The notes beneath the pieces were generated by a model. That model did not search any database. It was not told the DNA's origin and saw only the letters and a program-made list of their open reading frames with translations. A stretch of DNA of 64,000 nt from Malania oleifera (lineage: Eukaryota; Streptophyta; Magnoliopsida; Santalales; Ximeniaceae). A program made the position numbers and the translations under genes. Positions 1-64,000 of this stretch are shown here, piece after piece (position 1 is the first letter of the stretch; the number at the start of each line of letters is the position of its first letter). The stretch is from assembly GCF_029873635.1 (NCBI RefSeq), contig NC_080426.1:56350173-56414172 (forward strand), given 5' to 3'.

Positions 1-3000
1 GTGCACCCAACCATAGTTACTATTCGTTATTCAGGCAAGGAGATTGTTGCTAGAGGGTTGTTAGTGATATTTGGCCTATGTGAAGGCAACATTAGAAGGG
101 GAGTTGAGGTTAGAGGATATCCTAGTGGTGAGGGATTTTTTTGATGTATTTCTTGAGGATTTGCCAGGACTACCTCCTGATCGTAAGGTAAAGTTTGCTA
201 TTGAACTAGTTCCGAGGACAACCCTGATTTCTAAAGCGCCATATAGAATGGCATTGGTGGAATTGAAAGAATTGAAGGAACAGCTACAAGAACTGTTAGA
301 TAAGGGTTTATATGGCCCAGCGTGTCGCCCTGGGGAGTGCCAGTATTATATGTAAGGAAGAAGGATGGGTCAATGAGAATGTACATCGATTACAGAGAAA
401 TTAATAAAGTGGACTATCGAGAATAAGTACCCACATCCTCGCATTGATGATTTTTTTGATCAGTTAGAGGGAACACAGACATTGTCGAAGATTGATTTAC
501 GATCTAGGTACCATAAGGTGAAGGTCAAAGTAGAGGATGTGCCAAATACAGCATTTAGGACTCAGTATGGTCACTACGAATTCTTGGTTATGTCGTTTGG
601 ATTGACAAAAGCTCTTACAGTGTTTATGGATCTGATGAACAGGGTCTTCCACCAATATTTGGACTAGTTTGTGGTAGTATTTGTTGATGACATACTGGTA
701 TATTCAAAGAGTCCGTAGGAACACAAGGAACATATGAGGATAGTGCTTTAGGTGTTAAAAAAAAGAAAATTGTATGCAAAATTCAAGAAGTGCTAGTTTT
801 GGCCGGAGCAAGTTAGCTTCCTTGGATACGTGGTATCCAGGGGTAGTATTTCAGTGGATCCGAGCAAGATCAAGGCGATAGTAAACTGGGTGCGACCTAA
901 GAATGTGCAAGAGATCAGAAGCTTCTTGGGATTGGCTGGGTACTACCATAGATTTTTTGAGGGATTTTTATAAACCATCTGGCCCACTAACGAGATTGAC
1001 CAGGAAAGGTATGAAGTTTGAGTTGTCTAATGAATGTGAATGGAGTTTTCAAGAGTTGAAGCAGCGACTCATCACTGCACTAGTTTTGATGATTCCTTCA
1101 AGAGAAGAGAGTTTCATGATTTATAGTGATTCGTCACATAAAGGGCTCAGATGTGTTCTAATGTAGTAGGGGAGAGTTGTAGCTATGCCTCCCGACAGCT
1201 GAAAGAATATGAGAAGAATTACATTACCTATGATCTGGAGTTAGCAACGGTGGTCTATGTGCTAAAAATTTGGAGACACTATCTATGCGGGGGTAGGTGT
1301 GAGATTTTCATTGATCATAAGAGCCTGAAGTACTTTTTCACATAGAAAAAATTAAACATGAGATAAAGGAGATGGCTAGAGCTGATAAAGGATTACGATT
1401 GTACCATCAGTTACCACCCGAGAAAGGCTAATGTGGTAGCTGATGCTTTGAGCTGAAAATCAGTGGATTCATCAGTATCTACAGTGGTGACTCAGTTCTG
1501 GTCCAGATGGATTTGGAAAGACTTGAGGTGGAACTCGTAGAGGGTGATCATTAGACATTTATTGCCAATTTGGTATTATAGCCGATCCTATATAAAAGAA
1601 TTAAAGCTACTCAAAGGAGTGATGCAAAGTTAATAAAGCTTACAGATGAAGTACAGAATGGGCAAGAGGCAGAATTCAGTATCTCATATGACGGGGCTTT
1701 GAGGTTCCGTACCTAGTTGTGCGTGCCTACTGATGCCGAGATTAAAAAAGTTATTTTGGAAGAAGCGCACAGATTGTTGTATACTGTACACCCTGATAGC
1801 ACTAAAATATATAGGGATCTTCAGGAGTCTTTTTGGTGGAGCAATATGAAGAAAGAAATTACTAAATTTTTAAATCAGTGTTTGACATGCCAGCAGGTGA
1901 AAGCTAACCATCAGAGACCGACGGGATCATTGCAGCCACTTCATATTCCTGAGTGGAAGTGGGAGCATATAACAATGGATTTTTTCACAAGATTACCACC
2001 GGCACTTCATGGATAGGACAATATTTGGGTAGTTGTAGATTGACTGACAAAGACTACTCATTTCCTTCCTATTAGAGTTAACTACTCTATAAGCAGATTG
2101 GCGGAGTTTTATATATAGGAGATAGTTAGACTGCATGGCGTGCCAGTGTCCATTGTATCGAATCGAGACCTGTGGTTCACATCCAATTTATGGGGGAGTT
2201 TGCAAGGAGCCATGGGTTCTCAGTTGTCATTCAGCACATATTTCATCCTTAGACAGATAGGCAGATGAAGAGGACGATACAGATACTGGAGGATATGCTA
2301 CGAGCATGTGTGCTGGACTTCAGAGGTAGTTGGATACAGTTCATACCATTAGTTGAATTTGCTTATAATAACAGCTACCATGTTAGTATTGAGCTAACAC
2401 CATATGAAGTGTTGTACGGTAGGAGGTGCCAATCCCCATTATATTGGGATAAGATTGGGGAAAGACAGATTTTGGGGCTAGAGCTGATACATCAAACTCA
2501 TGATAAAGTCAGACTTATTAGAGACAGCAGAACAACATAGAGTCGGTAGAAGAGTTATATAGATACTCGCCGGCGAGAGTTGGAGTTTGACGCAAGAGAT
2601 TATATGCTTTTAAAGGTGGCACCAATGAAAAGGGTTATGAGATTTGGGAGGAAGGATAAGCTGAGCCCTAGATATATTGGGCCATTTGAGATTCTTGAAA
2701 GAGTGGGCCCAATTGCCTACAGGTTAGCATTATCACCAGTCTTTTCTAAGATGCATGATGTATTTTATGTTTCCATGTTAACGAAATACGTCTCAGATCC
2801 CTCCCATGTGATTAGTTATGAGGAACTAGAGCATGGCGATGCCTTATCTTATGAAGAAGTGCTAGTGCGGTTTCTAGACCGAAAGGAGCAATAGCTACGT
2901 ACAAAGAATTCTACTGGAAAAAGTGTTATGGTGCAATCATAGAGTTGAGGAAGTTTTATGGGACTTAAAGGAATAGATGCGCCAAAGATACCCACACCTG

Positions 3001-3021
3001 TTCAATGGGACCCAGGGTTGA
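1..3021 (+). pseudogene. Element A: decayed Tekay-type pol (RT, RNase H, integrase, chromodomain)
   Basis: This is the 3' part of a Ty3/gypsy pol; gag and the 5' LTR lie outside the window. Translated in pieces it shows the start of reverse transcriptase (71-355), the RT active-site motif FVDDILVYS at 680-706 and RNase H blocks with [12 protein letters not shown] (about 1185-1345). Integrase follows, with an HHCC zinc domain (about 1765-1905) and a catalytic core to about 2540. A GPFEILERVGPIAYRLAL block and a chromodomain-like tail end at a TGA at 3019-3021. The chromodomain after integrase is the mark of chromoviruses; this layout with long LTRs points to Tekay/Del. In-frame stops and frameshifts are frequent, for example TAG at 665-667, 1168-1170 and 2014-2016, so no polyprotein can be made. 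Family assignment follows known domain order; the decay is seen directly. Confidence 0.9.
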
Positions 3022-3274
3022 ATTGAGAAAAAGAAAAGTGAATAACAAGGTATGTATTTTGATTTGTATAGTGTAGTGTAGGATAGATAGTGTTTTTGAT
3101 TTTAGGATATGAATAGTTTTGGGAGAATTTTCTTTGAATAGTTTCAATTTCCTAAGACCGTAACTGTAACCACGGTACTCCTCCGCCCTAAGTGAGGGTA
3201 ATTAATAAAATTGAGGTGTTTTCTTTAAGGATGGAAATGGTGAGGAATAGCAAATTTTGATGATGAAATTTTTA

Positions 3275-3285
3275 TGAGGGGAGGA
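3275..3285 (+). other. Polypurine tract of element A
   Basis: TGAGGGGAGGA lies directly before the TGTAGAGACCC start of the 3' LTR. This is where plus-strand DNA synthesis is primed in LTR retrotransposons. It fixes the LTR start at 3286. Confidence 0.8.
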
Positions 3286-3601
3286 TGTAGAGACCCAAAA
3301 TTTTTAAATAATAAGAAAAATAAAAAAGGAAATTCGGTTTGGTGAAAACCAAACCATCGATGGTGCAGAAAATCGTCAATGGTTTTGTATTTACTATGGA
3401 CTGGTTACAGGTAAAACGGTAAAACAAGCGGGTTAAAAACCTAAACTGTAACGCCCCAGAAAGTGATAGGCTTGGAAATAAAATAATTTAAAACAAAAAA
3501 AAATTTAATAAAAAAATTATTAATTATTTATTAAATAAATAAATAATTAAGTTAATTAAATAATGATTATTATTAAATAAATAATAATAATTATATAATA
3601 T

Positions 3602-3651
<50 letters not shown>

Positions 3652-3807
3652 TAAAAGTTATAATATTAACATATATATATATAATAAAAAATAAAATAAT
3701 AAAAATAATAAAACATAAAATTAATTAATTAATTAATTTATAAAAAAGAAAAAAATAATAATTAAAATTTATTTTTTTATTAATAAAATATATTATTATT
3801 TATATTA

Positions 3808-3842
<35 letters not shown>

Positions 3843-3852
3843 ACATAACCCA

Positions 3853-3877
3853 CCTGAAGCTTCAAAGAAGCTTCAGG
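3853..3877. repeat. Perfect inverted repeat upstream of the solo-LTR leader
   Basis: Arms CCTGAAGCTTC and GAAGCTTCAGG are separated by AAA. Each arm contains the palindrome GAAGCTTC. It lies just before the CT-rich leader, the place where related LTRs carry palindrome arrays. Confidence 0.85.
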
Positions 3878-5049
3878 CGAGTTGCAGATATCCAGCCTCC
3901 CCCCTCAATCTCTCTCATTCTCTCTCCCTCTCTCCTCGATTTCGTGACGGATTTTCGCTCGATCAAAAAATCGAAAGATACTGCTGGACTCCATTCTCCG
4001 CTGTCATCATTCTACCGGAGCGGATCGGTGGTAGGAGCGGCGTAGACATATCTCCTAGGGTAAGCCAATTTTTTCCTTTTTCTTTAATTTCTTACAAATT
4101 ATAAGCTCAATCAATGAACAGACACCACCACGAGAATCTAGGGATGATTTTCTACAAGTCTAGCGGGATAGAATTCTCGTGGGGTCGTCGTGGGTAAAAC
4201 CCCAAATTTGGGGTACGGGGGTTATTAAGGGGTTTATTTTTAATTAATTAGGATTAATTTGGAAATACTAAAATGTTGAGCATCTGGGGTTGAAGTAGGA
4301 TTTCTGAAATTTAGGGCCCGGGTGAGCGCCGTAGGTGTAATTTTGGGACCCGCATAAAAAATTTTAAAAATTAAGTGGGAGTGTTAAATAATAGTTTATA
4401 TGATAATTTGGGGTGTATGGAGCTTAGGGAAGGTTAGTTGAGTATGTTTTTTTTTTGGAAATGAGTTAATTAATTTAGGAAAAATGTGAATTTCAGGATT
4501 TGAGTTTCGGGCGCCAAGGGTGTAGAATTTGGGTGTTAACGAGTCTCTCAGTAAGTTAGGTAAAGGGAATAAATTATAACACTATTTTTAGAATTACTGT
4601 GTGAATTAATATGTGAAATAAAGCATATGGTATTTTTCTTGAAAGTTATTATGATATAAATATTAGATAAATTGTGTAGCATGTGAGTAATATTAAATTG
4701 TGAATATTAAATGAAAACTGTGTGATATGTGACTTATATTGAAAAATGTGGAATATAACGATGTGTATTTTCTGAGAAAATATTGAAACGAGAATGATTG
4801 ATGTGATTAGTGAAAAATAATAAAATGTGATATTTATGCATGAGTAGAAATTATTTGCATGAAAAATGAGTTTGTATAAATTACTGATATGAGTATTTTG
4901 GGAAATGTGGAAGTACATGAAATATGATATATATTATTATGAGATAATGAAATACGCACAGAAAATGATGAGAATATTTATATTGAACTGAATTGTGATT
5001 TACTGAAACATGATTGATGATATGCCAATACCGCACAATAATTGCGGGT

Positions 5050-5495
5050 GGGTGGTTTTCCTTTCCTACTATGCTCAGTATGGAGATTGTGTGTGTGTGA
5101 AGTTCCTACTGATGTCGTTGGGGAGGCATGCTCAGTAGGGAGATTGTGTGTATGAAGTTCCTACTGATGCCGTTAGGGAGGTATGTTTAGTATGGAGATT
5201 ATGTGTGTGTGAAGTTCCTACTGATGCCATTGGGGAGGTATGCTCAGTATGGAGATTGTGTGTGTGTGTGTGATTCCTACTGATGCCGTTGGGGAGGTAT
5301 GCTCGGTATGGAGACTCTGTGTGTGTGTGCGAAGTTCCTACTGATGCCGTTGGGAGGTATGCTCAGTATGGAGACTGTGTGTGTGTGTGTGAAGTTCCTA
5401 CTGATGTCGTTGGGGAGGTATGCTCAGTATGGAGATTGTGTGTGTGTGTGTGATTCCTACTGATGCCGTTGGGGAGGTATGCTCGGTATGGAAAT
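5050..5495 (+). repeat. 61-bp minisatellite, about 7 units
   Basis: Units carry 'ttcctactgatgccgttg', 'gggaggtatgctcagtatgg' and a GT run of variable length. The copies differ mainly in the length of the GT run and by single transitions. The array lies in the predicted first leader intron of the solo LTR and explains why that interval is longer than in the other LTRs. Confidence 0.9.
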
Positions 5496-6514
5496 CGTGA
5501 ATGGTTGAGAATTGGAATTATGTGATTTAATGTATTATGTAAAGTACATAAATGTGAATTTATGTATACATAGATATGTAATGAGTTAAAATGGGAAATG
5601 ATTATGAGAAATGAAAGAGTGTGTGTCTTATAAAATAAATAATTGAGGCGAAATGAAACTTTCCGCCTGAGGGCTTACAGAGTAAGGTGAGTGCCCTGAT
5701 GGGTATCAGATGTGGCCATTCCAGACAGCACAATGTGTTAGGGCAGAGAGAAGTTACCTGTATGGGCGGGCAATCTTCCCTATTCTCAGGAAACTTCGCG
5801 GGTAATTATGTGTGTTGGAAATGAATAAACTTGAGAAATGATTTTAAAGCTTATAAAATCTTGTGTTGTATATCTATATGATTATGAGAATGTGAATATC
5901 AGTGTATTTTCTCAGATGAAATGTTGTTTTGAAAAAAAGTAAAGCATGTTATAACTGAACTCATATGGCCACATACAGTAAATAATTTAGTCCTTCTTAC
6001 TAAGATGTGTCTCATCCAAATTATCTAAATTTTTCAGGGAACAGAGATAGGCCAGGCTATAGAGCTCTGAGACCTTAGGGAGCTGGATCCTGATATACAG
6101 GGTGAGTTTTGGACTAGGGGAGGTGTAAATTTCCCTAGAGTTGAGTTGTTTTGAGTATGGGATGGTAGTGTGTATATTTGTATGTATGTTGATACTCTAG
6201 GTATTGTATTCTGGTTGTTAAGTATATGTTAACTTCCGTTGTTAGGTTATATAAATAAAATAACTTTTTACCCGGTACCTAATGCGGGTCGGGTCGTATG
6301 AATGATAGTAAGATTGTTGACGTGACCGATTTATGGATGCTGTCGATGATGTGTAAATTATTTATTATTGTTGAAAAAAAATTGTACAAAAATCGGGGCG
6401 TCACATAAACCATCGACAATTTTGTGAGGGGTGCAGAAAACCATCAACGGTTTTGTCTGCAGTAAAAGATTTAAAGGGATCGTGCGAGAGTTTGTTAAAA
6501 ACAAAACAAAACCT

Positions 6515-6571
<57 letters not shown>

Positions 6572-8091
6572 ATGAAGCTCTCTTCCTTCTCTCTTCGATT
6601 CTTGCTCTATTTAAACCCTTTTTGATGATGAGAAGTTACCTCGAGGTTCGTGGGGTGACTCTCTACAAATTAACCAGAGCGGATCATTGAGTTGGGGTTT
6701 CGGGGCATCACTCCAAAACTAGGGTAGGTAAGGTATTTTAGGGTTTAATTGTTAATTTGGAGTATATGAGGCCTAGGAAATGTTAAATGAGAAATATTCT
6801 AGGGGTTGAGTTAATTAATTTAGGGAAAATGTGAATTTCAGGATTTTGAGTTTCGAACGCTGCGGGCGTAGGATTTGGGATTTAGCAGGTCTCTTAGCAA
6901 GTCAGGTAAGGGGAATAAATCATAACAGTTATTTTTGAAAATTACTAGTTGAATAAATATGTGAAAATGAAAATATGATATGTTTACGGTGGTTATTACA
7001 TTATGAATATTAGGTGAAAAAAAAGTGTGGCATTAGGAATTATGAAATGATTGCTTAATACTGAGAATGTGATTGAAATTGAAATATGTGAATTGTATCG
7101 AGAAATGAAATTATGATATGATTATATCGAAATATTTATACAAATATGAGGGAATGAAATCCTAGTAATATTTGCATATATATAAGTATTATGATATGAG
7201 GTTTATATACAGAATTGATGAAATGTGAAACATAGATATATTATTACTGGGAAATGATGAAATATGTTATACAGACATATTTTTACAGTGATATGATAAA
7301 AATATGAGATACAAATGTGTTTTCATTGAACGAATGATATATGTGATAGAAAGATATGTTGGTACAGAAATTTTTTATATAGAAATATTGAATTGAGTTT
7401 TATACTAATATGAGATGAAATGTGTATTGAAATGATGAAAATGATATGGAAAATGATGAGAATTTTTTTGATGTGATGAAATGTACCAACACACTGAAAT
7501 GTGAGTATTGAGATATGAATACTGAATTGTGAAATGAGAACCTTGATGGATGATTGTTGGTTAGAAAGCACAACACCGTTGCTAGCGAGATGTTAGTGCA
7601 ACCACATGGTCTCGTGGAGAGTGTGGCGTGGCAGTCGATTGGGCCACTGAGAAGGGTAGATATGCCCCTAGAGTCTGGACCAAGCATAGGAAGGCCACTT
7701 ATACTACAAATGGGTAGTTTCATTATTTTGATCTAACTGGGTAGACCAACCGCGGTTAGGTCCAACCTTAGGGCTACACAATCTGGTCATGGGGGGAAGC
7801 ATGATGATATGGGAATATCCTCAAAGCAACCATAAGTTACATACAAGATGCGTATTTTTTTTACTGTGGGCACTCATAAGTTAGATTGTGAAAGGAAAAT
7901 AAGAAATGAAAGAGTGTGGATTTGATGGTATAAATAATTAGGGCAAAGTAAAACTCTTCGCTTGAGGGCTTACTGAGTAAGGTGAGTGCCTTGATAACTA
8001 TTAGTTGTAGCCACAACTGAATTAATTGGGTAAGGTTATAAACGAAATCAAAGCAGAGGGGCGTTACATGTATGGGCGTGTAAACTCCCCT

Positions 8092-9242
8092 TGTAATGAT
8101 CCGAATATTTAGAACCTGCTATAATCATAAAAATACTCTCTGATACCACAAACATATATAAAAATGCAATTCCTCCTAACCAGGGAATCTTGGGTGCACC
8201 TGCTATTGCTGAAATTAAAACCATACAGCGGAAGATTTCTAAAATATCCTAACACTTTACTAGTGTTCTGACTCTTCCCAAATACATACATACAGAATGC
8301 TATCTGTCCACATATTACAATCTCAAAATAACAAAATAAAATATTTGGTATCTCACCAGTTCAAATAACTACTCCCAAAAGTCTAATCCTAACCCCGAGG
8401 TAAGTTAGGTACGGTTCCCTGAAGGACTTGAAAATAATTTGTATAATAGGGTGAGACACTTCTCAGTAAGACAGATTATATTATCATCAATTTGTGGCTA
8501 GTATGAGTTCCCATGTGAATATGAAATTCTATCATTTAACTGTATATGAAAATGACATTTAAATTGTACTAATTAGTATATTTGAAAACACAAAATTTCT
8601 AAATAATAAACTATCGGCACAATATAGCTCATTTATAGTAAATTTACCCATATATGCATAAAAGACACAACCTGGACTGCCGAAGTAATGTTGTCTTGAT
8701 AGCACATACTCATACGGCATTATTCCCCCCATGACAGGTTGTGCGGCTCGAAAGTTGGACTCAACTCATAGTTGGTGGTTCTGCAGCTGAGTCAAAACTA
8801 ACATTGTGAGTACAATTGTGCCTACCTATGGTCACCCAGTATACCACGGATGCCCTCCCCCCCGGAAAAAACCTCATAGTAGTACTACGACCTAGGTCTC
8901 TAATCGACTTATCACACTTCCATGCCCATGTGATTGCACTCACTGCCCACATATAACTACGGTACCGTGCTCACAATATCACACATCGCAAATCCATAAG
9001 GTTCTAGAATCATTTATGACAATTACATAACAAAAATTGTATTATGACTCATTTGATATAAAACCTGATATTCAGTAAAACCTAGCCCCCGACCGTCATA
9101 TTAAAACCCGGCCCTCGGCCGTTATATCAAAACTCGACCCGTGGCCGTCACATCAAATACTATATAAAAATCAATTAAAACATTTTGTTCACATATGCCA
9201 TTTAAAAGTCGTTCTCATGCCGCACAAAATTTTCATTTGCTA
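8092..9242 (-). mobile_element. Element B 3' LTR, terminal 1.15 kb only
   Basis: It is about 85-90% similar by eye to 13578-14758, both starting TGTAATGA(T/C)CCG on the plus strand. The match stops at 'catttgctatc', where the left copy turns into RT coding sequence read on the minus strand. The missing part, including promoter and palindrome array, was lost with most of pol. Confidence 0.88.
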
Positions 9243-10334
9243 TCAATGGTAAACTCCACCTCGCGATCAGGAGGCAATCTCGATAAGTCCTCTAGAAAAA
9301 CATCTAAGATTTCCCTTACCATGGGAATATCCTCTAGTTTAAGTGGTGTTTCTTCTACGAATGCTAAGTACCCCTGGCTCCCCCCAAAAGTAGCTTCCTT
9401 GCCTAAATGATTGAAAGGATTTGTGGTGTAGAGCACACACAGGACCTGAAAAATATAAATTCCTGCTCCCTAAGAGGTCTGAACACTACCTCCTTCCTAT
9501 GGTAGTCAATACTTGCATAGCTGCCTGCTAACCAATCCATTCCCAAAATGATATCAAAACCGTGCACGTGCAAGACAATCAAATTAGCAGACATCATTCT
9601 CTCCTGAGTCCCCACTGGGTAGTCTCGGATCACTTTACTACACACTACCACTGACCCTATCAGCGTGAACACCTTTAACTCAACATCTAATGATTGTGTT
9701 TCTACCCTGCACAATTTAATGAATCCCCAAGAAATAAAAGAGTGTGTCGCTCCAGAGTCAAACAACACAATGGCTTTATTTGAAAACACGTAAATGTTAC
9801 CTGTCACCATATCTTCTGCATTTCCGGCGTCGCCAGGAGTCAAGGAATACACCCACGGCTAGGTCGTACCACTTTGGTAGTTTCCACGTGGTGCCTGGTT
9901 ACCTCCCCGATATTGTGGTTGTAGAGGTGGGAAGTTCAATGTCACGCAAAAGTCTCTCACCAAGTGTCCAGGTTTACTACACCGATAACATTCATCTAGT
10001 CCGCCCCTACATTCGCCCGAATGCCACCTGCCACACTTAGGACAAACAGGGTGTGATGAGGTACCCTAAAATGCCCTAGCACCCGTATCCTATCGCTGAC
10101 CTTTGCCATTACCATACCTCCTCCAAGGACCCTGCCTCGCACATGTATAAGAGCTAGAAGGCATCAACCTCTTCTTCGAGTTCTAAGCCTTTACATCCCC
10201 CTGTAATCTCGCCTTTGCCATAGTGGCTTTATCTACCAGTGTAGCAAACTCCTATACTTGTAACATAGCCACTTGCTTAATAATCTCTTGCCTCAGACCT
10301 CTCTCGAACTTCTAAGCCTTCGTGGACTCATCTA

Positions 10335-12648
10335 TGAAAAGTAAGGTGTAGTCCCAAGAAGGGGGGGTGAATTGGATTCTAAAAATTTCTTTTAATTCTT
10401 TTTAAAATTCCTTAAGCTTCTTTTATTTCTTTTAACCAATTCTTGACTTGTTTGTTTAATTTGTTAATCACAGAAAAACTTAGTTTCCTCTATCCAATCA
10501 ACAACACAATTAAACAACCAATCAATTAAGCACAATCTCCAAACCAAAACACTCAATTTATTTGCCAAGTATAAGTTAACCGCAGCACTATTAAATTAAT
10601 GGAAGCTTGCAAGATTCAGTACTCTTTGGAATATAAACATAATCCACTCAATATCAAGCTTTAAACCATTCAATCACAATAAAGCTTTTGTTGTCAGCCC
10701 TGGGTATAAAATTGAATTAAGCCTTGTATATGTGAAATGATTTCTTCAATGCAATCCACAATTCAAATCCCAAAAAACTCAATATTCACACTCTTCCCAA
10801 TATTCAAAATCCATATAAACTCTCAGTTAATTTATCTTTGGGTGTTTAACCAAGTAATGTACTCCCATATGGTTTCCGCAAAGAATGGTTTAATCAACGT
10901 ACTCCCTTTTGGTTTCTACAATCTTAAATCAAAATTGAACTTAAAGTTTACTTGATTTCCAAATTTACGTAGTTTATATGATTTTCAATTAAATCATCCA
11001 CGCAATTTAAATGCACTGAAAATAAAGAGTAAGGGAAAGAGAGAGTGAGACAGGGATTTTTACGAGGTTCGGCTTATACCTAGCCTACGTCCTCGCCTTT
11101 GGCAAACCATCAAAGGATTCACTAAACCTATTCCTTTAATGGGTAGAATAACCTTTACAACACTCATTGGTTAAGGCTAGAGCCTACCTTCTCCAAACGA
11201 TCTCCCCTCGTTCGGTCACTCCTTTTGGCTAGAGCTCGCCTCTCTAAGCAATATTTCCTTACTTAGCCAACGATCCAAATAGTCCTTGGAATCATCAATT
11301 TACAAGAAATATAACCAAAATTCGTGTACAAAAATTTGCTCCTACAAAGAGCTGATTAGTACAACAGTTATAGCACAATACAATACTTCAATAAAATTCA
11401 GAATATGAAATTCAAATTTGAAGCTCTAGAGTTGTATCACCGTATGATTATTTCAATAGATGAAAGAAGTAGTTATTAAAGCACAATCTTATTAAAGCTC
11501 TAGACTTTTAGCAACTTGGTGCAAGATGTGAGCAATAGAGCACTTTCAGAATTTCAGAATACTTGAGAGAGAGTTTTGAATGCTGAACTGATTTTTTGAT
11601 TTCTCTTCTTGTGTTGGTGTTTTACTCAATGGAAATTAAGGGCATTTATAGATGTAGAAAGTGATTTAGCTTGTTCCCCAAGTTTACTTGGAGTAGTCCA
11701 AGTTGTAAATTAGTTTGGGTTTCAAATAATTTAAATTTCAAAAATATGCCCATTGGAAATTTTGAAATCTGCCGCGAACCAAACGACTATGTAGTCACTA
11801 GCAGTCGGCTATCCATGTATTACAACTACAAAATTCACAAATAAAGAGGTGGCAGTCGCCTGTCCTCAAAGTGGCAGTCGTCTGTCACTTGCACAACTCA
11901 GTTTTAAAAACAACTCAGAATGGTGGCAGTCGGCTGACAAATCATGCATATATGACTCACTGGTCACTAGCAGTCGTCTGTCAATTGCTTGATAGTCGTC
12001 TGTTAGGCTTCTGTTCTTTTTAAATTAGGTTGTTTAACTTGCTAGTCATCTGTCCATAGACAGACAGTCGTCTGTCCATCAGAATTTTCCTTCTTTTAAA
12101 AATTTATTTATCTCTCTCATTTTTGCTTAATTAATTTTGGAATATAAACTTGTTTAACTTTTAAAAAAACATGTTCCAAGATTTAAACTAAGGTCTCTAA
12201 GTCTGTCTTTGCCTAATGAGCTTCAAAATGAAAAACATACTTGAACCATTCTTGAAGTACTTACAAAGACTTGTCCTAAAGACTCATTTTACTTTTCGTT
12301 GCTTTGAGTTCTCTGTCTTCTTTGCTGAACTTCAATGATCTTGAATTATATGTGAGCTTTCAATTCTTTATCTCTCTTGATCTTTCATCAAAAGTTCAGA
12401 CTTTGAGCTTCATTGTTCTTTGAGCTTTCATCAGGTTCTCTTTAATCCTCATGCTCTCATGATCTTTAGGTTTTATCTTTAAATCCATACTTCAAGCTTG
12501 ATATAATTATCTGAAGTACAAGCTCTCATGAGTTCTTTAACCTTGCATTCATTATTGAGTCCTGAAAATACACCACTTAAACAAAGCATGTTAAGTTCTA
12601 CTTGTTTGTTAGCATCAAAATAGGATATTAAGCGTTGTAAGGTCAACA
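10335..12648 (-). mobile_element. Solo LTR I (probably copia-type) inside element B gag
   Basis: Read on the minus strand it starts TGTTGACCTTA and ends TACTTTTCA. Flanking pentamers ATCTA (10330-10334) and GTCTA (12649-12653) match at 4 of 5 bases. It shares its ends and a block about 45 bp long (plus 'cccaagaagggggggtga', 'ttttacgaggttcggctt', 'cctacgtcctcgcc') with solo LTR J at 41471-43438. A minus-strand TATA box (TATAAAT) lies at 11650-11644, with the palindrome array 11801-12080 upstream. Gag is continuous across the insertion (MVLD, DESTKA), supporting the borders. The copia label is inferred from the TGTTG start. Confidence 0.82.
11801..12080 (-). promoter_or_regulatory. Array of CAGTCG(N)CTG half-palindromes upstream of the TATA box
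   Basis: About ten units of the type GACAGTCGTCTGTC or AGCAGTCGGCTG are spaced irregularly over 280 bp. They lie 150-430 bp upstream of the minus-strand TATA box of solo LTR I. The repeat count and the place in U3 suggest a promoter element; function is inferred. Confidence 0.7.
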
Positions 12649-13563
12649 GTCTAGTACCATGTAAGGAGCAAACCGTGGCAGCGCCACAAATTGGGCGGCG
12701 TACTGCTGAACAGTCAGCTGTCCCTGAGTTAGGTTTAGGAACTCCTCTGCCTTTGCTTTCCTAATAGAGGCTAGAAAATACCAATCAAAGAACACATCTC
12801 CGAAGTGGCTCCACATCATCGCCACCGATACCAGTTTCTGCTCCTCAGTCAGTTTAAATATGGCATATAGCACCTTCTACTCATCGGTGCATCGCAGTAT
12901 GACCAAGATTTTCTTGATTTCCCGAATCCAATTCTATGCAAGAATCGGGTTGGTACTTCTCGTGAAGGTAGGAGGCTGTAGGTGAGTGAACTTCTCAATA
13001 GAATCTCCTAACTCAACATTGGGACGATCTTGCCCCCGAGAACTCTACATAACCTCAACCATAAACTATTGGGCGAAGCCCCAAAGCACCACTGTAGAAT
13101 CACTGCCACCCTCATGGGCAGCTCCCTCACTGGTACTTCCTCTGATGATAACGTTACTATCCTTGGGATCCATCCTGAAGATAGAACCAAAACGAATTTA
13201 TAATCCTAATATCCTACCATATCTGGTGCAATTACAACACTAAAATACTCACTTTAAATAAATTCCAAATACCAGCCTAAATATTCTCACCTAAGTATGA
13301 CAAACTCTGCCAATTTCATATTCCCATTATAGTTTTCAAGTTCCTGCCCCTCCACTTGGAAACAAAATCGTCAATGGATAGCCATGGTGTTTTGAACCCG
13401 TCGACTGATCCAAAAAAACACGGAAGTCTGACAAGGACATTCAGCCTCCAAGCTTACTAAGAAAAACTTAAAATTCTTATTCTACCCATTCCTATTCTCG
13501 TCCTACTTAAACTTATACTTTGGTAAAATCATTCGATCGAGTCTATAGAACCTAGAAACCTAG

Positions 13564-13575
13564 GCTCTGATACCA
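13564..13575 (-). other. Primer-binding site of element B
   Basis: On the minus strand TGGTATCAGAGC follows the LTR end after two bases. It is complementary to the 3' end of plant initiator-methionine tRNA and primes minus-strand synthesis. Confidence 0.9.
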
Positions 13576-13577
13576 AC

Positions 13578-15654
13578 TGTAATGACCCGAATATTTATGA
13601 CCTGCTATAATCATAAAAATACTCTCTGATACCACAAACATATATATAAATGCAACCCGCCCTAACCAGAGAATCTAGGGTGCACCTGCCATTGCTGAAA
13701 TTAAAACCATATAGTGGAATATTTCTAAAACATCCAAACACTTTACCTGAGTTCTAACTATTCCCAAAGACATACATATAGAATACTATCTGTCCACATA
13801 TTACAATCTCAAAATAACAAAATAAAATATCTAGTGTCTCACCAGTTCAAATAACTACTCCCAAAAGTCTAATCCCAGCCCCGAGGTAAGCTAGGTACGG
13901 TTCTCTGAAGGACCTGAAAATAATTTGTATAATGGGGTGAGACACTTCTCAGTAAGACAGATTACATTATCATCAGTGTGTAGCGAGCATGAGTTCTTGT
14001 GTAAATATGAAATTCCATTATTTAACTATATATGAAAATGACATTTAAACTATACTAATCAGTATATTTGAAAACACGTAATTTCTGAATAATAAACTGT
14101 CAGCTCAATATAGCCAATCTATAGTAAATTTGCTCATATATGCATAAAAGACACAACCTGGACTGCTGAAGTAGCGTCGTCACGCTGTCACATACTCATA
14201 CAACATGCTTCCCCCCATGACGGGTTGTGCAGCTCAAAGGCTGGACTCAATTCACAGCCGGCGGTTCCACAGCTGAGTCAAAACTAACGTCGTAAGTACG
14301 ATTGTGCCTACCTATGGTCACCTGGTATACTACGAATGGGGTCCCCCAGCAAAAATCTCGGAGTAATACTGCGGCCTAGGTCTCCAATCGACTTATCACA
14401 CTTCCATTCCTGTGTGATTGCACTCACTACCCACATATAGCTACGGTACCGTGCTCACAATATCACAATATTACACATCACAAATCCATAGGGTTCTAGA
14501 ATCATATATGACAATTTACACATTAAAAACTGTATTATCACTAATTTCATACAAAACCTGATATTTAGTAAAACTTGGCCCCCGACCGTCATATTAAAAC
14601 TCGGCCCCCAACCGTTATATCAAAACTCAGCTCCCAACCGTCATATCAAAACTCGGCCCCGACCGTCACATCAAATACTGTATAAAAATCAGTTTAAATA
14701 TTCTGTTCACATATGCCATCTAAAAATTGTTCCCATGCCACAAAATTTTCATTTGTTATCCTTAAATAAAATAACCCAACTAGGAAAAACATAAGTTGCT
14801 AAAAACAGGATCTGAACATCTCCCGCGTTTTATTTAACTTAAACTACTTATTTTATAGAAAATATGAGATGTTCAAACCACCCACATTAATTTCCCCAAA
14901 AACATATACTGCATTTTAATCGGTCCATATTTCACAAAATAGCTGACATAATATAATCCCCTTATCTGATTTACTGGGAACCCTAAATCCTCACCTTGTA
15001 GCATTCAAAGTTCAAAACCCTGAAATTACATTTTCCCTAAATTAATCAACTCAACCCACAGAATATTTCTCATTTAGCATTTCCTAGGCTCCATATACCC
15101 CATTTAACTAATTACATGCTAATCAGATAGCCTATTTCTATCCTTACCAAAATTTTGGAGTGATGCCTAGAAAGACCCAGTTCAAAAATTCACTCTACTA
15201 GACTTGTAGAGAATTTCTCCTAAATCCTTGTCGCGACTTCTGATCATTAAATCAGGCAACGAACGACGAGAAATCATAGAGAGAAGGTGAGGGGCATGGG
15301 TCTTAGAGAGAGAAAGAGAGAGATATTGATTTCTTAATGAAGAAGTAAGTTAAAAACCTATTTATAACTTTTTGACTCAGCACAATTCGTCGATGAAGTA
15401 TAGCCTTCGTTGACGAATTGCAGAAGGACATTCGTCGATGAAAGAGGGGTTCATCGATGAACCTTAAGTCCGATATTTTCCCGTCGTTCAGGATCTCTTC
15501 GTCGACGACACCCGAATTTTGTTGACGAGACACATGAAGGAACTTATCGACAAAAACAGGGGATTCGTCGATGAGTCCTACTATTTGCCCTTTTTAAATT
15601 TTTTTTTCTTCTTTTCTTATTTATTTCCTTATTTTTTGGGTTCAGGTTTCTACA
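13578..15654 (-). mobile_element. Element B 5' LTR
   Basis: On the minus strand it starts TGTAGAAACCTG and ends GGTCATTACA, 2077 bp. Palindrome-array units such as TTCGTCGATGAA and CGTCGACGA lie between 15575 and 15385, followed by a TATA-like 'tataaatagg' (about 15366). A donor TTTTG|GTAAGG has its GT at 15147-15146. The acceptor ATTATTTTCAG ends at 13914, predicting a 1.23-kb first leader intron. Confidence 0.9.
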
Positions 15655-16251
15655 CCCCTTATCCTCAGCAACTCTCGCTGATAAATATTGGTTGTAAATG
15701 TATGAGTATGATAAATGATATCAAAGCTTATTATGTTTTATAATTATGTGATTATGAGTACATATTTGTATATTTTTTCAAAAGATATAATCATTAAAAT
15801 GAGTGTACTATGATATAACTAAACTCATGTGCCACACACTATAAATAATTTATTCCGTCTTAGTAAGAGGTGTCTCACCCAAATATTTAAATATTTCAGG
15901 GAACCGTAACAGTCCAGGAGATAGAGCTCTGACATAGAGAAGAGCTGGTACCCTGATAGATAGGGTAAGCATTTTGTGTTTGGGATGTGTTTGTGTAATC
16001 CCCTAGAGTATGTTATGGATTTTTGGGATGTGTATGGATGTATAGAACTTTAGTTATCTATATTTTAGATGGTATGAAAATTTTAACTTCCGTTGTTAGG
16101 TATGTTTATATGAGATAGTCTGATTACCCAATACCCTATTTCGGGTCGGGTTATGTTGATATGGTATCAGAGTTTGTGACGTGGCAAATGATTGACTTAT
16201 TAATTATTGTTTATATAAAAAAATTGTATGAAAAATCAGGGCGTCACACAT

Positions 16252-16921
16252 TTCATTGCAAAATTCGTTGTTTATGAGCTTGTAATGAACCCACAAGTTC
16301 AGTGATTGAGAGCTTGGAGTGGTCTTTCGATTCTTTGATGATGCTTACCACGGAATAAAATTTTTTAGGGAGAGAAATTAAAAATTTCTCAACCACTCTT
16401 TAATCTATGATGTTGTCGTCGTAGGCCTTGATTTGGTTGACTACTTCAATAACTCGGGAAGAGAAATCTTTTATGAACTCTCCATCTTTCATTTGAAGAT
16501 TCTTAAAATCTCTTTGAAGAGTTTAAAGTTTAATGGCCTGAACTTTGACGGTACCGTGGAATTCATCTCACAATGTGTCCCATGCTTGTTTTTCCAAAGT
16601 CGAATTCATGATTCTTGGAAAAATGGAGTCAATGACAGCTTGATGAATTTTGGCTAGTGCATTAGCATATTTTTTCAGCCATTCCTTTATCGGAACTATC
16701 AGCAACAACGTCATCAAACTCTCAGATGAGGTGGGTGTAGCAGACAGTTCTTCTATAGTTTTGGTTTTTGTTTTTGACAATTCTATGGGTTTTGGAACGC
16801 CGCTCTCAACTATATCCCATAAGCCATAGGCTTGTAAGATCTTCTTGATTTTTATGTTCCAAAAATCATAGTTTTCTTCGGTGAAGATAGGTACAAGTTG
16901 ACTTGAACTGGATGAGGACAT
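16252..16921 (-). pseudogene. Ty1/copia gag fragment (UBN2-type)
   Basis: Starting at ATG 16921 on the minus strand, the protein opens with a Ser-rich stretch and FTEENYDFWNIKIKKILQAY, then LWDIVESG, the usual start of plant copia Gag. Further on are MKDGEFIKDFSSRVIEVVNQ and SIIKESKDHSKLSITELVGS (about 16480-16300). Frames shift near 16567, and there is a stop at about 16408. The sequence ends exactly at element A's LTR border, so the rest of this element should lie left of the window beyond A. Gag forms the particle; this copy is dead. Confidence 0.85.
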
Positions 16922-17031
16922 GGCAATTTTGTCAGTGTTGTTTTTCGATGGAGTAGTGCTGAAGTAGTGCTAGACTAGTGCTTGAATTGTGCTAGCGTTG
17001 TGTTGGAATCGTGCCGTCATGATCAACTTGT

Positions 17032-17043
17032 GCTCTGATACCA
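17032..17043 (-). other. Primer-binding site of the copia element
   Basis: On the minus strand TGGTATCAGAGC lies two bases after the LTR end and 110 bp before the gag ATG at 16921. It matches initiator-methionine tRNA. Confidence 0.9.
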
Positions 17044-17045
17044 CT

Positions 17046-17181
17046 TGTTGGAAATTTAGTGCATGCACATAGTATTAACCTATGTTAATAATGTAAATTA
17101 CAAAAAACATATATATATATATATATATGTATGTATATATATATATATACACACACACACACAATCATATGATGAGAGGGA

Positions 17182-17253
<72 letters not shown>

Positions 17254-17777
17254 TGGTAGATATTTCACTTGCTTGTTTTAAAAATTAAAATCACAAATTT
17301 AGTAGGTGGGTACACTATTCATATTACAGCTGCACTATTCATATAGTGGCTGTACTATTCATATAGTGAATGTTGCAATTGATAGTTAGTCATCCATGAT
17401 GCCATCTTGTACCTACCCATTAGCCATAATTCTTGACTTATCTGGATTAATTAAGCATGTAGAAGATGTGTCACATTAAATAGGGCATAAGTCTAAAATC
17501 AGCTCAAGTAAAAGCTCACTCAGCGCTTAAAATTGCCTCTATACACACACACACAAACATTGAAAAGATTCTCCAAGGCCACCCTAGGCCTCAAAGCCCT
17601 TTCTATTATGATTTACAAGTGAAGTAAGATATATGGTCACCAAGCTATTAGCAATCCAATAATCAAGATCCAAGCTAAGTCAATTTTTGGCATCAACTTA
17701 CTTTTTTATTTATCACATCCTATAATTTTAAGCATGCAAAACAAGCAGTCTTGCCATAGTGCAAATCAAATGGGTTC
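17046..17777 (-). mobile_element. Copia 5' LTR, right border not found
   Basis: The plus-strand left border is TGTTGGAAATT, next to the primer-binding site. The compound microsatellite (TA)n-(CA)n-(GT)n-(GA)n at 17107-17250 lies inside. The LTR is cut by solo LTR F at 17778. A matching TG start on the minus strand was not found in 19700-19998, so the length is unknown. Confidence 0.65.
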
Positions 17778-19694
17778 TGTTATGCCCCGAACCCATCAGG
17801 TGGGGCTCAGGGTGTGATGAGACCATTCACACGTCTTTGATACCATTCACGTAGTGGAAAATAATAAACAAACTCAAATAAAATACTATAGTTCTATACT
17901 ATTCAACCCAAAAAGGATCTATACCAAATTCTCTATATTACATCACCAGAGAAATATAAAAACATAAATTGTACATATAATTGTTCTTCCCACCACTCAA
18001 ATTTACCAAAAACTAACCTTGCCCCCGGAGCCTTCTAAGCTCGATCACCTGAAGGACTTAAAAAAAATTAATAATTCGCTGGGGTGAGACACTTTTCAGT
18101 AAGGATGGAATAAATTATAATAGTGTGTGGAAATGAGTTGTAATGTATACAAAATATACTCTTTTGTTAATCAAGAGCAACTAACAAACCACATGCTGAT
18201 TGTACTCACACATACATAACCATTATTTATAGAAAAAGTTCCTGAGGATTAAGGAGATTACACACCCATACATGTAATGCCCCTTTGCTTTGATACCGTT
18301 TGTAACCTTACTCTTTAATTTGGGTGTAGTTACAAATGATACTGATTAGGGCACTCACCTTACTCAGTAAGCCTTCAGGTGGAGAGTTTTACTTTGTTAT
18401 AAATATTTGTGCTATTAAATTCACATACCAGTATTCACACAAATGCCAATATCCATCACATTCCACATCAATCATCCACACAAGATACAGTACATTCCAT
18501 TCACATCCACACAAGATAGTACACAAGTCATTCCCAACCACTATCCACCATTACACATTCACCATGACCTCTCCATAGTATATCAGTGAAACGAACTCCT
18601 CAGGTCTGCCAACGTTTTACTCCTGCTTATATAAATGACAATATAGCGAACTCCTCAGGCCTGCCAACGTTATACCATTAGTTATACTTAGGGCAATATA
18701 ACGAACTCCTCAGGCCTACCAACGTTATATTGTAAAATACGAAAAATAATCACACAAAATAACCCATCCAAACACATCAATGTATTTTCAATAGTATATT
18801 CACAACATCCAGACACATCCATGAATTCACCACAATATTCACAACCACGAAGTATTCACAAGCACACAGTATTCACAATCAAACAATATTCACAACTGGA
18901 TAATTATGAAGGGTTTTTCTCATGCCACACAGTTTTTCATAATTATAAATTATATTCAAAACCATCATTTTTCAAATGCCTAAACCGTTCAAAAATTCAT
19001 ACTCATATATATAAATTTACATACTTGAATTTAATTGGATCAAAATTATTAAAAGCTGCTATAACTTATTCCCTTTACCCGATTCTCGAAGTTCTGCCTA
19101 AAACAAATGGGAAATAGAACCCTGTATTCCATAAATCCTAACTTAATCAGTTCAACCCCAGAATATCTATCATTTAACATTTCCTAGGCCCACACACTCC
19201 CAATAATTAATTTAATATTAAAAATATCTTACTTACCCTAGTTTTGCGGTGGTGTCCAAGAATTTAGAATCACAATTTTGCTTCAATTAACTTGAAGAGA
19301 ATCGCCCTAGGAACCTCGTGGTGGTTTTCGATCTTCGAATCAGGTTGAATTCGGGCCAGAATCGAAGAGAGAAAGCAGGGAGTCCGAAGCCCTAGAGAGA
19401 GCAAGTGAGGGAGAGAAAATTTTGCAGAAAAAAATGATCTAGGACCTATTTATAGGTTGGCATTCATCGAAGAGTCAAAAAATTTTGCTGACGAACCAAA
19501 AAAGGACACTCGCCAACTAGAACATTAGTTTCGTCGATGAATCGTTTAAAAACTTGAATTTTTTCTGTTCTTGGGATCTCCTCGTCGATGAGCACAGGGC
19601 ACTCGTCGATGAGGCCTTACTGTGCTGCCCTGAAATTTTTCTTCCTTTCCTTTTTATTTATTTTTCTTTTATTTTCTAGGTTCGGGTTATTACA
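17778..19694 (-). mobile_element. Solo LTR F (Tekay-like), TSD GGTTC
   Basis: On the minus strand it starts TGTAATAACCCGAACC and ends GGGGCATAACA, 1917 bp, flanked by GGTTC at 17773-17777 and 19695-19699. Palindrome units (CGTCGATGA, GTCGACGA types) lie at 19615-19465, then TATAAATAGG (about 19453-19444), then a donor TAGG|GTAAGT with GT at 19236-19235. The acceptor-like tract before 18060 reads TTTTTTTTAAG, with the usual C replaced by A. There is a short tandem repeat with 'gaactcctcaggcctgcc' at 18590-18730. No coding sequence. Confidence 0.93.
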
Positions 19695-19699
19695 GGTTC

Positions 19700-19998
19700 T
19701 AACCAAGGATGGTGGCCCATTGCAATTGCCATTTGCACACTTAAGATTTTAGCAAGGAACAAATTAAATATCTCATTCAAAAAACTTAAACAGAAAAACA
19801 CAAATACTGTTATTTTGACGGGTGGATGGTAGAAGATTTGAATCTATACATCTATACCTAATGGTCTCATTTTACAAAGCCTATGAAACACAGGAGTGAT
19901 GTACCTTTGTGAACAAGTAAGACCAATGACAATAGGCTAATTGAAGGGCATATATGCAACATCTAGCCACAAATAGCAATGGTAGACCACAACTCATG
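19700..19998. other. Unassigned stretch between two LTRs
   Basis: It lies between solo LTR F and LTR G and may be copia LTR or its insertion site. I see no open reading frame, RNA gene or repeat structure in it. Confidence 0.5.
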
Positions 19999-22105
19999 TG
20001 TAGTAACCTAAACAATTATAGAAATTATATAAAAAAGGAAGTAGAGAAAAAGAAAATTTCAAAAGGATGTAGTAGGGGAGCGTTCGTCGATGAATTGCCT
20101 ACTTGGGCACGTCAACGAGGACACGTGTCTCGTCAATGAAAAGAAACTGAGAAGGATGATTTCAGGGCCTAAAATTCGTCAATGAGGGTACGAGTTCGTC
20201 GATGAACTCCCTTCTTGCCTTTGTCAATGAGATGATGTGGCTTGTCGATGGGGCCACGTGTCCAAAGGTCTATAACTAGCAAAAAATTGGGATTCAACGA
20301 GAGAAATTTATTTATTTTTTCTATTTTTCTCTCTCCTGCTCAGTTTCTCTCCCCTTCTCTCTAGTTTTCTTGCGCTATTTCTCCCCATTTCAACGATCAA
20401 AAGCTGCCACGTTGATCATGGGGTCTATAAGTCTGCCAGAGTAGATAGTTGGTTTGACCAACTTGGGCACCATCCCAAAACCAGGGTAAGTAGATTATTG
20501 GGGTACTTTTAGTATTACCAAGCTTACCTGAGTTTGGATTTTGTGTTGTATGGAAATATACTGGTGTTTTGTGGAATAAATTAGGATGTTATAATTTTAG
20601 GATTAGGGTGTTTTTGGGACCCTGCAGACATGGGTTGAGGATCCCAGTGAATATTTCTAGGAGTTCAGGTAAATTATAGTTCAAAAAATTACGAGTATGT
20701 AGGTTCAGGGAAATGTAGTTGATTTATTGAAAATATGTATATATGTATTATTTCAGGATTTTGGGGATAGCACGCCGTGAGCGTGATGATAAAGTTGGAG
20801 GCAAGCCTCCCAGCTAGTTAGGTAAGGAAAATGTGTTATTCCAGATAAATTAGAATTTTTACCAATAAAGATAGTATAAGATTATGGGTATTTCCAGAAT
20901 AGATATTATAGAGTTATGCTAATTATAATTAATGAGTTATTAATTGTTGTGTGGCATGAGTAATATGAGTACAGTTCTTAATTTGTACAAATGTTACAGA
21001 ATCATGAATAGTTATACAGTTTTATAGAATTAAGACATACAGGATATACAGTTAATTACTGAGCAGATTATACAATATTTATTTCAAAGTTATGATTATC
21101 TAGTATTTTACATAATTATGTATTTAACACAATTTAATAGAAAGTATAGTTTACAGTTTTATAGTGAGCATGTTATATACAGTTTACTGAAATCAGCTAT
21201 ACAGTTTTTAGAATATCATGATATACAAATCTTAGAGTCATAACAAACAGTTATACAGTTTTACAGATAAGTTATTACAATATATGTTCAAAATAGACAG
21301 TATAGTTAATACAGAACAATTATTACAGTGTTATGGCTATTATAGCATAAATAGAATCATGGTAAACAGTAATATACATGCATATACCAGAGTATTATAT
21401 ATATAGTATCAGACCCTGATGGACCATAACAGATCAGATACAGAGCACGACACTGTAGCTATACAGTGGAGAAAGTGCAATCACACATCTTAGTTAGAGT
21501 GTGGCATTTCATGGTCGATTGTGCCATTGGAGAGATTGCAGACTCCTTGGTAATCTGATCTAGGTGGAGGGGAGCAATTGTAGTGCTCCCTAGACAGACT
21601 CAGGTTGAGGGGCGAATTGTACCTTAGTGGAGTTATAGTTGACTTATCTTGGAGGGCCGACCAGGATTAAGTCCGGCCTTCAGGGTGCACAATCCTGTCA
21701 TGAGGGGATTTGAATCATGACATACAATTATCCATCTAGGGAAGTTTTCACAGCTATTATATATATAGAAAGCAATAGGATTACTTATAGCTATTAAACA
21801 TATATTCCAATAGAAAGTTCAGTAACAGATGTATTTTAAGAAACACAAACTTTATATTTTTATTACATGTTATTTTAGATTCGGTTAATTACAGTATATG
21901 TATATAGTTTGCAGAAACTCATATGTCACACACTGGTAATAGCATATTTCGTCTTACTGAGCGTTGTCTCATCCCAGTAATTTAATATTTTCAGGTGATC
22001 CAGCTAGTTGGGTAAACTAGGCTCGTAGATAGAGGAGATATCAATTCCGCCCTACTTATAGGGTAAGTAGTTTTTGAGAGAGATGTATTTTTGTATAGAT
22101 CCTGT
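19999..22105 (+). mobile_element. LTR G (Tekay-like), right end truncated
   Basis: It starts TGTAGTAACC at 19999. It has palindrome units at 20082-20255 (TTCGTCGATGAA, CTCGTCAATGA types), a weak TATA-like 'tctataact' (20268), a donor CCAGG|GTAAGT (GT at 20486), the acceptor AATATTTTCAG ending at 21994 and a second donor ATAGG|GTAAGT (GT at 22063). Similarity to the other LTRs stops near 22105. No TG-CA end or target duplication could be paired, so it is a truncated LTR. No coding sequence. Confidence 0.82.
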
Positions 22106-23900
22106 TGATTATTTCCAGCGCAATGTTTCCACCACAACCATGTCCCAAGGGACTCTCTCAGACACATTAGAATAAAATGCACATCAACGGCCGTGAATTT
22201 CCCATTTTCTCCTTCCTGCCTCGTCTCGTAGTTTTAACACCTGCCAGTACTTTGCATGTAGCAGTGTCCAAACTCTAATGAACATTTGAATCTACGTTAT
22301 AAATAAGTTTTAAAAAAAAAGTAATTGGCAACTCACAAAACGTGTGGTATTATGGTGTTGGGGGACATGTTTTACATCTCATGTTACCCAAGGATGGAGA
22401 CTAGTCAACTAACAACCCTAATAGTACTGAAGTCATGAGTCCAAATTCCCAATTATCAATCCATGTTCCTTATTTTGTTATTTAATTTTGGCTTTTTAAA
22501 ATGCTTAATTATGTCATGTTGTCATTTATGTTCTAAAAATTCATAATGTTGTATATTTTATTAATATAGTAAAATAGAAGATAAAAAATGGATGGTCATA
22601 ATGAAAACAAAAGATGAATACAAGAAAACTAGTTTTAAGGTTACATCATAGATCTTATGCAACTCTAAGCACATACTCATCCACCAAATTTTTTTATGGA
22701 GACACAATTATTTTTAGTATAAAATATAATTAATATAATATTATTTTAAATCTCAGGAGTAGAGAGGAGCATGTGGGATCGCTTTTAGCTCCTTTTGTGG
22801 TGTAAGCCTAATAATCAATAAACTCAAAAAAATCGGAAAAAAAACACACCCCAGTCAGTAAAAAGAAAAACAATATGTTAGTAAGAGATTTGAGTAGTTA
22901 AAAACTTGATGACCAATTAACTAGTGAAAAAATTTTAACAGGAATGGTTCTTGTATGGTAAGGGGCACTGCCAAAAATTAGAGAAATAAAAACCACAAAT
23001 GAAAATCAAAAATCAAAAATAGAAACTAAAAACTAGAAACCGGCAACCTACTTGATTAACATTTATAAAACTAATACAAATAAAAAATTTAATTAAAAAT
23101 GCACATTATCATATTTAAATCAAAATATTTTAAACAATATGATTAAAAAAATAAAAGTACAAATAATACACTTTAAAAATTACAATAATAAAAATTAAAT
23201 TAGTTATAATTATTTTACTAAATTGTTTTACTTTCAAAATTTACTTTACAATAAAAGTTTTATTAGATATGGTAATTGAAAAATAGTAAAAGTATTTTGT
23301 AATTGACATTATTAATATTATTCTTTGAAATTTATGTACATTTTTTTAAAAAATTATATTTAAATTTATATAATTATTTAACTTTATTTTTAATTTAAAA
23401 ATATATAAAATAAATAATTTATTCCAAAAAATCATTTCTGAATATTAAAATTTTTCGCCACAGGTTATTAGAAACAGATGATAGACATTAATGTATTTTT
23501 GGAATTTTTTTTAGTGTAGAAAATAAAAAAATAGTTATTAAACAAAGCCTTAAAAGGTAGGGCTCACTTAAATATGTTATGGGACCCATAAATTTCGACC
23601 ATTAACTTGGCATTCAACCTACAGGACGACTCTAGTAAGCAGAATGAGTCATGAAGTCCAGCTGCATTAAATGATGTCTCGCTTTGAACGGTCAATGACC
23701 AAGGCGGCTTCGTCCATGCATGAAAAATATAGCTACGATGGCCTCAGAAAACCCGTCCGAACTAAAAACCATTTGAACCATGTCCAGCTACACCCCCTTC
23801 TTCTTAAAGCGTCACGTTTTTCACAACTCGCTAGTATTAATCTTGAAAGAAGTTGCTCTCAAGCCGCCGCCTTCAATCTCCCCTCTCATGCAATTTCCTG
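22106..23900. other. AT-rich upstream region of the LBD gene
   Basis: No gene, LTR or RNA is recognisable. 22700-23530 is strongly AT-rich with short A/T runs. The part from about 23580 on is richer in G and C and holds CATGCATG (about 23717), the RY motif known from seed-gene promoters. Open frames at 23671-24004 overlap in several frames and resemble nothing known. Confidence 0.5.
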
Positions 23901-23920
23901 CTACCACTCATCTCATTCTC

Positions 23921-23927
23921 TATAAAG
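23921..23927 (+). promoter_or_regulatory. Probable TATA box of the LBD gene
   Basis: TATAAAG lies 171 bp before the ATG. A start site near 23950 would give a 5' leader of about 140 bases. A second AT run (ctatatatt, 24008) is a weaker alternative. Confidence 0.55.
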
Positions 23928-24091
23928 CAAGGCAACAAACATTAAGTCAGCATTCCCATCAACGGGCAACGGGCATGCATGCCTTGTGGCACGCAACCAA
24001 CTAGCTTCTATATATTTTCCTTGCTTCTTCCACTTGCCTTTACCACACCCGCCCCTTGATAGTTAGTCTTAATCAATAAATTAATTCAAAC

Positions 24092-24723
24092 ATGAGCTTT
24101 GCCGTGTCTGCGCGAGGCAGGACACATCAACCCTGCGCAGCCTGTCGAATGCTGCGCCGGAGATGCGACCCCAGCTGCACTCTCGCACCCTATTTCCCCA
24201 GCGAAGAGGTCGAGAAGTTCGCTGGCGTGCATAAGGTGTTCGGTGCCAGCAATGTCATCAAAATGATTCAGGTATGTGCAACCGTGTACATTAAATATTA
24301 ATTAATGGTCAATTAATTCCTCCATTTCAACTTTTCTATTTCTGACAAATTCACGTATCTGTATATATTATGAAGATGGTGGAGGAGAGGAAGAGGGAGG
24401 ATGCAGTTAATGCAATAGTATACGAAGCCAGGGCGAGGCTGAAGGATCCCGTATACGGCAGCACGGGTGCCATCTTCTACTTGCAGAAGACTGTTGAGGA
24501 ACTCAAAATACAACTTGAATGGGCGACGGCACGGGCTTCGGAGTTGCAAGAACAAAGAGATGGTTTGTTGGGGATTCTGATGAATGTTCATCAGGTTAAT
24601 GATTTTGTGGTCCCAATCACAGCGGACGAGCCAGCCTTTAGTGGTAGCAGCTTCTCCGTGGATGACACAGTGACGGGCTACGATCCCCTTAACTTTCCTC
24701 TAGAATGTGACTGGAGTTTATGA
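24092..24723 (+). CDS. Class I LOB-domain (LBD/AS2-like) transcription factor
   Basis: Two exons, 24092-24271 and 24376-24723, give a protein of 175 residues; the junction is phase 0 (CAG|gtatgt ... gaag|ATG). The LOB domain is complete. The zinc-finger-like block C15-x2-C18-x6-C25-x3-C29 is present, followed by the GAS block (FAGVHKVFGASNVIKM, residues 43-58) and the DPVYG motif at 84-88. A leucine-zipper-like helix has L96, L103 and L107, with Ala at 114 where the class I pattern L-x6-L-x3-L-x6-L expects Leu. LBD proteins are plant-specific nuclear DNA-binding regulators of lateral-organ, root and vascular development; class I members bind as dimers through the coiled coil. The short acidic C-terminus ends DWSL. 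The MVEERKRED variant after GAS may place it in a small subgroup, but I cannot name the orthologue. The frame is intact, the splice sites are canonical and a TATA box lies upstream, so it is probably functional. Confidence 0.95.
24272..24375 (+). other. LBD gene intron (104 bp)
   Basis: It has a GTATGT donor and a TATGAAG acceptor, with AT-rich content. It falls inside the LOB domain straight after the GAS block, the usual intron place in this family. Confidence 0.9.
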
Positions 24724-24840
24724 GCATCGAGGAGTGACCCCCGAGCTGCAGGCATTTGGTTAATTTAACTGGTTACCAGGTTTAGAAGGAAACTGCCATT
24801 GTACGTGGAGCCTGGGATTTCTTTATTCAACTCAAAATGA

Positions 24841-24855
24841 TTAAAAAAAAAAAAG

Positions 24856-24915
<60 letters not shown>
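24841..24915 (+). repeat. A-tract plus (GA)n microsatellite
   Basis: About 12 A then about 27 GA units, 120 bp after the LBD stop codon. It is likely in or just past the 3' untranslated region. The serine/leucine-rich frames on the other strand are only this repeat. Confidence 0.95.
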
Positions 24916-24917
<2 letters not shown>

Positions 24918-25019
24918 TATTGGGAGGGGGTGGGGAACACATACAATTAGGTTTGGAAACGACCTTGTGTTCCAAATGTGGCATGTCAAAATACCATCGG
25001 GTGTGTTCTTGTGGTACAT

Positions 25020-26701
25020 GCAATTTACTGGGAGATTATATATTATTCCAGCTGCAACTATGAGAACAATTTGGACAAAGAATCACATGGTTGGCATTGC
25101 AGACACCCCAAATTGTCCGGGGTTAATCTAACAAAACGATGCTAAATATTATTTCATAAAATAAAAATACACACGAAAAATCGAGATACTGAGAAACTAA
25201 AATTTTACATTGAAAAAGAAGAAAAGAATAAAAATAAACATAAAAGGAAAAAATAAAAATGAGGGGAAAGGATCTTTAGTTCTTCATTCTGGCACCTACG
25301 CACACGCACAATAAAAATTCATTTAGGAAATGAGAATTTAAAATTGATTAACTACTTAAGATTGATTGAACAAATTAAAATTGATTAATCAACTTAAATT
25401 AGCAAATTAGTCTTAATTTTGATTGATTGATTTGAATTTAATTGGCTAATTAAATTGAATGCAAATCACTTCTAAGTCTTATAAATAGAGGCTTCTGAAA
25501 AAGTGAGGACATAAAGATTCGCATAGTGATATAGAGAATTAGTTTGAGAAAGTCATTCAAGCAGTTTTAGTGAGAAAATCAGAGCAAGTTCTGATTGAAA
25601 GCTTGAGGAAATTGCTGGAGAGTTTAGCTTCTGAATTCTAAGGTTTTGGAGGTTCTAAAGGTTAAAATTTGGGATTCAAGATTGCAAACAGAGTCAAAGG
25701 AAAGGTTGACATAGAACTTGAATATCGAAGTAGCTGAAGACTAAGGTTAGCTTCATTTTTCCCTTTGAGTTTGATTTTACTGAATTCTAAAGGTATACCT
25801 TAAAAATTGTTGACTTAAATAGTTTTTGGACTCGAAAAACCCAGATTCTTTAATCTAGATCGAGCCTAGCAAATTGGATTTGGTCCAATATTTGGATCTC
25901 AGCCGCTAACCCATTAAACCGAGTCCAATGACTCGTTCCATTGAACCTAGGTTGACCTGACCCATCCAACTAGTGGATCCACAGACCCGAGACCCAAGCA
26001 ATTTGGATTTGGGTCCATTAATACTTGAGTTAAAGCCCAAGACCTAAATTTCTTAACCCAAATAGTTGGGCTGAGCCCAAATCTTAAAATCCCAAGACCC
26101 AAATTGTTTAAATCCATATAATTAGGCTAAGCCCAAATCAAAACCCAAAATGGTGAGCCCAAACATGGGCCAAACTCATACCATGGCCCAAATCAAAACC
26201 TTGAATGCTAACTTCAAATACGGGCTGAGCTCATATCATGACCCAAAAATCAAAACTCAAGTTTCTTAGCCCAATTATGGACTAAGCCCAAAATCAGTTT
26301 ACTCAAACTAAGGTCCAAATAGGTCTGACTCACTATAAAGCCAAACAAAACCCAATTCAAGGCCTAGAGCCAAATAGGAGCCGACTCAATCCTAGACCCA
26401 AATAGGATCCAATTCAAAGCCAAACCCAAACATGAATACAAATCAAGCCTTGATCCAAACAAGCTCAATCTTTAACTTAGCATCATTCAGATAAAAGAAA
26501 TCCATTTGATTTTTAAGAAAATAAAGTAAATGAGGGGAAATGAAACTTATTTGTTGAATCTTGATCCTGGTTTGATTTTATAGGTTCGAAGGTCTCTGTT
26601 TCCTGGTGCAAATTTGGTGCTGCAAAAACACAACAAAAACATAAATGAAAATCTAAAAAAAGAGTGGAAAAAAAAAAAAAACAAACAACATAGAGAGATG
26701 A
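25020..26701. other. Unassigned non-coding region with a promoter-like site and GCCCAA-rich tract
   Basis: No open reading frame of interest. TTATAAATAG at 25479-25488 looks like a TATA box, with leader-like sequence after it. 25830-26480 is low in complexity, with dozens of GCCCAA, ACCCAA and GGGCC words. The stretch is continuous with 28687-29012 once solo LTR H is removed. It may be a decayed LTR and leader of an unidentified element. Confidence 0.4.
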
Positions 26702-27028
26702 TGTAGTGACCCGAAGAATAATAGCATTTTAATAATAAGAGGGAAAGAAAATAGATACAGAAACAGAAGGAGGCCGTCCGCGTTCGTCGACGACATTGCA
26801 TTTTGAGGGAAATAAAAATTTCAGAAAATTACCAAGTTTCGTCGACGAACGCAGGGCTTCATCGACGAAGGTTTAAAGAATTTCGTCAACGAACACAGGG
26901 TTTCGTCGATGAGAAAATACCGAGACACGGTTTGGGCTTTTCTGAATTTCGTCGACGAATACAGGGCTTCGTTGACGAACCTGGCCCTATAAATGGTGGA
27001 CACCTGAGATTTTTATCATTTTCACTGC

Positions 27029-27074
<46 letters not shown>

Positions 27075-28681
27075 GTCACTCTTTCCCTTCTCTCTTCGTT
27101 TTCGACATCGGCAGTGGCCGGATCGACGATCCGAAGCCACCCCGACACTCCTAGTGGAGTTCTCTGCAAATCTACTGGAGCAGATCGTCGGGAAAATAGA
27201 GTTGGATTTCATCCCAAATTCAGGGTAAGAGCTTTTAGTCCCTTTTGGGCTTTATGACAGTTATAGGAAATAATATAGGCGAAAAAATACTGATATTATA
27301 TTCTGGCATATGTTAGTTCAGGGTGTTGTGTAGGAGGCCCTGCTGGTGTTAGGCCAGTTTATTATAGAGGCTTTTCAAAGTTAAGGTAAGAGAAATATGC
27401 TATGTTAGGTATTTCTTAAATACTATACAACTTATTTAATTATGAAAATTATGTATTTAAGTATGGTGTGGCTTGTGAATATGAATATGGTACGGGTATA
27501 TGTTTTACGAATGCTATTTTCATGATTTTACGAATTTTAGTACCATGATTATGTAAATTTCAATACTATGATTTTATGGATTTTAGTACCATGATTATAC
27601 GAATCTCAGTACCATGATTATACAAATCTCAGTATTATGATAATGCAGTTTCAGTGTTATGAATAAATAATTCTCAGCAGTACGACGTATGAATTACAAT
27701 ACAATTTATGCAGCATCATGGTTATTACGATTACTTCAGAATCATGGTGAATCAGATAGATATGTATAGAAATATATTATATGATATCAGACCCTGTTGG
27801 ACTTATAGCTACAGAGCACGGTACCGTTGCTACAGATATTATGTTACTTTATCAGTATAACCACCTATTCAGATAATACGTAGTAAGGTCGATCACCTAG
27901 GCTCTTGAAGAGGTTAGGCTCCCCATTTAGATATGGGTTGAGGTGGGCAGGTCAACTGACGGAGTATAGTGATTTATTCCTAGTTGGCCAATCAGGATAA
28001 ATCCAGCCTACGGACCGCACAACCCTGTCATGAGAGGGCAAGTCATGACACACAGATAGCCATAGGGAACAGTTTTAGTTACTATTACATACTTACGGAT
28101 TTACAGAAACAGGGACCATACTTATGTACACTAGAAGTACTTTGAATTACAACCTATAATACTGCTACGTTAAACAACATGGAAAGGGGTGGTGTATTTT
28201 ATTATTTGTACTATACTTTCGTATTCAGTTATTCATATTTATATGAAAACAAATTTTATGATATATAGTAGCTCACTTGCCACACACTAGTAATAGCATA
28301 TTTCTTCTTACTGAGCGTTGGCTCATCTCAGTGTTGAAACATTTTTCAGGTGATCCAGGTAGGCGAGCAAATTAGGCTCGCAAATAGAGGGGTGTCGGTA
28401 GTGCCCTGTCAGCAAAGTGAGTACAGTGGAGGATTTTTATATTTGCCCTAGTTAGCTGAGGGTAATTTGGGGATTCAGTGATATGGGTATATTTTAGGGA
28501 ACACGATAGTACTCTGGTATTGGTTTTGGTATTGTATGTAATGATTTATGGTTATGTTTATATGATTTTCGCTTCTTGCTACTTAGGTTAATGGTTGGGT
28601 TTACCCCCAACATGGTATCAAAGCATGTAGAATATTAGTGGAAAAAAAAAATCAAATCAGTTTATTAAGCAGGTCGTTACA
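26702..28681 (+). mobile_element. Solo LTR H (Tekay-like), TSD GATGA
   Basis: It begins TGTAGTGACCCG, ends GGTCGTTACA and is 1980 bp long, flanked by GATGA at 26697-26701 and 28682-28686. The palindrome array 26783-26975 has about seven units, several exact (TTCGTCGACGAA, CGTCGACGA), separated by 'cacaggg'. TATAAATGG follows at 26987, then a CT microsatellite (27032-27072) in the leader, a donor TCAGG|GTAAGA (GT at 27225), an acceptor CATTTTTCAG ending at 28349 and a second donor CAAA|GTGAGT (GT at 28417). The least mutated array in the window suggests a fairly young copy. Confidence 0.95.
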
Positions 28682-28686
28682 GATGA

Positions 28687-29012
28687 GCTGAATGAAGGGA
28701 TCTACAAAAGAAAAAGAGAAGGTGTAGAGATGTGAAAGAAAGAGAAGAAAGGCAAGAGAAGAAAGCTGGGAGAAGGAGAGGAGTGAGAAGAAGAGAGTGC
28801 AGAAGGCTATGAAGAGAAGAGAGAGAAGAAAGAAAGCGAGGAGAGAGAAAACCCCGGCAAAATGATAGAGAAAAGAGAAAAAATGATTTTTATATGAGGG
28901 TAGTGGGACACGTGTCATGTCCGTACGGTGACACATGTCACAATCTAAGCCAAGTATTTGGTTGGGCGGTGTGGCATGATCTCCACCGTCCGACCTGCGT
29001 TTTCTCTAGACA
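28687..29012. other. Purine-rich stretch and G-box palindromes
   Basis: 28687-28890 is almost pure A and G. At 28908-28942, 'ggacacgtgtcatgtcc' and 'ggtgacacatgtcac' give two CACGTG-like palindromic sites. No coding sequence. Confidence 0.5.
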
Positions 29013-29820
29013 CACTACAAAAGATCAGGATATTAGTGATGAATTTATAAGTATTAGTGACGGTTTTAAAATAGTTGCTATATTTATCGTTACTACTAAC
29101 TATTAGTGATGAATTCTAAATTAGTCACTAATTATGGAGTATTTGTGATGGATTATAATCGTCACTAAAACCCTAATACCGTCACTATAAATTCTACATC
29201 GGCTCAGGTTAAATTCGTTACTAATACTTGGGTATTAGTGAAGGATTCAAATTCGTCACTGATAGTAAGGTATTAGTGACGAATTATAAATTTGTCATTG
29301 ATAGTAGGGTATTAGTGAAGGATTCAAATTCGTCACTAATAGTAGAGTATTAGTGACAAATATAAAAACCGTCACTAATACCCTACTATTAGTGACGAAT
29401 TTTAATCCTTCACTAATACTCATTATTAGTGACAAATTTTTAAATCGTCATTAATACTCTACTATTAGTAACAAATTTGAATCTTTCACTAATAATTAAA
29501 AAAATTTTAAAGACCTTTAGTGCTAATTTTTTTTAATCATCAATTCATATAAAAATCTGTAATCACATTTTCGCATACATAACCTGAAACCATAATTACT
29601 ACAAAATTCGTAAATCATTCAAAATTTTGAATTCAAATACAATTCAATTAAAATAAAGAAATAACCTCTGTTCAGACAACAAAAAAATTTCAAAATATTC
29701 AAAATTCAAATACAAATACTAGTACAAATTCAAATTAAAATACAAAAATTCTATTTGTTCAAATAACAATAAAAATTACAAAGAAATAATTAAAAAGTTG
29801 CATTTGACAACTATAGTGCA
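29013..29820 (+). mobile_element. CACTA (En/Spm-type) DNA transposon, left end only
   Basis: The terminal motif CACTACAAAAGA begins at 29013. It is followed to about 29500 by some fifteen subterminal repeats of the type TATTAGTGACGAATT, in both orientations and with CpG-type variants. Subterminal repeats bind transposase in this superfamily. AT-rich filler follows. No matching TTTTGTAGTG end and no transposase frame were found, so the right end is missing or outside recognition; the end coordinate is approximate. Confidence 0.8.
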
Positions 29821-29950
29821 AGCATACCACATCAGCAATCCCTGTTATCTGTTTCGAACTACTCAGATGATGCCACATGGTAGGGTGACATCATGCTAAC
29901 GTCACCTTGTTGTAGAATTTTAAAAAATAAAATCAAATCAAATCAAATTT

Positions 29951-30540
29951 TGGGAGCTATAAACGCCGCAAACATCTCAGATAGTCCAAACAACTTGAAT
30001 GTGACGACTCGGATTTGGGAACTCTAATAACTGCAAACCTTCGAGATAGCCAGAGCAACTTGAATGGGACCATTCAGACTTTTGGAACTATAATCGCAGC
30101 AAACATTTGAGATAGTCAGAACAACTTAAAAGGGTCTACTCAGATTTTGGGAACTATAGACACGAAAAACATCTGAGATAGTAAAAACAACTTGAATGTG
30201 ACTAATTGGATTTGGGAACTCTAATCTCTGCAAACTTTCAAGATAGTCAAAGCAACTTGAATAAGACCATTTAGACTTTGGGAACTATAATCGCTTCAAA
30301 CATATGAGATGGCCAAAACAACATGAATGCGACTACTCAAATTAACGAGATAGTCAAGGCAACTTGAAAGTGACTACTTGGATTTGGGAACTAATGCCCC
30401 AAATATCCAAAGTAGGCAGAACAACTTGGAAGTGATTACTTGGATTTTTGGGAACTAATGCCTTCTCTGAAGTAGAAAAAATAATTTGGAAGGAACTACT
30501 TGGATTTAGGATGCCCCATGCCCTAAATAGAACACAAACC
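29951..30540 (+). repeat. Tandem array of about 66-bp units with trimeric higher-order structure
   Basis: About nine units contain 'gggaactataat', 'gagatagtcaaa' and 'caacttgaatg'. Units 1, 2 and 3 resemble units 4, 5 and 6 more than each other, which gives a repeat of about 197 bp. The last three units are shorter and more divergent. No coding function. 30541-30767 after it holds only words such as 'gcaatgcatgtaatgtatg', also seen at 61023-61070. Confidence 0.85.
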
Positions 30541-30964
30541 ATTTCGATTTGTGGAAGACAATGAATTTCGAATGGGTGACAAATCGAATGAACATTATTT
30601 AAAAAATTTACACAAGAAAGTTTGTATGATATGAGTATGATGATGCATGATATGAAGACACATATTTACCTTACTCATGCTATGATTTTTACAAAAATGC
30701 AAGTAAATGACTTCTTTTCACATTTGATGCAATGCATGTAATGTATGAAGATGCATAAACCTCCCTTGATGTGTTCCTAAAATTTGCTATTTTAGGCCCT
30801 CATTTACCTATGCTTTGTTCTCATTTACTATGTAATTACCCATTCTTATCCTAGTTCGGATTTATGCGTGGTTTGTTCATGTTTTAGAAAATTGGAGCTT
30901 AAACTGAGGAATTAAGCAATACAATAAGCCAAGGAAGAAATTAGGAAGCACAAGGCTTACCCGA

Positions 30965-31240
30965 GTGCTCGACTAGGTCTCTAAGTCCTCATTCCATCCA
31001 AAGCAACATGACCCTATTCGACCATTTGGTGCAATTAACTAGGCAATCAAATTGGGTGACCAAGTCATGCAATGAAGACTCCAAAGTGCTGATTAATTGA
31101 AGAATCACATAATACCTCGACCAAGGCAAGACCAAGAGATCCTGAAGGTTCAACCAAGTCGAGAAAGCCAACAACTGAACAAGAAGATTTTCCAGATTGG
31201 CTTGACGAGGTGAAGTCATGGTGTGACCAGGTCGACGGTG
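30965..31240 (+). promoter_or_regulatory. Array of TCGACCAGGTCGA-like motifs in the Athila-like LTR
   Basis: Units include GCTCGACTAGGTC, CCTCGACCAAGG, CAACCAAGTCGAG, TTGACGAGGTG and TGTGACCAGGTCGACGG. They are degenerate copies of an odd palindrome TCGACC-A-GGTCGA. They lie in the U3-like part of the LTR. Confidence 0.55.
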
Positions 31241-31889
31241 TTCGAATTCAGAAACTGCTGCGTGAGATTTTTGGCGAAACTTTCTTTATTTGAATTAAGT
31301 TGCTTGTAAACCCTTTTGGGTAGAAAATAAAAGTTCAAATAGGTGATTCTGGTTCCTTTTTGGCTCCTTTTTGGTTAGTGATAGACCTAAGTTCCGATTA
31401 TAGCTATTTAGATTAGTTTTCATTTCATTGCTTTGTTTCAATTTCAAGTTGTAAGTTGTAATTGTGGTTCTCTTTCGGTGCTTTAAAGGCCTAGTGACAA
31501 GCCTCGAGTCTAATTGGTGCCATTTAGATTAGGTTAAGTTGGTTCTTTGTTGGTGTTTCGAAGATTTTATGAAACCTCGAATCCAATTGGTGCCAAGTAA
31601 AGTAGATTTTAATATCTTTTCAATTTACGTGCTTTGAATAATTTCAATTCAATTTCAATAAAAGTATGCTTTCAATCTCATCTTTTAATACCTTATCTTT
31701 AATTTTATGCAATATGAATAGCTAAATCTTTAGTTCTCGGGTTGTGATGAAACCCTAGGCCAGAGCTAATAGCTAGGTCTCAGTTAATTGTGCATAATAG
31801 GGTTCAGTTATTAAACAAGTAATCCATGTTCGCTAGATAGGGTATACCCCGGTTCCCAGGTTCCCAATCGTGCTCTAGATGATTGGTGT

Positions 31890-32647
31890 TATAACGACCC
31901 GAAGAACAATGGTATTTAAACACTAAAGAGGGAGAGAAATAGAAACAGAAAAAGAAGGAGGCAGCAGGCTTCGTCGACGACGTTGCACTTTGGATGTAAT
32001 AACCCGGAAGTTTTACACAGGACCTTGTCGACAAACACAGGAAGTTTGTTGACAAGCTCATAAGTAGGCCTAATTGACGAAGTTATGCCTCGTCGACGAG
32101 AAGATGTCGAGAGGGGTTTTTGGGCAGTCTGAATTTCGTCGACGAGGAGATAGGGTTTGTCGACGAAATTACTTAAGGACTCATCGACAAGGTGACGTGT
32201 CTTGTTGACGAATTCACCTCTATAAATAGTGAAAACTCGGATTTTTGGATGAATTTCCAGCGCAAACTCTCCCTTCCTCTCTATAAAATGCACCTCACTT
32301 CTTCTCTCTTCGATCCTGTCATCGCTTCTCACCGGATTGAAGATCTGAGGCTACCATGACGCTCCTGACAAAGTTCTCTGCAAGTCTACTGGAGCTGATC
32401 ATGAGAGAAGTTGGTTTGGAATTTATCTTAAATCCAAAGTAAGGTATTTTATTCAGATTATGCCTTCCTTGTAGTTATAAGAAATGTTGTAGGTAAGAAA
32501 ATACTGATGTTTTGTTTTAGGGGATGTTGTTTTCAAGGTGTTAAGTGGAGAACCCTGCGAGTATAGGGCTAGAGTTTAGTGAGAGGCTTTTCAGATTTAA
32601 GGTAAGGGAAATATGCTATGTTAGGAGATTTACTTATGTTATCAGAA

Positions 32648-32693
<46 letters not shown>

Positions 32694-33116
32694 GCATGTA
32701 TACCAAATGTTATACAGAATATGAATTTTTAAAGTATGTGTGGCCTGAGTACATGATATTGATATGGAATTTTATGCATTTTTTCTGTATTTCAAGTTAT
32801 ACAAATATAGTTAGATATTTGTAGATTTTATACAGATAGAATATATGTACATATACAGTTTTATTCAAATAATTATGCAAACAGATATATATAACAGTAT
32901 ACAGATAATTATTCAGAACAGTATATACAGTGTATATAGAAAGCTATGTTTTCCTAAATGCCATAACACTCAGTGTATATAGATAGTTTATACAAACAGT
33001 TTATAAAGACAGATTGTACAGTTATAACATCTAGATGTTACAGTTATTCAGATATCACAATATTTACAGCACATAATTATGGTGTTATGGTTATTTTGGA
33101 AACATGATGAAAACAT

Positions 33117-33155
<39 letters not shown>

Positions 33156-34069
33156 TGATATAGTATCACATCCTTGTGGAAAGAGTACAGACAGATAAAG
33201 TTTATAGAGCACGGTACCGATGCTAATACAGATAGAGTGCAACCACATATCTCAGATAGTGTGTGGGTACCGTCAACTGTGCTCGGAGAGTATGCAGCTC
33301 CTCAGTTCGCTGGGTTGAGGGGGTCAATTTGACGAGGTAACAGCCAATCCTGTGCCTAGGAGAGTATGCAGTTTGGTCAGGTTAAGGTAGTGTAGAGTAT
33401 AATGACTTTCTTAGAGGACCGACCAGGTTAAGTCTCGCCTACGGGCCGCACAACCCTATCATGAGGGGTGTATTCATGACATACAAAGTCCCAGGGAAAG
33501 AGCACAGTTATATATATGTATACAGTTTTACAGCTTTTATTGTATATAGTATGTTATAGCAGTATGAATGATACAAAGTTCAGATGATACAAATGTTTTA
33601 AGCTACTATACATGTACTTTACAGATTTGCTAAATCATGCAGTTTTATATATATATTAATGTTAATGCTATAGTTTTACGACTCGGTCGCCACACACTAG
33701 TAATAGCATATTTCCACTTACTGAGCGTTGATTCACCTCATTACTTTAACATTTTTCAGGTGAGCCAGCTAGTCGAGCAGATCAGGCTCGCGGATAGAGA
33801 TCACGTGGTCACCCTAGTTATAGGCTAAGCTTTTGTGTAGGGTTTTGTATTTTTGGGGTAGTTGACACTAGAGAGAGAGATGTATTATGTAGCTATGGTT
33901 GCAAATACTGAATTCTGGTATTGTATATATATTTATACGTGGTTATGTGATTTATGTTTTCTGCTACATAGGGGTGCCCATTATATTTAGATATTAAAGT
34001 AATTTGTTATTATTATTAATATTATTATTATTATTATATATAAATGGTGAGAATTTTGAGGATGTGACA
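31890..34069 (+). mobile_element. Element D 5' LTR
   Basis: 2180 bp. The palindrome array 31971-32210 includes TTCGTCGACGA and CCTCGTCGACGAG units. TATAAATAG lies at 32221-32229. Donor 1 has decayed to CCAAA|GTAAGG (GT at 32439). Acceptor CATTTTTCAG ends at 33759. Donor 2 is lost (TAGG|CTAAGC at 33825; the 3' LTR keeps GTAAGT at 41039). (TA)n runs lie at 32650-32690 and 33118-33152. The LTR ends GATGTGACA. Confidence 0.93.
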
Positions 34070-34072
34070 GTT

Positions 34073-34084
34073 TGGTATCAGAAC
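34073..34084 (+). other. Primer-binding site of element D
   Basis: TGGTATCAGAAC, three bases after the LTR, differs from the initiator-methionine tRNA complement by one G-to-A change. Confidence 0.9.
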
Positions 34085-34407
34085 CTAGGTTATTAGGTTC
34101 TGCAGACTCTAGAGTGCAGCGGAAAACAATACCAAAATATAAGTAAAAAAAAATATTTGAGGTTTTGTTCTGTGGTCTAGATATAAGATTTTCATGGTGG
34201 TTTCTGTTTTTTTTTTTTCCTGAGGTGACGATTTCAGGAAAACCATAGTAAACTATCAACGAGTCATGTGTTTGGGCTACATGATTGGATTTTGGGGTTA
34301 GGATCAGGAGGGATGGTTAAAAGAGAATTTAAAGTTTTAGTTAAATTGAATAAGTTAGGTCTGTATGAGAAATAGGATTCTGAAACGGTGTTCTCTATAT
34401 TTGCAGG

Positions 34408-35355
34408 ATGGACCTAGGAGGCAGTAGCGCTCATGCTAGTGGGAACGATGGTGTCGGGCCTTCTGATGTAGGAGGTATAGATTCAGATGTTGTGCTACGT
34501 AGTGTGACTCAACAAGTTATAGTTGAGATAGTGGAGAGTTCTAGAGAGCAGGGAGGTCCATCTCCAGTTCAGAAATGCACCATAGAGAAATTCATGAAGA
34601 TGAATTCGCCAGCTTTTTCTGGAGCGATTGACCCTGCAGTTGCTGAGAACTGGGTGCAAGAGGTAAAGAAGATTCTAACAATACTTCATTGCACTGATGA
34701 GCAGAGAGTTTTATACGCTATGTATAGATTGGCAGGGGAGGCTGAGAGATGGTGGTCGTCCACTAGACTATTGGAGGAGCAGATGGCTATACCAGTGACG
34801 ATGACTTGGGCTCGATTCAGAGACGTGTTCCTCTATAGATATTACCCTGCCTCAGTCAAAGAGGCTAGAGTACAAAAGTTCCTAAGTCTGTCCTAGGGGT
34901 TGATGACAGTCCAACAGTACGCGGCGAGATTTATCGAGCTCTCACGTTTCTGCCCATATATTGTCCCCGATGAAGTGAAGAAGGCGAGAATGTTTGAGAG
35001 GAGCTTGAGGTGAGATATTTACAGGCAGGTGGCAGTACTGAGGATCTAAGATTTCTTAGAATTGGTTGTTAGGACTATTATAGCAGAGGAAAGTTTGCTC
35101 AGAGGGACTGAAATGCAAAGTAAGAAGAAGAAGACCGCACCCTTTAGTGTTCAAGCCCGTCCTAGTCGAGGCCCTTGGAGAGGAGGTAGATCTGGCGAAG
35201 GCCAAAGGCAGATGGTAGAGCATGGGAGATTTCAGGGTGGACAGTTTCTTACCATTTGTCCTAGATGCGGACGGAAGCACCCTAATGAGTGCCGGATGGG
35301 GGAGAATGTCTGTTATCATTGTGGGAGGCCTAGCCATATGGCTCGATCATGTTAG
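34408..35355 (+). pseudogene. Element D gag
   Basis: Starts at ATG 34408, one base after the acceptor-like TCTCTATATTTGCAG. The first 162 codons are open. They include KFMKMNSPAFSGAIDPAVAENW and GEAERWWSSTRLL, the capsid region of Tekay Gag. Stops follow at 34894 (TAG), about 35011 (TGA), 35047 (TAA) and 35353 (TAG), all explained by C-to-T or G-to-A changes. The zinc knuckle CYHCGRPSHMARSC (35311-35352) is intact and would bind element RNA in the particle. Confidence 0.9.
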
Positions 35356-38300
35356 ATGTCTTCGGATTACGCACCAGCTCCGAGGCCATTTCGAGGAGGA
35401 TACAAGATGCCCTGCGGAGGTCAGCAGAGAAATACCGCACCGGCTAGGGTTTATGCGTTGACCCTGGGAGACACCGAGATAGTTGGAGACGTGGTTACAG
35501 GTATCCTTACTGCTTTACCATATACAATTATTTTTTTATTTGATACAGGTGTCACCCATTCCTTTATATCGGCAGGATATGTGAAAATAGCTGGAATGGA
35601 GACAACCATTAAATATAGAACTGTCTATGGGTACGCCGATGGGGTCTATGGTGAAATACAGGAGGATACTTCAGAATTTTCTAGTAGATATTCAGGAGAG
35701 GGTATTATCAGCTGATCTAATGGTTTTAGATATGCAGGGGTTTGATGTAATATTGGGTATGGACTGGCTAACTACTCAGCATGCCAGTGTAAATTGCCAT
35801 CAGAAAGAAATTATTTTCAAACCCCTGGGCAAGCAGGAATACAAATTCATGGGTTCACGTGTATGTGCCTCACCATAACTAGTGTCGGCTATTCAAGTGA
35901 GGATACTGCTACAGGGTGATTGTCAGGGGTATGTCACATATATAAAAGAATTGCCAAAAGAAGAATTGAGACAAGCTAACATACTAGTAGTGAGGGAATT
36001 CCTAGATGTATTTCCAGAAGAATTGCCTAGTTTGCCACCTGACTGTGAGATTGAGTTTACTGTAGATCTGTTTCCAGGATCTGCACCAATATCGAAACTA
36101 CCATACCGTATGGACCCAGTAGAGTTAAAAGAATTGAAAGAACAGTTATAGGAATTGCTAAATAAAGGTTTCATCAGGCCCAGTGTGTCACCTTGGGGTG
36201 TGCTAGTTTTGTTTGTGAAAAGAAAATATGGAACCATGAGATTGTGCATCGATTATAGGGAGATAAACAAACTGACAGTAAAGAATAAATATCCTCTCCC
36301 TAGGATCGATGATTTATTTGATCAGCTTCAGGGGACCCAAGTTTACTTTAAAATTAACCTGCGGTTGGGTTACCATCAGGTGAAAGTTAAACTAGAGGAC
36401 ATTTCGAAGACCGCATTTCGAACCAGATATGGCATTACAAGTTCTTGGTGATGTCATTTTGATTGACTAATGCACCAGCAGTATTTATGGATTTGATGAA
36501 TCGGATGTTCCATCAATACTTGGATCAGTTTGTGGTTGTGTTCATCGATGATATACTGGTCTATTCGTGAAGTTTTGAGGAGCACAAGCATCATTTGAGA
36601 CTGGTGTACAAAGTATTGAGGGAAAGGAAATTATATACAAAATTAAAGAAATATGAGTTCTGGTTAAAGCAAGTTACTTTTCTCGGCCATATGGTCTCTG
36701 AAGTAGGAGTATCAGTTGACCCGAGTAAGATAGAGGTTGTGGTGAGTTAGGAAAGGTAGGGAAGTATTCAAGAAGTCAGAAGTTTTCTGGGATTAGCAGG
36801 CTACTACTGGCACTTCGTAGATGGATTCTCCAGTTATCAGGTTCGTTGACGCGACTAATGAGGAAAAATGTAAAATTTGAATGGATTGACGACTGTGAAT
36901 GAAGTTTTCAGTAGTTAAAGCGACGGCTAGTTTCAGCTCCGGTATTAGCTATTCCATCAGGGGAGGATAGGTTTGTAATATATAATGATTCCTTTTTGAA
37001 GGGTCTTGGATGTGTGTTGATGCGGCAAGTCAGGGTTATTGCATATGCGTCTAGGCAGCTTAAAGAGTATGAGAAAAATTATCCTGTCCATAATTTAGAG
37101 CTTGCTGTGGTGGTGTATGCTCTCAAAATCTGGAGGAATTACCTATATGGTGGAAAGTGTGAGATTTTCACGGATCACAAGAGTCTAAAATATTTCTTTA
37201 CCCAGAAAGAGTTGAATATGAGGTAAAGAAGGTGGCTAGAACTCATTAAAGATTACGATTGCACGATTAGTTACTATCTCGGGATGGCGAATGTGGTGGC
37301 AAATGCTCTGAGTAGGAAATCCAGGAGATCAGCACTGGCAGTCATGGAGATTCCACATTCAATTTTAATGGATTTTGAGAAACTCAGTTTAAAGTTAATA
37401 GAGGAGAGTCCTCAGGTAGTCATTGTCAGCCTAGTGGTTCAGCCTACGCTTTACAAGAGGATTGAAGCAGCTCAGGGTGATGATGCAGAGTTGGCAACGG
37501 TAATGGCTAGAGTATGAGATGGTCAGGGTGAGGAATTCAATATATCAAATGACAGAGTTCTGCGATTCCATAATAAGCTCTGTGTTCCTACGGATACCAA
37601 GATCAGAAGAACTATACTCAATGAGGCTCACAAATCCCTATACATCGTACATCCAGAAAGCACTAAAATGTATCAGGATCTGCGGGAGTGTCTTTGGTGG
37701 GGTGGAATGAAAAGGGAGATAGTCAAGTTTGTACAGCAGTGCTTGACGTGCCAATAGGTTAAAGCTGAGTACCAGAAATCGGTAGGACAGTTGCAACCAT
37801 TGTTCATTTTAGAATGGAAATAGGATCAGGTTTCGATGGATTTCGTTATGGGATTACCGTCAATGCGTCAAGGGTTGAATGCAATTTGGGTAGTTATGGA
37901 TCGTTTGACGAAGACTGCACATTTTTTCCCTATTAAAGTCAGCTACTCAATGGACAGACTGGAAGAGATATATGTTCAGGAGATAGTTCGTGTCCATGGT
38001 GTACCGGTATCCATAGTTTCAGACCAAGATCCTCGATTTACTTCACGATTTTGGAAAAGTTTTTAGGAGGCTATGAGTACTCGACTAGCATTTAGCACTA
38101 CGTTCCATCCCCAGACAGATGGCCAGACTAAGAGGATGATCCAGATATTAGAAGATATGCTCTGTGCGTGTGTGCTGGATTTTGGGGGTAGTTGGACTCA
38201 GTTTCTACTACTAGTTGAATTTGCTTATAGTAATAGCTACCAGGCTAGTATCAGCATGGTTTCATACGAGGCATTGTATGGTAGGAGATGTCATTCTCCT

Positions 38301-38873
38301 CTCTTCTGCGATGAAGTAGGTGAAAGGCGAGTGTTGCGTCCAGAAATGGTGCGGCAGGCTTGTGACAAGGTCTGACTAATTAAAGAAAGAATCAGTACAG
38401 CACAGAGTCGGCAGAAAAGCTACGCGGACACTCGCTACCGAAAGTTAGAGTTTGATGTGGGAGATCGAGTGTTTTTTAAGATAGCTCCTCGGAAAGGAGT
38501 TATGAGGTTTAGGAAGAAGGGTAAGTTGAGCCATAGGTATATTGACCCTTTCAAGATACTAGAGAGAATAGGGTTAGTTGCCCATAGGCTAGCTTTGCCG
38601 CCAGCTTTGGATCGAATTCATGACGTGTTTTATGTTGCTATGTTAAGCAAATACATCCCAGACCCATCCCACATAATCAGCTATGTAGAGATAGAACTTA
38701 AGGATTCACTAGCTTATGAAGAGATGCTAGTACAGATTTTAGATAGAAAGACACAAGAACTGCGTACTAAAGAAATCCAGCTGGTGAAGGTTTTATGGAC
38801 GAACCATATTGTAAAAGAAGCTTTTTGGGAACTCGAGGATGAAATTAAAAAGAAATACCCACATTTTTTCTAA
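35356..38873 (+). pseudogene. Element D pol: protease, RT, RNase H, integrase, chromodomain
   Basis: Protease has LFDTGVTHSFIS (about 35540) and VILGMDWLTT (about 35749). RT covers about 35990-36850 with [11 protein letters not shown] and the active-site motif FIDDILVYS at 36541-36567. RNase H covers 36960-37330 with [10 protein letters not shown], where the usual catalytic D of the YSDAS motif is still D. Integrase covers 37600-38560: zinc domain with CLTC, core with [14 protein letters not shown] and QILEDML, then GPFKILE-like DPFKILERIG. The chromodomain (about 38710-38870) has LAYEEMLVQILDRKTQELR and KVLWTNH; it ties insertion to modified histones in chromoviruses. Frames break near 35640 and 36440 and at many stops. 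Confidence 0.92.
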
Positions 38874-39113
38874 AAGTGATCAGATAATGTAAATAGTTAG
38901 GTAATGTTTCTTTTGCAGGTACATGTACTATTTAGATAGTAAGTAGTTTTAATTTTATTTGTGTAATCTCCCAGAACATAAAATATAACCACAGTATTCC
39001 TCTGCCATAAGCGAGGGTAAGTAATAAATTAAGTAGACCCATTACCTTTACGGGATGATAGAGTGTATAATGGTGTTCAATCCAGATAGTAAATTTTGAG
39101 GATGAAATTTTAT

Positions 39114-39126
39114 AAGGAGGGGAAAA
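39114..39126 (+). other. Polypurine tract of element D
   Basis: AAGGAGGGGAAAA directly before TGTAACGACCC. Confidence 0.9.
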
Positions 39127-39870
39127 TGTAACGACCCGAAGAACAATGATATTTAAATAATAAAGAGGGAGGGAAATAGAAACAAAAACAGAAGGAGGCA
39201 GCAGGCTTCGTCGATGACATTGCACTTTGAAAGTAATAATCCGGAAGTTTTACACAGGGCCATAGGGAGTTCGTCGACGAGCTCATAAGTAGGCCTTGTC
39301 GACAAAGCCACGCCTCATCGACGAGAAGATGCCGAGAGGAGTTTTTGGCCAGTCTAAATTTCATCGATGAGGAGGTAGGGTTCATCGATGAAATTACTTA
39401 AGCACTCGTCAATGAGGTGACGTGTCTTGTCAATGAATCCAGCTCTATAAAAAGTGAAAACTCAAATTTTTGGACGAATTTCCAGTGCAAACTCTCCCTT
39501 TCTCTCTCTAAAATGCACCTCACTTCTTCTCTCTTCAATCCTGATTCCTTTTCTCGCCAGATTGAAGATCTGAGGTTACCACGACGCTCCTGGCAAAATT
39601 CTCTACAAGTCTGCCAGAGGTGATCGTGGGAGAAGTTGGTTTGGAATTCATCCCGAATCCAGGGTAAGGTATTTTATTCAGATTATGCCTTCCTTGTAGT
39701 TATAAGAAATGTTGTAGGTAAGAAAATGCTAATATTTTGTTCTAGAGGATATTGTTTTCAGGGTGTTGAGTGGAGAACCCTGCGAGTGTAGGGCTAGAGT
39801 TCAGTGAGAGGCTTTTCAGATTTAAGGTAAGGAAAATATGCTATGCTAGGGGATTTACTTATGTTATCAG

Positions 39871-39910
<40 letters not shown>

Positions 39911-40333
39911 TGTTTACCAGATGTTATAAAAAATATGAATTTTTAAAATATGTGTGGCCTGAGTACATGATATTGATTTGGAATTTTATGCAGTTTTTCT
40001 ATATTTCAAGTTATACAGATATAATTAGATATTTGCAGATTTTATACAGATAGAATATGTGTACATATACAGTTTTATTCAGATGATTACAGAGAGAGAT
40101 ATATATAATAGTATACTGATAATTATTCAGAACAGTATATACAATGTATATAGAAAGTTATGTTTTCCTAAATGCCATAACACTTAGAGTATACAGATAG
40201 TTTATATAGACAGTTTATAAAGACATATTATACAGTTATAACATCCAGATGTTACAGTTATTTAGATATCACAGTATTTACAGTACAAAATTATGGTGTT
40301 ATGATTATTTTGGAAACATGATGAAAACAGTAA

Positions 40334-40364
<31 letters not shown>

Positions 40365-41274
40365 GGTGTATTTATATAGTATCACATCCCTATGGAAAGA
40401 GTATAGACAGATACAGTTTATAGGGCATGGTACCGATGCTAATATAGATAGAGTGCGACCACATATCTCAGATAGTGTGTCGGTACCGTCAACTGTGCTC
40501 GGAGAGTATGCAGCTCCCCAGTTCACTGAGTTGAGGGGGCCAATTTGACGAGGTAGCAGCCAATCCCGCACCTTGGAGAGTATGCAATTTGGTCTAACTG
40601 AGGTAGTGTAGAGTATAGTGACTTTCCTAGAGGGCCAACCAGGTTAAGTCCTGCCTATGGGCCGCACAACCCTGTCATGAGGGGTCATATCATGACATAC
40701 AGAGTCCCAAGAAAATAGCACAGTTATGTATATGTATACAGTTTTACAGATTTTATTGTGTATAGTATGTTATAGCAATATGAATGATAGAAAGTTCATA
40801 TGATACAAATGTTTTAAACTACTATACATGTGCTTTACAAATTTGTCAGATCATGTAGTTTTATATATATTAATGTTAATGTTATAGTTTTACGACTCGG
40901 TCGCCACACACTAGTAATAGCATATTTCCACTTATTGAGTATCGACTCATCCCATTACTTTAACATTTTTCAGGTGAGTCAGTTAGGTGAGCAGATCAAG
41001 CTTGCGGGTAGAGATCACTTGGTCACCCTAGTTATTGGGTAAGTTTTTGTGTAGGGTTTTGTATTTTTGGGATAGTTGAAACTAGAGAGAGAGAGAGAGA
41101 TGTATTACGTAGCTATGGTTGCAAATATTGAATTCTGATATTGTATATATATTTATATGTAGTTATGTGATTTATGTTTTCTACTACATAGGGGTGCCCA
41201 TTATATTCAGATATTGGAGTAATTTTTTATTATATTTATATAAAAAAAATGGTGAGAATTTTGAGTATGTGACA
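39127..41274 (+). mobile_element. Element D 3' LTR
   Basis: 2148 bp. TG/CA ends are intact. The palindrome array 39206-39435 is more decayed than in the 5' LTR (CGTCGATGA, CATCGATGA). TATAAAAAG lies at about 39446. Donor 1 CCAGG|GTAAGG (GT at 39664) is intact. The acceptor tract CATTTTTCAG ends at about 40973 and donor 2 TTGG|GTAAGT has its GT at 41039. Confidence 0.93.
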
Positions 41275-41470
41275 GGTGCGCCCTGACTACCCTATGCCAC
41301 TTGAGCGGGTTACGCTAAGAAGGAATTCATGTTCGCTGGATAGGGTATACCCCATCTCTTGATCGTGCTTCGAACAATTGGTGCGACCCGACTATCCTAT
41401 GCCACTTGAGTGAATGACTTATCTTGGAAACCCTAATATGGATAATTGACCGAGCCTAAGTATAGCTCAC

Positions 41471-43438
41471 TGAAATTAGAAATAACTTCCCAAGAAGGGG
41501 GGTGAATTGGAATCTTTTTAATTTTAATACTTTTTAATCTTGTTCTTTAGATACTAGATAGAGCACAACAAATAATATATAGACACACCTTAGAATACTT
41601 GTAATTTAACCAAACAAGATAATCAATAAAGTTTAAACAATTTAATTACTTAATCAAGGATAATATATATTTTGTTGATTTCCCTGTGAATATGTATCAC
41701 CTGCTTTGAATTAACTTCCGGTATGTACCTTTCTTGATTAAGATTTCCGCAGATTAACCAACGTACTCCCTTTTGGGTTTCCGCAAAAGGTTAATCAAAA
41801 ACGTACTTTCTAAAATACCAAGAATCTTTATTTCTTTCTCTTTAAAACTTATTACTTGCACTTTGAAATCATACAACACAGAAAATAACGTATATAAAAT
41901 AGAGAGAAAGACACAAGATTTTTACGAGGTTCGGCTTCAAAGCAGCCTACGTCCTCGCCCTTGGCAAAATACCAAAGGTTTCCACTATTGTAGTTCCGTT
42001 ACCGGGTGGAACAAAACCTGTTTACAATCACTCCTTTGGTCAAGGCTAGATCCCGCCTTCTCCAAACAATATATCCTTGTTTGGTCAACATTCCAACAGC
42101 CTGGAAACGTTCAAAATCTACAAAAGAAATATCAAAACCTGATGTACAAGAGAAGCTCACTCAAAGAGCATATTAGTACAAATAAGAACTATGTACTCCA
42201 AAAGATAAAATATCAACAATGAAATAAACTTTTAAAACTTTTCAAAGAATTCACCAAAATCCTTTTCTCCAAATGAGAAATCAGTAATTCTTCAAGATTT
42301 GATGAACAAAATATCAGAACAACAATACGTTCAGCTTTGCAAGAGATTGAGTAAGAGATATTAGAACAAGAGAGCTTTAAGAGAGTTTTCAATACTTGGA
42401 TAAATTTCTTAATTCACAAGAACCATATATTTATAGGCTTTCAAGTGGGTTCCCTTGTTGTAAGAGTTTCCTTAACAAGTTTCCCAAGTTATTTAGAAAA
42501 TTTGAGTTTCAAACGGCTATATTTTAAAAATAAGAATTTTAAAAATTTTGTCCGTTGAACAGTGTTCAGTTGACTGAAGTATCGTGGTCAGTCAACTGAA
42601 GTTCCTTAAACCCTTAAAAATTTGAACTAGATACAGGATCAGTCAACTGAAGTCAGAGTTCAGATGACTGAAATCGCAGGTTTACTTGACTGAGGTCACA
42701 GGTTCAGTCGGCTGAAGTGTCTTATACTTTCAAAAATTAAAACAGGATACAGGGTCAGTCATCTGAAGTCAGAGTTCAGATGACTGAAATCGCAGGTTCA
42801 GTTGACTGAGGTCACAGGTTCAGTCGACTGAAGTTACTGCTGCAACTCTCTGCCTGTTCTGAAAATTCTTCAGTCAGCTAAACTTATTCTTCGGCTGACT
42901 GAAGTAATTCTTCAGATGTCTGAACTCAATGTTCAGTCAACTGAAGTCTTTACTTCAGTCATCTGAACTAAAAAGTTCAGTCAACTGAAGTCTCTACTTC
43001 AGTCTTCTTTACTTTCTTTTAAAAAAAAAAACTTTTGTTCTCTCGTGAAATAAATATTTGATTAAATAAGTCTTTAAACATTAATAATCTCTTAGAAAAA
43101 GCTTCAAAATATATTTCAAAGATATTTTGCCTTTTGAAATACTTACATATATGTTTCCTAGGCCTTCAAGCTTGAGTGCTCTCATCTCTTGAGATATTTT
43201 AAACAATTTTCTTGAGCTTCAACAATATCAGACCCTTCATGAATCTTTGAGAAGATATCTTCATATTTGACTTATATTTTATTCTTCTCATAAATCATAC
43301 TTGATCTAAATTTGAGCTTTTGCTTTGAATCACACTTGATTCATATTTCCTGAAACATCAAAACTCAACTTTTTTTAAGTTAAATTATCCTTTGTTTGTT
43401 ATCACCAAAATCAATTGAAAGACCTTGCTAGGCCAACA
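41471..43438 (-). mobile_element. Solo LTR J (probably copia-type), TSD CTCAC
   Basis: 1968 bp with perfect CTCAC flanks at 41466-41470 and 43439-43443. On the minus strand it starts TGTTGGCCTAGC and ends TCTAATTTCA. It is homologous at both ends and in the 'ttttacgaggttcggctt' block to solo LTR I. The minus-strand TATA box is at 42435-42428 and the palindrome array 42565-43004 lies upstream. Open frame 41773-42222 is non-coding leader. Confidence 0.93.
42565..43004 (-). promoter_or_regulatory. Array of about 17 TTCAGTCGACTGAA-type palindromes
   Basis: The perfect 14-mer occurs at 42819-42832. The other units vary at the centre (TTGA, TCAA, ATGA, TCGG, TCAT), as expected from CpG decay plus drift. 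The units cover 440 bp and begin 130 bp upstream of the minus-strand TATA box. They are probably a U3 promoter or enhancer array; function is inferred. Confidence 0.85.
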
Positions 43439-43720
43439 CTCACTAAAGGCTAGGGTGGATTCATAACCAGAGACTTGCTTTCATAGATAATTTAATTCAA
43501 TTTACTTGCCTTCGTAGTTTAATAGAAAAACCCAAAATTCCATATTTTCATTATTGTTTTGGCGTAGTAAGCTAGATTAAGGTTGGTTTAGCACTGAACT
43601 AGAGTCCTTGAGATTGACACTCGACTCACTCCTTATTCTACTTAACTTGGGATTAGTTAGGTTTTATAAATATTATCTTTTGTAGTTAAGGACCTAACTC
43701 TTGGAGAGCCTACCAAATTT

Positions 43721-43738
43721 TAGCGTCGTTGTCGGGGA
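43721..43738 (+). other. Decayed primer-binding site, tRNA-Asp type
   Basis: TAGCGTCGTTGTCGGGGA differs by three transitions from TGGCGCCGTTGCCGGGGA. That sequence is complementary to plant tRNA-Asp and typical of Athila/Tat lineages. It marks the end of the LTR before it. 43739-43891 holds leader-like AT-rich sequence without a gene. Confidence 0.8.
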
Positions 43739-44261
43739 CTCGGTTACGGTAGTGAGCCAATTTATAGTATAGTCTACTATGTATTTGTATTTTTTCTTTA
43801 TCTAATTTTATTCTTTTATTTGATATTTGAAGTCATGATTATGAGTTGAATTTGTATATGCTGGGTTTGCAATCTTTGGATCTCGAGTTAGTGCATATAG
43901 ACCCGGCTCTCGCCACGTCCCGGAGCACGGGTGCCTTGGGGTCGGCGAAATAAAAATAATTATATATTTTTAGGAAAAAATAGGAATATTGAAGTCGCTA
44001 CTAACCTTTTAGTGTGGTTAGAACACTTGATTACAACCTAATTAAGGGTAGAATCGGTCTGCGTTACCAAAATTGGGATCGAGAATTCGGTTACGCGAGG
44101 GGAAGGTACGAGCACCCCTACACGCCCATTCTTACGAACAGTACCTAATTAATTATGAAATTATCTCAAAGTAAATTTTATAAAGTCTTTTATGTTACTC
44201 CACTTGTGAATTTACAAATGCACGTGCAAAATAAATAAATAAATAAACAAATTATACAAAA

Positions 44262-44306
<45 letters not shown>

Positions 44307-44552
44307 CCTCAGAACTAAGGTACGTGAAGTTTAAAATGTTTGTACCCTTTTTATTGCAATCATAGGGATGAAAATCAAGAAAATATTTTATAAAAATAAA
44401 TACCGTAGTACATATAAGACCAAATAACAAAAATACTAAAAATAGTAATAATATTATTAATAATGATAATAATAATAATAATAATAATAATAATAGTAAT
44501 AATAATACTATGATAATGCTTCATGCCATAATAATAATAATAATAATAATTA

Positions 44553-44587
<35 letters not shown>

Positions 44588-45045
44588 ACAATAACACCTA
44601 ACATACAATATAATAAAAAGTACTAATAATAATCATTATGATGATACACACATCTAATATCTTATAAGTACGATCATACTAATATGAAAATAATTAATCC
44701 CCAAGTAAATAATATATACGCATTGGAAAGAAAAAAAATAAAGTTATGGAAGTCATTCAAATAATGAATCTACTATGAATAATACACATTAATAATAAAT
44801 AGATATGTCATAAGATGGAAACCCTAAAAATAAATATGGAAATAATATGGACTTCCTAAAATTAATTCACAAGCTATTCGGAAGTGACTAAACCCTAAAC
44901 ATATAAACATTGACATTAAACAAACGTCATAATAACAAAAGCCCTAAATAATTATAACCTTGAGTATGAATAATACTTACTCAACATCTATTGTTAAATA
45001 GTGTACCCTAATTTATTTAGTAAGCATAGTGAATACCCTATACAT

Positions 45046-45101
45046 TAAAACCTGAGTAAATATTAGAAAGAAGAAAAATCCTGCAAAAAATAAATTGACG
45101 T

Positions 45102-45148
<47 letters not shown>

Positions 45149-45209
45149 CCTGAATAAATATTATTACAAAAAGGAGAAAAATCCTGCAACAAATAAATTG
45201 ACGTCAAAT

Positions 45210-45240
<31 letters not shown>

Positions 45241-45300
45241 ACCTGAATAAATATTATTACAAAAAGGAGAAAAATCCTGCAAAAAATAAATTGATGTTAG
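45046..45300 (+). repeat. Three tandem copies of a unit ending in a microsatellite
   Basis: Each copy has 'gaaaaatcctgcaa', 'aataaattgacgtcaaata' and 'aacctgaataaatatta'. Between copies the junction is (TA)n in the first and (CA)n then (TA)n in the second. Same unit, different microsatellite. Confidence 0.9.
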
Positions 45301-45499
45301 ATATACAAAAAAAAAAAAAAATTAGATTTAAAAATTCAACCTTTACAGCTCAAAGGTCATTTCCATTCTAATTCGGCTAATACTACTAAATAATACTAAA
45401 TAATGATATATACATATACATTAATTAAATATTAATATTAATTATTATTAAGAAATTAATTTAATAGAGTGGCTTTTCCTCTTATATATATCTGTGTCT

Positions 45500-45530
<31 letters not shown>

Positions 45531-46084
45531 GGGGGGGGGGGTGCGGGTGGAGGCGCGCGTGCGCTGTGCCTACACAATGTGAGTGAGTGCATGCATGCGT
45601 GTTTAAACAGTGTGTGTATGATGTGTGTATGGTGTGTGTATGGAGGTTACTTACTGTGGGTACAGCCGGAACTGGAGGAGCAAGCTGGTTGAGTAGGTGA
45701 CCGTGGTCGTGGGGGGTGGCTCACTGGTTGCTGTGCTGTGGCCGGAGATGATGGGAGCGTGGAGTGGCCGCCGGAGTTGAGAGTCGCGCAGGTGGCTGGT
45801 GATGGTGAGGAGCAGGCAGCAGTAGCTTCAGGGAGCAGCAGCTGGCAGCGGTGGCTGAGAGAAGAGGGAGAGCAGCAGAGAGGCTCGGGTGGCTGTGTAG
45901 GTGGTTGCCGGAGTCGAAGAAGACGACGGTGACGATGGTGGTGACGGCAATGAGAGATGGTGATCGGATCTCCTCTGCTGCGTGTGAAATGAACGCGCAC
46001 ACACAACACTTCTGCCAGGGAGTTAAGGCAAGGGAGATGGGAGAATGGGTTGCAGGAGCACGGGAAGCAAAGCAGCAGACAGAA

Positions 46085-46375
46085 GAAAGAAGAAGAAGAA
46101 GAAGAAGAAGAAGAAGAAGAGAAAGAGAGGGGAGAGGAGACTGAGGGATGCGCCGGAGCTAAGAGAGAAGAGGGGAATAAGAGAGAATGAGGGAGTTAGG
46201 TTTTTTTTTTTTTTTTTTTTTTTTTGGCTACGCGCCCCCCCAAGAAGAAGAAGAAGAAGAAGAAGAAGAGAAAGAGAGGGGAGAGGAGACTGAGGGATGC
46301 GCCGGAGCTAAGAGAGAAGAGGGGAATAAGAGAGAATGAGGGAGTTAGGTTTTATTTTATTTTTTTATTGGCTAC
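46085..46375 (+). repeat. Tandem duplication of about 160 bp with (GAA)n and poly-T borders
   Basis: 46085-46245 and 46246-46375 share (GAA)n, 'gagaggagactgagggatgc', 'gccggagctaagagagaag' and 'gagggagttaggtttt'. The homopolymers that follow differ (T about 26 long against a broken T run; C6 against C21). On the minus strand it is the transcribed leader after the TATA box at 46433. Confidence 0.9.
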
Positions 46376-46487
46376 GCCCCCCCCCCCCCCCCCCCTCCTT
46401 TTGGTTGTGTTCTTTTCACTTCTTTTATAAGCCAAAACAAAACCCTAATAATAATATATTAATAATAATAATAATAATAATAGTAAT

Positions 46488-46530
<43 letters not shown>

Positions 46531-46803
46531 TTTGAAAATAATGATAATACTAATAACAATAATAATAAATAGAAATAGTAAAAATAACAATAGTAAAGTC
46601 ATAATAAAATATAAGTAATAAGAATGATAAAAATATTAAAAATAATAATAGTAAAATAATAATAAAAACAATAATAAAAATAATAATAATAATAATAATA
46701 ATGATGATGATGATGATAAAAATAAAAATAAAAATAAAAATAATAATAATAATATAGTAACCTTTTTGTTATATTTGGCTCGGACAAAAATAAGATATCT
46801 ACA

Positions 46804-46816
46804 GTTGCCCCTCTTT
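46804..46816 (-). other. Polypurine tract of the Tat/Ogre-like element
   Basis: On the minus strand AAAGAGGGGCAAC sits directly before TGTAGATATC. It sets the LTR border and the orientation. Confidence 0.75.
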
Positions 46817-46969
46817 GTAGGTTTTGTTGTTTCAATTTAACGATAGGAACTTTCTTACGTTTTTTGTAAGCAACAAGCCTGCAAAGATAAAAGATACCTA
46901 TTTTAGTTAGGCTGAACAACTACCTATGACTTTCAGGTTAATTAAGAGTTGTTCATTTCTGCTAACTAG

Positions 46970-47199
46970 GGATGATTTGCACTAAATGTAAGAATATAGG
47001 CCGAGGTACATAAGGATGACTTGCACTAAATGTAAGAATCCAAGCGGCGGTATGTAGGCTTGAGTTGCACTGAATGCAAGAATCCACGCCGAGGCGGATA
47101 TGAGGATCTGAGCAACACAATATAATGATGACTTGCTGCGAATGTAAGAATCTGAGCTGTAACGGATACAATGATCCAAACCACATGACACAATGATGG
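46970..47199 (+). repeat. Left part of the 68-bp tandem array
   Basis: Three to four divergent units carry 'cttgcactaaatgtaagaa' or 'cttgctgcgaatgtaagaa' and 'acacaatgatg'. Before element C inserted this was continuous with the array at 58377. Confidence 0.85.
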
Positions 47200-49170
47200 T
47201 GAAATAACTCAGGGAATTAACAAGGCCTCGTTGACGAACACAAGGAATTCGTTGACGAGAACTTATAAGAGCATTATCAACGAGGACATGTCTCATCGAC
47301 GAGAAGATACCGAGAGGGGGTTTGAGGCGGTCTGAAATTCATCGACGAGGGGTGAAGGTTCGTCGATGAACTTCTTCAGGGACTTATCAACGAATTTGGG
47401 GTTATAAATAGCCAAAACTCGGTTTTTTCAGTAGAAAATGGTGTAAAGATATCCTCTCTCTCTCTCTCTCTAAAATGACCCTCTCCCCTACTCTCTTCAA
47501 TCTCGGCTCCATTTCTTGCTGGATCAAGGATCTAAGGCGATCACGACGCTCCTAGGGAAGCTCTCTGCAAGTCTGCCGAAACGGATCGTTGGTGGAGGTG
47601 GTTTGGAGTCCATTCCAATTTCAGGGTAAGACATTTTATTTAGTTTTTTTCTTTCCCACGGTTATAAGAAATATAATATACGAAGACATAACAATATTTT
47701 ATTGTGAAAGATGTGATTTTCAGGGTGTTGAGTGGAGAACCCTGTGGGTGTAGAGCCAAAGTACAGTGGAGGCTTTTCAGAAACTAAGGGAAATATGTTA
47801 TGGTAGGAGTTTTTAATTATATTGCCCAAGTTTTTATGTATATACATGTATACCAGTTTATTATCCAGTTATTACAGAATAAGAGTTTTTAATGTTTGTG
47901 TGGCCTGAGTAGATATTTACTTGATATAGAATTTATACAGTTTTTCCCAGTATATCATGATTTACAATATGTACAGACATAGACAAATAAACACGGATAT
48001 TTTATACAGACAGATATAGACAGATTCTCTTTAGTTCATTATATTACAGTATTTACAGAATGTCATGTTTTCCTAATGCCATAACACTTAGATTATATAG
48101 ACATATTATACAGACAGTCTATGCAGACAGATTATACAGTTATAGCATCCATATGCTATAATTATATTCAGATATTACAGTATTTACAATACAGAATTAT
48201 AGTGTTATGGTTATTTTGGAAACATGATGAAATCAATAGAAAGATTATAGTATTATGTATATATGGTATCAAATTCCTATGAAATATTACAGACAGATAC
48301 AGATTACAGAGCACGATATCGTTGCTAATACAGATAGAGTGCAAACACATATCTCAAATAGTAAGTGGGTACCGTCATATCGTGCTCGGAGTGGATGCAG
48401 CTCCCCAGTTCGCTGGGTTGAGGGGGCCGATATGACAAGGTAACAGTCCAGTTCTGCGCCTAGGAGTGGATGCAGTTTGGCCGGACTGAGGTAGCGTAGA
48501 GTACAATGACTTACCTAGTAGGCCAACCAAAGTTAAGTCCCACCTATAGGCCGCACAACCCTATCATGAGAGGTCAAATTATGACATACAGAGTTCTAGG
48601 GAAAAACACAGTTATGTATATGTATACAATTTTACAGTATTTGATAAATATAGTATGGTATTAGCAATATGAAAAGTAGAAAATTCAGATGATACAGTTA
48701 TACTTTAAACTACGAGAAATGTAAGATATGTTTTACAGATTTATCATTCTAAACAGTTCAGATGTTATTGAAATAGTATAGTAATAGCATATTTCCACTT
48801 ACTGAACGTCATCTCACCCTATTACTTTAACATTTTTCAGGTGAGCTAGTTAGGCGAGTAGATCAGGCTCGCAGATAGAGTGATTACTTAGTTGCCCTGT
48901 TTATAGGGTAAATTTGTATAGAGTGTTGTATTTTGGGGTAGATGGTACTGGAGAGAGATGTAAAATCTAACTATAGTCTAAAAATATTAAATATTGTATT
49001 GTATGGTATATGTGGTTGTATGATTTATGTTTCCGCTACATAGGTATGTTTATTGCATACGGGAATACCCCTGTGGCCTTATAAGGCCTGAGATTTCATA
49101 GCAAGGGTATAAAAGTAGTTCACATATGTTTATTTAGGGAAAAAATGATTTAATTTTTAAGGTCGTCACA
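47200..49170 (+). mobile_element. Element C 5' LTR
   Basis: 1971 bp, starting TGAAATAAC (TGTAATAAC in the 3' LTR) and ending GGTCGTCACA. The palindrome array 47223-47395 has decayed units (CTCGTTGACGAA, CTCATCGACGAG). TATAAATA lies at 47403-47410. A CT microsatellite is in the leader (47455-47472). Donor 1 TCAGG|GTAAGA, acceptor CATTTTTCAG and donor 2 ATAGG|GTAAAT are all present. Confidence 0.95.
47626..48840 (+). other. Predicted leader intron 1 of element C
   Basis: Donor CAGG|GTAAGA and acceptor TTTAACATTTTTCAG|GTGAG, 1215 bp. The same pair is seen in the other Tekay-type LTRs of this window. The AG is followed by GTGAG, so the acceptor joins a donor-like sequence as in a recursive splice site. 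Predicted from sequence only. Confidence 0.6.
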
Positions 49171-49498
49171 TTTTTTGTATCAGAGCTTAGGTTGTCAGGT
49201 TCTGTAAACTCTAAAGTGCAGTGGAAACCAATACCAGAATATAAGGAAAAGGATTTGAGGTTTTGTTATATGATCTAAATATAGGATGTTCGTGATGGTT
49301 TCTGTGTTTTTCCTAGAGTGACGATTTTAGGAAAGTCATAATAAACTATCGACGAGTCATGTGTTTAGGTTGCAGGATATGATTTGGGGTTAGGAGTAGG
49401 AGGGGTTGTTAATAGAAAATATAAAGTTTTAGTTGAATGGAATAAGTTAGATTTGTATGGGAAATAGGATTCTAAAACGGGGTTCTATGTATTTGCAG
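48908..49498 (+). other. Predicted leader intron 2 of element C, removing the primer-binding site
   Basis: Donor TATAGG|GTAAAT and acceptor TCTATGTATTTGCAG, 591 bp. It spans the LTR end and the primer-binding site, and the gag ATG starts one base after it. Exon 2 would be 48841-48907, 67 bases. Predicted from sequence only. Confidence 0.6.
49175..49186 (+). other. Primer-binding site of element C
   Basis: TTGTATCAGAGC, one mismatch to the initiator-methionine tRNA complement TGGTATCAGAGC. Confidence 0.88.
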
Positions 49499-49499
49499 G

Positions 49500-50520
49500 A
49501 TGGACCCAAGAGGTAGTAGCGCTCACGCTAGTGGAGATGATGAAGCTAGACCTTCTGGTGCAGGAGGCGGGGATTCAGATGTTGTGCTATGTAATGTGGC
49601 TCAGAAAATTATGGCTAAGATTGCTCGGAGCTGTAGGGAGCAGGGAGGTCCATCACCGGCTCAGGGATGTACGATAGATAAATTTGTGAAAATGAACCCG
49701 CCGGCATTTTTCGGAGTGGCTGACCTTGCTGTTGTGGAGAACTGGGTGCATAAGATAGAAAAGATTCAGATAGTACTTCACTACACGAATGAGCAAAGAG
49801 TCTTATATGATACGTACAAACTAGCAGGGGAGGCCGAGAGATGGTGGATAGCCACTAGATTGTTGGAGGAGCAAAGGGTTATTCCAGTGTCAATGACTTG
49901 GGCCCGATTTAGGGACATGTTCTTTGATAAGTACTATTCTGCCTCAGTCAGAGAGGCTTAAGTACAGGAGTTTTTTAGCCTGTCTTAGGGATCATTGACA
50001 GTCCAGCAGTACGTAGTGAGATTTATCGAGTTATCACGTTTCTGCCCCTATATTGTTTCAGATGAAATCAAGAAGCCTAGAATGTTCGAGAGGAATTTGA
50101 GGCGAGGCATTTATAGGCAGGTGGTAGTATTGACGATATAGGATTTCTCAGAGTTAGTTGACAGGGCTATTATAGCAGAGGAGAGTCTGCCGAGAGAGAC
50201 TAAGGCACCGAATCAGAAGAAGAGGGCCGCACCTTCAAGTTTTCAGGTGGGTTTCAGCTGAGACCCTTTGAGGGGAGGTAGATCTAGCAAGGGTCAGAGA
50301 TAGATGGTAGAGAATGGTGGGTTTTAGGGTGGACAACCTTCCACCACTTGTCCTAGATGTGGACGGAAGACATCTAGGTGAGTGCTGGCTGGGGGAGAAT
50401 GTTTGCTATCGCTACAGAAGGCCCAGTCATATGGCTCAATCCTGTCAAATGTCGTCAGGTTATGCAACGGCTGTTAGACCGTTTTGAGGTGGATACCAGG
50501 TGCCCCATGGAGGTAAGTAG
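49500..50520 (+). pseudogene. Element C gag
   Basis: ATG at 49500, one base after TATTTGCAG. It is open for 153 codons with TIDKFVKMNPPAFFGVADLA and GEAERWWIATRLL. Stops follow at 49960 and 49987 and in the spacer (for example near 50140 and 50260). The zinc knuckle reads CYRYRRPSHMAQSC: its second Cys is Tyr (TGC or TGT to TAC or TAT), so metal binding would be lost. Confidence 0.9.
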
Positions 50521-53500
50521 AGGAACACTACGCCGGCGAGGGTCTTTGCATCGACGCCAGGTGACGCTAAGACAGCCGGAGACATAGTCACAAGTACCTT
50601 TCTTGCTTTATCATATAAAATTATTATTTTGTTTGATACAGGTGTCACCCACTCTTTTATATCGGTGGGGTATATCAGAATAACTAGGGTAGAGACACAG
50701 TTATTAGATGTAGAGTTGTCTGTGGGTACGCCGACGGGATCTGTGGTAAGATGCAGGAAGGTGCTTCGGAATTTTCCAATAAGTATTCAGGAGAGAATAC
50801 TACTTGCGGATCTCGTGGTCCTAGATATGCAGGGATTTGCTGTGATACTGGGTATGGATTGGCTAGCAACTCATCACGTCAACATAGATTACTGTAAAAA
50901 AGAAGTAATTTTCAGACCTCCGGGTGAGCAAGAATATAGATTCGTGGGTTCACATGTAACAACCCGGGTAATTTTTTTTAAAAAAAATAATTTAAGATAG
51001 TAAGGAAGACAGAAAGGGAAGGAAGAACAAATTCGAAGGGTGGCAACAAACATTCATCGACGAATATACTAGTCTCATCAACGAATATTCTTCTTAGCTC
51101 GTCGACGAGGGTACGTGTCTCGTCGATGAGGAATTACCGAGAGGGGTTCTTCGCATGACTGAAATTGGTCAACAAGTTGGCTATCTCATCGACGAACCCT
51201 TGAGTATAAATAGTGGATTTCCTTTATTCCAACGCGAAATTTCCATATGTTTCCCTTCTCTCTATAAAGCCTTCGGCCATACCACCTTCTCTCTTCGATT
51301 CTGGGCCGAATTTAGCTCGGTTCGACGATTAGAAGCTACCACGAGACTCTTGGGAAGATTCTCTATGATATAGGTAGAGTGGATCTTTGAATTGAGTAGT
51401 TTGGGAAACATCCCAAAACCAAGGTAAGTGAACTATTTTGGAATTTCTTTAACAAATATTGTCCTTTGGAGCTTAGGAAGTACTATAGGAGTATTATACT
51501 AAGATTTGAGGAAATTGGAATTTTGGATTTCAGGGTCTCGTTTTGTTAATTTTAGGTCAAATTTCGAGGAGCGGGTAAGGGGAAATATTTTATAATGGCT
51601 TTTCAATAATTTTAAACAACTAATGTCGATTATGAAGTTCTATATATATACAATTATAATTTTTTAAATTTTACTGGTATTGAAAACGTTGTTTTTAGAT
51701 AGATAAATTATATTGAGAAAAACTATGTGGTTGAAATCATTTTTTATAAATAAATGATTGTGAGTAATGTGGAATGAGGAATTGTTGAGAATGTGAATAT
51801 TGATTGATTGTGAAATTCTGGTTGATTGAATATGCTGATGTTGTGTATATTTTTGTAAAATCTTGGGTATGTTGAACGGTTGTTTTATGTTGATTTGGTT
51901 GTGGTTCATGTAAATTACGATATAGCGTTGGCAGTGGTATGAGGAGGTCGTTGTATCGTACCTGGTATAACCATCATATAATGTTGGCAGTGGTATGAGG
52001 AGATCGTTATATGGACGCTTATATTGGGAGGTAAACATTGGCAGTGTTATGAGGAGGTTGTTTGCCTATTTACCATGAACGGAGTGTTGTCTTGTATCCT
52101 ATGTGGTTTGTATAGTCATGTGTGGACATTAATGTTGTGGTTTGATTTGTATTGTGTGGACATTAATGTTGTGGTTTGATTTGTCCTGTGTGGACCAGTC
52201 CTGTGTGGACATTAAGGCTATGGTTTGATTTGTCTAGTGTGGACCAGTCCTGTGTGGACATTGATGTTATGGTTTGTATAGTCCTGTGTGGACATTTATG
52301 TTGTGTTTGATCCTGTGAGGATTGGTAGCGTTATGTTATATGTGTGGAGTTCTATGAAACAAATATGATCAGCAACGTGAGAAACTAAATTAATTAAGTA
52401 TTTTGGGTAAGGTAGATTACTCCACCATAGAGCTTGTTGAGGAAGGCGAGTACTCTAGTAATTATTTGTGGATACTAGAGTAAAGGGAAGCCACTTGTAT
52501 GGGCGGGTGATCTTCTTTATTCTTGGTGACTTTACCTGGATACATAACCCGAGGGCTTACTGAGAAATATGAGTGCCCTGGTGTTAGCACTAGAGCAGAG
52601 GGAACCTACTTATATGGACGGGTAGATTTCCCTATTCTCGGAAATTAACATTAAAATACTGATGGTTATGGGTATGTGATTGGATGATAAAGACATTGAT
52701 CTTGTGTGATTATGGGCATGTTATCTAGGCTTCTTGGGAACTATGTGTACACTCTAGATGGATATTTTAATTGTATAATAAACACTTCAGCCACACACTA
52801 TTGTAAACTATTTCTTCCTTACTAAGAGGTGTCTCACCCCGTCTTATGTTAAATCTTTTCAGGTTATCCAGGAGATCAAGCTTAGTTAGCTCCAAGGCGA
52901 GTAGTTTTGTGAGTGAAACTAGAAAGGATATGTATTAGTTTTTATAGTTTTTTTTTTTTTTTTTTATACTTCTTTTAGGTTTTTGTAATATGGCAAACAT
53001 GGCTATATGATATAAGTTTTGTTAATGTGTAAATATAGAACTTTGGTATATTATGGTTGAGGTTATTTTTATCATTTCTTTTTTTCCGCTCATGAATAGT
53101 ATCAAAGACGCGTGTCGTTCTCATAACATTCTGAGCCCCATGTGGCGGGTTAGGGGCGTTACATCACGTGTATGTGCCTCACCACAGTTTGTGTCAGCGA
53201 TTCAGGTAAGGAGACGGTTGTTAGGGGTATGTTGCATACATAAAAGAATCGCCAAAGGTAGAATTAAAGCAAGCTGATATATCAATAGTGCGTGAATTTC
53301 TAGATGTCTTTCCAGAGGAATTGCCTAGCCTACCACTAGATCGAGAGATTGAGTTTACTATAGATCTGTTGCCGGGGTCAGCACCGGTATCTAAGGCACC
53401 GTATCATATGGCTCCAATCGAGTTAAAAAAATTGAAAGATTTGTTACAAGAGCTGTTGGACAAAGCGTTTATCAGACCTAGTGTGTTGCACTGGGGAGCT

Positions 53501-56177
53501 CCAGTTCTATTCGTGAAGAAAAAAGACGAGACCATGAGATTATGTATCGATTATAGGGAGATAAACAAATTGATAGTCAAGAATAAATATCCTCTCCCTA
53601 GGATTAATGATTTGTTTGATCAACTCCTGGGGACCCAGGTTTATTCTAAAATTGACCTGTGGTCGAGTTACCATCAGGTGAAACTTCGAGTAGAAGATAT
53701 TTCTAAAATAGCATTTCGAACAAGATATGGGCATTACGAGTTCTTAGTGATGCCATTTGAGTTGACTAATGCACCAATAGTATTTATGGATTTAATGAAC
53801 TGGGTGTTCCATTAGTATTTGAACTAGTGTGTAGTTGTTTTCATTGATGATATACTGGTCTACTCGAGGAGCTTTGAGGAACACGAGTATCATTTGAGGC
53901 TGATGTTGCAAATATTGAGAGAAAAAAAATTATATGCAAAATTCAAGAAATGTGAGTTTTGGTTAAGACAGGTTTCTTTTCTCGGCTATGTGATCTCTGA
54001 AGCGGGTGTATCTGTTGATCCAAGTAAGATAGAGGCAGTGGTGAGTTGGGAAAGGCCAGGAAATGTCCAAAAGGTCAAGAGTTTTCTAGGATTGGCAGAC
54101 TATTACCGATGCTTCGCAGATGGCTTCTCCGAATTATCGAGTCCATTAACACGAAAAAAATGTGAAATTTGATTGGACTAGTGATTGTTAACAGAGTTTT
54201 CAGGATTTAAAGAGACGGTTAGTTTCAGCTCCAATATTAGTTATTCCATCAGGGGAGGACGGGTTTGTGATATATAGTGATGCGTCATTGAAGGGTCTTA
54301 GAAGTGGATTGATGCAGCATGGTAAGGTTATTGCGTATGGTTCTAGACAACTTAAAGAATACGAAAAAAATTATCCTATCCATGATTTGGAGCTAGCTGC
54401 AGTAGTGTATGCTCTCAAGATCTGGAGACATTATCTATATGGTGAGAAGTGTGAAATCTTCATGGATCATTAAACTCTAAAATATTTCTTCACCCAGAAA
54501 AAGCTGAACATAAGGAAAAGAATGTGGCTAGAGCTTATTAAAGACTATGACTGCACAATTAGTTGCCACCCAAGGAAGGCAAATGTGGTAGTAGATGCTT
54601 TGAGTAGGAAATCAGTGGGACTAGTACTGGCAGTTATGGAGATTCAGCACCCGATCCTAATGGATCTAGAGAGACTTGGTATGGAATTAGTGGAGGATGA
54701 TCCACATGCATTTATCGCCAACCTAGTTGTGCAGCCAACACTATATGAGAAGATTAAAGCTACTCAAGGTGATAATGCAGAATTAGCAGAAGTAAAGGCT
54801 AAAGTGCAGGATGGCTAGGGAGAGGAGTTCAGTATCTCTAATGACGGAGCTCTGACATTTTGCACTAGACTATGTGTGCCTGCGGATGATGATATTAAAA
54901 GAACGATTTTAGAGGAAGCTCATAGATAACTATACACAGTTCATCCTAACAGTAATTAAATTGTACAGGGATCTGCGAGAGTATTTCTAGTAAAACGGAA
55001 TGAAAAGGGAAATAGCTGAATTCATACAATAGTATTTGACGTGTCAGCAAGTTAAAGCTGAGCACCAGAGACCAGCAGGGCAGTTGCAGCCACTATTCAT
55101 CCCAAAATGGAAGTGGGATCACGTCTCTATGGACTTCATTACTAGGTTACCACCAGTACAATGGGGATTGAATGCAATCTGGGTGGTTGTTGATCGTCTA
55201 ACGAAGACTGCTCATTTCATCCCAATTAAAGTCGGTTACTCCATGGACAAGTTGGCAAAAATATATATTCAGGAGATAGTTCGCGTCCATGGTGTACTGG
55301 TATCCATAGTTTCAGATTGAGATCCTCGGCTTACTTCATGATTCTGGAAAAGTTTTCAGGAGGCTATGGGTACGCAGTTGGCATTCAACACCGCTTTCTA
55401 TCCTCAGACAGATGGTCAGACTGAAAGAACAATTTAGACATTAGAAGATATGCTTTGGGCATGTGTGTTACATTTTAGGGGTAGTTGGACCCAGTTTTTT
55501 GTCGCTAGTTGAGTTTGCTTATAATAACAGCTATCAGGCTAGCATTGGCATGACACCTTATGAAGCACTGTATGGTAGAAGGTGTCGTTCTCCTCTTTTC
55601 TAGGATGAGGTAGGAGAGAGGTGAGTTTTGTGTCCAGAGATAATACAACAGGCATATGCTAAGGTCAGACTAATTAAAGAAAGAATCAGTACCGCGTAGA
55701 GTCGGCAGGAAAAGCTACGCAGACACTCGCTGCCGGGAGTTAGATTTTGACATGGGAGATCGAGTATTCCTGAAGGTAGCTCCTCTGAGAGGGGTTATGA
55801 GATTTGGGAATAGGGGCAAGTTGAGCCTTAGGTATATTGGCCCTTTTGAGATACTAGAGAAAGTGGGGTTAGTAGCCTATAGGCTAGCTTTGCCCCCAGC
55901 TTTATCTAGACTATACAACGTATTCCATATAGCTATGCTGAGGAAGTACGTCGCAGATCCTTCCCACATAATCAGTTATGCAGAACTAGAGTTTAAAGAT
56001 TCATTAGCTTATGAAGAAGCACCAGTACAAATTTTGGATAAAAAGACACAAACACTGCGCACCAAAAAAATTCAGCTAGTAAAGGTTTTGTGGAGGAACC
56101 ATGCTATAGAGGAAGCTTCTTGAGAGCTCGAGAAACAGATGAGACAGAAATACCCACAGTTATTCCAAGAGATCTAG
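50521..56177 (+). pseudogene. Element C pol, interrupted by solo LTR E
   Basis: Protease at 50540-50954 has LFDTGVTHSFIS and VILGMDWLATHH. Solo LTR E then cuts the sequence before the VCASPQFVSAIQ region, which resumes at 53169. RT at 53288-54170 has [11 protein letters not shown] and [12 protein letters not shown] (53840 on). RNase H at 54260-54620 has [10 protein letters not shown] and [20 protein letters not shown]. Integrase at 54880-55640 has [34 protein letters not shown] and YGRRC. The chromodomain at about 55990-56150 has LAYEEAPVQILDKKTQTLR and KVLWRNHAIEEAS. The end is a TAG at 56175. Stops include 53814 (TAG), 54168 (TGA), 54816 (TAG) and 55318 (TGA). Confidence 0.93.
50955..53163 (+). 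mobile_element. Solo LTR E (Tekay-like) inside element C protease/RT
   Basis: 2209 bp, starting TGTAACAACCCGGG and ending GGGGCGTTACA. Flanks TCACA (50950-50954) and TCACG (53164-53168) match at 4 of 5. The palindrome array 51053-51205 has CATCGACGAA and CTCGTCGACGAG units. TATAAATAG lies at about 51206. Donor AAG|GTAAGT has its GT at 51424 and acceptor AATCTTTTCAG ends at 52862. There are local repeats 'gttggcagtggtatgagg' (51920-52060) and 'gtcctgtgtggacatt' (52120-52300). Confidence 0.93.
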
Positions 56178-56406
56178 TGGTAATCAAGTAAAGTGTAAGA
56201 AGTAGGTACTGTTTCTTTTGCAGGTATATGTATTAATTTAATTAATAAGTAGTCTTTTAGTTTTATATGTGTAATCTCCCAGAACATAGAATGTAACCAC
56301 AGTATTCCTCCGCCACAAGTGAGGGTAAGTAAAAAAAAAAATTAGACCATTTTCCTTAATGGATGATGTTTAACACAAATAGCAAATTTTGAGGACGAAA
56401 TTTTAT

Positions 56407-56419
56407 AAGGAGGGAAGAA
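56407..56419 (+). other. Polypurine tract of element C
   Basis: AAGGAGGGAAGAA directly before TGTAATAACCC. Confidence 0.9.
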
Positions 56420-58371
56420 TGTAATAACCCAGTAAATTAACAGGGTCTCGTCGACGAACACAGGGAATTCGTCGACGAGAACTTATGAGAGCCTTGTCGA
56501 CGAGGACATGTCTCGTCGATGAGAAGATACTGAAAGTGGGTTTGAGGTAGTCTGAAATTTGTTGATGAGGGGTGAAGATTGATCGACGAACTTCTTCAAG
56601 GACTCGTCGACGAGATGACGTGTCTCGTCCACGAATCCAGGGTTATAAATAGCCAAAACTTGGATTTTTCAGTAGAAAATGGCGCAAAGATATCCTCTCT
56701 CTCTCTTTCTCTCTCTCTCTCTCTAAAACGACCCTCTTCCCTTCTCTCTTCGATCCCGTCTCTGTGTCTCGTCGGATCGATGGTCTAAGGCCATCACGAC
56801 GCTCCTGGGTAAGTTTTCTACAAGTCTGCTAGAGCAGATCGTTGGTGGAAGTGGTTTGGATTCCATTCCAATTTCAGGGTAAGACATTTTATTCAATATT
56901 TGTCTTTCCCACAGTTATAAGAAATATAATATATGAAGAAATAACGATATTTTGTTCTGAGAGATGTGATTTTCAGGGTGTTGAGTGGAGAACCGTGTGG
57001 GTGTAGAGCTAGAGTACAATGGGGGCTTTTCAAAAACTAAGGGAAATATGCTATAATAGGAGATTTTCATTATATTACCAGAGATTTTATCTATATACAT
57101 ATGTACCAGTTTATTATCCAATTATTATAGAAAAAGAGTTTTTAATGTTTGTGTGGTCTAAGTAGATATTTACTTGATATTAAATTAATACAGTTTTTCC
57201 CAATATATCATGATTTACAGCATGTATAGACATAGACAGATAAACACTTTTATACAAACAGATATAGACAGATTCTATTCAGTTCATTATATTACAGTAT
57301 TTACAAAATGTCATATTTTCCTAATGCTATAACACTCAGATTATATAGACAGATTATACAGACAGTTTATACAAATAGATTATACAGTTATAGCATCCAG
57401 ATGTTACAGTTATATTCATATATTACAGTATTTACAGTACAAAATTATAGTGTTATGGTTATTTTGGAAACATGATGAAATCAATAGAAAGATTATAGTA
57501 TTATGTATATATGGTAACAGATTCTTGTGAAATATTACAAACAGATACAGATTACAGAGCACGGTACCATTGCTAATACAGATAAAGTGCAACCACATAT
57601 CTCAGATAGTGTGTGGGTACCATCATACCATACTCAGAGTTGATGCAACTCCCCAATTCGCTGGGTTGAGGGGCCGGTATGATGAGGTAGTAGTCCAGTT
57701 TCGCTTCTAGAAGTGGATGCAGTTTGGCTGGGCTGAGATAGTGTAGAGTACAGTGACTTACCTAGTAAGCCAACCAGAGTTAGGTCCCGCCTACGGGCTG
57801 CACAACCCTGTCATGAGGGGTCAAATATAGTATGGTATTAGTAGTATGAAAAGTAGAAAATTCAGATGATACTTTATACTTTAAACTACGAGAAATATAA
57901 GATATGTTTTACAAATTTATCATTTTATACAATTCAGATGTTATTGAAATAGTATGCAACTTAGTCGCCACACACTAATAATAGCATATTTCCACTTACT
58001 GAGCGTTGTCTCACCCTATTACTTTAACATTTTTCAGGTGAGTCAGTTAGGCGAGTAGATCAGACTCGCAGATAGAGTGATTACTTGGTTGCCCTGTTTA
58101 TAGGATAAATTTGTACAAAGTGTTGTATTTTGGGGTAGATGGTACTGGAGAGATATGTAAAATATAACTATGGTCTGGAAATACTGAATTCTGGTATTAT
58201 ACGGCATATGTGGTTGTATGATTTATGTTTCCGCTGCATAGGTATGTTTATTGCATACAAGAATACCCCGGTAGCCTTCAGAGGCCTGAGATTTCATAGC
58301 AGGGGTATCAAAGTAGTTCATATGTGTTTATTTAGGAAGAAAAAAATGATTTAAGTTTTGAGGTTGTTACA
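56420..58371 (+). mobile_element. Element C 3' LTR
   Basis: 1952 bp, TGTAATAACCC to GGTTGTTACA. It is aligned over its length with the 5' LTR; a segment of roughly 60 bp around 57827 is missing relative to the 5' copy. Donor 1 TCAGG|GTAAGA (GT at 56880) and acceptor CATTTTTCAG (ending at 58037) are kept; donor 2 reads TATAGG|ATAAAT and has lost its GT. Confidence 0.94.
56448..56633 (+). promoter_or_regulatory. Array of TCGTCGACGA palindromes before the TATA box
   Basis: About nine units, several exact (TCGTCGACGA). They are spaced by 'acacagggaat', 'gaacttatgagagc' and similar. The array ends 10 bp before TATAAATA at 56644-56651. It is the best kept example among the complete elements. Confidence 0.88.
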
Positions 58372-58900
58372 GATGGCTTGCAGCGAATGTAAGAATTCGA
58401 GCCGTAGCGGATACGATGATCCAAATCATAAGACACAATAATGGCTTCTACGAACGTAAGAATTTGAGCTATAGTGGATACGATGATCCTAGTCACATGA
58501 CACAATGATGACTTGTTTCAAATGTAAGAATCAGAATCGTACGGATATGATGATCTGAGCCATAAGACACAATAATGGCTTGCTGCGAATTTAAGAACCT
58601 GAGCCATAGTGGATGCGATGATCTAAGTCACATGACACAATGATGGCTTGCTTCGAATGTAGAATTCGAGTCATAGTGGATACGATGATTCGAGGCACAA
58701 GACAGAATGATGGCTTGCTTCGAATGTAAGGATCCAAGCCGTTGCGGATACGATAATCCGAGCCACACGACAAAATGATGGCTTGCTGCGAATGTAAGAA
58801 TCTGTGTCATAACGGATATGATGATCTGAGCCATACGACACAATGATGGCTTGTTGTGAATGTAAGAATCTGAGCCGTAGCGGATACGATGATCCAAGCC

Positions 58901-59954
58901 CAGGGTCAGCCTAACCATTAGGCGGTTGAGGTGTTCGCCTTTTTGGGGCCCCCAAAATTTTTTTAATATAATAATATATTTTTGGCGCCCCAAATTTTTT
59001 TTTAATTAAATAATGTTAACATTATTTATTATGCTCTCTTCCCATACATGGACTTCCCAACTAACAAATAAATAAAATTGTATTTTAAAATGTAAAATAA
59101 ATGCAATTTAATTCTTTTTTTTTTTCAAGTCTCATTGACTTCCCAACTAACAACTTTATTATATTTCTAACTATCTATTACTCTCATCTATTTCTCTTAG
59201 CCTCTCTAAAAATATCTTTCCATCTCTCACTCTCATCTCTCGATCTCTCTATGATTTTTGCTCCGACTCTTGTGTTCATCATTTTCAGGCCTCCGATTCT
59301 CTGTAATTTTCATCAACCCAAATCTTGATTTCAATGTTTGTGCATTATTTTTCTATTATTTTCACTTTGAATTTCTTTTTCTATTTTTTTCTTAGATTTT
59401 GGAAACTTTGAGGCTAGCGCGTCGTATCCGGAAAAAATCCAATATCTCTAAAGTCTCGATCGCCAATCGATTTGCAATAATAATAATAATCAGGTTATCT
59501 TGTTTCAATCTATTATTTCTATAGATTTATTAAATTTATTTTTATTTGTTTACATAATTTGTCAATTTATAGTTTGTGTTAATTTAGAAATTTAATTATG
59601 TCAATGAGAAAATATGAATCTGGATATGAAAAATGAAGAAAGGAAAAAAAAAAAAAAATAGAAGAATTAGTGTCATCTCAAAAGGGAGCTCTTGATAAAT
59701 TTATTTTTAATTCTAAACAAAATATAAATGAGCAAGATGCAAATCCTCCAAGAAACGAGCAATCAATTCTAGAGATGGAATTAGAATCTAATAATAATAC
59801 TAATAATAGTGATAAAGATAACATTGATTAGTGATTTTGCATCTCAAAAAGTTAGAAAAAATAATTTTAAATAAAAATAAAAATTAAACAAAACATTAAG
59901 GGTCCTTAATTAAATAATTTGCCTAGGGTTTCATATTGTGAAAAGCTGGCCCTG
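58901..59954 (+). mobile_element. hAT-type DNA transposon, internally deleted, TIR CAGGG(T/C)CAGC
   Basis: The left end CAGGGTCAGC and right end GCTGGCCCTG are inverted repeats with one mismatch. Flanks TCCAAGCC (58893-58900) and TCTGAGCC (59955-59962) form an 8-bp duplication matching at 6 of 8 bases. It holds only the start of a transposase-like frame (59598-59831), so it is non-autonomous. TIR start, 8-bp duplication and the protein start all fit hAT. Confidence 0.85.
59598..59831 (+). pseudogene. N-terminal fragment of a TTF-type/ZMYM1-like hAT transposase
   Basis: ATG at 59598, then KYESGYEK, a TGA at 59634-59636 (CGA decay likely) and a lysine run with IEELVSSQKGALDKF. The last part is acidic and Asn-rich and ends at a TAG at 59829. 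Plant hAT proteins annotated as TTF-type zinc finger or ZMYM1-like start in this way. The zinc finger, RNase H-like core and dimerisation domain are missing. Confidence 0.7.
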
Positions 59955-60639
59955 TCTGAGCCACAAGACACAATAAAGGCTTACTACGAATGTAAGAATC
60001 TGAGTCGTAGCGAATATGATGATTTGAGCCACACGACACAATGATGACTTGCTTTGAATGTAAGAATCTGAGTCATAACAGACAGGATGATCCAAGCCAT
60101 AAGACACAATAATGGCTTGTTGCGAATGTAAGAATCTGAGCCGTAGCAGATATGATGATTCGAGCCATACGACACAATGGTAGCTTGCTTTGAATGTAAG
60201 AATTCGAGCCGTAGCAAATACGATGATTCGAGCCATAAGACACAATAATGGCTTGCTGCGAATGTAAAAATCCAAGCCGTAGCAGGTACGATGATGTGAG
60301 CCACACGACACAATGATGACTTGCTTAGAATGTAAGAATCCGAGTCGTAGTGGATACGATGATCCGAGTCATAAGACACAATAATGGCTTGCTGCGAATG
60401 TAAGAATCCAAGCCGTAGCGGATACGATGATCCGAGCCACACGACACAATGATGGCTTGCTGCGAATGTAAGAATTCGAGCCGTAGCTGATATGATGATC
60501 TGAGCCACTTCAAGCAATAATAAGGTGTGAAACCAAAGTTTGGAAAATGGTTACTCTATTAGGGAAATGCACTTAGGTGTAGGATCCTGATTTTAATGAA
60601 CGAATCCACTTGTCCTTTAAATCTGCTACCCAAGTTTCA

Positions 60640-60730
60640 AAATAAATTAATATGTGTTTGGGGTCAGCTGCCCCAGTTTCCAGGTAAATCAATGTATGCC
60701 TGGGGTCAGCTGCCCCAGTTTCAAATATTA
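60640..60730. repeat. Two copies of a GGGGTCAGCTGCCCC near-palindrome
   Basis: 'tgtttggggtcagctgcccc' and 'tgcctggggtcagctgcccc' lie about 54 bp apart, each followed by 'agtttc'. They are in the non-coding region of the Tat/Ogre-like element. Confidence 0.8.
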
Positions 60731-60789
60731 GCACAACAAGAATTTCTCAGTCAAGGATGCCAAATGATCATTCAAAAGCTTATTCAATA

Positions 60790-61015
60790 TGACAAGTGTG
60801 AAGGGTGCTCTATTGCCACTTGTGATACCAAAATGCAGTGATATGTTGTTATATGTATGCATGTTGCTAACTTATGATGCTAGAATGCAATGTTATGTTG
60901 TTATATGTATGCATATTGCAAACTTGCGATGCTAGAATGCAGGGATATGTTGTTATATGTTGCTAACTTGTGATGCTAGAGTGCAGGGATATGTTGTTAT
61001 GTGTATGCATTCATT
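60790..61015. repeat. Tandem repeat of about 57 bp, four copies
   Basis: Units hold 'gatgctagaatgcaggga', 'tatgttgttatatgtatgc' and 'ttgctaactt'. One copy lacks the 'atgcat' piece. They are followed by short ATGCAATGCATGAAATG-type repeats to 61075. Confidence 0.85.
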
Positions 61016-61215
61016 TTTCTATGCAATGCATGAAATGTGCGGTAATGTATGAAATGCACGGCAATGTATGAATCTTTTCTCCTAGTGCGCCTGTGATCAA
61101 TAACCTCATCTTTTATCTTGGCCATGTTTTCGAATTTCTACATGCAACTTGCCACATTTGAATGGATCTGTAACTAATCTTGGCTCAATTTTCTTGATTC
61201 ATCCAGTCATGAAGG

Positions 61216-62129
61216 TAGGGGTGAGCATAATTCGGGGAAAACCGAATTAACCGACCGAAATTGGTCGGTTCGGTTCGGTTAAAAAATTATGTTCGGTCGG
61301 TTCGGTTATGCTTTTCAACATTTCGGTGAATCGGGTTTCGGTTCGGTTAATGGAGAATGTTAATTCGGTTAACCAATTAATCGAATTAATAATTAATTAA
61401 ATTTAAATATAAATTAGTAAATTAAAATCTGGTTATTATTATTCTGGTATTCTTTCAAACTCTCAGGCTCAGTCTCACACTCAACCAGAACGCAGAAGAC
61501 CCTCCCTCACTAGCAGTAAGTCACTACCTCTCTCTCGCTCACCTGAGCTCACTCCTCCACAGTCCACACCAGACACCACCGGTCCACCAGACTCCATCTT
61601 CACGCGATGCCGTCGTATGTGTCCATCGCTGTCGCCATCGCCGGCCATCGTCACCAACACGGCAACTCAAACTACACAGTCACTGCTCTCTGAAATCGGA
61701 AGGCCATCACTGAGTCACTGCCTCTCTCCCGCTCATCCGAGCTCACTGCTCCGCACCGCCATCACCATCGTCGTCGCCGTCCATCGTCACCAGCACACAA
61801 GCTGACAAGCTCCCTCTCATTCTCATTTCTCTTCTCTCGTGCACATACCAGTTCACTGAGAAGTGAGAACCACCCCTCAGTCCCCTTCCCTTACTTCTCG
61901 GGAAGCTTCCCCCCTTCCCTCACTTCTCGGATACACCTTCCCGGCTTCCCCCCTTCCCTCACTTCTCGATTAAATTCGGTTAACCGAATTACCCGAAAAA
62001 TAAATTCGATAGGTTTGGTTCGGTTCGATTCGGCCAAACGGTTCGGTTAACAGTTTTCTTTAACTGAAAATTTCAATTAATTCGGTTAATTAACCGAATA
62101 TGGCCGAACCGACCGTTTGTTCACCCCTA
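61216..62129. mobile_element. hAT-type element, TIR TAGGGGTGAGCA, CGGTTCGGTT-rich
   Basis: The left end TAGGGGTGAGCA and right end TGTTCACCCCTA are near-perfect inverted repeats. Flanks CATGAAGG (61208-61215) and CATGGAGT (62130-62137) match at 6 of 8 bases. Both subterminal regions are made of CGGTTCGGTT, CGGTTAACCG and AATTCGGTTAA words that can pair. The GC-rich middle (61460-61970) contains a degenerate duplication with 'cactgcctctctcccgctc' and 'catcgtcgtcgccgtcc', and three 'cccttccctcacttctcg' units. It looks like a transposase leader, but no transposase frame is present. Confidence 0.8.
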
Positions 62130-64000
62130 CATGGAGTTGATTGATTTGGCTCAAATGAAACTCAATCACAAAATATGCCCTAATTGAATGGATCTATAGC
62201 TGATCTTGACCCTTTTTTCATATTCCAATCTGATAAGAATGTGCTTGAATGAATCCCACTGAAACTCAATTCTTATTGAATAAGTAGATTTCTGAAACCT
62301 GATATGACATTTTCCCCAGTTAGACCGCTATTTCTCCACAGGGATCTTCGTTATAGAAACTATTGGCGATTCTGAAACCCTTTAACTATCCATCCTCCTT
62401 TAAAGCTTTAAAGGGCAAGGAGATTTTTTTTTTTTTTTTTTTGATATAATACATGATGATGTGCCAATTTCCGAATGAGCCCGTAACAAACCCAATTCTA
62501 ATCTTGGCCATATTTTCGAATCCTTATCTGACATAGATGTCCCTGAATGTGTTCCTCTGAAACTCGGCATGACACCTGCCCCAGTAGATGCATTTGTAGT
62601 TGATCCTGTCCATTTTACATTTTCTCTACAAGGACGTTCTTTGGATTACATCCTTAATGTTTTAAAATCTCTTTGAAATTTAAATAAATAAGCATACAAT
62701 TAGATAACTCAATCTCAATAGGAATATGGGAATGCACAAACTTGCTTGTCTTTGCTTTATTTTCTGTGTTTGTTAAATATGAGACAAATTTTACTAGTAC
62801 TTTGACACTAGTGTAACTTTGCTAGCTTAGAGAATCATATCAATAGGAAAACCTTTTTTTTGTTTAGCCCTATAATCATAACTCGTCCACTGTATCACCA
62901 CTTAAAGATTCTTTTTTACTTATTTCAAGCTAATTTCAAACTCATAGTCTTGAATTATAACCAGTGTCTCATTAAGTAGTTTGATCAAAATTCCATTCTC
63001 AGGGTGGACTTTAAGACACAGGATGAAATGTAGGCTTATGATTTAGGTTTCACCAAGAACAAGGAAACTAAGGCTCAAAAATCCCATTCCCGAATAAAAA
63101 CTTCTGCCCCAATTTGTGGTACAGTATTCGCAAAGTATTGACCGAACTTGTCATATGAACAAGTTGCCTACGTACCTTTGTAGGATCAGCTCATTACATA
63201 GTTTTAAATCAACATGGAGTCTGACAAATCATTTGAGACAACAATATATACCAATCTGGTCAGGACTTTCATTTAAACTGTAATGTAGGCTAGGGGTATG
63301 GGTTAAAGAAAGAAAGATTTAAATAAGGCTCAAAATTTATCAATCTCATCACAGGTATTCACTAGTCAAAATCACATATGAATCATGTCCCTTATTTTTA
63401 TTTCTTCTTCCTTTCCTTCTTCTTTCTCTTTCTTTTTTTTTTTCTTTCATTTTTTCATCATCTTCTTCTTCTTTTACCCCAACTTTTGCTTTTCTCTTTA
63501 TGACAGAATCGTAACTTCATTTTCATTTGAATTCCATTTGGGACTAATCTTTTTTTAAAACTGTCTCAGTGTGGGGTATGATCCTTTAATGGGTTAATTA
63601 AGAATTGAATTGTTCAGACTCAAAAAGGATTTGTAAGGGATTTCTTCTTTGACTTTCTTTTGGGAAGCATAAAAATGGTTTGTCATCATTTTGGTAGCGA
63701 CCATTGCCTCAAATGACTTGTCAAACACTAAGAGACCCAAACCCACATTAAATTTCTAATGAACTAACTTTTAAGAAATGATTGGTTTAACATTCACGTT
63801 CAACTTGGTTAACAAATGGTAAATCAATATTTGGTTCTTTTTAGGGATATTGGTCGACCAAAGATGACCACCCCTCATTTGATTATAATATAATCATTAT
63901 GCCTTTAAGACACCAATTGTCATATAATCATTATGCCTTTAAGACACCAATCGTAATTTAGATAACAAAGACAGGAGACTTTGTTCATTGATTTCATAAA
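62130..64000. other. Non-coding 3' region of the Tat/Ogre-like element
   Basis: No open frame is supportable. It contains phrases such as 'cattttccccagttagacc', 'ttgcctacgtacctttgta' and 'ctgccccaatttg' that recur in Tat/Ogre non-coding regions. There is a poly-T (62427-62444), a pyrimidine-rich stretch (63388-63475) and a direct repeat of about 35 bp, 'ataatcattatgcctttaag', at 63890-63950. Confidence 0.5.

Follow-up and report, generated by a model that had tools for sequence, protein, structure and literature searches.

Splice-like signals in the leader of Tekay/Del-like chromoviruses of Malania oleifera: a candidate switch between mRNA and genome copy

How retrotransposon RNA is divided between translation and reverse transcription is treated as a major question in passages of a paper on BARE (PMC3735527). 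The 64-kb window of Malania oleifera DNA analysed here raises this question for a group of LTR elements, since a sequence-only reading had claimed that they share a two-intron leader, the second intron of which would remove the primer-binding site just before gag. We re-read the proposed sites and compared them across nine chromovirus elements in the window (B, C, D, E, F, G, H, I and L3), each represented by one LTR; for D this was the LTR that retains more sites, D3.

Elements and leader anatomy

Ty3/gypsy gag and reverse transcriptase are carried by these elements, as judged from Pfam matches of the gag of D (PF03732, 26.2 bits, cut-off 24.1) and the reverse transcriptase of C (PF00078, 51 bits, cut-off 29.6). 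A Pfam search with the gag of C gave zero matches. At the pol end of D there is a strong SH3_Tf2-1 match (77.9 bits), followed at the expected place by a weak Chromo match (E 0.0096, 16.3 bits, under the 25.1 cut-off). We provisionally call the nine elements Tekay/Del-like chromoviruses. Del equals Tekay in the part of the source consulted (PMC6317226), and passages of another paper rank Del as the most common among the Gypsy clades of Malania oleifera, at 6.99% of the assembly (PMC6377399). All 11 matches to the gag of D came from Malania oleifera, at 44-78% identity; searches for relatives outside the window gave none in viral contigs, with either the gag of D or the reverse transcriptase of C, and none in genome contigs with the latter.

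Every coordinate given earlier for element C was exact on re-reading. Its leader is laid out as follows (a slash marks a splice boundary).

47202..49170, plus strand: 5' LTR (from self-BLAST and end sequences; partner LTR at 56420-58371)
47403..47408, plus: TATA box of the 5' LTR
47436..47625, plus: exon 1, its inferred start assumed to lie ~33 nt downstream of the TATA box
47626..47631, plus: donor 1, CAGG/GTAAGA
47718..47723, plus: acceptor 1a, TTTCAG/GG, absent from the sequence-only reading
47724..47783, plus: remnant of mini-exon 1b; donor 1b lost (CTAAGG versus GTAAGG in others)
47626..48840, plus: intron 1 as originally drawn (1215 nt, GC 0.33, 33 ATGs)
48798..48818, plus: two branch-site-like CTNAY motifs, CTTAC and CTCAC, 39 and 24 nt upstream of acceptor 1
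48835..48840, plus: acceptor 1, TTTCAG/GT
48841..48907, plus: exon 2 (67 nt, zero ATG)
48908..48913, plus: donor 2, TAGG/GTAAAT
48908..49498, plus: intron 2 (591 nt, 17 ATGs), within which lie both LTR end and primer-binding site
49174..49186, plus: primer-binding-site-like sequence TTTGTATCAGAGC, directly after the LTR end
49492..49498, plus: gag-proximal acceptor, TTTGCAG/G ATG
49500..49961, plus: gag start, open for 153 codons and then a stop

The two LTRs of C are 85.1% and 86.5% identical in the two pieces aligned by self-BLAST. We take the primer-binding-site-like sequence to match initiator tRNA-Met. In C, D and B the LTR is followed by a TGGTATCAGA(G/A)C-like sequence, putatively complementary to tRNA-Met. 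In C this site does lie, together with the LTR end, inside intron 2.

Conservation of the splice-like signals

The gag-proximal acceptors of D and B were also found exactly where they had been placed, and donor 1 and acceptor 1 recur as described in B, G, H, E and D, the pair in D belonging to its 3' LTR. The donor assigned to the LTR at 3447 (L3), at 4060, was rejected as non-homologous: the aligned GT is at 4213, in GTACG in place of GTAAG. An insertion of roughly 180 nt complicates the alignment of L3 around its mini-exon. Donor 1 and acceptor 1 are present in further copies as well, namely D5 (32439/33759), C3 (56879/58037) and F (acceptor near 15.9 kb), and donor 1 also in I. The sites outside C are listed here.

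34401..34408, plus: gag-proximal acceptor of D (AG ends 34406, gag ATG 34408)
13173..13180, minus: gag-proximal acceptor of B, CTTCAG (AG ends 13175, gag ATG 13173)
39664..39761, plus: intron 1a of D3 (98 nt)
39762..39826, plus: mini-exon 1b of D3 (65 nt; TTTTCAG before it, AAG/GTAAGG after it)
39827..40973, plus: intron 1b of D3
40974..41038, plus: exon 2 of D3 (donor 2, GTAAGT, at 41039)
27322..27385, plus: mini-exon 1b of H (64 nt; donor 1 27225, acceptor 1 28349, donor 2 28417)
20601..20668, plus: mini-exon 1b of G (68 nt; donor 1 20486, acceptor 1 21994, donor 2 22063)
51534..51574, plus: mini-exon 1b of E (41 nt; donor GT one alignment column off; donor 1 51424, acceptor 1 52862; donor 2 absent at the aligned place)
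6842..6905, plus: mini-exon 1b of F (64 nt; donor 1 6724; donor 2 15965, with B interrupting F)
4497..4559, plus: mini-exon 1b of L3 (63 nt; donor 1 4213, acceptor 1 6037, donor 2 6102)
19079..19121, minus: mini-exon 1b of I (43 nt; donor 1 19236; acceptor 1 decayed)
15020..15147, minus: intron 1a of B5 (128 nt; acceptor 1a kept, donor 1b lost, ATAAGG)
13914..15147, minus: intron 1 of B5 as originally drawn

To compare the GT and AG positions with their surroundings, the sequence around the proposed sites was taken as two blocks (about 300-530 nt) and aligned over the nine elements; ranks are valid within a block only, and the elements are related by descent, so that counts over copies are not independent. 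The donor 1 hexamer GGTAAG ranked first of 321 windows in the donor block (median identity 0.53), and acceptor 1a (TTCAG/G, ~100 nt downstream of donor 1) was the second separate peak. In the acceptor block, with 497 windows, the three highest separate peaks were CTTACT, acceptor 1 (TTTCAG, the second) and CTCACC. Donor 2 ranked only 86 of 497; donor 1b was the eighth peak of the donor block.

GT at donor 1 is present in all nine elements and in 11/11 aligned LTR copies, the donor region of B3 not being located, and the full GTAAG in nine of the 11 (F has GTAGG, L3 GTACG). AG is found at acceptor 1a in 9/9 elements and at acceptor 1 in 8/9 (10 of 12 LTR copies, B3 and I being altered), against a mean majority dinucleotide fraction of 0.50 and 0.47 across the two blocks. 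CTTAC lies 38-41 nt upstream of acceptor 1 in all six copies listed and CTCAY 23-26 nt upstream in five of them (D5 has TTCAC); the last base of the latter motif is C or T in 9/9 elements. At acceptor 1a CTNAY occurs in H and D3 and is missing in C; within 60 nt of the gag-proximal acceptors of C, D and B there is none. In their conservation, the sites have the character of U2-type splice signals, distinct from their surroundings.

The leader is probably more divided than the two introns proposed. Their sites exist, but intron 1 hides an acceptor (AG 9/9) and, 41-68 nt further on, a donor (GT 7/9), and therefore most elements would have a mini-exon; three leader introns with a mini-exon are the probable state in 7/9. 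A clear donor 2, consensus-like in sequence (GTRAG or GTAAAT), is limited to 6/9 elements: L3, F, G, H, D (in D3) and C (in C5). It is lost in D5 and C3 and retained by their partner LTRs; in B5 the alignment has a GT (GTAGTT), and in I and E the GT is missing at the aligned place. Candidate second donors lie further on in B5, at 13842 (CTG/GTGAGA) and 13746 (CAG/GTAAAG), and may be chance. The gag-proximal acceptor reads CAG/GATGG in 3/3 leaders (C, D and B), and the leader of B otherwise resembles that of C only around the primer site. C and D are close relatives.

Splicing as a possible switch, and its rivals

Most of the eight copies show a clear GC contrast between exon and intron. GC is 0.39-0.51 in exon 1 and 0.32-0.37 in intron 1 (eight copies each) and 0.45-0.54 in exon 2 (five copies), although in B5 exon 1 and intron 1 are nearly equal (0.39 versus 0.37); uridine content of exon 1 and intron 1 is nearly alike in the eight copies. 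Exon 1 holds 11 ATGs against 18.6 expected by composition and intron 1 holds 293 against 229.7 (eight copies summed), while exon 2 has 0 against 7.3 (five copies summed). Predicted splicing would shorten the leader of C from 2064 to 258 nt, cutting upstream ATGs from 52 to 2 and removing the primer-binding site, and that of D5 from 2154 to 254 nt (ATGs 57 to 3). Exon 1 contains a short uORF in both C and D.

The data show the anatomy and how well the sites are conserved; from these we infer that splicing occurs and divides labour between two RNAs, and we consider it fairly likely that a spliced 5' leader in the chromovirus LTRs separates mRNA from genome copy, the best reading of the data. Transcription would begin below the TATA box of the 5' LTR. 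Exon 1 would be joined from donor 1 to the mini-exon where this is intact (7/9 elements), or straight to acceptor 1, and exon 2 from donor 2 to the acceptor one base ahead of the gag ATG. The resulting RNA, with a leader of about 250-330 nt and few upstream ATGs, would be translatable, and it would be useless as a reverse-transcription template because the primer-binding site and LTR end are lost. Unspliced RNA would keep both and be the genome copy, almost untranslatable because of its about 50 upstream ATGs. The arrangement suggests that splicing settles the fate of the RNA as protein template or genome copy.

Several points count against such a switch. Donor 2 is weak in rank and departs from the consensus at its aligned position in B, E and I, the spliced leaders of C and D would retain upstream ATGs (2 and 3), and the gag-proximal site is known from three leaders; the near-equal uridine and the lack of CTNAY at the gag-proximal acceptors weigh in the same direction. 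Given that donor 2 is much less conserved than donor 1, acceptor 1a and acceptor 1, introns 1a and 1b within the LTR could be the only functional ones, serving intron-mediated enhancement and clearance of upstream ATGs, with intron 2 rarely or never used and most RNAs keeping the primer-binding site. Leader introns near the start often boost expression in plants. We nevertheless regard this as unlikely: LTR-spliced RNA with a primer-binding site would yield LTRs lacking intron 1, which none of the nine elements has, donor 2 is consensus-like in most elements, CAG/G stands at all three gag starts, and intron 2 of C, if kept, would leave its 17 ATGs in the RNA. The ends of intron 1 are far apart in every element. 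Its retention is expected if spliced RNA is not reverse-transcribed, and by our arithmetic bounds spliced templates merely to below about 28%.

It is more doubtful still that regular splicing is absent and that the conserved blocks are promoter, packaging or 3'-end-processing elements of the LTR resembling splice sites. There are other conserved peaks with no obvious link to splicing (CCCAAA, CTACAA and TAGGAA in the donor block, ACACAC and AACTCA in the acceptor block), conservation extends beyond donor 1b, and the LTR must hold a 3'-end signal somewhere; AATAAA-like signals, scanned in eight LTR copies, were nowhere conserved in position. Coincidence would be needed, however, for a donor and an acceptor, both perfect, and CTNAY with a T-tract and CAG to make up the top peaks, in the right order and at intron-like spacing; moreover, BLAST between distant elements, for example C against G or E, is blank in mid-intron 1, whereas C and D align throughout. 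That the sites are shared by descent only, without selected function, we hold to be highly improbable: all nine elements are related, yet GT at donor 1 and AG at acceptors 1a and 1 stand well above the block means.

Building on the separation of mRNA from genome copy, a wider version is possible, and we offer it tentatively. In it a three-intron leader with a cassette mini-exon would be common to an entire plant chromovirus lineage and act as an RNA switch: splicing would turn genomic RNA unusable by ribosomes into the sole gag-pol mRNA and at the same time delete the primer-binding site, spliced RNA would never re-enter the genome, introns would persist in LTRs, and solo LTRs would offer promoter, 5' exons and donor to neighbouring genes.

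Known systems and what the leader would mean

A leader intron in Tekay was not found in the open-licence literature searched, part of it in passages; introns running from LTR to gag do have precedents (Diaspora, PMC1142308; CRM4, PMC3648361), and the novelty is smaller than had been implied. For Diaspora, a soybean Athila-lineage Ty3/gypsy element, passages of the 2005 paper predict splice sites on both sides of the leader: five donors within the LTR, at 1.4-2.2 kb upstream of gag-pol, and a pair of acceptors that flank the start codon. The authors state that introns upstream of gag were unreported until then (PMC1142308). The geometry of LTR donor and gag-start acceptor is alike; Diaspora differs in lineage and in being a prediction, those passages containing no conservation test. 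Transcripts of maize CRM4-derived tandem repeats (CRM4TR, 2013) have most of the LTR-gag UTR spliced out in 3/3 full-length cDNAs, with an additional splice in the LTR in one, according to the part consulted (PMC3648361). They share chromovirus LTR-UTR sequence with our elements but derive from tandem repeats, not whole elements, and from the CRM clade, and the passages propose no role in replication. In the CRM review PMC3059260 'splic' and 'intron' occur nowhere.

Passages on barley BARE1 describe separate RNA pools for translation and packaging, only the translated pool being spliced, and mention splicing in Ogre and in CRR, a chromovirus, as well (PMC3735527). As in the proposed switch, the two RNAs are kept apart with splicing on the translated side; BARE1 is, however, Ty1/copia, its pools come from two promoters, and its intron at the gag end gives a Gag-only mRNA. 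Sections of a 2025 review describe plant LTR elements as in general without introns, with facultative introns in EVD/EVADE and Ogre that, unlike those predicted here, lie within or between coding parts (PMC12786077). In cauliflower mosaic virus a leader donor lies upstream of the Met-tRNA primer site and splicing shortens the leader, as passages of PMC5902531 state. Both features resemble those proposed for our elements, but the acceptor lies within ORF II, giving another first gene, and the virus is a pararetrovirus without LTRs. In foamy and HTLV-type retroviruses the major donor lies within R and thus precedes the primer-binding site, and these viruses make Gag from unspliced RNA, the opposite choice to that proposed here. 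In the part consulted of a sunflower study the expressed set was without any Tekay member (PMC7730604), and therefore RNA evidence may be hard to obtain.

If the switch is real, host splicing alone would answer the question of how the RNA is divided, removing upstream ATGs and primer-binding site together, and would do so in the Gypsy clade that is most common in Malania oleifera. Introns would then remain in LTRs and intronless LTRs be rare, and solo LTRs of these families would come equipped for exon capture, with a promoter, an exon and a donor.

Nested elements and positions of the proposed splice sites

Self-BLAST and reading of the boundaries showed that the window holds nested, mutually related LTR retrotransposons: nine elements with twelve LTR copies, counting separately the 5' and 3' LTRs of elements C, D and B (denoted C5, C3, D5, D3, B5 and B3).

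47202-49170 and 56420-58371, LTRs of C (self-BLAST and boundaries)
About 50950-53168 (LTR about 50955-53163), E, a solo LTR sitting inside C
31892-34070 and 39129-41275, LTRs of D (self-BLAST and boundaries)
Minus strand, B, inserted into LTR F
L3, an LTR terminating another element
G, H and I, LTRs, I on the minus strand

E is flanked by TCACA and TCACG, an imperfect 5 bp target duplication. Self-BLAST also detected tandem arrays of ~68 bp units at 58372-58900, directly adjoining the C 3' LTR, and at 59955-60521. D has a gag domain match and SH3_Tf2-1 followed by a chromodomain match below threshold, and C has an RVT_1 match; judged by these sequences, the element proteins fit the Ty3/gypsy chromovirus class. 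All 11 protein matches of D gag are from Malania oleifera (identity 44-78%), so this tree of the Santalales, or a relative, is the probable host. Its commonest Gypsy clade is given as Del (PMC6377399), equated elsewhere with Tekay (PMC6317226).

The sequence-only reading had proposed two leader introns, intron 1 from donor 1 to acceptor 1 and intron 2 from donor 2 to a gag-proximal acceptor. In C all four sites lie exactly where it placed them (slashes mark splice points): donor 1, CAGG/GTAAGA, at 47626; acceptor 1, TTTTTCAG/, at 48840; donor 2, TAGG/GTAAAT, at 48908; and the gag acceptor, TTTGCAG/, at 49498, with the ATG at 49500. The gag-proximal acceptor is also found in D (34406) and B (13175), reading CAG/GATGG in all three leaders. 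The remaining donor 1 and acceptor 1 coordinates were likewise recovered, except donor 1 of L3: position 4060 is non-homologous by alignment, and the aligned GT is at 4213. As proposed, the primer-binding site of C, TTTGTATCAGAGC (49174-49186), which we take to be complementary to initiator tRNA-Met, lies within intron 2. B carries on the minus strand two copies of TGGTATCAGAG ~60 nt apart (about 13624-13634 and 13565-13575), one within the LTR end and the other just beyond, as if the primer-binding site were duplicated. In C5, C3, D5 and D3 the acceptor 1 junction is CAG/GTGAG (C5 48838-48845), an acceptor overlapping donor-like sequence that resembles recursive splice sites and is not retained in G, H, E and L3.

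Conservation of the proposed leader splice signals

Two blocks, around donor 1 and around acceptor 1, were aligned using one LTR from each of the nine elements. For C, D and B only one of the two LTRs was used, to keep post-insertion twins from inflating identity; the one chosen for D was D3, in which fewer sites are lost than in D5. Windows of six columns were scored by mean pairwise identity and ranked blind to motif; as the block limits were chosen from the proposed sites, the ranking sets each site against its neighbours and not against the LTR as a whole. Among the 321 windows of the donor block (restricted to columns with 7 or more letters; median identity 0.53) the top one was GGTAAG, donor 1 itself (0.931), and the next separate peak, TTCAGG (0.926), is an additional acceptor, here denoted acceptor 1a. 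The top three separate peaks of the acceptor block (497 windows) were CTTACT (0.931), TTTCAG (0.926) and CTCACC (0.907). Both the CTTAC and CTCAC peaks match the branch-site form CTNAY; among the six copies listed, CTTAC lies 38-41 nt upstream of acceptor 1 in all six and CTCAY 23-26 nt upstream in five. GT at donor 1 occurs in 9/9 elements, as does AG at acceptor 1a; AG at acceptor 1 occurs in 8/9. The mean majority dinucleotide fractions in the blocks, for comparison, are 0.50 and 0.47.

Within these blocks, donor 1 and acceptor 1 are more conserved than their surroundings, but donor 2 does not stand out (identity 0.556, rank 86/497, nine elements). Donor 2 is consensus-like in L3, F, G, H, D and C, reads GTAGTT in B, and is absent at the aligned place in E and I; B, E and I contain alternative candidate donors. 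Overall, it is quite likely that the sites are splice signals under selection. Some sites are lost in one LTR and kept in its twin: donor 2 (D5, C3), acceptor 1a (D5) and acceptor 1 (B3). Given active parents with the sites, neutral post-insertion decay should look like this. The B3 donor region was not found.

Intron 1 appears divided in most elements. With L3 correctly aligned, an AG/GTAAG-like donor (donor 1b) lies 41-68 nt downstream of acceptor 1a, its GT present in 7/9 elements (L3, F, I, E, G, H and D; offset by one column in E). As acceptor 1a and donor 1b occur together in these seven, intron 1 is probably two introns flanking a mini-exon in most elements. In eight elements the first of these, intron 1a, would measure 97-128 nt; in L3, which carries an insertion, it would be 284 nt long. 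L3 intron 1 also holds tandem repeats (5070-5499, self-BLAST). B and C are without donor 1b and may have one remaining intron or a decayed cassette; both LTRs of C have lost it, so this loss probably predates insertion.

Predicted effect of splicing on the leader

If transcription starts 33 nt downstream of the TATA box, as assumed here, splicing is computed to shorten the C leader from 2064 nt with 52 upstream ATGs to 258 nt with 2, and the D5 leader from 2154 nt with 57 to 254 nt with 3. With exon 1 starts estimated and expectations taken from base composition, ATGs numbered 11 versus 18.6 expected in exon 1 (8 copies), 0 versus 7.3 in exon 2 (5 copies) and 293 versus 229.7 in intron 1 (8 copies). 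Exons exceed intron 1 in GC, though scarcely in B5, and their U content is almost equal, departing from the exon/intron U contrast described as usual in plants (PMC3735527). Near the start of exon 1, C5 has a short upstream ORF of 26 codons (47475-47555), with a similar-looking counterpart at the corresponding place in D5. About 120-140 nt past donor 2, a TTTCYNCTAC motif occurs in 3/8 LTR copies (49030-49039 in C5, 33958 in D5, 41178 in D3; looser similar sequence in others), possibly a 3'-end processing site.

Precedents and proposed role of the predicted introns

Plant LTR elements are described as generally intronless, with Ogre and EVADE named as exceptions, in a 2025 review (PMC12786077). 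The nearest precedents are soybean Diaspora (PMC1142308) and CRM4-derived repeats (PMC3648361). In Diaspora, donors are predicted within the LTR and acceptors where gag begins, resembling those here, and introns upstream of gag were noted as unreported at the time. In the CRM4-derived repeats, splicing has removed most of the UTR from the cDNAs, one of which shows an additional LTR splice. In CaMV, too, splicing at a donor in the leader makes the leader shorter (PMC5902531). BARE makes separate RNA pools through promoter choice (PMC3735527). Our search of open-licence literature, mostly at listing level, found no report of a leader intron in Tekay. This kind of arrangement is already known; what appears new is its conservation over nine elements, the mini-exon and the introns within the LTR.

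Whatever transcribed LTR sequence lies upstream of the primer-binding site is copied from the RNA 5' end, so an RNA lacking intron 1 but retaining the primer site would yield LTRs without the intron. Intron 1 is present in every one of the nine elements in the window, which fits the idea that the primer-binding site is removed along with it; by our arithmetic, nine elements rule out intronless templates only above about 28%. If an intron is spliced far beyond the pol stop, the RNA might become a target of nonsense-mediated decay, an argument for the transcript ending ahead of acceptor 1 in the 3' LTR. Regular splicing into gag that removes the primer-binding site is reasonably likely. The switch between translation and genome, as first suggested, is slightly less so, donor 2 being its weak point; most likely, spliced RNA would serve as gag-pol mRNA and unspliced RNA as the genome.
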